From: Henricia sp. BOLD:AAB3569
Taxonomy: Eukaryota > Echinodermata > Asteroidea > Spinulosida > Echinasteridae
Direction of reading: 5' to 3'
Assembly (NCBI GenBank): GCA_037783545.1
Contig: JBBELK010000624.1
Location: forward strand, 310,001-374,000
Length of the DNA: 64,000 bases
Position numbers and translations under genes: made by a program. Positions 1-64,000 of the stretch are shown one piece after another (positions within the stretch are counted from its first letter, which is position 1; each line of letters opens with the position of its first letter). The notes under the pieces are model-generated. The model searched no databases and had not been told where the DNA came from. It was given only the letters and a program-made list of their open reading frames with translations.

Positions 1-334
1 CAAAACCACTTCGCCCAAGTGCCATTTCGCCCCCAAACCACTTCGCCCAAGTGCCATTTCACCCCAAATCACTTTGTCCAAACACTACCTCTCCCAAACG
101 CCACTTCGCCCCAAAACCACTTCGTGCACAGGCCGTGGTTCATGGCGAAGTGGTTCATGGCGAAGTGGTTTTGGGGCGAAATGACTGCAAACCGTTTTTT
201 GACTGTTTTCTCAAAGGTTAGACAAAGTACGCAGCTGGTATTTGCTCAGGTCGGTTTTAATCATGCATATCTTCAATCACACAGGGGGATAAAACTATTT
301 GTAACAGTTTACCAATCATGTATACTATCTTTAA
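1..334. mobile_element. TTAA-flanked MITE, family R1, cut by window edge
   Basis: Matches 23106-23580 and 49516-49826 (reverse orientation). It includes words such as CACTTCGCCC and GGGGCGAA, then a shared right half ending CTATCT/TTAA at 329-334. The left part is a cluster of degenerate CCACTTCGCCC words. Confidence 0.75.
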
Positions 335-1065
335 GACGAGGAGGTCTTAGAACCCAGGTTTGAATTTTGCCACAAAAGTCACATTTTTTTGTCTGTTCTA
401 TAATTTCCTCAAAGTAACGACCTAGCGCTCAAAACATATTTCTTGTGCATTTTTGTGCATCTAAACCTTCCTATAGTACAGACACCTCATCTTCATGTGT
501 ACTTAAATGGAAGATGCCAGTCTTTAGTGATCGGTAACGTGTCTTGGTAAATGGTATGGTTTCTTTGTTGACTTTGAAAATTCAGAAGTAGTAAGATCAA
601 CTGTTTGAGGCACCATTTTGAGATGTTGTGGGCGCAACGTGTCGTGGGAGGCCAGATGTTGTGCGATGTATATTCTCCGGGTTGCCACTCGCATAGTGTG
701 AATGTGGATCACAAATTACTTGGGTATGCACTAAAGTAGGTACATGTACATGTATATAAGCTGAATTGTGGGGTTCATTTTGTAGTGTGAACCCGATTCT
801 CCAGACGAGTGATAATGTCTGTGGCCCGGGCCATTATCACTCGTCCAGGCCCCCAGCCCGGTTTTAAGACTGGCCAAACCCACTTTTATTCCCTAATTTG
901 TAAATACATGTACATGTACCTTGGACAGTTTACGCATTCCTACTGGCAGAAAGCATGTCATGTGGTTGGTCTTAAACGAACGATAAAGTGATGTCTTGCC
1001 TTCCGCCATTTTGTGTGCCATTTGATGAGCATGACCCATGTGGCGTTAATACATGTATAATACCA

Positions 1066-1452
1066 CATTGGAAAGAGTTTCTTTTTAGAAATAGATTCGA
1101 CGATGATTTGACAAAGAGATTTCCCTGATGTGAACGCACGCCTCTTCATTTGACGAAGATAAGAATCGCTTTGTTCGATGAAACCAAATAGCTTCATGCG
1201 ACGAAGAGATCGATTCATTCGACAAAAACAAATTTGTAATGTGAACCCTCCCTTAGTTCGACGAAGCAATTTCACACATGTAACGAGATGGGGGCATCTC
1301 ACTCTATTCAATCTTCGTTAGCAGTTGTCTAATGTGAATGGTACTGCTCTTTGTTCAATCTTCGTTAAGTAAACATATACACGCTTCACTAACTATCGAT
1401 GATAAACTAATATTCGTCGAATGAAGCGATTTCTCTAGTGAGAACGGGGTCA
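1066..1452. mobile_element. TTCGACGAAG-word inverted-repeat element, partial copy
   Basis: Many degenerate TTCGACGAAG/TTCGATGAAG words on both strands. It ends GCGATTTCTCTAGTGAGAAC followed by GGGGTCAT. The same end occurs at 47761, and the inverse begins 45463, where a larger copy holds nested insertions. Confidence 0.72.
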
Positions 1453-2186
1453 TGGATACTCTTGCTCTAATTGGCAACTCTTTTGCTCTGGCAGTTTCAC
1501 TATTACTCACAGAAGTTTCGGCATTATTTTGTTTACAAGCAACTTGTTCCAACATGTCAGGCACATGCCTTAATCCTATACATGTAGTAAATCCAAGCTC
1601 CACACAATACTGACCCTTGGGGCATATTCTTATTGTTACCCTGGAATTGAGCATTACACAAACCTGTTTACAATTGAGTCAATAGACTGTGAAAAATCAC
1701 CAGATTTTGAGATTTAAAAGATGATTCATACGATTATTCCTTAAAATGGTCTTGTTTGGATGTAATACGTCAGACATCATGCTTCATTTTTTATTTGTAT
1801 ACAGGCACCTGTACCATACATGGCATGTTGGTGACACCATGTTGGTGACACCATATTCAAGGTGTACAGAATGCCTTAAGGTGGAAGTTTTCAACAACTT
1901 TGGCACAATGCCAGTTTCTGGTTGATTTGTTATGCCTTGAAATCTTATTTTCAGCATTTTTGCATCCTATGTACATGTACAATCTAACTCGTTGGAGGTC
2001 CTTGGGACTTTGCAGATTTACCACAAGAACATTTGTGAATAGAGGGGGTTGAAAAATACAACACAACTCTCCCTTAAATGCTGGCAAAACTCATCCTTGC
2101 TAAAACAAAACGAAGTGTAAAGTCAAACAATTCAGAGAATTCCCCTTACATAAACTTATTGATTCCCAGCTATTTCTTCTTCCCGT

Positions 2187-2330
2187 TTAACACGTTGACT
2201 GCCGAGCATACAATAGTTTCACAGGGCGTTCCCACAGGGCGTTCCCATTTTCTGCGAGTATACTCGTAGTGGCAGAATCCGGTACACCTGTTACTACGAG
2301 TATACTCGCAGTCGGCAGTCAACGTATTAA
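2187..2330. mobile_element. Small TTAA-flanked palindromic MITE
   Basis: TTAA at 2187-2190 and 2327-2330. Terminal inverted repeat CACGTTGACTGCCGA / TCGGCAGTCAACGTA. The interior holds CGAGTATACTCG palindromes. Non-coding. Confidence 0.75.
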
Positions 2331-2444
2331 CAGTTTACATGTATGGGTTGAATTAATATTTGAGAGTCTAAATAAACCCACTATCTAAAAATGAGTGGAA
2401 AATGGACCTCGGAGTAAAACATAAACAAGTCATTCCAAATACAT

Positions 2445-2631
2445 GTACATGTAGTCACTTCACCATTTTTGTAAGTCTTTACTAAATTCTTAATTTTGTG
2501 GAATTCCTCACGTGCATGCAGTACTTAAAAACATAGCTTGTATAATTGGACACCTTGCGATGGTTCAGGTAGTCCTGTTTACCATTTTAGGTGATGATGG
2601 TAATGGTGTACATGTATTTATACTTCAACTG
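2445..2631. mobile_element. Decayed Tc1 MITE copy
   Basis: Diverged copy of the elements at 28662 and 30497: shared CACCATTTTTGTAA, TTTTGTGGAATTCCTC, GTAGTCCTGTTTACC, GATGATGG and end CTTCAACTG/TA. The left terminus is lost. Confidence 0.7.
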
Positions 2632-2714
2632 TATGTATTGTATAGCGTTTATACTACAAGCGACCTTGACGATTGCAGTGTTCAACCCCGCAATTGAGGG
2701 GTTCAACCCTACCC

Positions 2715-2875
2715 CAAAGGTGACTTGAAAAAGGCGAATCAGACCCGGGTCTGATCCGCCTTTTTCAATTCACCTTTTGCGTTTACACTATAGTGCCTAC
2801 CCGGCCTCAACTCCCCTTTTTGGAAATTGCGGAGTTCGATTCGGCAAAGGCGAATCGAGTGTAAACGGGGTGTAA
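2715..2875. repeat. AAAGGCGA-word repeat with CCCGGG palindrome
   Basis: Contains ATCAGACCCGGGTCTGAT at its centre and repeated AAAAGGCGAATC words in both orientations. A related sequence lies at 24950-25115. Both contain GTTTACACT or GTGTAAAC. Confidence 0.6.
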
Positions 2876-3057
2876 GTAAGGCAAGTGCTAAAATTACATG
2901 TGGCTCAACAAATACGACCCACAAGGCTGGAAGAAAGTGAAAAACTTCACTCTCTGGGCTCAGCCTTTACATGTAAATAGTCTGCAATAATTTTTAGGGA
3001 TTAAAAGTAAATGTAGGTTTGGCCAGTTTTAAACATATGCTTAAAACTGGATAGGGT

Positions 3058-3254
3058 CCTGGGGCCGTATTCATAAAACACACTTAAGTGCAACTTGGCT
3101 AAGGGATTCCCTTAAATGTGGGAAATTTTCAGGATTACACTTAAGTGTTTGTTTAATATCACTTAAGGGATATCACTTAGTTAAGGGAATCCCTTAAAAG
3201 TTAAGTGTAAGTATTGCACTTAAGTTAAGTGTGTTTTATGAATACGGCCCCAGG
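3058..3254. mobile_element. Foldback MITE, TIR GGGGCCGTATTCATAAAACA
   Basis: Ends are inverted repeats of about 30 bp (CCTGGGGCCGTATTC / GAATACGGCCCCAGG). The interior is full of CACTTAAG and TTAAGGGA words. It interrupts a diverged repeat (about 3000-3370) that recurs near 18300, 20085 and 850. Confidence 0.85.
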
Positions 3255-3739
3255 GCCGAAGGCGCGGGCCATTATCAGTGCCCAGGACCCTAGCCGTTTT
3301 TAAACGGATTGCTTAAAACTTACAACCTACTTTTAATCCCATTTTTGCTTAAATCGGTAAAACTCACTAAAATTAGCTCGTAGTTTTGCATTCACTTTCT
3401 ACACCCACAGTGTCAACACCGCATTCGTACAACTGCTAGATGTGCGTCAATATGTTTTTGTTTGATCGTGCGCATTACGCGTAATGCAAGCGTGTTGTAC
3501 GTGCACGCACACAACTAGGTACGGTACATGTACTTGTCAATTTTTGTGATCTGACCACACCCCTTTTACTAAAAAACGTGTTAGTCAGCTACACAATGCA
3601 TGTGTACAGAATAATTTTAAACTTTCCAGCTGAAATTCTGCAATGTCTGCATGTTCCTATAAACAGGGGAACCTCATACTCATAAAAACAGGGAACTGAC
3701 ACTTCTACCTATGATACAATGTATATTTGTGAAAAAAGG

Positions 3740-3872
3740 TACTCGTACTCGCACTGGCACTCATGAAAATGTACTCGCGAAAAAGTACTTGTATATCTAC
3801 TCGTACTCATGAAAAAATATTTGCTCGTACTCATGAAAATTTGCTTGTACTCATGAAAATATACTTGACTAC
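3740..3872. repeat. Degenerate tandem repeat, about 20 bp unit
   Basis: Repeats of TACTCATGAAAATNTGCTCG type, at least five imperfect copies in tandem, with a shorter TACTCG phase at the left. Confidence 0.7.
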
Positions 3873-3902
3873 AACAGTGGTTGCTTGTCCATGTGATTAA
3901 TC

Positions 3903-4108
3903 AGCTACTCTCTAAATACAAAAGAGTGAAAAACTCGCTCTGCAAAAGAGTTGTCCTTTATATGAATTCTCTTTTAGAGTAATTTTCACTCTTTTTAAGA
4001 TTTTTACTCTTTTTATAGTGGTTTTCACTCTTTTGGAGCTGTTTTATAAGGGATTCACTCTTTTGGAGAGCGAGTTTTTCACTCTTTTGCAGTTAAAGAG
4101 TAGGGCTG
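3903..4108. mobile_element. CACTCTTTT-word inverted-repeat element
   Basis: Left end CTACTCTCTAAATACAAAAG and right end GCAGTTAAAGAGTAG form an inverted repeat, with GAGTGAAAAACTCGCTCT / AGAGCGAGTTTTTCACTC inside. The interior repeats CACTCTTTT about eight times. Confidence 0.75.
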
Positions 4109-4695
4109 CTTTCAAGTGCGGTATCCCTGTTGTCATGGCTGTTCTTTGGTGCTGGCTGAAAACTGTTGGTGCACTAGATGGTGGCACCAACTGCTCCCGA
4201 CCTCCGTGTCATCTGGACATATATGGAAGACATGCATACATGTAGTGTTCGGTGTCCGCATCAAGGGCAATGGCTACAGCATCAGAAATGTTTGGATATA
4301 TTTGATCGTCCATTGAATATTTGAATAACATTTCATCGAATCAAATATTTGGTAAGTGCTCTTTCATGTGCAAAACTGATTTGATATTCACTCTTTGTGA
4401 TCTGTTCGGTACCGTATTTATCACCACAACTCTGAAATACCGGTACACTAGAATGAAACATGGCAATTAAGGGACATCTTTTCACACTTTTTACCTTTCA
4501 ATGAAACTCCTTTTCCCCACAAAATGTGAAAACATGTGAAAATGTGTGGAAACCTTTCCCACTTACATGTATGAGAAAGCTTTTCCCAGAAAGAATGGCT
4601 CCAGACCTTGTGTGCAAAACAATTTTTAAAGTGTTTTCTGAGAACATCTTTGATTTTTCCCAACTCTTAAACTTGGGTTTTTCTATCAAATCTGA

Positions 4696-5111
4696 ACTTA
4701 AGCCGTGTCTGCATCGGACTTGCTTTTTTTAAAGGTTTTACCGAGCAAGGGTGAAATGAAAAATGGTAAAACTTTACTGCTGTCCTCTTTTGGACTTTTT
4801 GACACAGAAAAAGTTTACCTAGACCGTGGGAGAGCATGCACAGTTTCCCTTTGCAGTTTGACCATCACGGCCTGGACGTACGCTTCCAGAGCATACATAC
4901 TCGCTGTGTCCACATTGGACTTTTCGTCTCGGGAAAAGTTCCCTGGTCAATTTTCCTGGGCAGAAGTTGGCCAGGAAAAGTAACCGCTGGACTGAGGAAA
5001 AGTTACTGAGAGAAAAAAAAACCTAAGCTGTCCGCATTGGACTTAAAATGGGAAAAGTACCAATCGTCTCGGTAAGTTTTCCAAAAAAAAGTCCAACTAA
5101 TGCGGACAGGC
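4696..5111. mobile_element. GCATTGGACTT-type inverted-repeat element, copy 1
   Basis: Ends CCGTGTCTGCATCGGACTT and AAGTCCAACTAATGCGGACAGG are inverted. The interior carries GGACTTTT, GAAAAGTT and ACCGAG words. Copy 2 is at 10103-10511 and a short copy is at 15244-15336. Confidence 0.78.
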
Positions 5112-5470
5112 AAAAATATCTGTGATAATCTTCCCAATTGTTACCCTTTCTCCTATTTTGTGAAAACCTACGCCTCTCATGGGCATGTCTGATGAACATG
5201 CCCATTTACATGTAGTAATAATAATAGCTTGTAAGGCACAAAGTATTGCATTAATGTTATTCATTGCGCCAAAGTTATTCATTGCAGTAGATTAGAGAAC
5301 TCTACTGGTCCTGCTGAAAATTTGGTGGTCCATCGGTGCTTTTCAAAATGGCACTGAGATACTGCAACAGTTTCTCGTTTAAGGTCATGAGTGCAGGATG
5401 GACAGGATTGCTTTTTGATCCAACACTAGTATCTGGGCATGTCTGGAGAGATTGGAGAAAGAAGTATCTC

Positions 5471-7035
5471 AATAGTCCTGGAGCAGGGGAGGGGTGGGGG
5501 TGGAGTTTGGTGTGCAAAAAAGGGCCCCAAAATCACCCCGCAGTTTTGGTGAGAGGACCACTTGGGCCATCATATTAGTGAGGGTAGACATTCTGAAACC
5601 CAGCAATAAATCATGATTTTTTTTTTGAGTTGTTGAAAATTCGCCAAAAATTAGGGGATGGGGAAATTAAATTTGATGTGTAGCAGTTAATAATTGACGT
5701 TTCTTTACGTGTGACCACTCAAAATGAAGGTAATTATGTCCTCTACAAGATAAATAGAAATAAATTTAATTGGTTGTTCATTTGGGCCGCTGTAGGTCAA
5801 AATATGACGTCATAATGGGACATGCTTAAAATCCCTGACCTGTAGAACAAATGGCAAGTCTAAAAAGTTGCAAAACCTATCTAGAATGGTTTTATCATTG
5901 TTTGTGGTAGATGACATATCAGGGAAGTTTTTAAAACAAACCCCGTATAAATACCTTTAATATTAACCCCTTACCGATAATTTGAAAGTTGACCAGAAAT
6001 TCAACATTGAGCAAAATAAGCAATTTAGTACATTAACACAGTTGTATACTATGGCTGACCGGTCTGTTGCGTCATATGCTGAAGACCAGTTTGATTTTAT
6101 AGGTTGTGGGTTCGAATCAAGACAGCGCCACAGTCTGAATCAATGCATCCGCATATGGTTTTTATTTCAATTGACACAATTAACGGTTTTTGGAAACAAT
6201 GGTGTAGACATACCGGTAATGATACAAAGGGACACAATAACCGTACGGATATAATGGTTTTAGGACACAACAGTCTGACCATGACAGTGCAAGCATAATG
6301 GTTTTCGGATACAACATGTACAATGGTATGGATATGGTGCAGGCAGACACAATGGTGCAAGCCAATGGTGCAAGCCAATGAGGCCAAAATCACCTGAGGG
6401 CACATTGGTCCACACAGCATGTCCCATAAAAGCCCAGGGGATGTGCCCCATTAATTCACTGCTGGTTAGGGAGTTCCTTGCAGACATTTTGTTTGCAAAC
6501 ATCACCAAACAATCATTATTATTAAGGCATGTGCAAACTTTAAAAGGACACACCGGCTTTGTTGGGCTATTTTGGGCTCGAAATAGACACATGCATTATT
6601 CTGAAGCGCTTTCCAGAGAAAATTAGATATATCCTGAAAAGAAGACGTCAAATTTGGCTGTTTTTGAGCATTTTTCAAAAATTCAAAATCACATGACTTT
6701 TCTGAACCAGATTCTGGTTCCGAAAAGTCACGTGGTCTTGTGAGTTAGTTGTATTTCCAGCCGTAGAAACCAGCGCAAACCGTAGTGCGAGTTGCTTTTG
6801 TCATTCGCGGTTGGTTTCTCTTCTTGTTGGAAAATAATGTCCTACGAACACTATGTACATACCATATTTTTTTCCAATTTGTACACAAATCTGCAAACAG
6901 ATTTCATAAGAAGGGTTTCTGGGTGTTTCAGAATGTCTACCCTCGCTAATATGATGGCCCAAGTGGTCCTCTCACTAAAACTGCAGGGTGATTTTGGGGC
7001 CTTTTTTTGCACACCAAACTCCCCCCTGCTCCAGG
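5471..7035. repeat. Long inverted repeat, arms about 115-130 bp
   Basis: The arm at 5471-5600 (GGCCCCAAAATCACCC, GAGAGGACCACTTGGGCC) returns inverted at 6925-7035. The 1.3-kb spacer holds GGTGCAAGCCAAT duplications near 6350-6380 and a tRNA-like GGTTCGAATC box near 6109. It is probably a foldback element; no coding seen. Confidence 0.65.
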
Positions 7036-7378
7036 ACTAAAAGCGATTAGGAATTGTTTGTGGTAACTAGGAATTCTGCACAGAAATGTTTACTGTGGAT
7101 TAAAAATGAGGGAATGTTTCCATGAGTCATGAAATGTTTTCACTGGTCCATTGCTTTTGACAGATCTAGTGGTCCTTCTGATTTTTTACTGGTCTCGGGC
7201 CACGGGACCAGTGTTAATTTCGACCCCTGAGCATGGTCTGAGATATGTGAATAACCTGAATGAAAAGGTGCACTTTTCTATAATAGAGGTATACATGTAC
7301 CGGTACATGGCAGGTATACCAGCTCAAGAGTATAGGAATATAATAGCCCTTATTATAAAAAGGTACATGTACCCAGTA

Positions 7379-7598
7379 CTGTAAAAGCTGAAATATTCGC
7401 GATGGTTTTATTTTCGCGCATTTCGCGCACCAGACAGTGCCCGCGAAAATAACAACCCGCGAAAATATTGTTTGCAACAATAGTGGCGATCCCTGAAACA
7501 AAACATAATTTCCATCCGCGAAAATAACAACTCGCGAAAATGTCAGTGATGTTGAAATTCGCGAAAATATCTGTACGCGAAAATATTGGCTTTTACAG
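7379..7598. mobile_element. TA-flanked MITE, CGCGAAAAT words
   Basis: Ends CTGTAAAAGCTGAAATATTC / GAAAATATTGGCTTTTACAG with TA on both sides (7377-7378, 7599-7600). The interior repeats CGCGAAAAT(A/T) about seven times in both orientations. TA target and ends suggest a Tc1/mariner-type MITE. Confidence 0.8.
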
Positions 7599-7611
7599 TA
7601 CATTATTGGTA

Positions 7612-7930
7612 AACTGTTAAAAAGGGCGTTATTTCCACTGGGAAGCCTTTGTCAAGAACCCTTCCTTGTAGAAATTTCAGCCACATAGAAGCAGTAATAC
7701 TTCAGTAAACCTGAAAAATCCAAGTTCATGTATGGTTTGTGTGCATGAATGAATGGCTTCAAAAATTTTCTACAGGCGATCTTTGAAGATTAAAATAGTT
7801 TTGACATTTTTCTCATAATGAAGGCACTTCAGGCAAAATAATTTCACAGGATGATTACTACCATTACCATCTCGATAACAAGTAAGCTTTATATATGTTA
7901 TTACATGTAATCCCTAAAAAATAATCTCTT
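7612..7930. repeat. Repeat family Z, copy 1
   Basis: Shares GTAGAAATTTCAGCCACATAGA, GCAGTAATACTTCAG and AAATAATTTCACA(G/T)GATGAT with copies at 28060-28420 and 40793-41440. Non-coding. It probably belongs to the TTAAAGG element group, since the third copy starts TTTTAAAGGTAG. Confidence 0.65.
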
Positions 7931-8413
7931 ACTCGTAATAATTCAGTAATTTGTTTGGAGGGGAATTACAAAACTTCACCTTTACCTTCAGGGTAATTAG
8001 GCCTACGTATTTAGACGTCCCTTGAATTTTTGTATTTTAAAATCAAGTTTGTACATTTGTAGTATGGCTATTGTTAAATACATGTAACATCATTGTAAAT
8101 TTAACTACATGTACATGTACAAATGTTAAACTAAGAAAAAGAACCATTGTCTTTCATAGAGCTTAGCAGAGGAAAAGTTTTCAGCTATAGCCACCATAAT
8201 AGTGGCCACCCTACATGTACATGTACCAGTCATACAATTTTATGCCAACATGTTAAAGGTTTTTTAATCACAATTTTTAAAACAAAAGTAACATTGATTT
8301 TTGTTCATTAACCTTAACCGCTTAGTGTACAAATTAAAGGATTTGGTACTGTTTGGATTTGTAAGCTGTACATAATGCCCTCGTGCAGTAAAAAATGAGA
8401 TATGCTGGCCGCA

Positions 8414-9135
8414 TGCCGCCTAGTCTTGGCCCAAAACTATTCTAGTCGATATTGGTTTGTGTACGCGTTGGCCATTCCCGGTAGTGCGCCCTCTTGCAGC
8501 ACTAACATACCAGCCCTTTGCTCGACTAGAATAGTCTTGGCAATCGCTCCCGGAAGGTTTAACTTTTTCTTTGTTTTTGCCTAGGCTTTCCTAGGGAACC
8601 AATCAGCGAGTGACCCAAATACAGCAGCGCGTCGGAATGCAGCCAGCGACCCAAATACAGCGCGTCGGATGCAGCGCGTGACCCAAATACACCGCGTGCA
8701 CGCGCTTCAAATGGTTTGAAAAATACAAGGCGGCTTACAAGAATCATCGACATGACCGTTTTATCGTTCCTAATATTTTCGGTGACATTATTTTCTTGGC
8801 AAATGTTTGCGAATATATTTACAAACATGTTTGCAAAGGCGTATGACATTGCAAAATACATTTGTTTATGAAGATAATTGCGACATTGCAAATATTTGCA
8901 AAGATATCTGTGGTATGCCATGTCCCTTGTGTGCCATCATAAAACCCTGTGCAGCTATTTACATAAAACGGTACCACCTCCAATGCTGAACTTCCGGGAG
9001 AGATTCCCAAGACTATTCTAGTAGAGCAAAGGGCTGGTATGTTAGTGCTGCAAGAGGGCGCACTACCGGGAATGGCCAACGCGTACACAAACCAATATCG
9101 ACTAGAATAGTTTTGGGCCAATACTACATGCCGCC
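8414..9135. mobile_element. Foldback element with ~145-bp arms
   Basis: Arm 8414-8560 (CAAAACTATTCTAGTCGATA, GGTAGTGCGCCCTCTTGCAG) returns inverted at 8990-9135 with few differences. The loop includes three tandem GTGACCCAAATACAGCGC-like units (8607-8690). ORFs read from the arms are mirror artefacts. Confidence 0.85.
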
Positions 9136-9287
9136 ATGCTGCTTGGTGCACTTTGCTGAAGAGTGCAACCAGGCCCCTCAAGTGATAAAAATGAAATTGT
9201 CGCCTGTGCCAAAATTATTGAGGCTTGCCCTGTAAGGTGATGTGTACACGTATGTAATTTGATTTGTCATGTACTGCATTCTACGTG

Positions 9288-9600
9288 GGGTACCGTGGCT
9301 GAGTGGTTTGGGTCACTGAGTCGCGACACGCGGGTGAAAACTTGGGGTTGCGGGTTCGATACCCAGCCGCGTGGTACATGTACCTGTGCCATTGAGCAAG
9401 GCACTTAAACACACTTGCTCCATTCTTCGGAAGGGATGTAAAGCAATTGATCCAGTGTGTTGTGTAACGCACTTAAAAGATCCCAGAGCACTCTTTCGTG
9501 AAGAGTAAGGGGATTCCCCGGTGTCTCTGGCCATCGGCTGCCAATGGCACCACCCACCTACCGGTATATATCTCGATGTTTAGGTGGAACCTACTTGTAT
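9288..9600 (+). mobile_element. tRNA-derived SINE, family A
   Basis: Pol III A box TGGCTGAGTGG (9296-9306) and B box GGTTCGATACC (9353-9363), followed by a conserved body GAGCAAGGCACTTAAACACA, GGAAGGGATGTAAAGC, GATCCCAGAGCACTCTTTCG, GGTGTCTCTGGCCAT. Other copies: 26467-26760, 35857-36100, 32462-32745 (minus), fragment 36903-36965. Confidence 0.85.
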
Positions 9601-10102
9601 ACTTGTAAGCTTCATGCAATTCAGCCTACGAGCTGCGAATTGAAGTTCATTAAACCCATTAAAAACAGCAGCAGTGTGCGAGACAGGTGCTGACGTTCTC
9701 TGTCAGATGAATGTCGTGGCTGAAGTGAAACTAGTTACAGATTGAAAGATAATTCAAACCTTTGAAGAAACACAATGTACAATGTGAATAATCTTAGTCC
9801 ACTTTTTTGGGACCATTTATTCATATCTTCCATCTGTTTTAGGGATGTTTTTTATCTCCCAAAATTGGCCAATCTCTGGCACGTTCTCCATGAAGAGCAA
9901 GTTCTCCATGAAGTCAACATCTCCCTCCCCTATATTTACATTTTGTGGGGACTTAAGGGAAATTGGTTGCTTCCCATTACCAAAAATGCTGTAAATCTAG
10001 CCTCACATTTAATTGGGGTCATAACCAGAACTCCAGCTGGGTCTTTTCTCTTTTATGACAGTAGTACTTTGTAGGAGAAATACAAATATGAATTTAGCTG
10101 TG

Positions 10103-10511
10103 TCCATCCGCATTGGACTTGTTTTTCGGGAGGTTTTACCGAGACGATGGTAACATGAAAAATGGCTAAATTTGACTGCTGTCCGCATTTGGACTTTTTC
10201 GACACTGGAAACATTTACCGAGATCGTGGGAGAGCATGCGCAGTGTCCCTTCGCAGAATGACCTTCACGACACAGACGTACACTTCCAGAGCACTTTAAC
10301 CGACACGATGTGTCCACATTGGACTTATCGTCTCTGGAAAAGTTACCTGGTAAATTTTCCTGGGCAGCAGTTGGCTAGCAAAAGTAACCGCTGAACTCGG
10401 GGAAAAGTTACTGAGAGGAAAACGTCCTAGGCTGTCCGCACTGGATTAAAAATGGGACAGCTCCCATCGTCTCGATAAGTTTTCCCCAAAAACGTCTAAT
10501 GCGGACAGGCC
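10103..10511. mobile_element. GCATTGGACTT-type inverted-repeat element, copy 2
   Basis: Ends GTGTCCATCCGCATTGGACTT-like (10103) and CGTCTAATGCGGACAGGCC (10493-10511). The interior has the same order of words as 4696-5111, including the GGGAGAGCATGC block. Confidence 0.78.
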
Positions 10512-10579
10512 TATAAATTGTACATGTAACCAAAGGGAAAAACCCTATTGGTTGTAAATAATGGTTGGCCCAGGTGTGT

Positions 10580-10782
10580 CCTGGGGCCAATTTCATAAAG
10601 CTGTTTAGCAGAAATGCTTGCTTAATCAAAAATTTGTTCGCTTTATAAAAATGGGTCTATAGTCAAAATTGCATGTCAATTTGCGTTTTTCACAAGAATA
10701 TCTGCTATTTTTGCTATAAAGCAAACAAATTTTTGATTAAGCATTTCTTTTTGCTAAACAGCTTTATGAAATTGGCCCCAGG
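10580..10782. mobile_element. Foldback MITE, TIR CCTGGGGCCAATTTCATAAA
   Basis: Near-perfect palindrome: CCTGGGGCCAATTTCATAAA at the left and its complement at 10763-10782, with AGCTGTTTAGCA next inside. The central loop is about 100 bp. Related copies at 27202-27404 and 37131-37345. The terminal word resembles that of the 3058-3254 element. Confidence 0.85.
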
Positions 10783-11375
10783 TGTATCTAGATTGGTTCC
10801 CGATCCCTATAGATTTGTTCGCTTATTGCGAAAATATAGGGATCGGTAAAGGGCAGCCATGACGGGCAGAATTCTGCCCGTCACGTGGTTATTATTATTT
10901 TTATTTGTTTAGTAAGTGCGCAGATTTTGCATTGACATTTGTAACTTGGCCGTGCGTGTCGAACATATCCAATTATGTAAATAAAGTACATTGCCTAAAG
11001 CAAAGGGCTTGGCCAATTTTTAAATATAAAAAACACAATGCGCACCCGCAAAGACGACCAATTACAGATCAAGATGAAGCGCCCTTTACCTGTCCTTATA
11101 TTCTCCTGTGTGGAATATGTGGACGGGAACCAGTCTAAGGTGTATCCTGGTGTCATGTTGAGCACATCCATGGTACTGCCCATCAAGTTCCAACTTCATA
11201 ACGGTCCTTGTTGGCCAACAAATGTTGGCTTGTGTAGATGGGCCTTAACCTACAAAAGCCTTTGTTCCATGGTCTATCAAACCATTTTACCCATTGTGTT
11301 AACTATTTTTTTCTTTCAGTAATTAATGTTGCATAATTTAATCATGGTGTAGATTATTGTGTAAGTTAAGCCTAG

Positions 11376-11866
11376 TGTACATCGACCTTGCAACTGGAAG
11401 CAACTAGTGGCAACTGGCATTTTCGGCAACTACGTAGGAGCAACTCGCAGCAACTGGGAGCAACTGATCATTTGCTTAAAAAGGTTGATGTATGCGCACT
11501 CGCAACTACTGGCAACTGGAAAAATTCCAGTTGCCAGTAGTTGCTCATGTTCTACTCTCTGGCAACTAGTTGTACCCAGTTGCGGCTAGTTGCGTCGATG
11601 TACCGTACGCATACTTGCAACTAGTTTCTGTCAGTTGCACACGTGCATCTGATCACGTGCGCGCACATTGACAGCAACTGCAAGCAACAGTTGCTTCCAG
11701 TTGCACGGTCAATGTACTCTAGTTGCCGTGTCGATGTGTGCGCTCTGGGAATGTAGACGCTACATTGTATTTGTGCAACTAATCAGTTGCTGTCGATGTG
11801 CGCGCTACGCACACATCAACAGCAACTGATCAGTTGAGTTGCTTCCAGTTGCAAGGTCGATGTACG
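11376..11866. mobile_element. GCAACT-word inverted-repeat element
   Basis: Ends TGTACATCGACCTTGCAACT / AGTTGCAAGGTCGATGTACG-type inverted repeat, continuing into GGAAGCAACT. The roughly 430-bp interior contains more than twenty GCAACT/AGTTGC words plus TCGATGT words in both orientations. Confidence 0.85.
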
Positions 11867-12149
11867 CAAGGCTTTAAGCTGGTTCCCCCCCATATCTCCT
11901 TGCTAGAGTCGCAGAATATTCAAGCTCCTTTTATAGGGCAAATTATGCATGAGATAACACAACAGTTCCTCATAGTTTCACCCACAGATCTATGGCTCTT
12001 AACAATTCAAGAAAAGTGCAGTAATAAGTCTACCCTTTGTACATTATCTACGATTGACTGCATTGTCCTTCTAATGGTGAGCTGTATTACAGGCTTGAAT
12101 TTCAATGTTATTTTAACTTTTCGATTTTTGTTGTTGTATTGTTCTATAG

Positions 12150-12188
12150 GTAGCAGCTCTGGAGCACACTGTTCAGACACTGGCGAAT
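12150..12188 (+). CDS. CUBN: Cubilin micro-exon, N-terminal coiled coil
   Basis: A 39-bp, phase 0/0 exon between a TTGTTCTATAG acceptor and a GTAAGT donor. It reads [13 protein letters not shown], with hydrophobic residues spaced as in a heptad. It joins in frame to the first EGF exon, where vertebrate cubilin has the end of its trimerising coil just before the first EGF cysteine. It is too short for ORF callers and the longest ORF over it is in another frame. Position, phase and composition support it, but transcript evidence would settle it. Confidence 0.72.
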
Positions 12189-15100
12189 GTAAGTTATCGA
12201 TGTTGTTTTCATGCTTGATATTGTGGCTTTATATTGCAATTAGTGTAAAATTTAAGTGTGCCCAGGCAATGTGGTGCATCTTACCCAAGACCCGATCTAG
12301 AATTCTACAGGTTGTGGGTTCGAATCCAGACCTTGACCATAAGTTGCCTCATAACTTTATCTGCATCCAGGCCCAGAGCTACATGTATAGGTCATTCAGA
12401 TGAGGAGCTATCTCTGGAGCTAGCTCCTCATCTACATGTAGCTCCACCCAAAACTCCTGTCATCTGAACGTAACTTAGCTCCACCTCTGGTGCTAGCTTC
12501 GGGGCTAACCCTCCCCAAATCTAGCCCTGAAAATTTGTGGGGCTACAATCGTGGACAAAACAGCTTGGGACACCCTGGCTAAATCATGTGCAGCCCCCGC
12601 GCAACGTTGGGTTGCTGGGGTGCGTGCCACCGAAATCTGCAGCAGTCGGCATCAACATTGAAGGGGGGAGTGGGGGTACACACTGTCCGACTATTTTGTC
12701 AAACTGTTCTACATGCAGTATAGCCAGGAAATCGACCTAAATACATGCAGGATTTCAGCTTCTTAAAAGCATGGACACTTTTTGTTGTTTTTTCGTAATG
12801 TAGATAAGGTACTGAGCTGACTTACAGTCGGATTAGTTTTTATCATACCGTACAATGTCTTCAATTACTACTGAAAATAGTGCCATTTGTAACAGTTTTC
12901 CCAATCCTGTAATCAATCTTTAAAATTGGTCAACCACACAATTGCATGTATTTTTTGTATTCAATTATTTTATTATCTATCTACATGTAATATTCATAAA
13001 CCTGAATATTTGACACAGCCCTAAGTTCCAACATTTTTACAGTTTACCATCCTGCTGCTGGAGCAGCCACAGTCAGTCAACGATTAGGTTCATAATTACA
13101 ATCGCATGATTGATTTTGGCTATCCCCGTAGTAGCATTAAAGGCACAGGCTCGTCAGCAATGCGCGAGCGGGAAATTCGTGCCACGAAATACGCAGCTCC
13201 ATAGCAAAGGCATGGAGCTGCGTTTTTCGTGTCACGAATTTGGCGTGCGCGCATTTTTGACGAGCCTGTGCCTTTAACAAATGAATTTCTTTTTCCTCTA
13301 CAGGATCTGAGCATAAACGAGTGTCAGAATAACCCCTGTCAGCATGGAGGTACCTGCATCAACCTGTACCAAGGATTCCAGTGTCGATGCGTTCCTGGGT
13401 GGCAGGTAAATCAATCTTGGCAATATTCAGACATTGTATTATGGAGAGACAAAAAGTAACATTTTTATGGTCACTTTCTTCCATCCGCGAAGTTGGGCAT
13501 TTTGTTATTACTAAGTTAAGCCAAAAATAGTATGGCACAATTTTGCACCTTATGACTTCAGTTGAGTTCTGTGATCGATCGTAATCTCCCATATTGCTGT
13601 CATGCCCTTTACATTAAAGGGCCTGTGACATGCTAAACAACTTTGTGCCTAAGCTTTGCTTCATAATGACGGATTACTTGTTTAGCAAGATCGACATACT
13701 ATTGTTCGTTTGGATGTAAAATCAATAAAAGGTGGCCTTTTTCAACTTTGAAGATTTCATTGCAATAAATCACAGACGGAGGGCGCTGTTTTGAGTGCAT
13801 CACATAAGGAAGACAGAAGGGAAAAGTTAAGAAAAAACATAAGACTTCAAGTTGGACTTGTGGCAAATTGCTGCACTTTCTACCCCCAGTTTTGTCATGG
13901 CTTACAGCAGGCAACATGTAAAACAAACTCAAACAGCCATGGATTACAAAAGTTTCAGGAAAATTTAGAAAAAAATGGAATCTTTTGTGCACAGTTGAAT
14001 GTGATTTTCCTGTGTTTGCCTCTTGTGACATCGTGACCTTGGTCATGAATATGCATATTTTCATTAGCATAAAAACTAAAAACCTTTGTTTTAACCCCCC
14101 AAAGCAAGCTCCAAATATGATTTTTATGACTTTAACTGAGTAGTGGTTTTAAAGCATAGATTTCATTGATAAAAATCCTAAATAAGGGGCCCTTTAAAAA
14201 CATCAAACTTGGAGTCTGTTGTTATGGCCATGGAATTGTACTTTTCTTGGCTTTCATTGTCTTAGAGTGCTTTACCAACACCACACACAGTTCTCTCTGT
14301 GCACAAAACACGTTTCCGCTTCATTTCACGGGCTGCTTCAATGCAGCAGCAGCAGTGGTGCGTACACGTTTGCGCATACAGGTTTTCATAACCTGTACTT
14401 TATTAGCACTTCATTTTGTTACTAAAGAAAGTAATCCTAGAACTAGTCCCAATAATGCGGTACTTTTAATGTTCCCCATTTTACTTACTATATGAATTTA
14501 TTACTCAAGAAACATCAGGCATATTTTTCCTTGTTTCACTAACAAAACTTTTGGGAAGTTGAGCAAATTCCATCGCTAAATACTGCATTGATGCCAAATG
14601 CATTGATTATTGAACATGGTATGTACAATCCAAGGAAAACATTTAGTAAGATACGTGTACTGTATGATCTGCTTGCATGTACATGTAGGTTGCCCAACGG
14701 TCTCATTATGATCATGAATGGGTTTTTTTCTGTGTATTTTCAAAACTTGTTCAAAACAGAAATGGTAGAATTGCTGAGCTGCACAGTGTCTTTCATAGAA
14801 AGTTACCATATCGAAATTCCAGGTCATCATAGTGTGACCTAAATGTACATGTACTTTGTAAAGTTTAGGTTGTTCAAAGCATATTTGTTATTTTGCATAC
14901 AAGTTTGGGAACGTGTTTACATTTTTGTGGTTATTTCACTCCCAGGGAGAAACCTGTGCTGCCGATGTGAATGAGTGTGCCACCATCAGTGGAACGGAGG
15001 AAGATTGTCAAAACACTGGACAGTGCGTCAACACTCAAGGAAGCTTCAGGTCAGGGGTCAAGTGTCAATTTTGGGCCATGAAAAAAATCACCCTGACCAT

Positions 15101-18100
15101 TTCTTTTTGCTTCTTTTTTCATCAATCACTGTTTTCAGAATGTTTTGCTTGGTATAAAGGACCATGAATTGTATCATTTGCAGATAAAACATCAAAGAAG
15201 AATGTTGATAAACTTCTCTGTAGAAATATCAGCTACATGTACATAAGCCGTGTCCGCATTGGACTAATTTTGGTAAAACTTACGGAGATCTCCATAAATT
15301 TGACAAAACTTAGTCCAATGCAGACGGCCGGAAAACACCCAAAAGTGTCTATTGTAATTTTTATGCTCCGCCGGTGTAATTTTGACGGGGCGAGCTGGTT
15401 TGCGGGGCGAGCAAATTTCCAATATACGCTCGTAACCGGGACGGACACTTTTTAGGCCGTCCCGGTTACGAGCGTATATTATAAATTTGTACACAGGGTT
15501 TTTAGAAAGGCATGTTGTCACACTATTTGTAACCCTTTTTGAGCCTAAGTTATCTCTTCAGAACAACTTAAACTTGAACTTATTTCTTTTATTTTAAGAC
15601 CAGACAAAGATATTTTCTGGAAAATATGGTCTGTGTTGCCAAAATGCCCCTTTACTGTGGAAAGACTCAAGTCTAAACATATAGATAAAAACCTGTATAT
15701 GTAGCATATGATAGACGTATCATTGTGCTTGCAGTGGATAAGGCAGAATAGTTGGTATTGTGTACAAACTTTTAAAAAAATAAAATAGAATCTGTTGATT
15801 AATGAATACATGTACTTCCCGCAATGTCACGAATGAGCCCTGCATGTTGTGGCCAAAACCTTAAAGGGGCTATGTCACGGTTTGCGCATGCGCCAAATCC
15901 TTTCATATTTTGACATACGTGCAGGCTCAGATGAATGTAGTGCAATTTTGTTACACAACGCCATTGGTGCGTGTGCTATAGTTGTGTACATCGTGTACTT
16001 AGCACGTGCCGCATGGGCAGTGTGTTCGTTCATGAGTGTTTACAATACGCAGAATTCAACTACATTGTGCATCGTGTGTGCGCATTTGTTCGATTTGGCA
16101 TCGCGCTCGCGCGATTGCGCGATTAATGTCTGGCAAAACAAAATCGTACAGCGGTGGCGGCCACCGTGTCTTTCCAAGGACAGAAGGTATGCTGTAAAAT
16201 TGCTGTCGGAACCAAATAAGCATGTCAGTTTTGATGGAAAACAAGGTTAAGTAAATTGCTGTATTCAACCATGTCATTCATATCATTCGATGGAGTTTTT
16301 TGATGGGATGAAAAAACTCTCTTTTTAACGACGGCCGCACACACGGTGATGTCGATGTTTGGCGGCTTAAAAATACGGCAAACAGTGTGATTCCAAGTAA
16401 AAAGTAATGCATCAGGACATCCCGGACGTTGACAAGTACACCACTGCCAAAATTACTAAAGAATTATAAGGGATGGCAAAGATGGAATAGGATATGCAAA
16501 ACCTGGCGCCAAAACTTGAAAAAGTTAGCCACACTTTTTAAAGTTTTGCTGCGCATGCGCAAACCGTGACATAGCCCCTTTAAGACCACCTTTGAGAACA
16601 TTCGTTTACTTTTGAATGCAGTGATTGCATCATCAATTCTAATTACATCAGATTGTGTCATCATTACATTGGCTTTTTGCAGTAACTTTTTAATTGACCA
16701 CCATGCAGTAAACACTTGTTTTGTTTTTTCTCCATTTGAAAGCCCACGAAAATGGGTTAAAAACAGTCGCTCATGGAAGTGTAGCAATTCTGCACTCTGC
16801 AGATCAACCTGGTGTTATAGTACTACACTGATGTTTTGCCTGTTCGCACTGGATGTACAATGTAGTCGAGCACGGAACCGCAGTATTGAAAAAACGGCGA
16901 AGCTACACTTGCATGAACAATGACTCCCTCGCGTTGTTTTTAAACATGACATTGTTATTAATTATTGTGTAGGCCCCCTACTGCACAGACTGTTAAGTGT
17001 AATAGTTTTAAAACAATACATTATTATTATAAAATGTAAAGGCACAGTTCATGCTTTTCTGCAGGCTTCATTAAAAAATAATAACAAAAGATAAATGTAT
17101 TGTAATGTACATGTACACTACTGTGTAAAAAAAAAACCATGTCCCACTTTTGATCTTGAATAACTTTATCATTTTCCAACGGATTTAAACCCAAATAATT
17201 TTACATCATGTAAACAAGGCCTAACAAATTTCCTTGAGTGAGTTTCATCGGTTTTGTCCAAAAGGTTGAGATTTAAACGCCATACGATAAAAAAAAATCC
17301 TAAATTTGAGAATTTGCCACTTTCGACTTGGCATCTGCCATTGTCAAGGAAATTGTCTTTTGCACCTCTTGATGAATTGCACGAAATGATCAAGATGGTT
17401 TGCGTAACATTTGGAATGATCCCGCCTTTCCTCAAATCTTTCGGTTCAGCACACATTCCACCACCTCCTCCAGCGATGTATTGACATTATATTGAAGGAG
17501 GCCAAGTTGAAAGTAGCGAATTCTGAAATTGATTTTTTTGTATTGCGTTTAAATCTCAACCTTTTGGACAAAACTGATGAAAGTCACGCAATAAAATTTG
17601 TCAGGCCTCATTTACATGTGAAATTTTGGTTTAAATCCGTTGGAAAATGAAAAAGTTACTTCAGATTAAAAGTAGGACATGTTTTTTTTAATTGTACATA
17701 GCTTTAAGGTGCCATTGTCATTGTGATTTTTTTTCATTACAGATGTAATTGTCCAGCCAACTGGTTTGGCCCGCAGTGCACTATTAGATACGATGATTGC
17801 AGTACAGCCTCCCACACAGCCCTATGTGGGCACGGATTCTGTGTCAATGATCCTAGGATAGTTACTGCAACAGTAAGTACTTGCACTTGGTACACTTGGT
17901 ACACTTGTACGTGTCGAGGGTGCCATTTGCCCCCGAGTGTGTACAAAACCCATGGACTCCATCACAACAGGCAACAATAGACCGATCCAGCAAGCTCCGC
18001 CCATTTAGCAATTGCCTAGCAACATGCCACACGTGAGGCACGTGTGCAGTAGAGTCGCGTGGCCGTGCCCTGGTCAGCGCGTATTGAAACACGCACACAG

Positions 18101-21100
18101 AAACTGCATGCTCGAAAGCAAATTGTGCACTTAAATATCCGGTCGTGTGCATGCACGTACAACACGCCTGCTTTACGCATAATGCGCGCGATCGAACAAA
18201 AACAACTCGACGCACATCTAGAATGCAGTGAATGCACAACATAGCAAAATGACAAGCTAATTTTGGTGAGTTTTACCGATTTACACAAAAACACATTTAT
18301 GAAGGGATTAAAAGTAGGTTTAGCCAGTCTTATACAAACTGTTTTAAACCGGCTAGGGTCTTCTGCGCTGATAACAATGATGTTTATGGTGTTTTTGCGT
18401 CACTCGTGCTGCAGTTTGCTGTAGCTCTGTGCACAAAATTTTGAGGACTCGGGTAACCAAAATGGAGGTCCACTTTTTGGTAAACCTCAACCTAAGGCTG
18501 TGATTGGTCAATTCCTAAATGGGCGGAGCTTACTGGATCGGTCTATTGTTTTGTTATACCACGGTAATGATTACATGCGATCGATTACGTATCAAACTCA
18601 CAAACTGTCAATGTTCTGTATTTTATCTTCGTGTTGATGCTGTCTCGTACAAAAATCAAATTTCTGATCTCGTGTTTGGAACGAGAAAGAAACACCTTCT
18701 CAGGATGTGATCCCTTGTCGTTTGCCAACATTGTTATGGTGAAATTACGGTGAGATTTGCACAGTGAAAAATAGCAGATGAGCAGTGACCAACGATGTAG
18801 CAGTCATAGCGGAAATACAGTGCTTTACTAGCACTGCGTACCCCATTCACAGCTCACAAAACATCATCAATCTCAAGCGCAGCTACACCCTCATACAAGA
18901 GCTCACACAACGCGATGAAAACGACACTTTTAACAACAGGAACAATCAAGGTAATGTACCCTGTGCAATGGGGTACATCACTCATGTACGCTCACGTACT
19001 ACTGACCGGTGTACATGCGTGTTTGTGGCATGTCATGTGATCGGTTTTCAACCAATAAAAATCCACAATTTATTACCGTGGTATACATGTAACAAGACTC
19101 TTTGATTCCTAGCCCTGACACTTGGATGACAAGTTGTGCACGGACTTATGTGCACCAAACGGTAATATGTGCACCAAATATGATGTTTGTTACTTATTAA
19201 AATGATTGTGCATTTTATTGACATAATGTGTGGCATTTTTGTGGGCCACCCTGTATTTGCCATGAGTGTGTATTGTCACTTGAGCTTGCCCTAGGGTGAA
19301 ATACGCTGGGTTTCTACAAACAAGTGTGAAATGATTTGGGATTGAATGTGGGGTTGAACAATTTACAGAACTGACGCAGGCAGCACCAGCTTGATTTCAA
19401 CCCAGATCAAGAGTACATATGAAAGTCCCGAGTATGAGAGAATATTCTCTCAATAGACCAGATTTTAATTTCTTGAAGGTTTATTCGGGCCAGACAGTCA
19501 ATTACACTTGCTGGGGTGCCCTTAATTGTCTTATCCATTCCTCACAGCCCAAGTATTCATGTGTGTGCCTGGATGGTTGGCAGTCCGATGGAAGCAGCAA
19601 CCCAGCGTGTATACAAGATATCGATGAATGTGAAGCTGATCACTATCCATGCTCCTTAGAGCCAAGGGTTCAGTGCATCAATGTGCCTGGTACTTACTAT
19701 TGCGGACCTTGCCCAGCAGGTTAGTCAAGTAATGTGGCTTGCGTCGGGGAGAACAAACATTCATTTGGGTTTGTTTTGCTCTACCCGACACCACTTGATT
19801 AGCACTGTATAGCGCTTGCTTGATACACTGTTATAAAAACTTCACACGACATCCTGCATACTAAGACTGATGTCTTAACCACTCGACCACCAAGCTGGCT
19901 GGTGTTGAGCAGTCAGTTTGAATCATTTAGCAGCGGGTATACCGCAAATAACGAATGAATGCGATTTGGCTTGGTGGATAGCATTAATCTTTAACTACAG
20001 CGGATTGGGAAACATCTTCTTTGGGACAGAAAGCCGGAAACATTGTACAAATAAGAAAATACTTGGGGTCTTATGTGGAACAAAGGTGGGTTTGGCTAGT
20101 CTTAAACATACATTTAAAACCGGCTATGGGTGCCTGGACGATTGATAATGGCCTGAGCCGCAGGCAAGAGCCATTATCAGCGTCTAGGCCTGGGCCATTA
20201 TCAGTGTATATTTATCTAGCTCCCCCATATCCAGCCACCCAGCCCGTTTTATTTAAATGTGTTGTTTAAGACTGGCCAAACCCACTTTCATTCCCATTCA
20301 TAAATCCCTGTTTGTGTAAATTAGTAAAACTCACCAAAATAGCTTGCTGTTTTGCCATGTTTTACATTGTACTGTACATGTACTTTCCTACATGTACATG
20401 CATCGCGTTCCTTCAAACTGCTATAGTGCTAGCTGTGCGAGGAGTTGTTTTTGTGTTTGATCGCGAGCGTTACGCATAATGCAGGCGTGTTGTACGCGCA
20501 CGCACACGACCGGGTAATTCACAGTGCACATTTTGCTTTCGGGCGCTTGTAGTTTCTAGGTGTGTGTGCATGTTCCATACGCGCTGACTAGGGCGCGGGC
20601 GCAGCCGCAGGCCAGGCAAGAAAGTGTTTAAGACTGGCCAGCCGGTCTTTATCGTCCATTTAAGACTAAATGCGACAAAGGCTAAATGTATTTTGGTAAT
20701 TCATAGGTTTTTTAGCAATTTACTGGAGTTTCATTGTCTGTTATATCAACATGCATGCCTGTTAGTTTTCCATTATGGTATCATCAATGTATCTTGGCAA
20801 TACTTTACCAGACAATAACAAATAAAATCATATTTTGATTTTTTAAATTGTAATGAAAAATTCAATCACAGTTAGTAACGTTTCAAAAGGACATGGAAAA
20901 CAAATATTTCAAATATTTCTTCAAATGGGACGGCTAAAACAAAGCATATATTTTTTTTTTTTTTTTTTACTGGCAAGTGTTTTAACATAATGACAAAAAA
21001 CTACTTCTTTCATCTGTTTCAAGAAAGTATGCTTTTTAGCAATGTTACGTTACAGCTGTTATGCCTGCATAATTTGACATTTTTCCACAAAAAAATTAAT

Positions 21101-24100
21101 CTGTACATTTTCCTCAGAAAATCAACACCAAACATGTTTCTGCAGAAACTTGTCCCAAACACTATCTCTTAAAGCTGCACAACAGTGGTTTAAAGGCCAG
21201 TCCCACCCAGACATGACAAAATACCACAAACCTACAATGTACTTCAATATACCATCTTTATAGTCACTTTGCACACCCATTCAACCTATTTACAGTCCAA
21301 AACAGCTCCTTACCCAGCCGCAAAACTTCCAAAAGGCTGTAAAACGCACGCATTTCGCGAAAGCTAAAGCGCCCTCTATTGACTATTACTTTACATCGCT
21401 TGAAGTTATGCTCATTTCAAACTACTGTTTGATGCCGAACTGTGACGGGTCTTTTGTAGTGTTCTTTGACTATTTTAAAAGATTCAACACCTCAGGTTTT
21501 TCGTTAATATGAAATATTTTCCACGTAAATTCTTACATAAACGACAAATCCCAACGTAGCTCGGTTTTTTAAATCTTCTCGATAAGATATTACTGCTTTG
21601 TTTGCCACTTTGCTGATAATTATTTAAAACAATCATTATACCAATGGAAAGAGCATTTCAAGGACTAAAATACAATGCATAGAACTTAAAAAACATAAAA
21701 ATTATATATTAGAAAATATGAGATTAAGTACAGTTGACTGGATGTTTTAATTACTCAGCTTATAATTATTCTCATACAGTTACATTAAAGGGGCTATGTC
21801 ACGGTTTGCGCATGCGCCAAATCCTGTCATATTTTGACATACGTGCCGGCTCAGATGAATGTAGTGCAATTTCGTTACACAATGCCATTGGTGCGTGTGC
21901 TATAGTTGTGTACATCATGTACCTAGCACGTGCCGCATGGGCAGTGTGTTCGTTCATGAGTGTTTACAATACGCAGAATTCAACTACATTGTGCATCGTG
22001 TGCATTGCTGTATCCAACCATGTCATTCATATCATTCGATGCCGTTTCTGTCGTGTTTTGTCGAGTTTTTTGATGGGATGAAAAAACTCTCTTTTTAACG
22101 ACGGCCGCACACACGGTGATGACGATGTTTGGCGGCTTAAAAATACGGCCAACAGTGCGATTCCAAGTAAAAAGTAATGCATCAGGACATCCTGGACATT
22201 GACAAGTACACCACTGCCAAAATTACTAAAGAATTATAAGGGATGGCAAAGATTGGATATATGCAAAACCTGGCGACAAAACTTTAAAAAGTTAGCTACA
22301 CTTTTTCAAGTTTAGCTGCGCATGTGCAAACCATGACATAGCCCCTTTAAGACTTAAAATTTGCAATTTCTTGGGGCACAAAACAAGTTTTTTGCCAAAA
22401 AACAACTGATACAACTGACCTGTTATATAAGTCAAAAAATTGCAAAACAAAATCGGCCGAAATGTCTGAGTCTTAAACCACTGTGCACAATATATAATAT
22501 ATAATATCATTTGCAATGACCCAAAATGTTAGTCAACGATTTGAAACCATTTGAAAACATTTCACAAAGATTGAATTGGTAGCAACTATCCAATGAAAAT
22601 AATGTTTCCTCCCGAGATGATACATTTTTACCAGAAAATAATCCATGGAAATTTATTTAGATCGTTTGCAAATGATTTACCTGGAAGCCCGCCCTCATAA
22701 GATTGAATTTACTTACATACATACATTGGCTCGCATCTGGGCGGTCCAAAATGGGCGCTATGTAGCCTACAGGCTGCATCATTTAGGCTTTGCACACTTT
22801 CCGTAGGTAAGGTAGGTTACACTGTACTTGTGCACCCGACTGGTGGCACAAACAGAGCCACAGAGTGCATATGTACGTACGCGACCGATTGATGACGAAG
22901 AGACAAATTTAGAATAAGTCACAAACAATAATTTTGAAACTCCTCGTCAAGACCGGCAAAATGCTCATGGATTTCCATGTTTTTGGAAAACGTGGTACAT
23001 TTGACTTAGCTGACATGTCTTCAGAAAGGTTTTTTGATGTCCTTCTTTTGATTTATAGTGGTTTCGTTCTCAGAATCACTCAAAAACAGATCATCTATAG
23101 GGCCTTTAAAGGCAGTACACATGATTGGTAAACTCAAAGAATCAGAAATGTTCACTGATTTACACATAACTTACACGATATATAAACATGATGACGGCAG
23201 AAAACTTCCCCTGAAATTGTTTTGTCTGAAGTGCTATAGTCTTTGAGAAATGAGCAAAACAATTATATTTCATCTCGCAAGACGTAAATTCAATTCGCCC
23301 CCAAACCACTTCGCCCAAGTGCCATTCCCCCCCCCCCCCTCAAACACTACCTCGCCCAAATGCTACTTTGCCCAAAAACCACTTATGCACATACCGTGGT
23401 TCAGGGCGAAGTGGTTTTGGGGCGAAATTACTGCAAACCGTTTTTTGACTGTTTTCTTAAAAGTTAGACGAAGTACAGAGCTGGTTTTTGCTCAGGTTGG
23501 TTTTTATCATGAATATCTTCAATCACACAGAGGGATAAAACGATTTGTAACAGTTTACCAATCGTGTATACTATCTTTAAGTATATATCTTTATGTGTAT
23601 ACATGTACTATCTTTAGCACAACCACGCCTCCTCCACCCAAGCCAAGCCGCTTCAGTGCACACATTGTACACTGAAACCCCTCAACCAGTACTTATAGCC
23701 CTGCATCATCACGAGTCCGGCATTACTCCTGAAGACGAACAGAGCACGCTGTTCGAAACGTTGAGTTCACACTCACCGGTTCTTTTCAGAACCACACATA
23801 TATATACAAATGAGATTCACATGGTGCTACCGTAAAATCATACACACGTTGATTTCCACCATGCATAGCCTTAAGTTTTACCTACTATCTTTATGTTAGG
23901 GCCAGCCAGATTGAATTCATCTTTACTCTGGTATCCTGCGCAGATACTCAATAAATTGCCTCTAATTTTGTCACAGGTTATACCGGTAATGGACATGAGT
24001 GCAGTGATGTTAACGAGTGCTTGGTCAATAACGGAGGCTGTTCCTTGTCACCATTGGTACAGTGCATCAATACACGTGGATCTAGACAGTGCAGTGTTTG

Positions 24101-27100
24101 CCCTGCTGGTATGTTCACAGAATGTTGCCTTGTTTTAAATCAAACAATCCATTAACTTCTCTACAGTGTTTCAGTTACATGCACATTGTGTGATGGTTCT
24201 CTACACTAGCAAAACAACAAGGCATAGAAAGTCAAAGGCCTTGTGGGATGTTGTGGGAGTCTTGAGAGTGTGCGGGTGAGGGGATAGCTTCCCTTGCACT
24301 GGGAAAAACATTTTTTGGCAAATGTGTATAAAAAGCACCATGTTGCGTTGTCCATAAATTGGAAGCTTTTTGGACCATGTAAATGGGTTGCACGTCTTCC
24401 AACGATTTTGACCTACTGACCAAAGGCTATACATGTAGCTGGCAATAATAAACAGGGGCAGCAAAACGAATGCAAGTTGAACAAAAATGTGGAGAACCCT
24501 GCAATTTAATTTCATTTAATGCAAATTGATGCTATTTTTGTTGATGCATGGGATGAAATTGTTTAAAGATGGTTCATGTGTGTTATTAGGAGACTGGAAT
24601 GTTAAAATGAGTCGGAAGAATTTTGATGTTAAAACTTTGTCTCTTGCCAGGCTATGTTGGTGATGGTGTTACTTGTCTCTTTGTTGGGATCTGTCGCCAG
24701 AACAATGGAGGATGCTCACCGTTTGCAACATGTGTTGAAAACACAGGTACAGCAGGAGATTTCACTCAAGCCTCTAGTATTTTTTCTTTCCTTTTTCTTT
24801 TTCTTTTTTTGTTTGCTTCTATTTTGTTTCGTTTTGTTTATTTTTATTTTTATTTTTTTTGAAAAAAAAGTGCCTAATAACTACATTTGCTTAACGATAC
24901 TTCAAGTGAAAGATTTTAAAACCACTTGTTTTCAAGAGAAACGGCCCATTTACACTAGATTTGTTTGTCTTTGCCAAATTGAACGCTGCACTTTCCAAAA
25001 AGGCGAGTTGAATCCATGTAGGAGCTAAGTGTAAACACAAAAGATGGATTAAAAAGGCGGATCAGTCCCGGGTCTGTTCTGTAGTCGCCTTTTCAAGTCA
25101 CCTTTTGAGTAGTACCCATGGCACTAGACCTTGTTGGAAGCCTAAAGAAACCTGTAAAAAGGTGATCAAGAAATTCTCAGGTCAAGAGGTGGAACTAAGG
25201 AAAACCCCTACATGTGTAGAGATGCCCCCAGAATGATTGAAATCCAATACACATCCTGGTTTGGACGGTATTCGAACCAGGGCCACGGAGAGGGAAGGCA
25301 AGCGATCTGCCGCCATGCCAACCTGATTTCCCATTAAAGAAACATTACATGATTGGAAAACTTGAAATCACCAACAACAGCATTATAATGAATACTGTTG
25401 ATAAACTGCCTTTTAGAACTATCAGCCACATATATAGATGCAGTAATAATTCCCTAAGTATACCACTGTGCCTCATATGTACATGTAGCTCAGCTGGTAG
25501 AGCATCTGCCCAGTGTGTCACTACCCGGTAGTCTGGAGTTCAAATTCAAAGTCTGGTGTTAATCGTTAATCTAGTTGTGTGTCTTGGATTCTATTTGGGC
25601 GCAAGCCTTGGGTTTATTAAACAATAATTCCAATAAGGCCCATATGATTTTCCTCTCATCCTAACTTTGGTTGTTTCATTTCAATGGTGAATAGGCTAGG
25701 CATTTTCCAATTTATTCCCATGGAGTGGGAGACTGCACTAGCAGTTTTGGTTATGCAGTATACATGTATGTCTCTGGGGCTGGAGACTTGATAACTAGTT
25801 TTTATTTCAAGTCGTAAATCAATCTTATTTTCCAAGTCCAGTCACAAGTCATTTTCTCCAGAGTCAAGTCACAGGTAAAAAACCAAAAACTGACTTGACC
25901 CCAAGCCAGCAAGATAATAGTGACTAGCTCTGCCATGGTCTAATTCGTGGGCAAATTCTGTATAACTGCCCCCAAGACACTCGCACTCAGAACTGCATAT
26001 GTAGTTCCCCGTCGTGAAGTGGTTGAGTTGTTAAAGTCATCTTTTCTTATCCCAACATAGGTGCACCCAATGGACGTATCTGCACCTGCAATCCCGGCTA
26101 CACTGGCAATGGCGAGGGTGGTCAAGGTTGTACCGCCACTACGGGTGCTACATGTCAGGACAACCCATGCATCAATGGGCGTTGTGAGACCCTTGGTACC
26201 ACTATTCGATGTGTGTGTGAACCCGGTTGGCAGGGTGATCGTTGTGGTGAAGACATTGATGAATGTGCAACCTCACCGTGTGAGAATGGTGGCACGTGCC
26301 ATAACATTATCAATGGGTTTGATTGTGACTGTGTCAGTGGCTACAGCGGCGAGAGGTGCCAAGATGAGCTACAAAGTTAGTCTGTGTTTCCTTTTTTTTT
26401 CATGAGTGGCAATTGTGCATATAATTTTTTTGTTGTTCACTGTTATACATTTGATACAATTGTTACTTACCGTGGCCGAGTGGTTTGGGTCATTGACTCG
26501 CAATCATGGGTGAAAACTTGTGGTTGCAGGTTCGAACCTCCCCTGGCTGCGGTACCTGTGCCCTTGAGCAAGGCACTCGACCACACTTGCTCCATCCTTT
26601 GGAAGGGATGTAAAGCCGCTGGTCCAGTGTGTTAGGTAACGGTAACGCACTTTAAAGATCCCAGAGCATTCTTTCGTGAAGAGCATGGGGATTCCCGGTG
26701 TCTCTGGCCATTTCTAATTCTTCATGGGTTTCCTCACGCTTGCGAGTGACAGTGCAATGAGCACTATTGAGGAATCCTTGGTATGAATACCAGAAATAAA
26801 TAATAAATAATAATAAAGCTTGTAGGAAATACATGTACCGCATGTTTCTAATAACATACAACATACAGAGCCCCACCTGGATGTGCATCCAAACTGGACG
26901 CACCAAAACATCCGTACACACACTACACATTTTGCGCAAGGCTTTCGAATAATGTTGACCAGTCAGAAAAATACTGTACAATGTATATTCTAAAGAGATG
27001 ACATCTTGAGCTAAAGGAGCTAAATAGGAAGGTTTTCAATCCATCTGTAGCGACAATGTTTAATTACTTATTTGTACTTATTTAATTACTTGATCTTCTT

Positions 27101-30100
27101 CATACCCTGAGGCACATAAGGCATATCTTAGGCCTATATATTCTTCAAGTTGTTTCCTTTTTTAAAGAAAAAGTGAGTGTGCACACATATTTTGTATTAA
27201 TCCTGGGGCCAATTTCATAAAGCTGTTTAGCAGAATAATTTGCTTAATCAAAAATTTGTGTGCTTTATAAAAATGTGTTAATAGGCGATAATAAGAATAG
27301 CCGATATTCTTGTGAACAGCACAAGTTGAAATGCGATTTTGACTATTAACACATTTTTATACAGCAAACAAATGTTTGATTCAGCTTGATGAAATTGGCC
27401 CCAGATCACATTCAGTTGGTTGGCAATGCTGATTGCAGTGCAGTGGTATTACATGGGCCAAGAAAACATGGAGCCAAGAAAACCCCCTCATTCCTACAGT
27501 CATCCAATTTTAAATAAGTACTATAGCCACTGCAAGTGATAAAAGCTAGCATTTAAAAAAAAGGTAGTATAGGGCTTGGGAATGTGATGTCATGCAACGT
27601 CACAATGCAGTGGTTTCTGCCATGTTTGTTGGCAGTAACATGCGCGAGTACGTTCAGATATAAGCAAAAGGGAGCTGCGTATCACTGTTAAACTGTTAAA
27701 CTGTAGTGCAAAGACCCACAACCACCCTGACGAAGGCCTAGTAGGCAACAAAATTGGTCCACCCTCGTAAGTTGAGCACTAGTTTTATTTTTGTGCACTT
27801 TGCACTACAGTTTAACGATACGTTCAGCTTGTTTTGTTCCCACGCGTGCAGGATGCGTGCGCCGCGCCGCGACATGTCAAATTCAACAACTAGGTCGTTG
27901 TTTGCATGATATGGAATCGCGCGGGTGCCGCACGTATCTAAAGTTGACGAGGCTGCACGCCAGTTTGCATAGCAACCACTCACTACCTTGAAGTATGGCG
28001 GCCGAGAATGACGTCAATAATGGTGTCGTGACGTTGATTCCCAAGCCCTATACGAGATTGGTTAACTGTTAAAAACAGCATGATTTCCACTGGTAACTAA
28101 AGGCCTACGTCGAGAAAACTACCGGTACCTTGTAGAAATTTCAGCCACGTAGATGCAGTAGTACTCCAGAAAACCTGTACAATCCAAGCATGGTTTTTGT
28201 GCTTGAATAAATGGCTCCAAAAATTGCCTACACGCAATATTTGGAGATTCAAATAATGTTATCATTTTTTCAATGTTATCAATAGGGGCACTGCAGACGA
28301 AATAATTTCACAGGATGATAATAAGTAGGCTTTTAGATAATATTTCAGACATTTTTTGGAGGGTAATTAGACTACTTTTAATTGGGAAAAAATATGAATA
28401 CACTGAAAATTGTATTTGTATTGTTTGTGGTTGGCAGGTTGTGGTGGCTACCTGAATGGAGCATCTGGATTCTTTGAGTTCCCTCCATCAGGCCAACTTT
28501 ATGATCATAGACTCAGCTGTGCATGGGTTATCACTGTGCAAGATAATAAGGTGGGTCCATCAACATTTGTCTTCAGACAAACATGAAATATTTTGTTTGA
28601 TTGGTTTTATCCATGGCATTAGACCATACATTTTTATACCGTTAATGTGGACATGCAGATACAGTTGTAGTCGGAAGTTTACATACAACTGTGTTAAAAC
28701 TGGTGTGCTTAAACTTGCATTGTCACCATTTTTGTAACAGTCTTTACTAAAGTCTTGATTTTGTGGAATTCCTCGCGTGCTTGCAGTACTTAAAACATAG
28801 CTTGCACACCTTGCAATGGTTCGGGTAGTCCTGTTTACCATTTTGGGTGATGATGGTAGTGGTGTACATGTATGTAAACTTCTGACTTCAACTGTACATG
28901 TGTAAGTTCCCTTTGTTGACAAATCTGTACAACTGACCGGCTTGATAATTCTCTATAAAAACAGTTCTCTGCAGTTTGCTGCTTAACATAATTGTATATT
29001 TTATTTTAGAAAAAATATGTTTCGCGTTGATTTGTGAAAAAGGAGCTTGTTCAGATTTTTTTCCAGAAAATGGATTTTGATAACCTAACAATCTTGTAAA
29101 ATACCTCTTCAAAATACTATCCATGGGACGAAAACAGAAAACTTGCTATCTTTAGTTTGGATGTGGAAGCAAAATGTTTGGTGTTATCACTGCCCTGCTT
29201 CATGTAACCGGATAAATTAGTTTACAAAACATTGGTGATCTTTTGACCATGTCCTTAGGGGCCGTCCAAAATTGTCAACATTTTCACGGTTGTACAGAGC
29301 GTAGTATTTTTCAGACTCCCCTTCCCCCACCCCCACCCCCACCCCCACCCCCACCCCCACCCCCACCCCCCCCCCCCCCCCCCTCCCCCACCCCCACCCC
29401 CACCCCCACCCCCACCCCCACCCCCTTCCTGCGCTCTGTAGACCCGTGGAAATGTTGACATATTTGGACGACCCATTACAAATGTATGGATTGATGGGCA
29501 CAAAATTTGAGAACGGTAATGACAAAATATGTTTGACAAATTATATGGTATCAAAATCTCATCACCCATGGGGAAAAATGGGTGAATGTGTCAAAAATGT
29601 GATCTGAACACTGTGCTTTAACACAATGTCATTTGTTTCTTGGGGATACTTCTCCTATAACGTTTTTACTTTAAAAAATATATATACACGTAAATACACT
29701 AAACAAAGCTATTTAAGCCTGCTTTGTAAATAACACAAACCATCCTCTTCAGGTCGTCCACATTACCTTTGCACGCTTTAAACTGGAGAGCCATGGTACC
29801 TGTGACTATGACTTCCTTCAAATCAACGACGGCGCCTCGGCTGTAGCGCAGCCCCTGGGGCGTTTCTGCGGAGAAACTGTACCAGACCCCATCACTAGCA
29901 CTCACAGTCAGCTGTACTTCTGGTTCCGTAGTGATGGCAGTAGAAGCTATGAAGGATTTGGGATCAACTGGTCTAGTCAAGACCCAGGTAATGTTATAAC
30001 AAACATTGTGGCATTATAAAAAAAGTGTTTGTTGTAGTCGACAAAGGCATGCATTATAATTTGTGTCCAGTTTTAGCTGTACATCGCGGTACAATGCCCC

Positions 30101-33100
30101 AAAGGCTTGGTGCATTGAACTAAAAACCTTGCTTGATTCTTAGGATTGTGGGTTAGAAACCTGGCCGCGTCCTTGTTTGTGATTTTATTGTTACCGGACT
30201 TAATATGCAGAGGTGAGATTTGAGAGTTTTCTGATTTTCATTGTGAAATTTACGATTTTTAGCGCATTTCCGCTTTTTTGTTGTGTGCTCCGCAATACAC
30301 ATTTTATTTTTCGCTTTTTTGCCCTTCCAAGTGCCATTGTTAATTTCTTTTTTAACTGTATGTAATTATTTTTCATATATCCCATATTGCACTTGTTTAT
30401 AAATGTATGCTTTACTGGCTCCCATACCCCACTTGGGGTCGCAGAGGTCAATAAACCATTCAACCTTGACGCAAGTGCCATGACATAGAGCATGTACAGT
30501 TGTAGTCGGAAGTTTACATACAACTGTGTTAAAACTGGTGTGCTTAAACTTGCGTTGTCACCATTTTTGTGACAGTCTTTACTAAAGTCGTGATTTTGTG
30601 GAATTCCTCACGTGCTTGCAGTACTTAAAACATAGCTTGCACACCTTGCAATGGTTCGGGTAGTCCTGTTTACCGTTTTGGGTGATGATGGTAGTGGTGT
30701 ACATGTATGTAAACTTCTGACTTCAACTGTACATGTATATACACATAGAGCATGTACATGTATGTACTGTGCCACTCGGCGATCTTACTGAGACTGCAAT
30801 GAGTAGCAAAGCAGACGTGTACAAGTCTAATCCCTAAGCAAGCACCATCTTTGCCTTCATCGTAAACTGGCGACGGTCGTGCGTTGTGGTGTGTGATGCG
30901 TGTACGTGTGCAGTGATGAGTGCGCAGTGGGCTACGAACGATTTTACCCTCCGCTTTCGTTTCCTGTCTTCAACGATCAATGTTGCCTAGATTCTTTTTA
31001 ATATTATCTACATTTGTACAAGGTAAATATTTAAAAAAAAACTGGTTGTTATGATACCTGGTTTAAATGTTTTGACATTGAAATTTGCATGATGGTGGTG
31101 TTTAAAAGGATCCTAAAAGTTGAAGTCTTCGTGGTCTCTACATCTCTCCCCCGCCCCCACCCCAAGGAAGCCACACCCTCTTCCAATCTCACCCCTGAAT
31201 AGACTATGTAAGTTGACCTCGCGAACGTGCGAGACCACTGTTATTTCCGGGCACAAGACCCTATCTCTTCAACGCACGTCGCGAGCGAAATTCTTGGATT
31301 ATTTTGTTTACGCAGGTTTTTGTAAACTCAGACGGCCCATAAAATCTTGCATTCCAATTGATGAAGTGGGGTATATAATCAAAAATAAGCAATCGAAATG
31401 TAAAAATTCACGATCTTTTCTGAGCCGACAAGTCAATCTTTGAAGATAGTAAACGACATGCAGCAAAAGATATGCAACACGCACAGCAGCCGACGTACGT
31501 ACATGTAGGCCTACAGTGTACATACAGACCTCGCTAGCGATAGGCGAAACGCCATCTACCAAAAGTAGAGCTTGCAGACTTTTTTTTTTAGAGTGCCCAA
31601 ATTCGAAGCATTAATTTTCACATGAATCCACACTTGGGTCATCCATTCCAAATTGGATGAAGAATATGCTAGCAGAGAAATTTATTCAGGTCACGAAATT
31701 TTAATAATTTTTTTTCGTTTTTAGAGATAATTATGCATGTATTATATATTGTAAAAAAACATTTTAGTTACCCGAATCACTTTCGGGTCGGTTGTATACT
31801 TAAGATTGGACAGAAAAATTTATATACAAAAAACAAAATCTCGCCCGTGTTATAGGAATAGGCGTTTTAGTCGTGTTGTGCCCGGAAGCTCAGATTTGAC
31901 CTTTGCCGCGAGACTTACATAGTCTATATAGAGTTGACTACAGCCTTAAATTTGAGCCAACTAATCAAAGTTAATGACCACGTACCCTGGCAGCTAACAT
32001 AACGTCGAGTCAAACTGCCTTTGAGCAAGTCAAGTCATTTGACACAAATGCCAACCCAAGTTTCAAGGTATAGTTGACCCGATTTATTTCAGTTATAGCT
32101 AGTGTTAACACTGATGCCCATCTGCCCCTTTGTTTCAGTCTGTGGTGGTGACCTGACCGATAGCAATCACGGTAACATCAACTCCCCTGGATACCCTGGC
32201 GACTATCCCGTCAACAGGGACTGCGTGTGGACCGTCACTGTAGATGCTGGGATGTACATCACCTTTGCATTCGGCACATTGCAGCTAGAGCACCATGCGA
32301 CGTGTGATTTTGACTACTTGGAGGTATGGTTGATTAGTTGCATGTTTATTTATTTATTTATTTATTTATTCACCACATCCAACAGCGGAAGAACCGCCAA
32401 TTACAGGAATGGGATCAATTAACATAGATATTTGAATAACTATCAACTTCTAAGTTGAATTAGAAACGGCCAGTGACACCGGGGAATCCCTCCCCTTGCT
32501 CTTCACAAAATAATGCTCTGGGATCTTTAAAGTGCGTTACCGAAACCTAACACACTGGACCAACGGCTTTACATCCCTTCCGAAGGATGGAACAAGTGTG
32601 AATAAGTGCCTTGCTCAAGAACACAAGTGCCACAACCCGTCACGGCCCGGAATCGAACCCACATTCTAGTACTGGCACAGGAACTTGAGTTCGACGCACT
32701 AGACCGCTCGGCCATTACACCCCACATGTGGTTGAGATTTACTCCATCTCTATGAAAAAGCGTGACATGACCTTTGCCTAGCAACATCATAACGTGTTCA
32801 AACTCATGGTAGTATTTTACTAGTACAGCATGGTTTTAGGAAATGTTTTGTTTTACCCATAGCAGTGTCTCAAGTATTTATTAGACAGCACAGTATTTCA
32901 TGAAGAGGGGGAGGGTCGCATTTCTGTCTGCATTTCTGTAAAACAATCTTCCAACATCTCATTGGGAAACACTTATTTAGCATGACTTAAACCCTTTGAC
33001 ACACAAACATACCGATTTGAGCAGTCTGCAGGGCTCGAAATACCCACTGGACCAGTGGACCGAGGCCAGTAATTTAAGCCTCGGTCTAGTGCTTTCTCCA

Positions 33101-36100
33101 CCGTACTAGACCAGTGGTCCAGTGCATTTTTAAACTAACGAACAGTAAATCCACGTTCCTTGTAGCTTTGGTCTTGTAAAAATAGCGTCGGTCCAGTCAA
33201 TGGTTTAAGCTACTAACCCTGTGGTCTAGCAGATTTTTTTCATGAAATTCGAGCCCTGGTCTGATTTTAATTTTATGAAATTGTTCCCCTTTTATTCATA
33301 TTTGGGCAGATTCGGGATGGCCTAACAGAGAGTTACCCTTCACTGGGGAAATTCTGCAGTACAATAAGCCCGGGACCAGTAGTTACTACCGGCCCATATG
33401 CCTTCATTCGCTTCCACAGTGACATTTCCAGGACGGACACTGGCTTCCATATCACCTACACATCAACATCAAGTATGTACAGTAAAACCTGCTATGAAGA
33501 CCACCTTTATAAAGAGGCCATCTTCCTAAAGTGGCCACATTTGGTCGGTCCCAAATCAGTTTGTACAAAATTAAATGGAGGTAGAACCTTGATATTGTTG
33601 CCCCTGTCTAACGCGTCCAGTGGCCACGGCACTACGATCTTTGTCTGTACAATCCTATTGCAGTTGAATCTGATTAATCTGGCCAAACACACTAAATTGC
33701 CTCAATAAATCAAGCAACTCTGGGAAATTTTAAGAAAGTTGTTAAAACTTCTCTTTAGCTGTTTTAAAACTAGACACGTACTGCAGAATGTTTTAGGATG
33801 TTCACATATCTGTACATTTGTCCATTAATGTACCTGCGAGTGAAGTGAATTTGTTGTGTGTGATAACCGGGAGCTGGGTTTCTATATAGACTGGCAGCCC
33901 AGAGGGTTTTGGTTAAACGAACGAGGTACCAATAACCGAGGGCAGGAACATTTAGGAAGTTACCTAGTATTTGCAGATCTGGGCGTCTGCTATTAATCTG
34001 TACATAATCTCACCCGGTTCTTGTCTCTTCTTCAGTGAATTTGCAAACAAATGGACAAATGCTGAATTAAGAAAGTTATTATTTTGGTATGGATACTGTG
34101 TCTAATTTTTGTGCCAACCCAATACCCGAGAACTCCACTTATAAACATAGTCAATCACAGCGCTCCCAGATTTACGCCGGATGTAACACAGAACAGCCGT
34201 CTGCCAAAGCTACCCATTCAAAACAAATCGTTTGTCGACGGCCGTTGTATCTTGCATTTATTATAATGAGATTTTGGCGGGCGTCTGGCGGGACTTTTGC
34301 AGCAGAAAATTCGTCTGGCTAGGGCCATTTCGTACTCTGTGTGATGTGATCTTTCATCTAAACTTAGTTTCATGTGGTACTTCGAATGTTTGATCCAGCG
34401 CAATTTTTGGCCCCCTTTGGGGGTCCCCAGGGGTCAAACGCAGCAGAGGGACCGCGGCAGACGCCCAGATCTGCAAATACTACATGTAGGTAACTTCCTA
34501 AATGTTCCTGCCCTCGGTTGTTGGTACCTCGTTCGTTTAACCAAAACCCTCTTGGCTGCCGGTCTAATACTACTCAAGGAGCTGATCTGAGAAGACTAAA
34601 GGAATGATATAATTGACCAGGAATGATTAACATTTTCAGTGCCCAGAGCACCTTGCTTGTTGGATTTGTGCGCTAAATAAACTTCCAGCGTCGTTATTAT
34701 TATAACAACACTTGACCACAGGGGTGGTATTTAAAAAGGGCGCTTCTTAAATGTACTGTATTTTAATATTGATGTTACCAATGTGTGGTGAATACAGTTG
34801 ATCCAGGTTGCGGAGGCGTCATGACGGATGATAGTGCCATCATCATCTCACCTAACTACCCCAACTCCTACCCACACAATGCTGAGTGCATCTGGACGAT
34901 ACAGATTCAAGACAACGGCAGGATTCTATTCACTATCACCGACCTGCTCATTGAGGAACACGACAACTGCATCTATGACTATGTCGAGGTAATGCACAGT
35001 GGTTTAAGACCCAGACATTTCGGCCGATTTTGGTTTGCAGTTTTTTGACTTATAACAAGTCAGTTGTTTTTGAAAAAATAGATTTGGGGCAAAAAAGCTT
35101 TTTTGTGCCCCGAACAAATGCCTATTTGTAGCCTTAATGTAACTGTATGAGAATAAGCCGAGTAATTAAAACGTGCAGTCAACTGAACTAAATATAATAT
35201 TTTCCCGAATAGAACAACCGTTTTTAAAAATGTTCTATGCATTATATTTTAGTCCTTGAAATGCTCTATCCAGAATTCGCCATCAAAGGCATCAGCTCAA
35301 CGGGAGTTTGAAATGGGCATAACTTCAAATAATGTCAAAGTAATCGTCAATAGAAGGCGCTTTCGTGAACTGCGTGCGTTTTAGAGCCTCTTGGAGGTTT
35401 TGCGGCTGGGTAATGAGCTGTTTTGGATTGCAAATAGGTTGAATGGGTGTGCAAAGTGACTACATCGAAGGTATATTGAAGTAAGTTTGTGGTATTTTGT
35501 CATGTCTGGGTGGTACTGGCTTTTAAACCACTGTGTAATGGTTTGTTTTCCCTTTCTAGGAAAAGTTGAAGCAGTAGCCTATTGATCATACAGATTGAAT
35601 TGATAATATGTGTTGTTGTTCTCTATTTGATCTCCTAGTTGCGAGATGGATTTGATGAGACGGCACCATTTGTTGGTCGTTATTGCCATTCCACTGCTGT
35701 ACCACCACCATTTGTTTCCAGCGGTAATACACTATGGGTCAAGTTCAAGACGGATTTGTCCTTCAGTGCTGGTGGTTTCAGGGCAACCTATGAATTACGT
35801 GAGTTTCCAAAGGACAAAATATTTGATTTCATAAATGAGACATGACAGAGGAAAGTGAGGTACTACGGCCAAGTGGCTTGGGTCGTTTACTTGCAACGCT
35901 TCGGTGAAAACGTAGAGTTGCGAGTTCTGCATCCGATCGTGGTACCTGTGCACAATTGCTCTATCCTCCGGAAGGGATGTGAAGCTGTTGGTCCAATGTG
36001 TTGTGTAGCGCATAAGATCCCAGGGCACTCTTTAGAAAAAAGTAAGGGAATTCTCTGTTGCTTCTGGCCGTTAGCTGCTAATGGCACCACCAACTTATGT

Positions 36101-39100
36101 AGTAAAGGCGCGTGTGGTCTAGTGGGTATGAAGCAGGGCTCCCAATCAGAGGTTGGGGGTTCGAGCCCCACTTCGACCAACGTGTCTGTGTCCCTGGGCA
36201 AGGCACTTAATCCCAGTTGCCTCGTCAACCCAAGCGATATATGGGAAGCTGTTAAGGGGAATGCCACAATCTAACTGCTGATTGGGTTGTGCGCCTGACC
36301 AGCAGCCACCTAGTTGAAGCGAAATGGTTCTGGTGATTCCCTGATGGCAGCGGTAATAATGGTAATAGCGCCTTGAGCACCCTGCAGGGTGGATATGTGC
36401 GCTATACAAAAACTCTGTTTGCTAGGATAGGGCGACAATTTGTGTGTAAAAAAGCTATATTAGGGCGACACGCTCAATAGGGCGACAATTTGGTGTCGCC
36501 CTAATATTTTTGAGTTTAAAAACCATTTTTGTAGGTCAAAAACCATTTTTTTTAAATCGAGAACCATTTTTATTAGGTCTAGAACCGTCTCTCTTAGGTC
36601 TGTAACCATGCTTCGGGTAGAGAAATTAGGTGTCAATTTGAGTGATTCTTCCCGAAATTTCGGTTGTCCCCGGGGAAAGGCTTCCCGAATTGTCGCCCTA
36701 TTGCTGCATCCAGAGTTTTTACAAATCTAATCATTATTATTTATTATTATGTCGATGTTTAGGTGGAAGACACTTACATGTATAAGCTTCATGCAACTCG
36801 TCCTATACAGGCTGAAAAATAAAGTTCCATAAGCTCAATGTGATGTACAGCTCACATGAATATTATTCATAATGTGCGCTATAGAAATGTAACAATTAAA
36901 CACAAATGCTCCATCCTTAGGAAGGGATGTAAAGCCATTGGTCCAGTGTGTCGTGCAATGCACTTTGCTCAGCTAATACATTTATGATAGCATCTGGCTA
37001 TTACCTTGTTTAACCACATTCTAGCAATGTATAGTCAATCCGAGTGTTGCAAAGTATGATCTTTTGGTGAGAAGATTCATACACCCTAATGTAGAAATGA
37101 CTCTCAAGAGTCAGTATTTGTGGTGCTTGACCAGGGGCCAATTTCATAAAGCTGGTTTTTATAAAAATGGGTTAACAGTCCAAATCTTATGTGATGTGTA
37201 TTACAATGTATTACTATTCCTGCTAAGAACACAAGTTAGTAACAATTTTGTACTATTAAACTATTTTTATAAAGCAAACAAATTTGGGATTAAGCAAATT
37301 TTTCTGCTAAACAGCTTTTTCTGCTAAACAGTCTTAACGTTTGGCCAATCACATTTGCCTTTTTAATTTTTAATTTTTTTCAAAAAATAATCCTGCCGTC
37401 AACTGTGTAAAAAACAAAAAATAAATAATAATAATAATAATTAATCATAGACTATATGAGAGATGGCGTTAATAATGTAATGCTACGTTTAAACCATGTC
37501 CCCGGCAGTCCCGGCGCCCCGGTAGAGGATCACCGTGGAAGCACCGGGATGGACGTCGGGGAGCGTAGGGGACCGGGGTGGCGAAACGTGAATGACCGTA
37601 GCTCACCCTTGCCACCGGCCGGTGACCGGCCAGTGAGCAGCTCTGTCAAAAATTTTACCCCGGCAGTCCCGGCACTAATGAGAATCGTCCTGGGCCGCAG
37701 TGGGACGGGGCTTCCGTCACAGGGCGTGACGGACCGCAGTGTGCCTTGAGTCACCGGGGTGTGGCACCGTGGGGTGCCGGGGACCTCTGATCGCCTCACG
37801 CTCCGCCACGTTTGGAAGCCCGGCACCCCACGGTCTGCCAGGGCCCGTCTCGGTAGTGGCCACAGCAGGGTGTGAATGCGGCCCGGTGAGCTGCGGTGCG
37901 CCAAGGTGTGTGACGGTTGTTGCTCAGGGCCAGTTACGCCTCACTGCGTCGCGCTCCAGGACGAAGTAAAATAAAGGTGTGGAGCGCACTATTTATACCC
38001 ACCGGGGCTCACCGGGAGATCACGCTTTCCGTACCGGGACGTAACGCACCGTGGTAGAACGCAACACACCGGCTCAACTAGGGCCGAGTCGAGCCGAAGT
38101 AATAAAAAGACAATAAAAGTTCCACGGCACGCCACGTTTTGGCCAAACCGGGGCGCCGGGACTGCCGAGGACATGGTGTAAACGTAGCATAAACAAAACC
38201 CATGTTGTGCAGGGGTTCATGGGATTATTTGGAATACTGTAATAAATATGCGGTATAGTGTTGGTCCGTGAATTAATTGTGGAAGGTGTCACTACCGTAA
38301 CAAATTGCTTCAACAAATAATCCAGAAACTCTTCGGAGGTGGCTCAATTGCTGGGGGCTAACTGCATTCCAGTCAGTTTAAGAGCGTGGTATAAACTACA
38401 GTGAGTTTGATGTATATAAACGCAATGAGCGGCAGTTTGGCGAGCACTCTATTGTCTCCATTTAATCCCGTCATGCTTCGCGCAGAGACGTTTGTTGGGT
38501 TATCTCGCTTGTGGGCTATTAAGAGGTCCTTGGGATCTTGCCACACTGTAGATGTACCACACCACGAATGTACCACATTTTAAGTATATATTCCCCTTGT
38601 TCTGCAGAATGCGGTGGCATCTTTTCGGACCCATCCCAGGAGCTTCTGTCACCCTACTTCCCCAACTACTACCCCCATGACAAGACCTGTGAGTACGTCA
38701 TCAACGCTCCGCAGGGCCAGGTGGTGCTTCTGACGTTTGTCACCTTTGACATCGAGGCTCATTCTGATTGTAACTATGATTATCTTGAGGTGGGTGTGAT
38801 TGCAATAGCATTGCACCTTTCTGTGTGAGAAGATACCACATTTTAAGTTACATTCTGCCCAGAACTGGGTAATTTCGAGCTATACAAAGCACTGCTGTGT
38901 AACATAATACAGTAGCTGATTCATTCTGTAGAAAATGTTTGAGCTTTCATGTATATGGGTGATTCCATAAATTCGGGCCCTATTGGCATGAATGGGTAGA
39001 TTGTACTTTCATGTTGAAGTGTCAATTTACTTTAGTCCACATGTTATTTTTTGAGTTTTGCTTGTGTCACCAACATCAATTTGTACTAAACAAAACCTTC

Positions 39101-42100
39101 AAAATTTGTATCATGAATATGCGTTGTCCTAATTCTGACTAAAAATCACTTTTAAAACGAAGATTTTTCTTGTTTTCGGTGGTTTGGCTTGGTTATTTGT
39201 AAACGAAAATGATTGATAACACATTGCTTTTGACAATAAAACCCACATTTGATGAACAATTTGATATTTTCGTAATACAAAAGGTTTGGCAAAAAATGTT
39301 TCACGCGTAAGAAGTTTTTGCCACGAATTTCCTACGAATTGGTACGGTTACCAGATACTGTCTATAGACTCTACACACAATCATACCAAATCGTAGCTTA
39401 TCGTACCTAATTCGTAGCAAAAATCACACAGTGGGAGGCCCGCTTTACGCGTGAAACTTGTGTACGTAACTTTTGGGTGTTCTGGCCACACCAACTGCCA
39501 CAACTTTTCAATTTCCATGCACAATGTAAGCCTGTACGTTTCAAATCACTAAATGTTTGGACATGGACATTGACATTTAGGCAAACAATAAAAATATGGT
39601 CATTCTGATTTTTGTCTGACCACTTTGGTGTCCCTCTAATATTTACGTCGTGAAACTTTACAGTTACTATAACAATATTTGCCGACCTTAACATACAAAT
39701 ATTTCTAGCAAAATTTTTTTTTCGTGGAGCCTTTTAAACAAACAGCACAAAACATTTTGTAAACTTGTTTCAGAATTTGAAAATTTAAGCAAAACAACTT
39801 TGGTGTCCCCAAAAAATCCTTACACGTGAAACATTTGTTTTTGTGCCATAAAAGTGTAATGAAAACACTGACGGGCTAAATCAATTGAGTTTTTAGCTTG
39901 GAATTGACTACATCTAAAAAATAAACACATAAATGGTATGAAGCAAATATTACACTGGTTTTAATGAGAAAGGGCATTTTGGTGTCCCCCCCCCCACCCC
40001 CTTACGCGAGGAAACCAATAATTTTTCGATGAATTGCATGTCACAAGTTGGTACCCTAATTTATGGAATCACTCATATATTTATAAGATAAACTCCTCAA
40101 AAAAAGTTTGGAAAGTCAAGTTTGACTGACAATTTCTCTCTTGAATTTATATCATTGGAAAGCCCTGTTATTCCTCTTTACGATGTGTCATTTGTTTTGA
40201 TTAAGCGATTGGGGGATGTGCAGCACAGCTGAATACGGGGGTGGGTGTAAAGTGAAATGTCACAAAATGCATCGCTATTGTCAAAAAGTGCATTGACACA
40301 TTCCCATCCTCCAAGCAAAAGGGGAATATGCACTGCATGTTTAGCAGTAATTTTTGTGACATTTCACTTTCCAGCCACCCCTGTATTCTGCTATACTGCA
40401 CATCCCCCAATTGATTAATCATAACAAATGACACATCACTGTAAAGAGGAATAACGGGGCTTTCCAATGATACTAAATCATTTCCCTTAAATTTTGTAAC
40501 AAGAGAGAAATCGTCAGTCAAACTTGACTTTCCGAACTTTTTTTGAGGAGTTTATATGACCTTTTGTGGCCAACAAAATGATTTTTTACCAGTCACATAA
40601 CACAAAAACCATACACTGATTTCAACGACTTCTGAAGCATTGATGCATTTATGTAGCTGAAATGTCTGCACACTAGTTTACCAACATTCCTATTTAGATA
40701 TGTTCTGGGAATCCCTACAAATTTATAATTTGGAAATGATATATTGGGCCTTTAAGCCACGTTATTTTACTTGGTTTTAAAGGTAGTATACTTGTTTTGT
40801 AAACTGTAAAAAACAGCATGCTTTCCACTAGTATTTAAGAGCTCAGGGCAAGAATACTAACTTGTAGAAATTTCAGCCACATAGAGGCAGTAATACTTCA
40901 GAAAACATGGAAAATCCAAGCATGGTTTTTGTGCATGAATGAATAGCTCCAAAGATCGCCTACAGGCAATCTTTGGAGATTTAAATAGTTTTGAGATTTT
41001 TCTCATGAATGGGGCAATTCAGACCAAATAATTTCACATGATGATTACTACCATTACTATCTTAAAAACTATGGATGCTAGGATAGGGCGACAATTTGTG
41101 TGTAAAAAAGCTATATTAGGGCGACACGCTCAATAGGGCGACAGTTTGGTGTCGCCCTAATATATTTTTTTTAAACCATTTTTGTTAAATCGAGAACCAT
41201 TTTTATTAGGTCTAGAACCAATTATGTTAGGTCTGGAACCATTTTTGGAAGCTTTGGGTAAAAAAATAAGGTGTCATTTTGGGTGACTCTTGCCGAAATT
41301 TTGGTGGTCCCCGGGGAGAGGCTTCCCGAAATGTCGCCCTATTGCTGCATCCAGAGTTCTTACAATAACAAGTAAACTTTTAGATAATAATTCAGACATT
41401 TTTTGGAGGGTAATTACCAAATAAGTAGACTACCTTTAAAGGAGCGTGTTCAGAAAAATGGATTTCGTATTAACCTACCAATCATATAAAATAGCTTGCC
41501 GAAATACTATCCATGGGAAGAAAACAGGTAATTTGCAATCTCCAATTTGGATGTGGAAGCAAAAAAGTTGGTATAATTACTGTACTGCTTTATGGAACCA
41601 TACATTAGTTTACAAAATATCGGTGGTTTTTCGGCGATATCCTTAAAAATATATATGGATTGAGAACGTGAAATTTCAGAATGGTAATGAGAAAAAAATG
41701 ACAATTGATATGGTATCAAAATCTCAAGACACATGGGAAAAATGGGTGGGTCAAAAATGTGATCTGGTCACGCTCCTTTAATACATGTATATTTCCTTTG
41801 CAACAACCCCTACACATTTGAATCCAAACTCAATCATACAAGCCGAGGTTTTGGCCATCAGGTCCGAGATGGTGCCTCAGCTGATGCAGCCCTCATCGAT
41901 ACACTGTGTGGCTCTGCATTGCCTGCTGTCGTATCCTCCAATGCAAACTCCATGTACCTGAAATTTGTGACAGATGGTTCATACGCTAACTACGGCTTCC
42001 GTGCTACCTTCCGCTTTGAGGATGCTGGCCCAGGTATAGTGCTACGTAGTTTATTTCAGACCTCAAGGCAGTGTGCCAATATACCATGGTTTAAATTTGA

Positions 42101-45100
42101 AGCTTCGTAGTCGAAAACCCACAGTACGAATTGAGCTCAGGAAAATGCTTAGTAACATTATGCATAGAAATGTGGACAAATGTCCACGTTAATAGTTGTT
42201 AGCGTGTCCTGGGGAACGCACTTTGTGATGTTTAGAGCCATGATGTTTAGGGCCAATAGACCTATGACATAATGACGTCACGCAACGTTTACCGCGGTGC
42301 ATTATGGGTGAAAAGTGGGACGAAATCTCTGCATCTCTAGTTTGCGTGCATTGTATGCATAGCGCCAAGCGTATTATAGTCTATTTACGATTTGACCTAG
42401 AACTAATTGCAATAGAAATCATTCTAACATGAATCTAGGCCGCAACATTCAAATAAACAACATATTAAAAATCCAATTGTTTCTTTTGAGTGGAAAGGTG
42501 TTTTTGAAGCAGTTTTTGAAGACAAACATTAAGAATTAAAATTTAGTCTGGTAACGTTCCTCAGTCTGTATGTTTCCTAATAGTGGATGCGTAGTAATAC
42601 GACCACTTGCGAGCAGACGACGACGTCTCAGAAACTAGTCTGGTAACGTACTCCAACCTACATGTTTCGCGATGGTAGGTGCATGGTAATCACGACCACT
42701 TGCGAGCAGACGGCAGTGTCCAAATCAGGTGCTCGCTTAAGAGCGTTTTTCTTAAGCGGCCTAGATTCATGTTAGAATGATTTATATTGCAATTAGTTCT
42801 AGGTCAAATCGTAAATTGACTAGACTGTAATACGCTAGGTGCTATGCATACAACGCACGCAAACTAGAGATGCAGAGATTTCGTCCCACTTTTCACCCAT
42901 AATGCACCGCGGTAAACATTGCCTGACGTCATTACGTTTCAGGTCTATTACCATTGCAACCCACGTCACACTTCGGCTGTCTTTACAGGAGCTGGAGTGG
43001 GTCAGACTCCTGCTTTTCCTTTGTATGCTGGATCTGCCAATGATATTACATCTGTGTAACGGATGAATGCAAATTGGGATGCTGTAAATAAACTTTAGAA
43101 TTCTAGAAATACATGAATTATTCAAAACAGAACAATTTGTTCATCTGGTTGCTTTTGGGTTATTCCTAAATAAAACTAGAGGCCAAAATGTTTGATGTCT
43201 CAGTCACATGTGAGACCTTGTGCTTCAACCCCCAGGTGGCTGTGGTGGCCAGTTCACAGATGACGTTGGTATCCTCGCATCACCACCCCACCCCCAAGGC
43301 TACCCTCATGGCGCGCACTGCGTATATGTCGTCACCGTGACTGATGGTTACGTCATCCGACTGACGTTCAATTCGTTTAGTCTAGAGGGTGTCAGAAATT
43401 GCATCTTTGATTACGTTCAAATCTACGATAACTCCACGGATGCTGTGTCACCTGACATGGGAAGGTTGGTAGCAGAGATTTTTTAGAAACATTTGTGATA
43501 AAACTTACAATAAGTAGCAGAAAATGATGCAAAAGATTGTAATAATATACAAATAATGAACGGTTATGAGTGCATTAGTACAAATAATTTCATGAGGCAA
43601 AGCCATGTGAAATAGAACATAAAATCTGTCAATAAATGAAATTATTCTTTCTATTGAACAAATTTGGAACATTCCTCATTTGTTTTAAATCATGTTGGCA
43701 CCCGATTTCTGATTAATCAGAGCTCTCCCCATTTCATAAAAATCATTGACCTAGCAAACCAAACCGCATGCTAACCTACTAATTTGTTTTGCTAACGTGA
43801 CACCATCTTTTTTCATCGCCACACTCGGCAAAATTTGAGACACATATTCCAACAGATACACAACTTTCAGCTGTAGACAAGGTTTTTCTGTGGTAGTGAC
43901 AGTCATTTCAAAATGGATACATTACTTATGGTGCCCTCACACCATAGCGATCACCAGTTGCGTATGGTTGCGAATAAAAAATAGTGGTCATAAGTTCCGA
44001 ACGCAACTCACACGCAACTAATAGGTTTTATAAGTTTGAAGTACGCAACAACCACGCAGGTGATCGCAGACACACGCAGAGTAAGTTCAGAAATTTTGAA
44101 CATGTTCAGTAATTCTCTGCGAATGCCTGCGATCAATTTATACGCAACAGGTACGCTACGCACGCAACACGATCGCAACTCATAAGTTATGAATGCAGGT
44201 GATCGCAGGTCCAAATTTGAGGTATCTGGCCAGGTTTTGGTAGCGTACATGTTGCGAATGTGTTGCGATCATGTAGCGTACCCCAACCTATTGTGCGTAT
44301 TCCCAGCGTATCCCCAACCTATGCCCTGCATATGCAACCTATTAGTTGCGTGTGAGTTGCGTACTACATGCGTGTTGAGAAATGGTATAAATAGTGTGCC
44401 TTTTCTAGATCGGAGTCAGTTGTTGGTGGACCTCCGAGGTAGCTTTCCCCATGTTGACTCTTCGATGACCAAATCAGTACTGAAAAAAATACTGAATTGG
44501 CTCCGCTTTTATAGCTTTTTATCACGTGACCGATATTCGCAACTACCACGCAAGGCCAACGCAACTCGTAAGTTCTGCACGCAACTCGCACGCAGGTGAT
44601 TGCAGGTATTGGGGGATCATAAGTTCAGTTCGCAACCCACACGCAACCCATAGGTTGAATAGGTTAGAAATTGACAAAATTGTTGATTTGGGTTGCGTTT
44701 GGTGCGTATAAAAATTTGTTTACACGCAACTCATAGGTTTCAGCATACGCTATGGTGTGAGTGCACCATTATGAGGGTATTTGAAATTGTTAACGTTGAC
44801 ATAAGCAAAGCAAACGATGAACGTGTTCGCACGAAACAGATGACAGCATTGTGCGCGCACTCTTTTCGCGTGCTTAGAACAAGCTTTATGAAATACGCCC
44901 TTGCTTGAGCGAATTTTCGGGCTGTGCTTAATCCAAAATGTTTGATTAAGTGTCACATGTTCTATAAAATTGGCCCTGTTTAGGTCACTGGTAACATTCC
45001 AATACTACTGTAACATTGCAGTACCTCTGTTGGGTGTGGCGCCGTTACAATACTACAATTGTTTTCTTTGTGATGGCTAGCCTGCACCTGGACTTACTTA

Positions 45101-48100
45101 CTTTACTTTAGTGGAGACAGCGGCCATGGGCTCGATGGGATGCCTTTCTGATCGTCAGGCCGTGGGTCTGGAGGGTTACTTTCACTTCGTCTGTCCACAG
45201 CCTTCTGGGTCTTCCTCTTGCCCAGACTCCAGAGTGTCGCATGTTGTAGGCTTGGGATACCGGCTGGTTTGGGCCCATCTTGACAAAGTGGCCAAACCAC
45301 TCAATTTGTTGACGTTGGATGTGTTTCTGGACTGGGGTTGTTCCCACCATCTCCCCAATGACCTCGTTTTTTAACCATGTCTCTCCTGGTTTTAATTGCA
45401 GCCTTCTGGAGGCATCTCATTTCACATGTGGTTTTTCTCTCCAGGGCTTTAGTAAGAGTCTATGACCCCGTTCTCACTAGAGAAATCGCTTTGTTCGACG
45501 ATGATTTGACGAAGAGATTTCCTGATGTGAACGCACACCTCTTCATTCGATAATGATTAGAATCGCTTTATTCGATGAAGAAAATAGCTTCATTCGACGA
45601 AGATATCGCTTTATTCGATGAAGCAAATTTGTAATGTGAATGTCTCCCTTCGTTCGACAAAGTGATTTAGCGGGCCTGTTGTACAAGCGCGTTGTGCGTT
45701 GAGCGCCTAGCAAGAGTTGTTTTTGACGCACCTCTGGAAAACCACACAGCGCGTCGAGATGCTTGAAACTCGGCGCTTGATGCGCGACGCACATGTACGA
45801 CCTCCCACGGCTTTATTCGATCTTCGTTAGCAGTCGCTCTTCGTTCGATCTTTGTTATTAAAGTGATATATAAATGCACGCTTCATTAACTAATGATGAT
45901 TACAGTAAAATCTCGTCGAAACCGGATAACTCGAAACTCCGTTTACCTCGAAGTAATCCTCATTCCCGACATGAGAATAGGCTTTTGTGCACACGAATAC
46001 CTTCGTAACTCGAAATTCCTGTGCTAGTTGCTCCGTTTACCTCGAATTGTTTTTCGGCAAATCTAAAAAGAAACCGCAACCGAAGGGATCACAAAGTGTG
46101 AAAATCTTTTCAAGAGTCTTATCTGTCGATATCATCCGTCTTTTCATCAAAAGATGCAGCGTGATGCATAATGTCCCCTGATACAATAGGGCCTAATCAA
46201 TCCATAACCGTAACAAATCTGCCTTCCTGGAACGCCTGAATGATACCGCAAGGCCTCGTCCTGCATTGAAGATCGCGTTGTGCTCGCACATGCTCACTGC
46301 CATTGTTAAACAGCTAATATCCCCCCGTCCACATTTTTAAAGTTTTCCTGTTTATCATGGAGCTGTATGTGTCTACAACACCATCACAACTTGTTTTCTA
46401 AAAAACAAATGTAGATTTTTTGTTTAAAACGCAAAGCAGTTCCGACCCTCTTCACCCGAAATTCTGAAACGCTCGAGGGCACTTGGTTTGTTTATCAACA
46501 GGGTTTTGACGTCATCCTGAGAAACATACAAAACGGCCTGTGCAGTATTGAATGGAAAATACACGAAGTGAATGTTTATCATGCCTGTTTTGTCCTTGTA
46601 ATTCAATATACAAACGTGAAAAACACTTCATGTAATATGACAACAATCTACTATTACCTGTTTTGTGAAAAAACGATGAAATTGTGGTTCACAATGAAGC
46701 TCTTTTGAAGTAAATACTGGTGCATTGCGACGGGTGGTTTTGTCCATGTCTGTGTACAGCATGGAACGGTGCTTGCGGGCCGTAGTTCCCACGTGATTGA
46801 ACATCGGCCGCTACAAGTTAGAATGAGCGACTCATTTTTTTTCTCTCTCTTGGTAATAGAAAAGAAAATCTTTCTGCTCTTTTTTTTTCATAGTGTCTGG
46901 TAAAACATACAACCACGCAGCTACTGGGCATATCTCTGGCTTTTTGGACCAACAAAATTCTTCAAAAAATACCATCTAACAGAGATGGTTTTCCAAGTTT
47001 TTTGCGTGTAAATGTATAGAGCTAACAACCGGGTTGACTTCTCTTTCTCAGGATTGCGTCACGGGGTCACGCGCATATCATGAATCGCGAAAATCAAATT
47101 TTCGAAAAGCGCACTTTTACTTGCAGTTTATCCACTTAAAACCGACAATTAAAAAAGAAAAAAAATCCACGTCGGCAAAATAATGTGAAATATCTATCAA
47201 CCAGGAAGGTCAAAGTAACCAAAAATAACAATTAAAAAAAAAAAAAAATACACGTCGGCAAGAAATCCACGTTTGTACTATCGAAAAAAGCCTAACTGCT
47301 AGATTTTCCTTCAAGGGGATTCTAGCTCTTTAAGCATACCCACCCGGAACCATGTGGTCCGTAGCCATACCATGCACTGCACTGTGGACAATGGCAAGTG
47401 CACCCTCTATAGGTACAAGATAGCACACGCAATCACACAGCTGGCCATGCGTGCAGCACTGCAAACTGCCCACAAAATACGGACGATGGGATGAAAAAAA
47501 CACCATAAAATGAAGACACAAAACATGAAATAGACCTTCAAGTAACAACAACAAATTTTGCCAAAACGATGTTTTGGAGCCGGGAAAAGTGCTTACAAAA
47601 TGGGCTAAATACCGAGTCCACAACATACATATTCGTGCGTTGAGCGGAGCGAATCGGGACTTCCGTTTAACTCAAACTCCGGATACCTCAAAGTTTTTGT
47701 CCATTCCCTTGAGTTTCGACTTAACGAGATTTTACTGTAATTAATCTTCGTCGAACGAAGCGATTTCTCTAGTCTGGCATTGGTACATGTACATGTACGT
47801 CAGGGTCAGGGTACTGAAATGTGCATTTTAGATTATTGTATACTGGCAGGCTTGGAATTCCTGGGTTGTGACTGGAGAGCCAGCAAGGTCCTATATAAGG
47901 AACCTGTGGGCAAGCCTTGTTGGTTCTGTATTTGTCCTCACGCTTCGGTTCCTTCCCAAGAACCGGTTTTAAATATTCCAGACACCTTTCCAGTCAAGCC
48001 CTCTACTTCAGTTCGTGACCTTGGCGCATACTTTGATAGTCACCTCACTATGCGTCGTCATGTGAATGCAGTCTGCAGCAAAGCTTCTTTGGCACTCAGG

Positions 48101-51100
48101 AGGATTGGAAGCATCCGTCACTATCTAGACAACCACACAACAGAGGTGCTCGTCCATGCCTTCGTGACTTCTGTACTTGACAACTGCAATAGTCTTCTGC
48201 TAGGTTCCCCGGATAAGGACATTGCCAAGCTCCAACGGGTACAGAATTCAGCTACACGACTGGTGTCGAGGGCCAAGAAGAGGAATCACATAACACCCGT
48301 CCTAAAGAGCCTACACTGGTTACCAGTTCAATCTAGAATTCATTACAAAGTTATGCTCATCATCTTCAAATCCCTCCACGGTCTGTGCCCAGATTTCATC
48401 TCCCAACTTGTTGTCCCTTACACGCCATCAAGATCCCTCAGGTCATCTACATAGCAGCTCCTCACCGTCAATTCAGGCAGGACCAGAACCTATGGAGACA
48501 AGGCATTTTCAATTGGAGTCCCACAGCTCTGGAACTCTCTAACACAATCTTTCCGATCCGAAACCGAACTACAACTTTTTAAGAAACATCTAAAGACCCA
48601 CTTGTTTAAAATGGCTTTTCAGTGACTGTTATCAACCAACTGACACACAGCTAACAGGCTTGCGCCTATTATCTTTTTGTACATTGTTGGTGTTGGCACT
48701 GTCTGTTTCGTATAATTATCTTACCAACTCGGTTACACTAGATTCAAAACCATTTATAGAATTAGTCAGGTCTTGAGTGCTGTCACAGTAACTTGCCATG
48801 CACATCATTCATGACTGCAGGCACATTCGTCGGTGACACCACGAACTGACACAGTGGCGCTTGAGTGCATACCTACATGTAGGCTGAAAAATGACATCAG
48901 CATGTAATATGTGTTTTCACAAACCTAATGCACAAGTACTTCATCTGTAATCAGAATGTTTTCATTTCCACAAACTAACTAATTAAAATGTTTAGATTAA
49001 AGTTTCACTATATTTCACTAGTATAATAGTTATTCACGTCAAGCATTTTAAATTAAAAAACAAAAATTCACCGCATATCAGTTCGTGGAAATCTCTTCCA
49101 GTGTACGAAGTGCGTGTGCAAACATGGGTGTCAGTTCGTAAAAATTTTGCGGCCCCCACTGTTTTTTATGAAGTGTACTCAAACTGCACTTGTGTGTTAC
49201 TTTGCGATGTCACCAACGATTTGTTTACCGATACTCACAGAAATTTTGTACCCATTTCTATAATAGATACTGTGGAAGTGATCCTCCTCCGATACTGACA
49301 ACATCAGGCAACGTCATGACCGTCATCTTCCATACAGATGCCACCGTTGCTCGGGATGGCTTTGCTGCTTCTTATGTCGCACTTGATGCTACAACTGGTC
49401 AGTGCTTGGGCCTTTTACAAAAATAACTTAGTATTAGTCTAACATAATTTTGTTATTGTATAGAATTCATGTAATAAGTAGAGCCCAGATAACTAGAGCT
49501 TGTGAAATTTACTGCTTAAAGGTAGAACACATGATTGGTAAACCGTTAGAGTTTCATCTCCCTGTGTGATTGAAAATATGCATGATTAAAACCAACCTGA
49601 GTAAAAGTCAGCTCCGTACTTCGTCTAATTTCTGAGAAAACAGTAAAAAACTATGTCATTACCACTTCGCCCTAGAACCACTTCGCCCTGAACCACAGCC
49701 TGCACACGAAATGGTGTTTGGTCGGAGTGGTCCAGGGCGAATTGGTTTTCGGGCGAAGTGAAATTAATTGTGTAAATCTGTGAAAATTTCTGATTTTGGA
49801 GATACGAATCATGTGTTCTACCTTTATTCCTGTGCTGCACTGACATATAGTTTCGACTATTTTCTTGTTTAACTGTTCAAACTCTACAAGTGCTCCTTTT
49901 AGACAGAGCTAAACAAAAAACATGGCGAGTGCACCTTTAAGCCCTGATGAAAACTTGAACCAGATTTTCCAGGAGAAACCCAGACTGTCTGGCAGGCTCC
50001 CATGTGTTTGTGTACAAAACAAATGCCATTCATTCCAGGGGCTTTCACTGCAGAAAAATTATCGTAGCTGTCACTGTTCAAGGTGAAAGACCTCTGGTAA
50101 AAGACGCATTGGTAAAATATTGTGCACAATTCCCATGTACCGTAGTGTTGAAAATAGTACCTTGGTGCAATGATGTATGGATCTTTGCGCATGGCAGCGC
50201 AGTGTTTATATAAGAAATTACTTTAAAGTGCCAAAAGTCTTCTTTCTCAAGATTCTCTGTGATAAATTGATTGTTTATTAAAAAGACACAGATCTTACAA
50301 AGACTTTTGACATTCTGTAGATTATATGCAAATGCTACAGTACAAAGCCCCAATCACTGATGTTTTTTTCTTGTATTGTGTTTTTTCTTATTCACTGGAA
50401 TTCAACATTTTTAGTTTAATCAAAATTTGAAAATTTCCTTTGTAATGAAGTTAACATTGAAATATTCACATAACTTCATTATGCAAAATTCCCACTCTCA
50501 GATTGACGGCCTTGATTTTTCAATCAAAAAGTGGAAAAACATTTTTTTCTAGGAGGTTTTGATATTCTCAGCGCTTTGTTTCCCTCTTGTGTAGTGTGTG
50601 GTGGCGAATTATCAACAACAACTGGAGTTATCACATCACCAAACTACCCTGACAACTATCCTCATAATCGCCAGTGCGTCTGGGTTATTACGGTGCCAAC
50701 GGGCCAACAAATTAGTGTCAACTTCACTGATTTTGCAATGGAGCTGCATCCTAACTGTGGCTATGACTATGTAGAACTCAGGTTAGAAAAATGTGTCAAT
50801 TTTTCCATCCTAGCTGTTTTTCTCATGGAAAATTTTATCGTAAAAACGTGTAGTCAACCCGAGAGTGAGACATTTCAGAACACATCTTTATGCATTCGTG
50901 CGTAACGAAGCTGTTTCATTCGTGCGTATTGAAGCTGTTTCATTCCTGCGTAACGAAGCTGTTTCATTCCTGCGTAACGAAGCCGTTTTATTCGTGCGTA
51001 ACGAAGCTGTTTCATTCGTGCGTAACGAAGCTGTTTCATTCGTGCGTAACGAAGCTGTTTCATTCCTGCGTAACGAAGCCGTTTCATTCATGCGTAACGA

Positions 51101-54100
51101 AGCTGTTTCATTCCTGCGTAACGAAGCTGTTTCATTCCTGCGTAATGAAGCTGTTTCATTCATGCGTAACGAAGCTGTTTCATTAATGTGTAACGAAGCT
51201 GTTTCATTCATGCGTAACGAAGCTGTTTCATTAATGTGTAATGAAGCTGTTTCATTCCTGCGTAACGAAGCTGTTTCATTCCTGCGTAACGAAGCTGTTT
51301 CATTCATGCGTAACGAAGCTGTTTCATTCATGCGTAACGAAGCTGTTTCATTCATGCGTAACGAAGCTGTTTCATTCATGCGTAACGAAGCTGTTTCATT
51401 CATGCGTAACAAAGCTGTTTCATTCATGCGTAACGAAGCTGTTTTATTCATGCGTAACGAAGCTGTTTCATTCATGCGTAACGAAGCCGTTTCATTCCTG
51501 CGTAATGAAGCTGTTTCATTCATGCGTAACGAAGCTGTTTCATTCATGCGTAACGAAGCTGTTTCATTAATGTGTAACGAAGCTGTTTCATTAATGTGTA
51601 ACGAAGCTGTTTCATTCATGCGTAACGAAGCTGTTTCATTCATGCGTAACGAAGCTGTTTCATTCCTGCGTAACGAAGCTGTTTCATTAATGCGTAACGA
51701 AGCTGTTTTATTAATGTGTAACGAAGCTGTTTCATTCATGCGTAACGAAGCTGTTTCATTAATGTGTAATGAAGCTGTTTCATTAATGTGTAACGAAGCT
51801 GTTTCATTAATGCGTAACGAAGCTGTTTCATTCATGCGTAACGAAGCTGTTTCATTCCTGCGTAACGAAGCTGTTTCATTCATGCGTAACGAAGCTGTTT
51901 CATTCATGCGTAACGAAGCTGTTTCATTCATGCGTAACGAAGCCGTTTCATTCCTGCGTAATGAAGCTGTTTCATTCATGCGTAACGAAGCTGTTTCATT
52001 CATGCGTAACGAAGCTGTTTCATTAATGTGTAACGAAGCTGTTTCATTAATGTGTAACAAAGCTGTTTCATTCATGCGTAACGAAGCTGTTTCATTCATG
52101 CGTAACGAAGCTGTTTCATTCCTGCGTAACGAAGCTGTTTCATTAATGCGTAACGAAGCTGTTTTATTAATGTGTAACGAAGCTGTTTCATTCATGCGTA
52201 ACGAAGCTGTTTCATTAATGTGTAATGAAGCTGTTTCATTAATGTGTAACGAAGCTGTTTCATTAATGCGTAACGAAGCTGTTTCATTCATGCATAACGA
52301 AGCTGTTTCATTCCTGCGTAACGAAGCTGTTTCATTCATGCGTAACGAAGCTGTTTCATTCCTGCGTAACGAAGCTGTTTCATTCATGCGTAATGAAGCT
52401 GTTTCATTCATGCGTAACGAAGCTGTTTCATTAATGTGTAACGAAGCTGTTTCATTAATGTGTAACGAAGCTGTTTCATTAATGTGTAATGAAGCTGTTT
52501 CATTAATGTGTAACGAAGCTGTTTCATTCATGCGTAACGAAGCTGTTTCATTAATGTGTAACGAAGCTGTTTCATTCATGCGTAACGAAGCTGTTTCATT
52601 CATGCGTAACGAAGCTGTTTCATTAATGCGTAACAAAGCTGTTTTATTAATGTGTAACGAAGCTGTTTCATTCGTGCGTAACGAAGCTGTTTCATTCCTA
52701 CGTAACGAAGCTGTTTCATTCATGCGTAACGAAGCTGTTTCATTCCTGCGTAACGAAGCCGTTTCATTTCTGCGTAATGAAGCTGTTTCATTCATGCGTA
52801 ACGAAGCTGTTTCATTAATGTGTAACGAAGCTGTTTCATTAATGTGTAACGAAGCTGTTTCATTAATGCGTAACGAAGCTGTTTCATTCATGCGTAACGA
52901 AGCTGTTTCATTCATGCGTAACGAAGCTGTTTCATTCATGCGTAACGAAGCTGTTACCTGAATTGGGGCGATTATCTCATTCAAGGGTTTATTCCTCTGT
53001 ATGGCCTGTTAAGCTCATGTGATAGCCAATTCCAGCCAGTGAGGAACAACTGCAATACCACCAGTTGGCTTCATAGCTCAATTGGAGGGGCGTCTGCACG
53101 TTAAGAAGAAGGTCTGCAGTTCAAATCCCGGTGGAGCCAAATTGTTGTTCACTTTTGTCCACGTTTGTATCGTAAAGAAATTTTCACATTTTAATTAAAC
53201 TTGTTTCTGAAGAAAATTCATGTTTCTTTCGTTCCACTGTATAATTACGGGGCAATGTGAAAGGGCCAATGACAACACAAGTTGCTTTGTTCTCAGGAAT
53301 GGTGGCTATGCGACGTCTCCTCTGATTGGAACATTTTGTGGACACACGATCAACCCAACCATGTACACCTCACACAGCAACAAGATCTACATCAAGTTTG
53401 AATCGGACTTCTCTAACTCCGATCGGGGGTTTTCTCTCACGTACGATGGAACTGCCACAGGTATCCCTCAATATTATTAATGTGTGTTACAAAACATAAG
53501 AATTGCCCGGGATGGCAAAACACTTAGAGAATCAGCCACTAAGGGTGTGTAGACTCTTCTCAACTCGCCATCTTGCCTTCTGGTTGCCGTTCTGGTCGCT
53601 GATTCATCTGACATTTAAACCTCAAGTCACGAGTCTTTTGGTTTCTGTTTACTCCAGGTTGTGGTGGGACTCTGAATACACCAACCGGGGGCCTGGTGTC
53701 TCCCAACTACCCCTACCCTTACGGCCACAATGCCCAGTGTTTTTGGCTCATCACCACCAGCCAAGGCAGCACTCTGTACCTGACATTTGCTGACCTGGAC
53801 CTGGAGACTCACGGCACGTGCGCCTTGGACTATGTTAAGGTATGGTATACAAATAGTATACAAATATTGACTGCAATGAGGGGCATGGTTAAGATTATAG
53901 GCCCAAGGTGATCTCGAAGCCATGACTGTGCCCCGTCATGGCTTCGAGATCACCGAGGGCCTATAATCTTAACCATGACCCGAATAAACAGCAGTCGATA
54001 GTTGTTTTATATACCGAATGTGTAAATTTTTGTCATCTGGTTGGTTAAAAGTAACGAGTCACAGTCACCACGGTGGAGTTTCGATTTCGGAAGCTGGTCT

Positions 54101-57100
54101 ATGGCAGAAAAATTGTAGCATAATCACCTGGCACTTTAGTAGCACATTTCACCTGACACAGCTAGTTTTCACTGTAGGCCACTTCTCTTTTTCTTAAGGA
54201 TTTCATCATCTACAACAGATGACAAAACGCCTGGAAAGTAGTAAAATGCTCGGGGCATTGCAAAGACTATGCCTGGGGTATAGTCGGAAGTCTACAGGCA
54301 CGGGGTCTAACTAATTCAATGCTCCCACTTTTAACCAATCAGATAACAGGAATCTATACATGAGGTATAAATATACAAATATCGACTGCACTGAGGTTGA
54401 AGCCGAGGGTCATAGTCGTGGCTTCCAGATTATCAAGGTTCTATAATCTTAACCTTGATCTGAATAAAAAGCAATCACTATGGTGAATGTACAGATTGTT
54501 GTCATCTGATTGACTAAAAGTTGATCCGACGTTTTGTAGTCCATTCGGAAGCTGGTCTAAAAATAATAATAGTCATAGTTCTGAAGACACGGGATTATTT
54601 TCTAGTAAAAAGCCGTTTGCATTTGTCGTAAAATAATTATGGAACTTTCCTCAAAGCTATAAAAGAAACCATGAACTGTCATACATTGGGGACGGACTTT
54701 AAAACAGTCTGATGTATTGAGTATGCTTTTTGGGGATAAATTTGTTTTTTTTTAAATTGTCTGCCTCTCATAACGTCCCAAGGGAAAGTACCAAGCTTTC
54801 AGTGCTAATGATGTCAAATCAGGAAAGGACAAAACATTTGCAATGTATTCCTTTTTTTTCTCTCTTAAACACCCCAGGTTTATGATGGCCTAACAGAGAT
54901 TGATCCCCTTCTTGGGACATTATGTGGCACCGAAATTCCAACGCCAATCCAGTCCACTGGAAACAGCATGAGAGTCAAGTTCAGGACGGATTACTCTGTT
55001 GGAGGGTCAGGATTTCATGCTGTGTACCAAGCTAGTGAGTTCATATCATAAATGACCCAACATTTTGTAAAGTTCCTTACTTCATGTAAATTACAGTCAC
55101 CCACTGTAGGACCATCGAACCCGCCATTCGGCATGCTAGGAGGACGAGTGGCTAAAGACGTCTGCTGAGCAGTGTTGTAGGACTCAAGTCCAGGTCGAGT
55201 CCGACTTAAGTCAGTTTTCGTGACTCGGACCCGACTCGAGTCACATTGGAAAATGACTCACGAGTCGTATAAAAAAAAAAAGGATATATGGGTCTTTCTA
55301 TAAATTAGGGGTCCAATGTTGGTGTCCCCGTTACATTTCACATCTCATTTCTGTAAATTCAGGACACATTCTTTAAATACTTTCCATCTCAAAGAGTGAG
55401 TACATAAAGTACAATTCATAAAAAAAGGTTTAACGGGGGACACTAAATGTCACACTTTTGGACCCCTAATTTATAGAAAGACCCATATATTCGCGCGCTT
55501 AATGCATGATTTTTCGGAAAAACACTACAGATGCGTGATTATGTACACTGCTCCACCAGGCCGGCAAGGAGCGCACCAGCACGTCATTTCGCATATTGTG
55601 TAAACGAAATATAGCAGATTCAGTTTCATTAATTTGGCGAACAAGAGACTCGTGACTGGGACTCGAGGAAAGTGACTTGTCACTCGGACTCGGACTTATA
55701 GTGACACTTAGTATATACATTGTGTAGTGCATACCGCGTCGTGATGGGCAAAAATTACTTCTACTTAAAGGGCCCCTTATTTAGGATTTTTATCAATGAA
55801 ATCTATGCTTTAAAACCACTCTATTCAGTTAAAGTCATAAAAATCCTATTTGGAGCTTGCTTTGGGGGTTAAAACAAAGGTTTTTAGTTTTTATGCTAAT
55901 GCGAATATGCATATTCATGACCAAGGTCACGATGTCACAAGAGGCAAACACAGGAAAATCACATTTAACTGTGCACAAAAGATTCCACTTTTTTCTCAAT
56001 TTTCCTGAAACTTTTGTAATCCATGGCTGTTTGAGTTTGTTTTACATGTTGCCTGCTGTAAGCCATGACAAAACTGGGGGTAGAAACTGCAGCAATTTGC
56101 CACAAGTCCAACTTGAAGTCTTATGTTTTTTCTTAACTTTTCCCTTCTGTCTTCCTTATGTGATGCACTCAAAACAGCGCCCTCTGTCTGTGATTTATTG
56201 CAATGAAATCTTCAAAGTTGAAAAAGGCCACCTTTTATTGATTTTACATCCAAAAGAACAATAGTATGTCTTGCTGAACAAGTAATCCGTCATTATGAAG
56301 CAAAGCTTAGGCACAAAGTTGTTTAGCATGTCACAGGCCCTTTAACATCGTTTGGACTGACGCAATTGCTTACTTCATGAAAATTGGAATTATTTCCACC
56401 TTTTCATTTAAAAATGTGCTTTAAATGCTGGTAACCTTTTTTCCTCTACTGCCTTTGCACAAAAATGCCTGAATTATCTATAAAATCATAGAATGCTCTT
56501 TAGTCTCATAGTTGATTTATATTGGCTCATATGGCCGGTACTCATACGGCCGGTTTCCATGCCATTGAGTGACTAGGACCAATGACACATGTACTGATCC
56601 TCCTGGATGGGATGCCAGTCCATCGCACGTCTACCCCCAGCAACTAGTTGGGTTTCCCCAACCATATTTGCTGGTACCCATTTATACACCTGGGTGGAGA
56701 GAGACAATGTGGAGTGAAGTGTCTTGTCCAAGGACACAACGCGGTGCAATGGCCAGGTTTCGAACCATAGACCTCTGGACCGAAGGTCTGACACGCTATC
56801 AACTAGACCACCACGTCTCCGTTATGTTTGTATAAGATGTGGAGTTTATAGACATCAACAAAGCAATATTAAAGTGACACCATTTTACTGGCCCCCATCA
56901 TGGTTTATGTAAATTACATTTAGATAAATTAAACATAAAGACATCTCTACCAGCAAATGCTGGTAGAGATGGGAATTTCAGCTTTACTTTTTTAATTTTT
57001 ATTTAGAATAATAAAGTTAAAAAGTCACCCTCTGTGTTGGCAAGCTTACTATTAAAGTCTACACTGAAACCAATGCACCGTTTCCCTGCATTTTAGTAGT

Positions 57101-60100
57101 AGACTTTTCAGTTACTGACCTCGCACTATTTTATTATTTAATGATGTATTTGACAAATTCATTAGGTGATTTCAAAGGGAAAAAAATATAATGATGTCCA
57201 TATGGAACATACATTTAAATGAGGTTATCATTAAATTTCCTTGTCATTTTCTGAGCAGTGTACAGCTATTTCAGTGATGTGTCAATTCTCGTTTTCCCAT
57301 CTTTCACTCAGACTGTGACCATGTCCGACTGACTGACTATAACGGCATCATTGAGAGCCCTAACTTCCCCGATCCCTACCCTCACAACCGGGATTGCACA
57401 TGGATCATTGAGACCACCGAGGGCAACATGGTCAACCTGACCTTTACTAGTCTCAACCTGGAGTTCCATTCAAGCTGTAACTTTGATTACATTGAGGTCA
57501 GTTGGCAACAAAGTCAACCTAGCTTGATGGGGTGAAAAACATTTTGTAAAACAATAGTCCAAGCTCATAAATATGCTCTCTCGAAAAAGAAACAAAATTT
57601 TAATAAAATATCAATTATTGATCCTTTTTTGAACTTAACGAGGCACTGATTAACCAATCACTTTAGAATCGTATTTAAGACTGTTCCACTTCAGTATTTT
57701 TGTCCAGGTCCAAGTGGACATTCTTACAGCAATGAAATGTGACATTTCCTGTTTCTGGGAGAATCTTGTAGTTAAAGGCCCTGTAGATGATCTGTTTTTG
57801 AGCGATTCTGCGAATAAAACCATTATAAATCAAAAGAAAGACATCAACAAACTCTTCCAAAGAAATTTCAGCTTTGTCAAATGTACCACGTTTAAAAAAT
57901 CCATATGCGTTTTCCTGGTCTTGGCGGGGTATTTCAAATATTCGTTCTCACTGTTGATCGGGTACTATGTGGCTTGCGTCATGCACTCTGTGGCGCACAT
58001 TATACTGCGTGTGCGCGCAATCCATAAAAATGCATCGCGTTGGAACACGCGCACGTAGTACACAGCGCTTATGCATTTTGGACCGCGTATATGCGAACCA
58101 AGAATAAGTAAATCGTTTGCAAACGATCTAAATAATTTCATCTTTACGGATTATTTTCTGGTAAAATTATATCATTTTGAGCGGAAACCTTTCATTGGGT
58201 AGTTGCTATTAATTCAATCTTTACTTTCAGAACTTTTCCCCTGTAAACTCGTCGATTTCTGTTTGGGGTCATTGCAAATGATCCACTGGGCCTTTAAGGG
58301 CTCCCAGAAACCAGTTTTGTTTGTGTTTTAACATGATTAAACATGTGTGGGATGACCTGCCTCTGGAACCCCACATCTCAAAAGCAGTCGTAGAAGTACA
58401 CGTTCTCAGGGAGCAGAGTGGCTCACCCTGTCCTGGGGGCTCTCACGAAGGCGGGTGTACTCAATCTTGCTACAAGAGGTGTTCATACAAGTCACTGACC
58501 GATAAAATAAGCTACGTCTATTAGCCTCCTTGATCCTTTGGTCAGAGTTTGATTTGCCAGGTCCTCGGGACTTTATATATACACTCGACCAAAAAGGTTC
58601 TGTCACCAGTAAGACATTTGTAGATATTTATTATGAAATTGGATTTAATGTAGGAAAATAATATATCAAATTTTAGCTGAACATATCCCACAAAAGAATA
58701 GAGCTCAAGAGAGATCATGATGGCAAGCTTCACTGAACAGGAATGCAACAAAGGAGTGTGGGGTCAGAATAAAAAACACCAAAGAACAATGCAACTTGTG
58801 ATTTGGGCAATTTGTGTGTAGACAATTAGGACATTTTTAAGTGATTTTGGATTTATCAAAATGGTTCAATTGTCCAATCTGAATCGTGCCATTGCATTAG
58901 GTATGGTGGAAGAAAAATACTGAACTGTAACTCCCCTTGCTTGAGTGCAATAAAGTTGACATCGTTGTTTTTTGGTGTTTTTCATTCTGACCCCACACTC
59001 CTTTGTTGCATTCCTGTTCCGTGAAGCTTCCCATCATGGACTTCGTTGAGCTCTATTCCTTTGAGTGATATGTTCAGCTAAAATTTGATATATTATTTTT
59101 CTACATTAAATCCAATTTCATAATAAATATCTACAAATGTCTTACTGGTGACAGAACTTTTTTTGTCGAGTGTATATATATATTTTAAAACAACCTTGTG
59201 TTACCGGGAATGAAAACAGTGAAGAACAAGAAATGGAATTTAAAATTGTCCTTGGAAGCGGATGTTTTATAACAGTGCTCTTATTATTGAGATTTTAACT
59301 GTATACTCCTCTTGAAAGTCACTTGTACAATTCATACTTTTCAATCTATTTAATGGGTGTCCAAATGCATTCAGAGCATCTACCTAGCGCAGAGTGGGAG
59401 CAGCATAATGCAGGGGTCACACTGACTTATCACGTAAAGCATAGCCGTAAGGGCCACGCAGGGCCAATGTTAAATTTTTAAAATGTTTGTATTTACGGCA
59501 CCGTAAAAACCCTTTAAATCGTAGGCCTCATAGTGCCACGTAACTACCGTAGAACCATGAGATAACAACGTACTTGTTATGTCAGACCCTCGTAAGGCCA
59601 CGTACTCGCCACGTAATTTTCACGTAGTTGCCACAAAGTTGCCCCGTAAGAACCATGTGACACATATTTTTGGAATTCCCGCTTTACATGTACCTCGCAG
59701 TAAGTGCCACGTAACTGCCACGTAGATGCCGTAACTGCTACGTGATAGCCACGTCCCACCCCCGTATCACAAAATTAGCCCAACGTGGCCCTTTTATAGC
59801 TAGGCTTTACGTGATAGTGTGACCCCGGCATAAGAGACTGTCCTGGCAAAGTACACTAGTGCACACAAATGTAATCCTGGCCTAGCTGATTTGCCTGGAC
59901 CACAGTACTCCAAGTATAACTGACTGTATCATGGGCCGGGGTCACATGGGAAATTTCTCGTAATTACGTGATTGTGATACGACTGGGGTCAGACGACAAA
60001 CTTATTTTATATGCGGATTGTAATCGTATTATAATAAAGTGGGGTCACATGAACACACAATCTTGTCATCCTATTGTAATCTATCCCATCGTCTCTTGCG

Positions 60101-63100
60101 GTGGCTTTCCCCGTGTTGCGTGTGCATGCTTGCTGCCTCGCCGTGCGCACCTAGTGCCCTGTCAATAGAAAAGTAAGCCAGGCACGCGCGATAAAGCAGA
60201 AAGTATGCGTGCGCGCGCGCGCGTGCGGGGAAGTTTCCGCAGAGGCTTTTGGGATGATTTGTAATATGTTTACGAGATGGGGGTCACACACGTTTTTTCC
60301 CAATTTATTGTAATCCAATTACAATCGGATTACAATCGAATGATTGTCATCGACCGATTATGACACAATTACAATAAATTTGGGGTCACACGGACAAAAT
60401 ATCATAATCGTACTGTAGTAATACTACAATAAATTGGGATGTCGTAATTCGTCTAACCCCGGCCTTGGTTTCAGCCCAGATAATCTAATGGCTACAGACA
60501 CGATTGAAATTTCCTTGTTTTTTTTTTTTTAACAGGTCCGTGATGGTCAAGAAGACAACTCGCCATTAATCGGTGACCAGCTGTGTGGTGATACATTCCA
60601 GCCAGAGGGTGTTTTCTTCACCAGTACTAGCCAATACATGCTCATCAAGTTCCACTCTGACTCGACACTTGCCTCTGCTGGGTTTCAGGCATCTTATTCC
60701 ATTAATGGTCAGTGCTAAGTAGAGGGCATTTCACACTACTAAGCTCTCACCCGGGTATTTTTTACTTTTAAGGCCCAGTGTATCATTGCAAGGAAAACCT
60801 TATTCAAAGTGTTGAAAGCAATGGCAACAAACACCACATGCATTTATTTATGTTCAAGATGGTACTTTTGGTAAGAAATTAACAATTGAAGGTGGTTTGA
60901 AAACTTTTTTTTACCATTCACTTGACACAAAAACATGCATAGATTTGAAATGTTTTCTGAAACATTGGTGCATCTCTGCAGCTGACATTTCTGCATGCTA
61001 ATGTACCAACATTCTTCTTTTAAGGCAATGTCCATATTCCAGGAATCTGCAAAATGTTCCATATTGCAAATGATATACTCCGCCTTTAATCGAGACAATC
61101 AGGGTATGTTCAGACGGAGGGCTACTTTTTTTAGCCCCAATCCAATTAACAGACTCAGCGGGAGTTCGCTGGAGCTAAAGTGAGTTAGTCCAAAATGTCC
61201 TCCCATTCAAACGGTGATGATAACTCCGGAGCTACAGTTAGCTCCGGAGCTAAAATGTGGTCAAATTTTATAGCATATTAACATTGTCCAGATGCCACAG
61301 AGCGAGGTCAGTTGCGTTCAGTCAGTAAATAATGGTGGAGCTAAGTCATAAAAGAAACCCCGCTGTGCTGAAAGTTCACACAAATTTGTGGGGCTAAGTT
61401 TGGGGAGGGCTAGCCCCCGAGCTAACCCCAGAGGTGGAGCTTATTGCGTTCTAACAACAGGAGTTTGGGATGGAGCTAGCTAGCTCCGGAGCTAGCTCCA
61501 GAGATAGCCCCTCGTCTGAACGTCCTCTCAGTTACCAGGTTGTATCTTGCAATTGATGGTTTAGCCCAATTAATTGGGTAATCTCTCTCTAAGTGCTATG
61601 TTAAAAAAGCCTTGCTTTCACCACCACACACCCCCGCTCCCCACCTCCCAAAAAAAACATGTTGGTTCTCCTGCAGTAGAAATTATGTTTTACCTCACTG
61701 TTTCAGAAAGTAATCTCTGTGTACAAACAAAGTAAAAGCCCATTAAAAGTCCAATGCAACATTTGGAATGACCCAACATTTTACTTAACGAGTGTGCATC
61801 ATCACGGTAACTTAAGCCACGCACACCCTGCACGTAAAGGTATTGGAACCATTTGGAACCAGAACTTTCAAATTAGAAAACGAGTGCTGAGAATCATTGG
61901 TGTGTGCACTCACTCATGATCCGGAGAAAAAACCTGAATCATGATTTTTTTGTTAAATTTCAATGCAGAATAAACATCTTTTCCCACCCAGATGTTCCTT
62001 GCATCTCCCATTAAACAGCTAGAATCCCCCCATCCACATTTTTTAGTTTTCCTGTTTATCATGGAGGTTTATGTTTCTACAACGCGATTACAATGTGTTT
62101 TCTGCCAAAAACGGACAGTCTTTTGTTTAAAACGCAATTCAGTTCCGACCCTCTTCACTTGAAATTCTGAAACGCTCGAGGTCACTTGGTTTGTTTACAA
62201 ACAGGGGCGTGACGTCATCCTGAGGACTCAAAACGGCCTGTGTAGTATTGAATGGAAAACATACGAAGTGTATGTTCATCATGCCTGTTTCGTCCTTGTA
62301 ATTCAAATTACAAACGTGAAAAAATACTTTCTGTACTATGACAACAATTTGTTATCTTTTTGTGAAAAAAAATTAAATTGTGGCTCACAATGATGCTCTT
62401 TTAAAGTAAATTTCAGTGAATCAAGGCTGTTGGTTTTGACACGAATGGCCATCTTAAAATTGAAAAAAAATATTAATTGGGTATGAATTTAGGAGTTGAA
62501 TTCCACATCTTGTTATGAGCTGTAAACCACGAAACAGTGAGAGTTTGATGGAAAAAAAAGACGACTGAGACAAAGTTATGATTTTTACTGAAGCAAAACA
62601 CATGAGTGCCACAGCGGCAGTTGGCAAATGGTCGAGCGTTGTACTTGGTCAACTTCAAGTTCAACCGTTGGAAAAAAAATCAAAATATCTATTTTGAGTT
62701 AAAACCACTTTCGAACAACAGACCAGCTGCAACAGATTTCAAAAATACCTTTGTTGCAAAAATTCATCAAGCGGTTGCTGTTTTATGCTTGTTAAATTGC
62801 ATCCAATTCACGTGTGGAATCGTCAATGAAAATGAATAGACAGCTAGTTTAAAAATTGTGATGTGATGCATAGCCCCTATACGCGCGCACACACGGCAGC
62901 CCAGCCGTACACATAACCCAACTCACGGCAGCCTATACCCGGTACAAGTTCGCCTATAAGTACACCTTCGCGCGACTAATTTTTCTCATTCTTCGAAATA
63001 ATAAAGAACATTTTCCGCTCTTTTTTTTTCATAGTGTCTGGTAAAACATACAACCACTGAACATATCTACTGGGCATATCTCTGGCTTTTTGGACCAAAA

Positions 63101-63656
63101 GAATTCTGCAAAAATCGCCATCTAACAGAGATGGTTTTCTAAGTTTTTTGCGTGTAAACGTATGGAGCTAACAATCGTGTTGACTTCTCTTTCTCAGGAT
63201 TGCGTCACGGGGTCACGCACATATCATTAATACATAGTGAGCGTTTCAGAAATCGCGAAAATCTCATTTTCGAAAAGCGCACTTTTGCTTGCAATTTATC
63301 CACTTAAAACCGACAATTAAAAAAAAAAATATCCACGTCGGCAAGAGGGATGTTTGGACTATCGAAAAAAGCCTAACTGCTGGATTTTCCTTCAAGGGTG
63401 ATTCTAGCTCTTTAACCTTTAGAACCTTTGCTATGAGGTAATCAGACTTTATTTTGCTTTTTGCCCGTCTTCAGGTTGTGGAGGAGTGTTGACGGACAAC
63501 ACCGGTACACTGAGTAGTCCCGACTATCCCAATCACTATGACCACAACCGCATCTGCACTTGGACCATTACCGTGGAATTTGGTCACGCCATTACACTCA
63601 CTATCGCAGACTTTGATGTTGAGGCCAGCAATGACTGCACCTATGATGCATTGACT
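12150..63656 (+). CDS. CUBN: Cubilin gene, partial: 25 exons, coil + 8 EGF + CUB1 to half of CUB9
   Basis: Exons: 12150-12188, 13304-13405, 14946-15049, 17743-17872, 19548-19719, 23977-24108, 24651-24746, 26061-26375, 28438-28550, 29753-29987, 32139-32323, 33310-33472, 34798-34988, 35639-35798, 38608-38789, 41862-42033, 43236-43464, 49267-49397, 50595-50781, 53297-53460, 53658-53839, 54878-55034, 57312-57496, 60536-60707, 63475-63656. Seen: every junction is AG/GT with matching phase, and the sum is 4080 bp (1360 codons) without a stop. The domain order of coil, eight EGF modules, then tandem CUBs is that of cubilin. CUB2 resembles vertebrate CUB2 ([16 protein letters not shown]) and CUB8 starts with the same atypical non-CGG cysteine. 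Known: vertebrate cubilin is an endocytic receptor for intrinsic factor-B12, albumin and other ligands, anchored by amnionless. Inferred: a secreted, peripherally anchored endocytic receptor. The signal peptide and about 18 further CUBs are outside the window. Confidence 0.93.
12385..12500. repeat. GAGCTA-word palindromic repeat
   Basis: CAGATGAGGAGCTATCTC and GAGCTAGCTCCTCATCT form a palindrome, followed by CATCTGAACG. Related to the longer element at 61108-61522. It lies in the intron right after the coil micro-exon. Confidence 0.6.
13137..13277. mobile_element. 133-bp TTAA-flanked palindromic MITE next to a splice acceptor
   Basis: TTAA (13137-13140), AGGCACAGGCTCGTCA, loop, TGACGAGCCTGTGCCT, TTAA (13274-13277). 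The centre is itself palindromic (CAGCTCCATAGCAAAGGCATGGAGCTG-like, interrupted). It ends 26 bp before the EGF1 exon. Confidence 0.88.
13304..13405 (+). CDS. CUBN: Cubilin exon, EGF-like 1
   Basis: 34 codons, phase 0/0, acceptor TTTTTCCTCTACAG and donor GTAAAT. It starts DLSINECQ and contains [12 protein letters not shown], then [10 protein letters not shown] and CRCVPGWQ. The sixth cysteine of the module comes from the next exon (GETC). The C-x-N-x4-F-x-C pattern matches the Asn/Asp beta-hydroxylation consensus. A TTAA-flanked MITE ends 30 bp upstream of the exon. Confidence 0.93.
13614..14197. mobile_element. TTAA-flanked MITE family E, copy 1
   Basis: TTAA/AGGGCCTGTGACATG at the left and AATAAGGGGCCCT/TTAA at the right; 576 bp between. 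A highly similar copy lies inverted at 55775-56345, also flanked by TTAA. Non-coding. Confidence 0.88.
14946..15049 (+). CDS. CUBN: Cubilin exon, end of EGF1 and first half of EGF2 (Ca-binding)
   Basis: 104 bp, phase 0 in and phase 2 out (codon AG/A completed in the next exon). GETC closes EGF1. DVNEC is the Ca2+-binding EGF signature, followed by CVNTQGSFR. Vertebrate cubilin has the same long first loop (ECEIYSGT type; here [11 protein letters not shown]), which supports one-to-one orthology of the module. Confidence 0.93.
15244..15336. mobile_element. GCATTGGACTT-type element, short copy
   Basis: About 90 bp: CCGTGTCCGCATTGGACT at the left and AGTCCAATGCAGACGGCC at the right. It is an internally deleted form of the 4696 and 10103 elements. 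Confidence 0.75.
15421..15480. repeat. Perfect 24-bp hairpin with 12-nt loop
   Basis: 15421-15444 and 15457-15480 are exact reverse complements (starting AATATACGCTCGTAACCGGG), with loop ACACTTTTTAGG. No terminator role is expected in an animal intron. Confidence 0.9.
15861..16583. mobile_element. TTAA-flanked MITE family D, long copy
   Basis: TTAA (15861-15864), AGGGGCTATGTCACGG and GCGCATGCGC at the left; the exact inverse and TTAA (16580-16583) at the right. 715 bp between the TTAAs. The copy at 21785-22350 lacks about 160 bp of its interior. ORFs inside show no transposase motifs. Confidence 0.9.
17115..17695. mobile_element. Foldback element with ~160-bp arms
   Basis: Arm 17120-17295 (CATTTTCCAACGGATTTAAA, TTTTGTCCAAAAGGTTGAGA) returns inverted at 17535-17690. 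The loop is about 240 bp. It ends about 50 bp before the EGF2/3 exon. Confidence 0.8.
17743..17872 (+). CDS. CUBN: Cubilin exon, end of EGF2 and start of EGF3
   Basis: 130 bp, phase 2 in and phase 0 out, acceptor TTTTTTCATTACAG and donor GTAAGT. It reads [12 protein letters not shown] (end of EGF2), then YDDC and ALCGHGFC. The YDDC start of EGF3 is also seen in vertebrate cubilin. A foldback element with arms of about 160 bp ends about 50 bp upstream. Confidence 0.93.
17977..18548. mobile_element. Element with 32-bp terminal inverted repeats
   Basis: CAATAGACCGATCCAGCAAG with CTCCGCCCATTTA at the left; TAAATGGGCGGAG with TACTGGATCGGTCTATTG at the right. The interior at 18300-18370 holds part of a repeat shared with 3000-3370 and 20085-20640. 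Confidence 0.82.
19548..19719 (+). CDS. CUBN: Cubilin exon, end of EGF3 and most of EGF4 (Ca-binding)
   Basis: 172 bp, phase 0 in and phase 1 out. It starts [12 protein letters not shown], almost identical to the vertebrate motif. NPAC closes EGF3. DIDEC opens a Ca-binding EGF4 with [10 protein letters not shown], which fits the beta-hydroxylation consensus, then CPAG. The open frame extends upstream of the acceptor CTCACAG, so a plain ORF call overextends the exon by 43 residues. Confidence 0.94.
20080..20640. repeat. Dispersed repeat with GGCCATTATCA words
   Basis: Contains GTTTGGCTAGTCTTAAAC, AAACCGGCTA, GGGCCATTATCAG and the complementary GACTGGCCAAACCCAC, forming nested palindromes. The same words occur at 820-900, 3000-3370 and 18300-18370. 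No coding potential seen. Confidence 0.6.
21181..22485. mobile_element. CACAGTGGTTTAA-ended element interrupted by a family D MITE
   Basis: The left end AACAGTGGTTTAAAGGCCAG has its first base changed; the right end is CTTAAACCACTGTG. The shorter relative at 34995-35535 is uninterrupted. A family D MITE sits inside at 21785-22350. If the ends are taken as CAGTGG/CCACTG, a 7-bp flank TGCACAA is duplicated. Confidence 0.82.
21785..22350. mobile_element. TTAA-flanked MITE family D, short nested copy
   Basis: 558 bp between TTAA 21785-21788 and 22347-22350. The empty site is visible in the related element near 35130 (rc: CAGTTACATTAAGGC), with a single TTAA. This shows duplication of TTAA on insertion. 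Confidence 0.92.
22506..23105 (-). mobile_element. MITE family F, inverted copy, left end incomplete
   Basis: Reverse complement of 57772-58297: ATTTGCAATGACCC, GATCGTTTGCAAATGATTTA, AGATCATCTATAGGGCCT/TTAA. It abuts the R1 element and shares its TTAA (23106-23109). A mid-section differs from the other copy. Confidence 0.75.
23106..23580. mobile_element. TTAA-flanked MITE family R1, complete copy
   Basis: TTAA/AGGCAGTACACATGATTGGT at the left, ACCAATCGTGTATACTATCT/TTAA at the right. The interior has CCACTTCGCCC words and a C-rich run at 23329-23339. Confidence 0.85.
23977..24108 (+). CDS. CUBN: Cubilin exon, end of EGF4 and most of EGF5 (Ca-binding)
   Basis: 132 bp, phase 1 in and 1 out, a symmetrical module exon. 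It reads YTGNGHEC (end of EGF4), then [22 protein letters not shown] and CPAG. The aromatic residue of the hydroxylation consensus is replaced by Arg. Acceptor TTTTGTCACAG, donor GTATGT. Confidence 0.93.
24651..24746 (+). CDS. CUBN: Cubilin exon, end of EGF5 and start of EGF6
   Basis: 96 bp, phase 1/1. It reads YVGDGVTC, closing EGF5, then [10 protein letters not shown] and ATCVENTG, opening a non-calcium EGF6. Acceptor TCTCTTGCCAG, donor GTACAG. The donor is followed by a long T-rich stretch. Confidence 0.92.
24950..25115. repeat. AAAGGCGA-word repeat, second copy
   Basis: TTTACACTAGATTTG, CCAAAAAGGCGAGTTGAA, AAGGCGGATCAG and CCCGGG order as at 2715-2875 but inverted in part. Preceded by a T-rich tract at 24780-24865. 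Confidence 0.55.
25487..25550 (+). repeat. tRNA-like sequence (SINE head or tRNA relic)
   Basis: TGTAGCTCAGCTGGTAGAGC is a good pol III A-box region and GAGTTCAAATTC an imperfect B box. The acceptor arm does not close, so it is not a functional tRNA. Confidence 0.5.
26061..26375 (+). CDS. CUBN: Cubilin exon, end of EGF6, EGF7 and EGF8 (Ca-binding)
   Basis: 315 bp, phase 1/1, the longest exon here. It contains [12 protein letters not shown] (EGF6 end), [11 protein letters not shown] with WQGDRC (EGF7), then [16 protein letters not shown] with [10 protein letters not shown] and YSGERC (EGF8). EGF7 and EGF8 share one exon without an intron between them, unlike the upstream modules. The donor GTTAGT follows CTACAAA. 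Confidence 0.94.
26467..26760 (+). mobile_element. tRNA-derived SINE family A, copy 2
   Basis: TACCGTGGCCGAGTGGTTTG (A box), GGTTCGAACC (B box), GAGCAAGGCACTCGACCACA, GGAAGGGATGTAAAGC, GATCCCAGAGCATTCTTTCG, GGTGTCTCTGGCCAT. It starts about 90 bp after the EGF7/8 exon. Confidence 0.85.
27202..27404. mobile_element. Foldback MITE, CCTGGGGCCAATTTCATAAA family, copy 2
   Basis: The left end is identical to the 10580 element for over 25 bp; the right end GATGAAATTGGCCCCAG is slightly eroded. Same internal AGCAAACAAAT and CTTAATCAAAAATTTGT words. Confidence 0.83.
28060..28420. repeat. Repeat family Z, copy 2
   Basis: Aligns with 7612-7930 and 40793-41440 (GTAGAAATTTCAGCCACGTAGATGCAGTA, broken by few changes). 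It ends just before the CUB1 first exon. A related second part continues at 28990-29259 after the CUB1 exon and the Tc1 MITE. Confidence 0.65.
28438..28550 (+). CDS. CUBN: Cubilin exon, CUB1 first part
   Basis: 113 bp, phase 1 in and 0 out. It starts [10 protein letters not shown] and contains [13 protein letters not shown]. The split inside CUB1 falls after QDNK, earlier than the DYLE split used by most later CUBs. The first two CUB cysteines are present. Acceptor TGGTTGGCAG, donor GTGGGT. Confidence 0.92.
28660..28896. mobile_element. Tc1 MITE with Sleeping-Beauty-like ends, copy 1
   Basis: 233 bp between TA dinucleotides. Ends CAGTTGTAGTCGGAAGTTTA / TAAACTTCTGACTTCAACTG match the known salmonid Tc1 (Sleeping Beauty) terminal motif CAGTTGAAGTCGGAAGTTTA. 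No transposase. The copy at 30495-30731 differs at about five positions. Confidence 0.9.
29260..29473. mobile_element. Inverted-repeat element carrying a (CCCCCA)n tract
   Basis: GGGCCGTCCAAAATTGTCAA with CATTTTCACGG at the left returns inverted at 29445-29473. Between them is a CCCCCA hexamer array with a C18 run (29366-29383). The related sequence near 41640 lacks this element, so it is an insertion. Confidence 0.82.
29324..29425. repeat. CCCCCA hexanucleotide microsatellite
   Basis: About 102 bp of CCCCCA with an uninterrupted C18. The other strand has G-runs every six bases and so G-quadruplex potential. All six-frame poly-Pro/Gly ORFs here are artefacts. The length may be unreliable in an assembly. 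Confidence 0.93.
29753..29987 (+). CDS. CUBN: Cubilin exon, CUB1 second part
   Basis: 235 bp, phase 0 in and 1 out. It reads [45 protein letters not shown] and GFGINW. The acidic triad typical of Ca-binding CUBs (Glu of KLES, Asp of YDF, Asp of RSD) and both later cysteines are present. NWS is a potential N-glycosylation site. On the opposite strand a 93-residue ORF overlaps and is only a shadow. Confidence 0.94.
30495..30731. mobile_element. Tc1 MITE with Sleeping-Beauty-like ends, copy 2
   Basis: Same length and ends as 28660-28896, TA on both sides, same orientation, about 98% identical by eye. Both lie near the CUB1 second exon. Confidence 0.9.
31199..31926. mobile_element. Inverted-repeat element, TIR ATAGACTATGTAAGT
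   Basis: ATAGACTATGTAAGT and TCCGGGCACAA near the left end return inverted at 31840-31926 (TTGTGCCCGGA, ACTTACATAGTCTAT). Arms are imperfect, roughly 80-90 bp. Non-coding. Confidence 0.65.
32139..32323 (+). CDS. CUBN: Cubilin exon, CUB2 first part
   Basis: 185 bp, phase 1 in and 0 out. It reads [39 protein letters not shown] and CDFDYLE. Vertebrate CUB2 carries a very similar FGTL-LEHH stretch. Acceptor CTTTGTTTCAG, donor GTATGG. Confidence 0.95.
32344..32370. repeat. (TTTA)n microsatellite
   Basis: About six to seven TTTA units just after the CUB2 first exon donor. Confidence 0.9.
32462..32745 (-). mobile_element. tRNA-derived SINE family A, minus-strand copy
   Basis: Reverse complement of the family A body: GGCCAGTGACACCGGGGAAT, GATCTTTAAAGTGCGTTAC, ACATCCCTTCCGAAGGATGG, GTGCCTTGCTCAAG, then B box (GGAATCGAACCC) and A box near 32700-32712. 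Confidence 0.82.
33031..33256. mobile_element. GGTCTAGTG-word inverted-repeat element
   Basis: Ends GGGCTCGAAATAC / GAAATTCGAGCCC. The interior repeats ACTGGACCAGTGGACC and GGTCTAGTG in both orientations. It ends 53 bp before the CUB2 second exon. Confidence 0.72.
33310..33472 (+). CDS. CUBN: Cubilin exon, CUB2 second part
   Basis: 163 bp, phase 0 in and 1 out. It reads [28 protein letters not shown] and GFHITYTS. The TTGP-A-I-FHSD string closely follows vertebrate CUB2. The Ca-site Asp in HSD is present. Confidence 0.95.
33887..34567. mobile_element. Transposon-like element with ~105-bp terminal inverted repeats
   Basis: Left 33887-33991 (GACTGGCAGCCCAGAGGG, TTAAACGAACGAGGTACCAA, GATCTGGGCGTCTGC) returns inverted at 34455-34566 with few changes and one small ACATGT insertion. 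The interior (about 460 bp) shows no transposase. Confidence 0.88.
34798..34988 (+). CDS. CUBN: Cubilin exon, CUB3 first part
   Basis: 191 bp, phase 1 in and 0 out. It reads [39 protein letters not shown] and YDYVE. The donor GTAATG is directly followed by a CACAGTGG-ended mobile element beginning at intron position +7. Confidence 0.95.
34990..35540. mobile_element. CACAGTGGTTTAA-ended element abutting a splice donor
   Basis: 541 bp (34995-35535) between CACAGTGGTTTAA and TTAAACCACTGTG, flanked by TAATG on both sides. The left TAATG is part of the CUB3 donor GTAATG. Relative at 21181-22485. CACAGTG ends with a 5-bp repeat recall Transib, but the second copy's flanks do not fit, so the superfamily is open. 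Confidence 0.85.
35639..35798 (+). CDS. CUBN: Cubilin exon, CUB3 second part
   Basis: 160 bp, phase 0 in and 1 out, starting with Leu (TTG, not a start codon). It reads [24 protein letters not shown] and GFRATYEL. Ca-site Asp in KTD. Donor GTGAGT. Confidence 0.94.
35857..36100 (+). mobile_element. tRNA-derived SINE family A, diverged copy
   Basis: TACTACGGCCAAGTGGCTTG, CCGGAAGGGATGTGAAGC, AGATCCCAGGGCACTCTTTA. Boxes decayed. A different SINE (family B) follows directly. Confidence 0.78.
36108..36413 (+). mobile_element. tRNA-derived SINE family B
   Basis: A box TGGTCTAGTGGG (36115-36126) and B box GGTTCGAGCCC (36158-36168), body GGGCAAGGCACTTAATCCCA, 3' end with GTGCGCTATACAAA, a tail type often seen in L2/CR1-mobilised SINEs. 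Confidence 0.85.
36421..36716. mobile_element. AGGGCGACA-word element, copy 1
   Basis: GCTAGGATAGGGCGACAATT at the left and TGTCGCCCTATTGCTGCATC at the right. The interior has AGGGCGACA words and four tandem-like AGAACCATTTTTNTTAGGTCT units. Copy 2 at 41088-41358. Confidence 0.8.
36903..36965 (+). repeat. SINE family A fragment
   Basis: Only the block TGCTCCATCCTTAGGAAGGG through GGTCCAGTGTGTCGTG and CACTTT is present. Confidence 0.7.
37131..37345. mobile_element. CCTGGGGCCAATTTCATAAA-family foldback, rearranged copy
   Basis: CAGGGGCCAATTTCATAAAG at the left; AAAGCAAACAAATTTGGGAT and a duplicated TTTCTGCTAAACAG at the right, ending TTTGGCCAA. It is eroded relative to the 10580 and 27202 copies. 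Confidence 0.7.
37480..38190. mobile_element. GC-rich inverted-repeat element (CCGG words)
   Basis: ATGCTACGTTTAAACCATGT with CCCCGGCAGTCCCGGCGCCC at the left; the inverse at 38142-38190. The 600-bp interior is strongly GC-rich against AT-rich surroundings and built of CCGGGG, CCCCGG, GTCCCGG and GTGACGG words on both strands. ORFs on both strands reflect composition. Confidence 0.85.
38608..38789 (+). CDS. CUBN: Cubilin exon, CUB4 first part
   Basis: 182 bp, phase 1 in and 0 out. It reads [40 protein letters not shown] and YDYLE. Acceptor CTTGTTCTGCAG, donor GTGGGT. Confidence 0.95.
38952..40079. mobile_element. Element with GGGTGATTCCATAAATT termini
   Basis: TATATGGGTGATTCCATAAATT at the left and AATTTATGGAATCACTCATATA at the right. 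The interior has repeated GGTGTCC, TTACGCGTGAAAC and ACACTAA-type words. Non-coding. It fills most of the CUB4 intron's left part. Confidence 0.78.
40090..40554. mobile_element. Near-complete hairpin element, 465 bp
   Basis: AAACTCCTCAAAAAAAGTTT at the left and its inverse at the right. The complementarity runs inward over most of the element (GAAAGTCAAGTTTGACTGAC; GATGTGTCATTTGTT; GATGTGCAGCACAGC against GCACATC). TA-rich flanks. RNA from either strand would be a long hairpin. Confidence 0.83.
40793..41440. repeat. Repeat family Z copy 3, interrupted by the AGGGCGACA element
   Basis: 40793-41087 and 41359-41440 together match 28060-28420. The second copy of the AGGGCGACA element is inserted between ACCATTACTATCTTA and ACAATAACAAGTAAAC. 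A further related part runs 41440-41790. Confidence 0.72.
41088..41358. mobile_element. AGGGCGACA-word element, copy 2
   Basis: Nested inside repeat Z. Same ends as 36421-36716 and the same AGAACCATTTTTATTAGG units. The uninterrupted Z copies at 7612 and 28060 give the empty site. Confidence 0.82.
41862..42033 (+). CDS. CUBN: Cubilin exon, CUB4 second part
   Basis: 172 bp, phase 0 in and 1 out. It reads [40 protein letters not shown]. The FEDAG end resembles the CUB4-CUB5 linker of vertebrate cubilin. The upstream frame is closed, so only splicing rescues the first 19 codons, which ATG-based ORFs miss. Confidence 0.94.
42254..42948. mobile_element. Foldback element with ~190-bp arms
   Basis: Arm 42254-42443 (AATAGACCT, CCGCGGTGCATTATGGGTGA, CTAGAACTAATTGCAATA) returns inverted at 42756-42948. 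The 310-bp centre has two tandem units of roughly 110 bp (GTCTGGTAACGT, CGACCACTTGCGAGCAGACG). Confidence 0.88.
43236..43464 (+). CDS. CUBN: Cubilin exon, CUB5 first part
   Basis: 229 bp, phase 1 in and 2 out. It reads [42 protein letters not shown] and DMGR. The intron is placed just before the third CUB cysteine (R/YCGS), later than in other CUBs. NST is a potential glycosylation site. In mammals CUB5-8 form the intrinsic factor-B12 site. Confidence 0.94.
43928..44769. mobile_element. CGCAACTC-word inverted-repeat element
   Basis: ATGGTGCCCTCACACCATAG at the left and CTATGGTGTGAGTGCACCAT at the right. The interior repeats CGCAACTCATAGGTT, GTTGCGTG, GTGATCGCAGG words on both strands, more than twenty times. 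It begins 460 bp after the CUB5 first exon. Confidence 0.85.
45108..45420 (-). pseudogene. Non-LTR retrotransposon RT C-terminal tail remnant
   Basis: Minus-strand frame reads [18 protein letters not shown] and [15 protein letters not shown]. This is the R-x-WFGH...GRPRRxW-D-VK tail common to invertebrate non-LTR reverse transcriptases. No RT catalytic core is nearby, so it is a 3' fragment without function. Confidence 0.75.
45903..47737. mobile_element. TA-flanked pogo/Tigger-like element, non-coding
   Basis: Ends CAGTAAAATCTCGTCGAAAC / TTCGACTTAACGAGATTTTACTG-type inverted repeat (outer 14 bp exact), TA on both sides (45901-45902, 47738-47739). Interior words AACTCGAAAC and TTTACCTCGAA. 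The ends resemble pogo/Tigger termini. No transposase seen; half its length is a nested TTAA element. Confidence 0.75.
46306..47333. mobile_element. TTAA-flanked family L element, inner copy
   Basis: TTAA/ACAGCTAATATCCCCCC at the left; GATTCTAGCTCT/TTAA at the right; 1020 bp. Matches 62011-63415 in order (TTTTCCTGTTTATCATGGAG, GAAACGCTCGAGG, AAAACGGCCTGTG, CACGGGGTCACGC, CGAAAAAAGCCTAACTGCT). Confidence 0.85.
47780..48625 (+). pseudogene. Non-LTR retrotransposon (CR1/L2/jockey-like) RT C-terminal remnant
   Basis: Frame from 47780 reads [56 protein letters not shown] and PSRSLRSST, then an in-frame TAG (48452-48454). The same frame resumes with [18 protein letters not shown] and [11 protein letters not shown] to TGA at 48625. 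This is the C-terminal thumb/extension typical of CR1-like elements. The catalytic core is missing (5' truncated), and with the stop it is dead. Confidence 0.85.
48626..49266. other. Unique-looking intron stretch
   Basis: The first part is probably the 3' UTR of the retrotransposon remnant. The rest is AT-rich with no repeat, ORF or motif I can name. It leads into the CUB5 second exon at 49267. Confidence 0.5.
49267..49397 (+). CDS. CUBN: Cubilin exon, CUB5 second part
   Basis: 131 bp, phase 2 in and 1 out. It reads [20 protein letters not shown] and [10 protein letters not shown]. It lies 5.8 kb downstream of its partner exon, across an intron holding nested transposons and two retrotransposon remnants. 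Phase and cysteine count require the two exons to be joined. Confidence 0.93.
49516..49826 (-). mobile_element. TTAA-flanked MITE family R1, inverted copy
   Basis: TTAA/AGGTAGAACACATGATTGGT at the left; ATCATGTGTTCTACCT/TTAT at the right, where the second TTAA has mutated. The centre has CACTTCGCCCT words. Confidence 0.8.
50595..50781 (+). CDS. CUBN: Cubilin exon, CUB6 first part
   Basis: 187 bp, phase 1 in and 2 out. It reads [43 protein letters not shown] and YDYVELR. NFT is a potential glycosylation site. The donor GTTAGA is followed within 107 bp by the 24-bp tandem array. Confidence 0.94.
50888..52955. repeat. 24-bp tandem array, about 86 copies, in the CUB6 intron
   Basis: Unit GAAGCTGTTTCATTCATGCG plus TAAC, 24 bp, with no length change across 2.07 kb. 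Because 24 is a multiple of 3 and the unit has one stop-free frame per strand, both strands show a 698-residue ORF (NEAVSFMR repeats on +, NETASLRM on -). Unit types differ at few sites: CATTCATGCG, CATTCCTGCG, CATTAATGTG, CATTCGTGCG. Splice phases before (2) and after (2) show the array is intronic. Confidence 0.95.
53067..53139 (+). repeat. 73-nt tRNA-like sequence
   Basis: GGCTTCA pairs fully with TGGAGCC (7 bp, one G-T). The D stem GCTC/GGGC pairs and TTCAAAT is in the T-loop place. The T stem (TGCAG/CCCGG) fails and position 33 is not T (loop ACGTTAA). It folds to canonical length but looks like a dead tRNA or SINE head. Confidence 0.55.
53297..53460 (+). CDS. CUBN: Cubilin exon, CUB6 second part
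   Basis: 164 bp, phase 2 in and 1 out. It reads [29 protein letters not shown] and [12 protein letters not shown]. Both late cysteines and the Ca-site Asp (ESD) are intact. The 2.5-kb intron before it carries the 24-bp tandem array. Confidence 0.94.
53658..53839 (+). CDS. CUBN: Cubilin exon, CUB7 first part
   Basis: 182 bp, phase 1 in and 0 out. It reads [41 protein letters not shown] and LDYVK. The intron before it is only 197 bp, the shortest here. The donor GTATGG is followed by a hairpin. Confidence 0.95.
53864..54005. repeat. Hairpin just after the CUB7 first exon
   Basis: GACTGCAATGAGGGGCATGG, AAGATTATAGGCCC and GGTGATCTCGAAGCCATGAC return inverted within 53930-54005. A diverged second version of the right half lies at 54390-54480. 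It starts 25 bp after the donor. Confidence 0.78.
54878..55034 (+). CDS. CUBN: Cubilin exon, CUB7 second part
   Basis: 157 bp, phase 0 in and 1 out. It reads [29 protein letters not shown] and GFHAVYQA. No ATG-started ORF shows it. Phase, cysteine pattern and splice sites identify it. Confidence 0.94.
55172..55720. mobile_element. GACTCGAGTC-word element with nested MITE
   Basis: GACTCAAGTCCAGGTCGAGT, GTGACTCGGACCCGACTCG to 55272, and GAGACTCGTGACTGGGACTC, GTCACTCGGACTCGGACTT at 55645-55700. A separate MITE (55284-55490) interrupts it. Related words at 25780-25910. Confidence 0.65.
55284..55490. mobile_element. MITE, TIR TATATGGGTCTTTCTATAAA
   Basis: TATATGGGTCTTTCTATAAA with TTAGGGGTCC at the left and the exact inverse at the right; interior GGTGTCCCC. 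A second, truncated copy runs from 63875 to the window end. Confidence 0.87.
55775..56345. mobile_element. TTAA-flanked MITE family E, inverted copy
   Basis: 563 bp between TTAA 55775-55778 and 56342-56345. Reverse complement of 13614-14197 with high identity; the ORFs of 123 and 135 residues seen in the two copies are the same artefact. Confidence 0.88.
56555..56830 (-). mobile_element. tRNA-derived SINE family C, minus strand
   Basis: Read on the minus strand: A box TGGTCTAGTTGA near 56800-56812 and B box GGTTCGAAACC (56756-56766), then GTGTCCTTGGACAAGACACT, CACCCAGGTGTATAAATGGG and GACTGGCATCCCATCC. This body is familiar from many marine invertebrate genomes. Confidence 0.82.
56831..57311. 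other. Intron stretch without recognised elements
   Basis: AT-rich; a short palindrome CATCTCTACCAGCA / TGCTGGTAGAGATG (56941-56971). Nothing else seen before the CUB8 first exon. Confidence 0.5.
57312..57496 (+). CDS. CUBN: Cubilin exon, CUB8 first part
   Basis: 185 bp, phase 1 in and 0 out. It starts [11 protein letters not shown], not CGG; vertebrate CUB8 also has a non-CGG start. Then [32 protein letters not shown] and FDYIE. NLT is a potential glycosylation site. Confidence 0.94.
57772..58297 (+). mobile_element. TTAA-flanked MITE family F
   Basis: TTAA (57772-57775)/AGGCCCTGTAGATGATCTG at the left; GATCCACTGGGCCT/TTAA (58294-58297) at the right; 518 bp. Inverted relative at 22506-23105. 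An AGTAAATCGTTTGCAAACGA block is shared. Confidence 0.82.
58582..59172. mobile_element. Foldback element with ~215-bp arms, TIR CACTCGACCAAAAAGGTTCT
   Basis: Flanked by TATATA. Arm 58582-58800 (GTAAGACATTTGTAGATATT, GGAATGCAACAAAGGAGTGT) returns inverted at 58962-59172. The loop is about 160 bp. TA-rich flanks and CACTCGAC ends fit a Tc1/mariner derivative; no transposase. Confidence 0.85.
59409..59830. mobile_element. GCCACGTA-word inverted-repeat element
   Basis: TGCAGGGGTCACACTGACTT with ATCACGTAAAGC at the left; GCTTTACGTGATAGTGTGAC with CCCGGCA at the right. The interior contains GCCACGTA(A/G) about ten times and its complement. Confidence 0.85.
59935..60464. mobile_element. ATTACAAT-word inverted-repeat element
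   Basis: GCCGGGGTCACATGGG at the left and GTCTAACCCCGGCC at the right, with GGGGTCACA(C/T) repeated inside. Interior words ATTACAAT, TTGTAATC, AATCGTA on both strands. Contains a GC alternation (60206-60227). Confidence 0.8.
60536..60707 (+). CDS. CUBN: Cubilin exon, CUB8 second part
   Basis: 172 bp, phase 0 in and 1 out, with a strong polypyrimidine tract before AACAG. It reads [26 protein letters not shown] and [10 protein letters not shown]. Ca-site Asp in HSD. Confidence 0.94.
61108..61522. mobile_element. GGAGCTA-word inverted-repeat element
   Basis: GTTCAGACGGAGGGCTA at the left and TAGCCCCTCGTCTGAAC at the right. The interior repeats GGAGCTAA, TAGCTCCGGAGCTA and TTAGCCC/GGGGCTA. Confidence 0.83.
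62011..63415. mobile_element. TTAA-flanked family L element, longer copy
   Basis: TTAA/ACAGCTAGAATCCCCC at the left; GGGTGATTCTAGCTCT/TTAA at the right; 1397 bp. It carries about 380 bp (62420-62990 region) not seen in the inner copy at 46306-47333. ORFs inside do not resemble a transposase. It ends 60 bp before the CUB9 exon. Confidence 0.85.
63475..63656 (+). CDS. CUBN: Cubilin exon, CUB9 first part
   Basis: 182 bp, phase 1 in and 0 out. It reads [41 protein letters not shown] and YDALT. Donor GTACGT. The second half lies beyond the window. A 1.4-kb TTAA-flanked element ends about 60 bp upstream. Confidence 0.94.
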
Positions 63657-63820
63657 GTACGTACATTATTTTACAATTTAACGATAGCATGGGAGAATGC
63701 CAAGATTTTCCCACATTTTCTGTTTTGTAAGAATACTTTGCACAGTTTGAACTTTGTCGGAGTGAAATTTTTGGATTTGTGGTGAGGGGGGGCGGGACTG
63801 GGAGGAGTCTACCACTCTAC

Positions 63821-63876
63821 CTCATAGCTCAGCTGGTGGACCATCTGCCTCATAGCTCAGCTGGTGGACCATCTGG
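63821..63876. repeat. 28-bp direct duplication with tRNA A-box-like sequence
   Basis: CTCATAGCTCAGCTGGTGGA with CCATCTG occurs twice in direct tandem. Each holds TAGCTCAGCTGG, an A-box-like word, but no B box follows. Confidence 0.8.
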
Positions 63877-64000
63877 GTCTTTCTATAAATTAGGGGTCCA
63901 AAAGTGTGACATTTGGTGTCCCCTGTTACACCTGATATGTGTTATTTTTTGTACAAAAATCATTAAAATGGCTTTTAAACCATTTGTATGAATTGTACTT
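63875..64000. mobile_element. MITE, TATATGGGTCTTTCTATAAA family, cut by window end
   Basis: GGGTCTTTCTATAAATTAGG then GGTCCAAAAGTGTGACATTT and GGTGTCCCC, matching 55284-55490 in inverse order of the interior. The right end is outside the window. Confidence 0.75.

Follow-up and report, generated by a model that had tools for sequence, protein, structure and literature searches.

A tandem array of 24-bp units stands inside a gene of the sea star Henricia sp., between two halves of one protein domain, and the question it raises is whether it does anything for that gene or is simply carried by it. We analyzed it within a 64,000-nucleotide stretch of one assembled contig (the window; Table 1). The mitochondrial COI agrees with a sea star as the source. 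Our results indicate that the array is very probably a single-locus intronic minisatellite (a variable-number tandem repeat [VNTR]) in a cubilin-like gene, a functionless passenger that turns over by whole units.

Table 1. Features of the array-bearing intron and its flanking exons (window positions)
Feature	Position	Strand	Evidence
Exon, first half of the sixth recognized CUB domain (profile positions 2-61); may start somewhat upstream	50600..50781	+	Pfam and local CUB profile
GT-AG intron, 2515 bp, holding the array; splicing predicted	50782..53296	+	Splice-join translation
24-bp minisatellite, 86 units, consensus CATTCATGCGTAACGAAGCTGTTT	50893..52955	.	TRF and unit table
Internal higher-order duplication	51445..52356	.	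Lag-19 autocorrelation and side-by-side unit comparison
tRNA-like element, 3' part of the array-bearing intron	53067..53139	+	Rfam RF00005, 33.9 bits (cut-off 29)
Exon, second half of the sixth recognized CUB domain (profile positions 64-110); 3' end approximate	53297..53450	+	Pfam and local CUB profile

Over its 2.07 kb (2063 bp), TRF reports a period of 24, 86.0 copies, 93% matches, and 0% indels, and a unit-by-unit table places all 86 units in exact register without an indel. This bears out the initial annotation, apart from the start, which it had placed at 50888 and which TRF places at 50893. There are 21 distinct unit sequences among the 86, and 13 of the 24 columns are invariant. A 23-base unit pattern, run with as many as 3 mismatches allowed, hits the window 86 times; 100 dinucleotide shuffles gave no hit. 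The order of the units is itself structured: units 24 to 42 (51445-51900) recur as units 43 to 61 (51901-52356), a lag of 19 units or 456 bp, and within this block duplication units 31 to 39 are identical to units 50 to 58. The lag-19 autocorrelation (z 4.6) exceeds that of 1000 of 1000 unit shuffles.

The domain interrupted by the array is, as had been proposed, a single CUB domain, matched by Pfam on both sides and the sixth that our local profile recognizes in the window. Removal of the intron at its GT-AG sites restores the CUB reading frame in a splice-join translation, and the array fills about four fifths of that intron. Its location is ordinary, because a split at nearly the same point is found in seven of the window's eight paired CUB domains. 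The local profile finds 17 CUB half-domains in the window, all on the + strand, from 28419 to 63680; a Pfam scan of three other open reading frames (ORFs) found one CUB half, and the 237-residue ORF at 47741-48451 had no Pfam match. In cubilin, EGF repeats come first and a long row of CUB domains follows. Within the window the host gene has the same layout, EGF exons and then CUB exons, and is cubilin-like. When EGF models were run over 7 exon-like ORFs picked from 24 listed ORFs, 4 reached the cut-off, 2 fell below it, and 1 had no match. The best solved relative of the interrupted CUB domain is cubilin (3kq4_B), and a protein search with the joined domain as the query returned 2 relatives. 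The same intron carries a tRNA-like element, for which ARAGORN called 0 genes and which is probably a tRNA-derived repeat. As a check for mobile-element origin, the array-free pieces of the intron were compared with the window and gave just one further match, of 28 bp.

Since 24 is a multiple of 3, the array could be imagined as a repetitive coding exon with an 8-residue repeat. Stop-to-stop frames do run across it on both strands, with 705 codons at 50844-52961 (+) and 706 codons at 50888-53008 (-), and over the whole + frame two unrelated Pfam models, TM1506 and XylR_N, exceed their cut-offs. No single stretch passes for either model, and we read these as scores summed over repeats. One open frame in a 24-bp register makes a long ORF automatic, hence its presence on both strands; most unit variants alter the residue in the + frame; and translation continued from the upstream CUB exon into the intron hits a stop in unit 1, whereas skipping the intron restores the domain. 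The sequence evidence gives no sign of in-frame retention in the mRNA or of selection on the reading frame, as would mark a protein-coding tandem repeat. Because the open frames follow the 24-bp period, the variants mostly change residues, and leaving out the array lets the exons on either side join in frame, we rejected this reading, which is almost certainly wrong. A role through RNA structure was rejected as well. Folding of 240 bases against dinucleotide shuffles gave z -1.95 on the + strand (4 of 200 shuffles folding at least as well) and z +1.59 on the - strand, but against arrays of the same units with their columns permuted, which is the fairer comparison for a tandem repeat, between 63 and 123 of 200 controls equaled it in each of six tests. 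The folding is what such a tandem repeat is expected to give.

Repeats are error prone in assemblies, and long satellite arrays with periods of 273 to 297 bp occur in six of the seven stretches of this genome that were sampled, so a false expansion or an ordinary genome-wide satellite had to be weighed; the initial annotation had named both as outcomes that would undo its interest in the array. Across the 740.7-Mb assembly, a unit pattern allowing up to 3 mismatches in 34 bases, a setting at which more diverged relatives would be missed, matched 173 times, comprising 85 matches in this array and 88 in a counterpart on a second contig (C162), while the reversed control gave 0. A separate DNA search of the assembly returned just these two places. 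The array is thus confined to a single locus rather than dispersed at the stringency searched, and with two places and 2.07 kb it has neither the many loci nor the very long arrays of an ordinary satellite. It also stands in two separate contigs with equal unit order and the same higher-order pattern, which argues against an assembly error. An artefact or a satellite is scarcely credible. The array had no match in the phage collection, an exact 21-base unit string was absent from the viral contigs and prokaryote genome contigs searched, four unit strings were not found in the literature text searched, and a search of the literature on echinoderm and starfish intronic minisatellites brought up nothing on this array among the papers listed.

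The counterpart on C162 holds 89 units. The two contigs are collinear over window positions 31594-64000, and also at 25950, and the exon-plus-intron flank of the array occurs at exactly two places in the assembly; from this collinearity and these two-copy flanks, C162 most likely represents the other haplotype. Copy number would then differ between homologous chromosomes (86 versus 89 units, n=2), as is typical of a VNTR. The copies differ by three single whole-unit indels and by no part-unit indel, although the three extra units sit inside runs of like units, so that their placement is partly arbitrary. In the 8137 bp of 5' flank there are 0 indels between the copies. Unit order and the 19-unit duplication are common to both, the lag being 20 in the counterpart, where one extra unit lies inside the duplication; of 86 aligned units, 75 match exactly between the copies. 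Most of the amplification, together with the block duplication, therefore happened before the copies split. In partial support of the recent amplification or ongoing homogenization that had been suggested, whole units do turn over, to judge from the three single-unit indels and an excess of substitutions over the adjacent 5' flank: 13 in 2064 bp of array versus 11 in 8137 bp of gap-free flank, a comparison of two copies from one assembly (n=2), in which polishing of repeats can add or remove single-base differences. Divergence is 0.63% in the array, with 0 differences in 660 bp of 3' flank. It is high only relative to its own low-divergence block, since other aligned blocks of the two contigs range from 0.34% (13 mismatches in 3832 columns) to 3.16%.

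What kind of change produced these substitutions is a separate matter. The array is dense in CpG, with 149 CpGs in 2.06 kb and an observed/expected ratio of 1.83 versus 0.72 elsewhere in the window; the ratio is at most 1.18 in 116 overlapping 2063-bp windows outside it. The point changes might then have arisen when methylated CpG was deaminated in an intronic stretch dense in CpG, rather than through exchange between units. In agreement with this, CpG-type transitions make up 11 of the 13 substitutions; the copies differ at 11 of 318 CpG bases in the array versus 2 of 598 in the 5' flank (P 2.9e-4); and outside CpG the array is no more divergent than the flank (2 versus 9 sites, P 1). Columns 1, 5, and 6 would be expected to hold about 0.54 of the changes under exchange alone but hold 2 of 13 (P 0.005). 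Against it stands a strict linkage: T at column 9 occurs only together with A at column 5, in 20 of 26 A5 units and in 0 of 60 others here, and in 16 of 26 and 0 of 63, respectively, in the counterpart. Because T9 is absent from the 60 units lacking A5, which carry the same CpG, column 9 shows no recurrent random deamination; variants travel in linked sets, as expected if units are copied. Deamination also leaves the unit indels and the 19-unit duplication unexplained. As an account of all the changes it fails on the A5-T9 linkage; it stays a rival for the point changes only, and there we consider it unlikely to replace exchange. The further idea that a CpG-dense block with haplotype-dependent copy number and CpG content acts as a methylation-dependent tuner of cubilin splicing or expression is very improbable; if copy number or CpG methylation did affect cubilin splicing, the array would matter more.

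A regulatory role had also been raised, through a bZIP-like site, GTTACGCAT, said to lie in each unit, or through TEAD-like CATTCC, with copy number setting the dose of an intronic enhancer or splicing effect. Motif repetition is dense, with 41 exact copies of ATGCGTAAC in the array versus 1 elsewhere in the window, and intronic VNTRs are linked to splicing in humans. In the array CATTCCTG occurs 15 times and CATTCC 16 times. But GTTACGCAT is exact in just 41 of the 86 units, fewer than half, and its nine columns are the more variable ones, with a mean of 6.2 variants each versus 2.7 for the other fifteen. The PAR-bZIP consensus RTTAYGTAAY had no match in the array with 0 or 1 mismatch, and a C/EBP-type consensus had 0 exact and 6 one-mismatch matches. 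The results lend the regulatory suggestion no support, and such a role is improbable.

The array most likely has no function, as we infer from these comparisons. In the model that we favor for this minisatellite, a 24-bp stretch would have been duplicated in place, and the array would have grown by whole-unit gain, with a 19-unit block duplicated at least once. Single units would still be gained and lost and unit variants swapped, through slipped pairing, unequal exchange, or conversion, and the array is most likely transcribed within the intron and then spliced out. With two assembled copies of common unit order, minisatellite change in an echinoderm is cleanly resolved, the single-unit gains or losses and the block duplication being directly readable, and the array could serve as a polymorphic marker.

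The array had been called the least ordinary structure in the window, a description weakened by a second large minisatellite, with a 29-bp unit, that starts 120 bp past the window end (C624, 374120-375690). Like the 24-bp array, it is present in the same two contigs with differing copy number (54 versus 50). Unlike it, it has 2 to 3% indels by TRF, and its unit, in our own reading, resembles part of a tRNA-like element.

Among known systems, human genes hold a VNTR in TERT intron 6 (VNTR6-1, 38-bp unit) and an intronic VNTR in ABCA7, both tied to splicing (PMC11830802 and PMC5954066, respectively), and a VNTR in eNOS intron 4 (27-bp unit) studied for disease association. The sea star array resembles them as an intronic tandem array with probable length alleles, and its unit is similar in size to those of TERT and eNOS. 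The G-quadruplex mechanism proposed for TERT is inapplicable to a unit without G runs, the splicing and disease links are those of the human arrays, and the host here is a sea star. Another frame is the minisatellite class itself, which one short-read survey defines by a pattern length of seven to several hundred bp and for which it gives slippage, unequal crossover, and gene conversion as proposed routes of copy-number change (PMC8096271). At 2 kb the array is probably beyond the genotyping length of that survey, but its 24-bp head-to-tail unit repeated 86 times falls within the defined range, and the array is like the class in its period, in its whole-unit differences, and in its single locus.

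The 24-bp minisatellite that we have characterized lies in the intron splitting the sixth recognized CUB domain of a cubilin-like gene, and both the structure of the array and the identity of the gene, as proposed in the initial annotation, are borne out by our analyses. TRF and a unit-by-unit reading agree on an 86-unit array without indels, the latter finding exact register in 86 of 86 units, among which there are 21 distinct sequences. Thirteen of the 24 columns (positions within the unit) are invariant, and variants occur mainly at columns 5, 6, 9, and 14. When up to three mismatches were allowed, a 23-base unit pattern gave 86 matches in the window versus 0 in 100 shuffles.

Tandem structures in and next to the window
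Feature	Location	Description	Source
24-bp array	50893-52955	86.0 copies, 93% matches, 0 indels	TRF
19-unit block duplication	units 24-42, repeated as units 43-61		lag 19 autocorrelation
Second minisatellite, 29 bp x 54	C624:374120-375690 (= L036 621-2191)	starts 120 bp beyond window end	

The assignment of the gene rests on several lines of evidence. In the Pfam CUB model, the upstream side of the array corresponds to positions 2-61 and the downstream side to positions 64-110, and the domain is rejoined in frame once a GT-AG intron (50782-53296) is removed; its top PDB relative is cubilin 3kq4_B. A local CUB profile detected 17 half-domains in the window, every one on the + strand, which form eight pairs and one unpaired half. 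The second half begins at profile position 65-68 in seven of the eight pairs; in the first pair the split comes earlier, near position 34-45. Paired halves lie 636 to 5749 bp apart; three pairs exceed the 2517 bp of the array's pair, so the array's intron is not the longest. When seven exon-like upstream ORFs, selected from 24 listed, were compared with EGF models, four reached the cut-off, two matched below it, and one had no match. EGF domains followed by CUB domains is the arrangement typical of cubilin. An Rfam match to the histone 3' UTR stem-loop among the EGF exons (23773-23817; 35.9 bits versus a cut-off of 34) is probably due to chance or a relic.

The sequence of the array gives little indication of function. 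A bZIP-like nonamer on the minus strand had been claimed for every unit; it is exact in only 41 of 86, and it spans the more variable columns (6.2 variants per column versus 2.7 elsewhere). RNA folding of the array was unremarkable, and the long open frames across it result from the 24-bp period. The one distinctive property of the array is its CpG density (observed/expected, 1.83 versus 0.72 for the rest and no more than 1.18 in any of 116 equally sized overlapping windows). This density arises because the unit contains two CpGs; taken alone, it does not amount to evidence of function.

The array is present at two places in the assembly. A 313-base array query matched only the array itself and C162:2207273-2209412, on another contig, and the exon-plus-intron flank likewise occurs at exactly two places. 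A 34-base pattern with up to three mismatches gave 173 matches genome-wide (reversed control, 0), which a local tally divides between the window (85) and the C162 copy (88). Judged on pieces over 300 bp, window positions 31594-64000 are matched in order on C162 at 92-99% identity, interrupted by unaligned gaps; one piece is inverted, and a few near 85% lie off the diagonal. The EGF region at 25950 is at its expected position in the second copy (97% identity); the remaining 38 hits scored for that query are repeats of 73-81 bp. A dispersed repeat of ~75 bp lies at 25950-26025; among the 40 of 781 candidates that were scored, it has at least 38 more copies elsewhere in the genome (91-95% identity). 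From this pattern of matches we infer that the copies on C624, the contig of the window, and C162 are two haplotypes of one individual.

The two copies differ in both length and sequence. The C162 array has 89 units, and unit alignment places three extra single units there, at partly arbitrary positions within runs of like units. The two copies have identical sequence in 75 of the 86 units aligned. The block duplication is seen in both copies and is thus older than their split. At lag 19, z is 4.6 in the C624 array, versus 4.46 as the largest z at any lag in 1000 shuffles; the C162 array, which has an extra unit inside its second block, peaks at lag 20 (z 4.2, which exceeds 3.79, the 99% level, but falls short of 5.09, the largest shuffle). 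Units 31-39 are identical to units 50-58 in the C624 array, and three differences separate the matching C162 units, which hints at later conversion in the C624 array.

Substitutions number 13 in 2064 bp of the array (0.63%) versus 11 in 8137 bp of the gap-free 5' flank (0.14%; Fisher P 2.4e-4). On the 3' side, the initial 660 bp show no difference. The array stands out only against this low-divergence block (42756-53615), because the divergence of other aligned blocks runs from 0.34% (13 mismatches in 3832 columns for 60179-64000, a block outside the filtered comparison) to 3.16%, the figure which that comparison gave. Possible causes of the low divergence of 42756-53615 are recent common descent, conversion, or a phase switch in the assembly. 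CpG deamination could be invoked for the array's substitutions: 11 of 13 are CpG-type transitions, CpG bases differ at 11 of 318 in the array versus 2 of 598 in the flank (P 2.9e-4), and at non-CpG bases array and flank differ alike. However, T at column 9 occurs solely with A at column 5, in 20 of 26 A5 units versus 0 of 60 others in the C624 array and in 16 of 26 versus 0 of 63 in the C162 array. Copying of linked variants fits this confinement; random deamination does not. Exchange alone also fits poorly, as columns 1, 5, and 6 hold only 2 of 13 differences, versus an expected share of 0.54 (P 0.005). Exchange and CpG deamination may both be at work, or polishing errors may contribute noise.

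Judging from a small sample drawn mostly from short contigs, this genome evidently has large tandem arrays more than rarely. Satellite arrays with units of 273-297 bp occupy all or most of six of seven sampled 10-kb stretches (L028-L033), and one stretch has a 21-bp x 18 array. The 29-bp minisatellite beyond the window has 54 copies on C624 versus 50 on C162; its unit resembles part of a tRNA-like element, and a similar 28-bp repeat (2.3 copies) lies at 63811-63875. Mitochondrial COI occurs three times on contig C955 (7592, 23813, and 40034; spacing, 16,221 bp), an arrangement suggestive of a head-to-tail concatemer, and once on C2104. It reads by the echinoderm code, and the best six of 120 relatives listed, in a database clustered at 90%, are 90-93% identical (Meridiastra gunnii, Zoroaster ophiactis, Ctenodiscus crispatus, Ceramaster, Parvulastra vivipara, and Freyastera benthophila, all names of sea stars); the seventh among those listed is a sea urchin (89%). 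The source of the DNA is therefore very probably a sea star.

The array belongs to an already known class, the intronic minisatellites or VNTRs. Minisatellites with such unit sizes, in introns and elsewhere, are described in PMC8096271, where slippage, unequal crossover, and gene conversion are proposed for changes in copy number. Intronic VNTRs in ABCA7 (PMC5954066) and TERT (PMC11830802) have been tied to splicing, and further examples appear in the review PMC8239992. The array resembles these VNTRs in the way its length differs; any functional role here would be putative.
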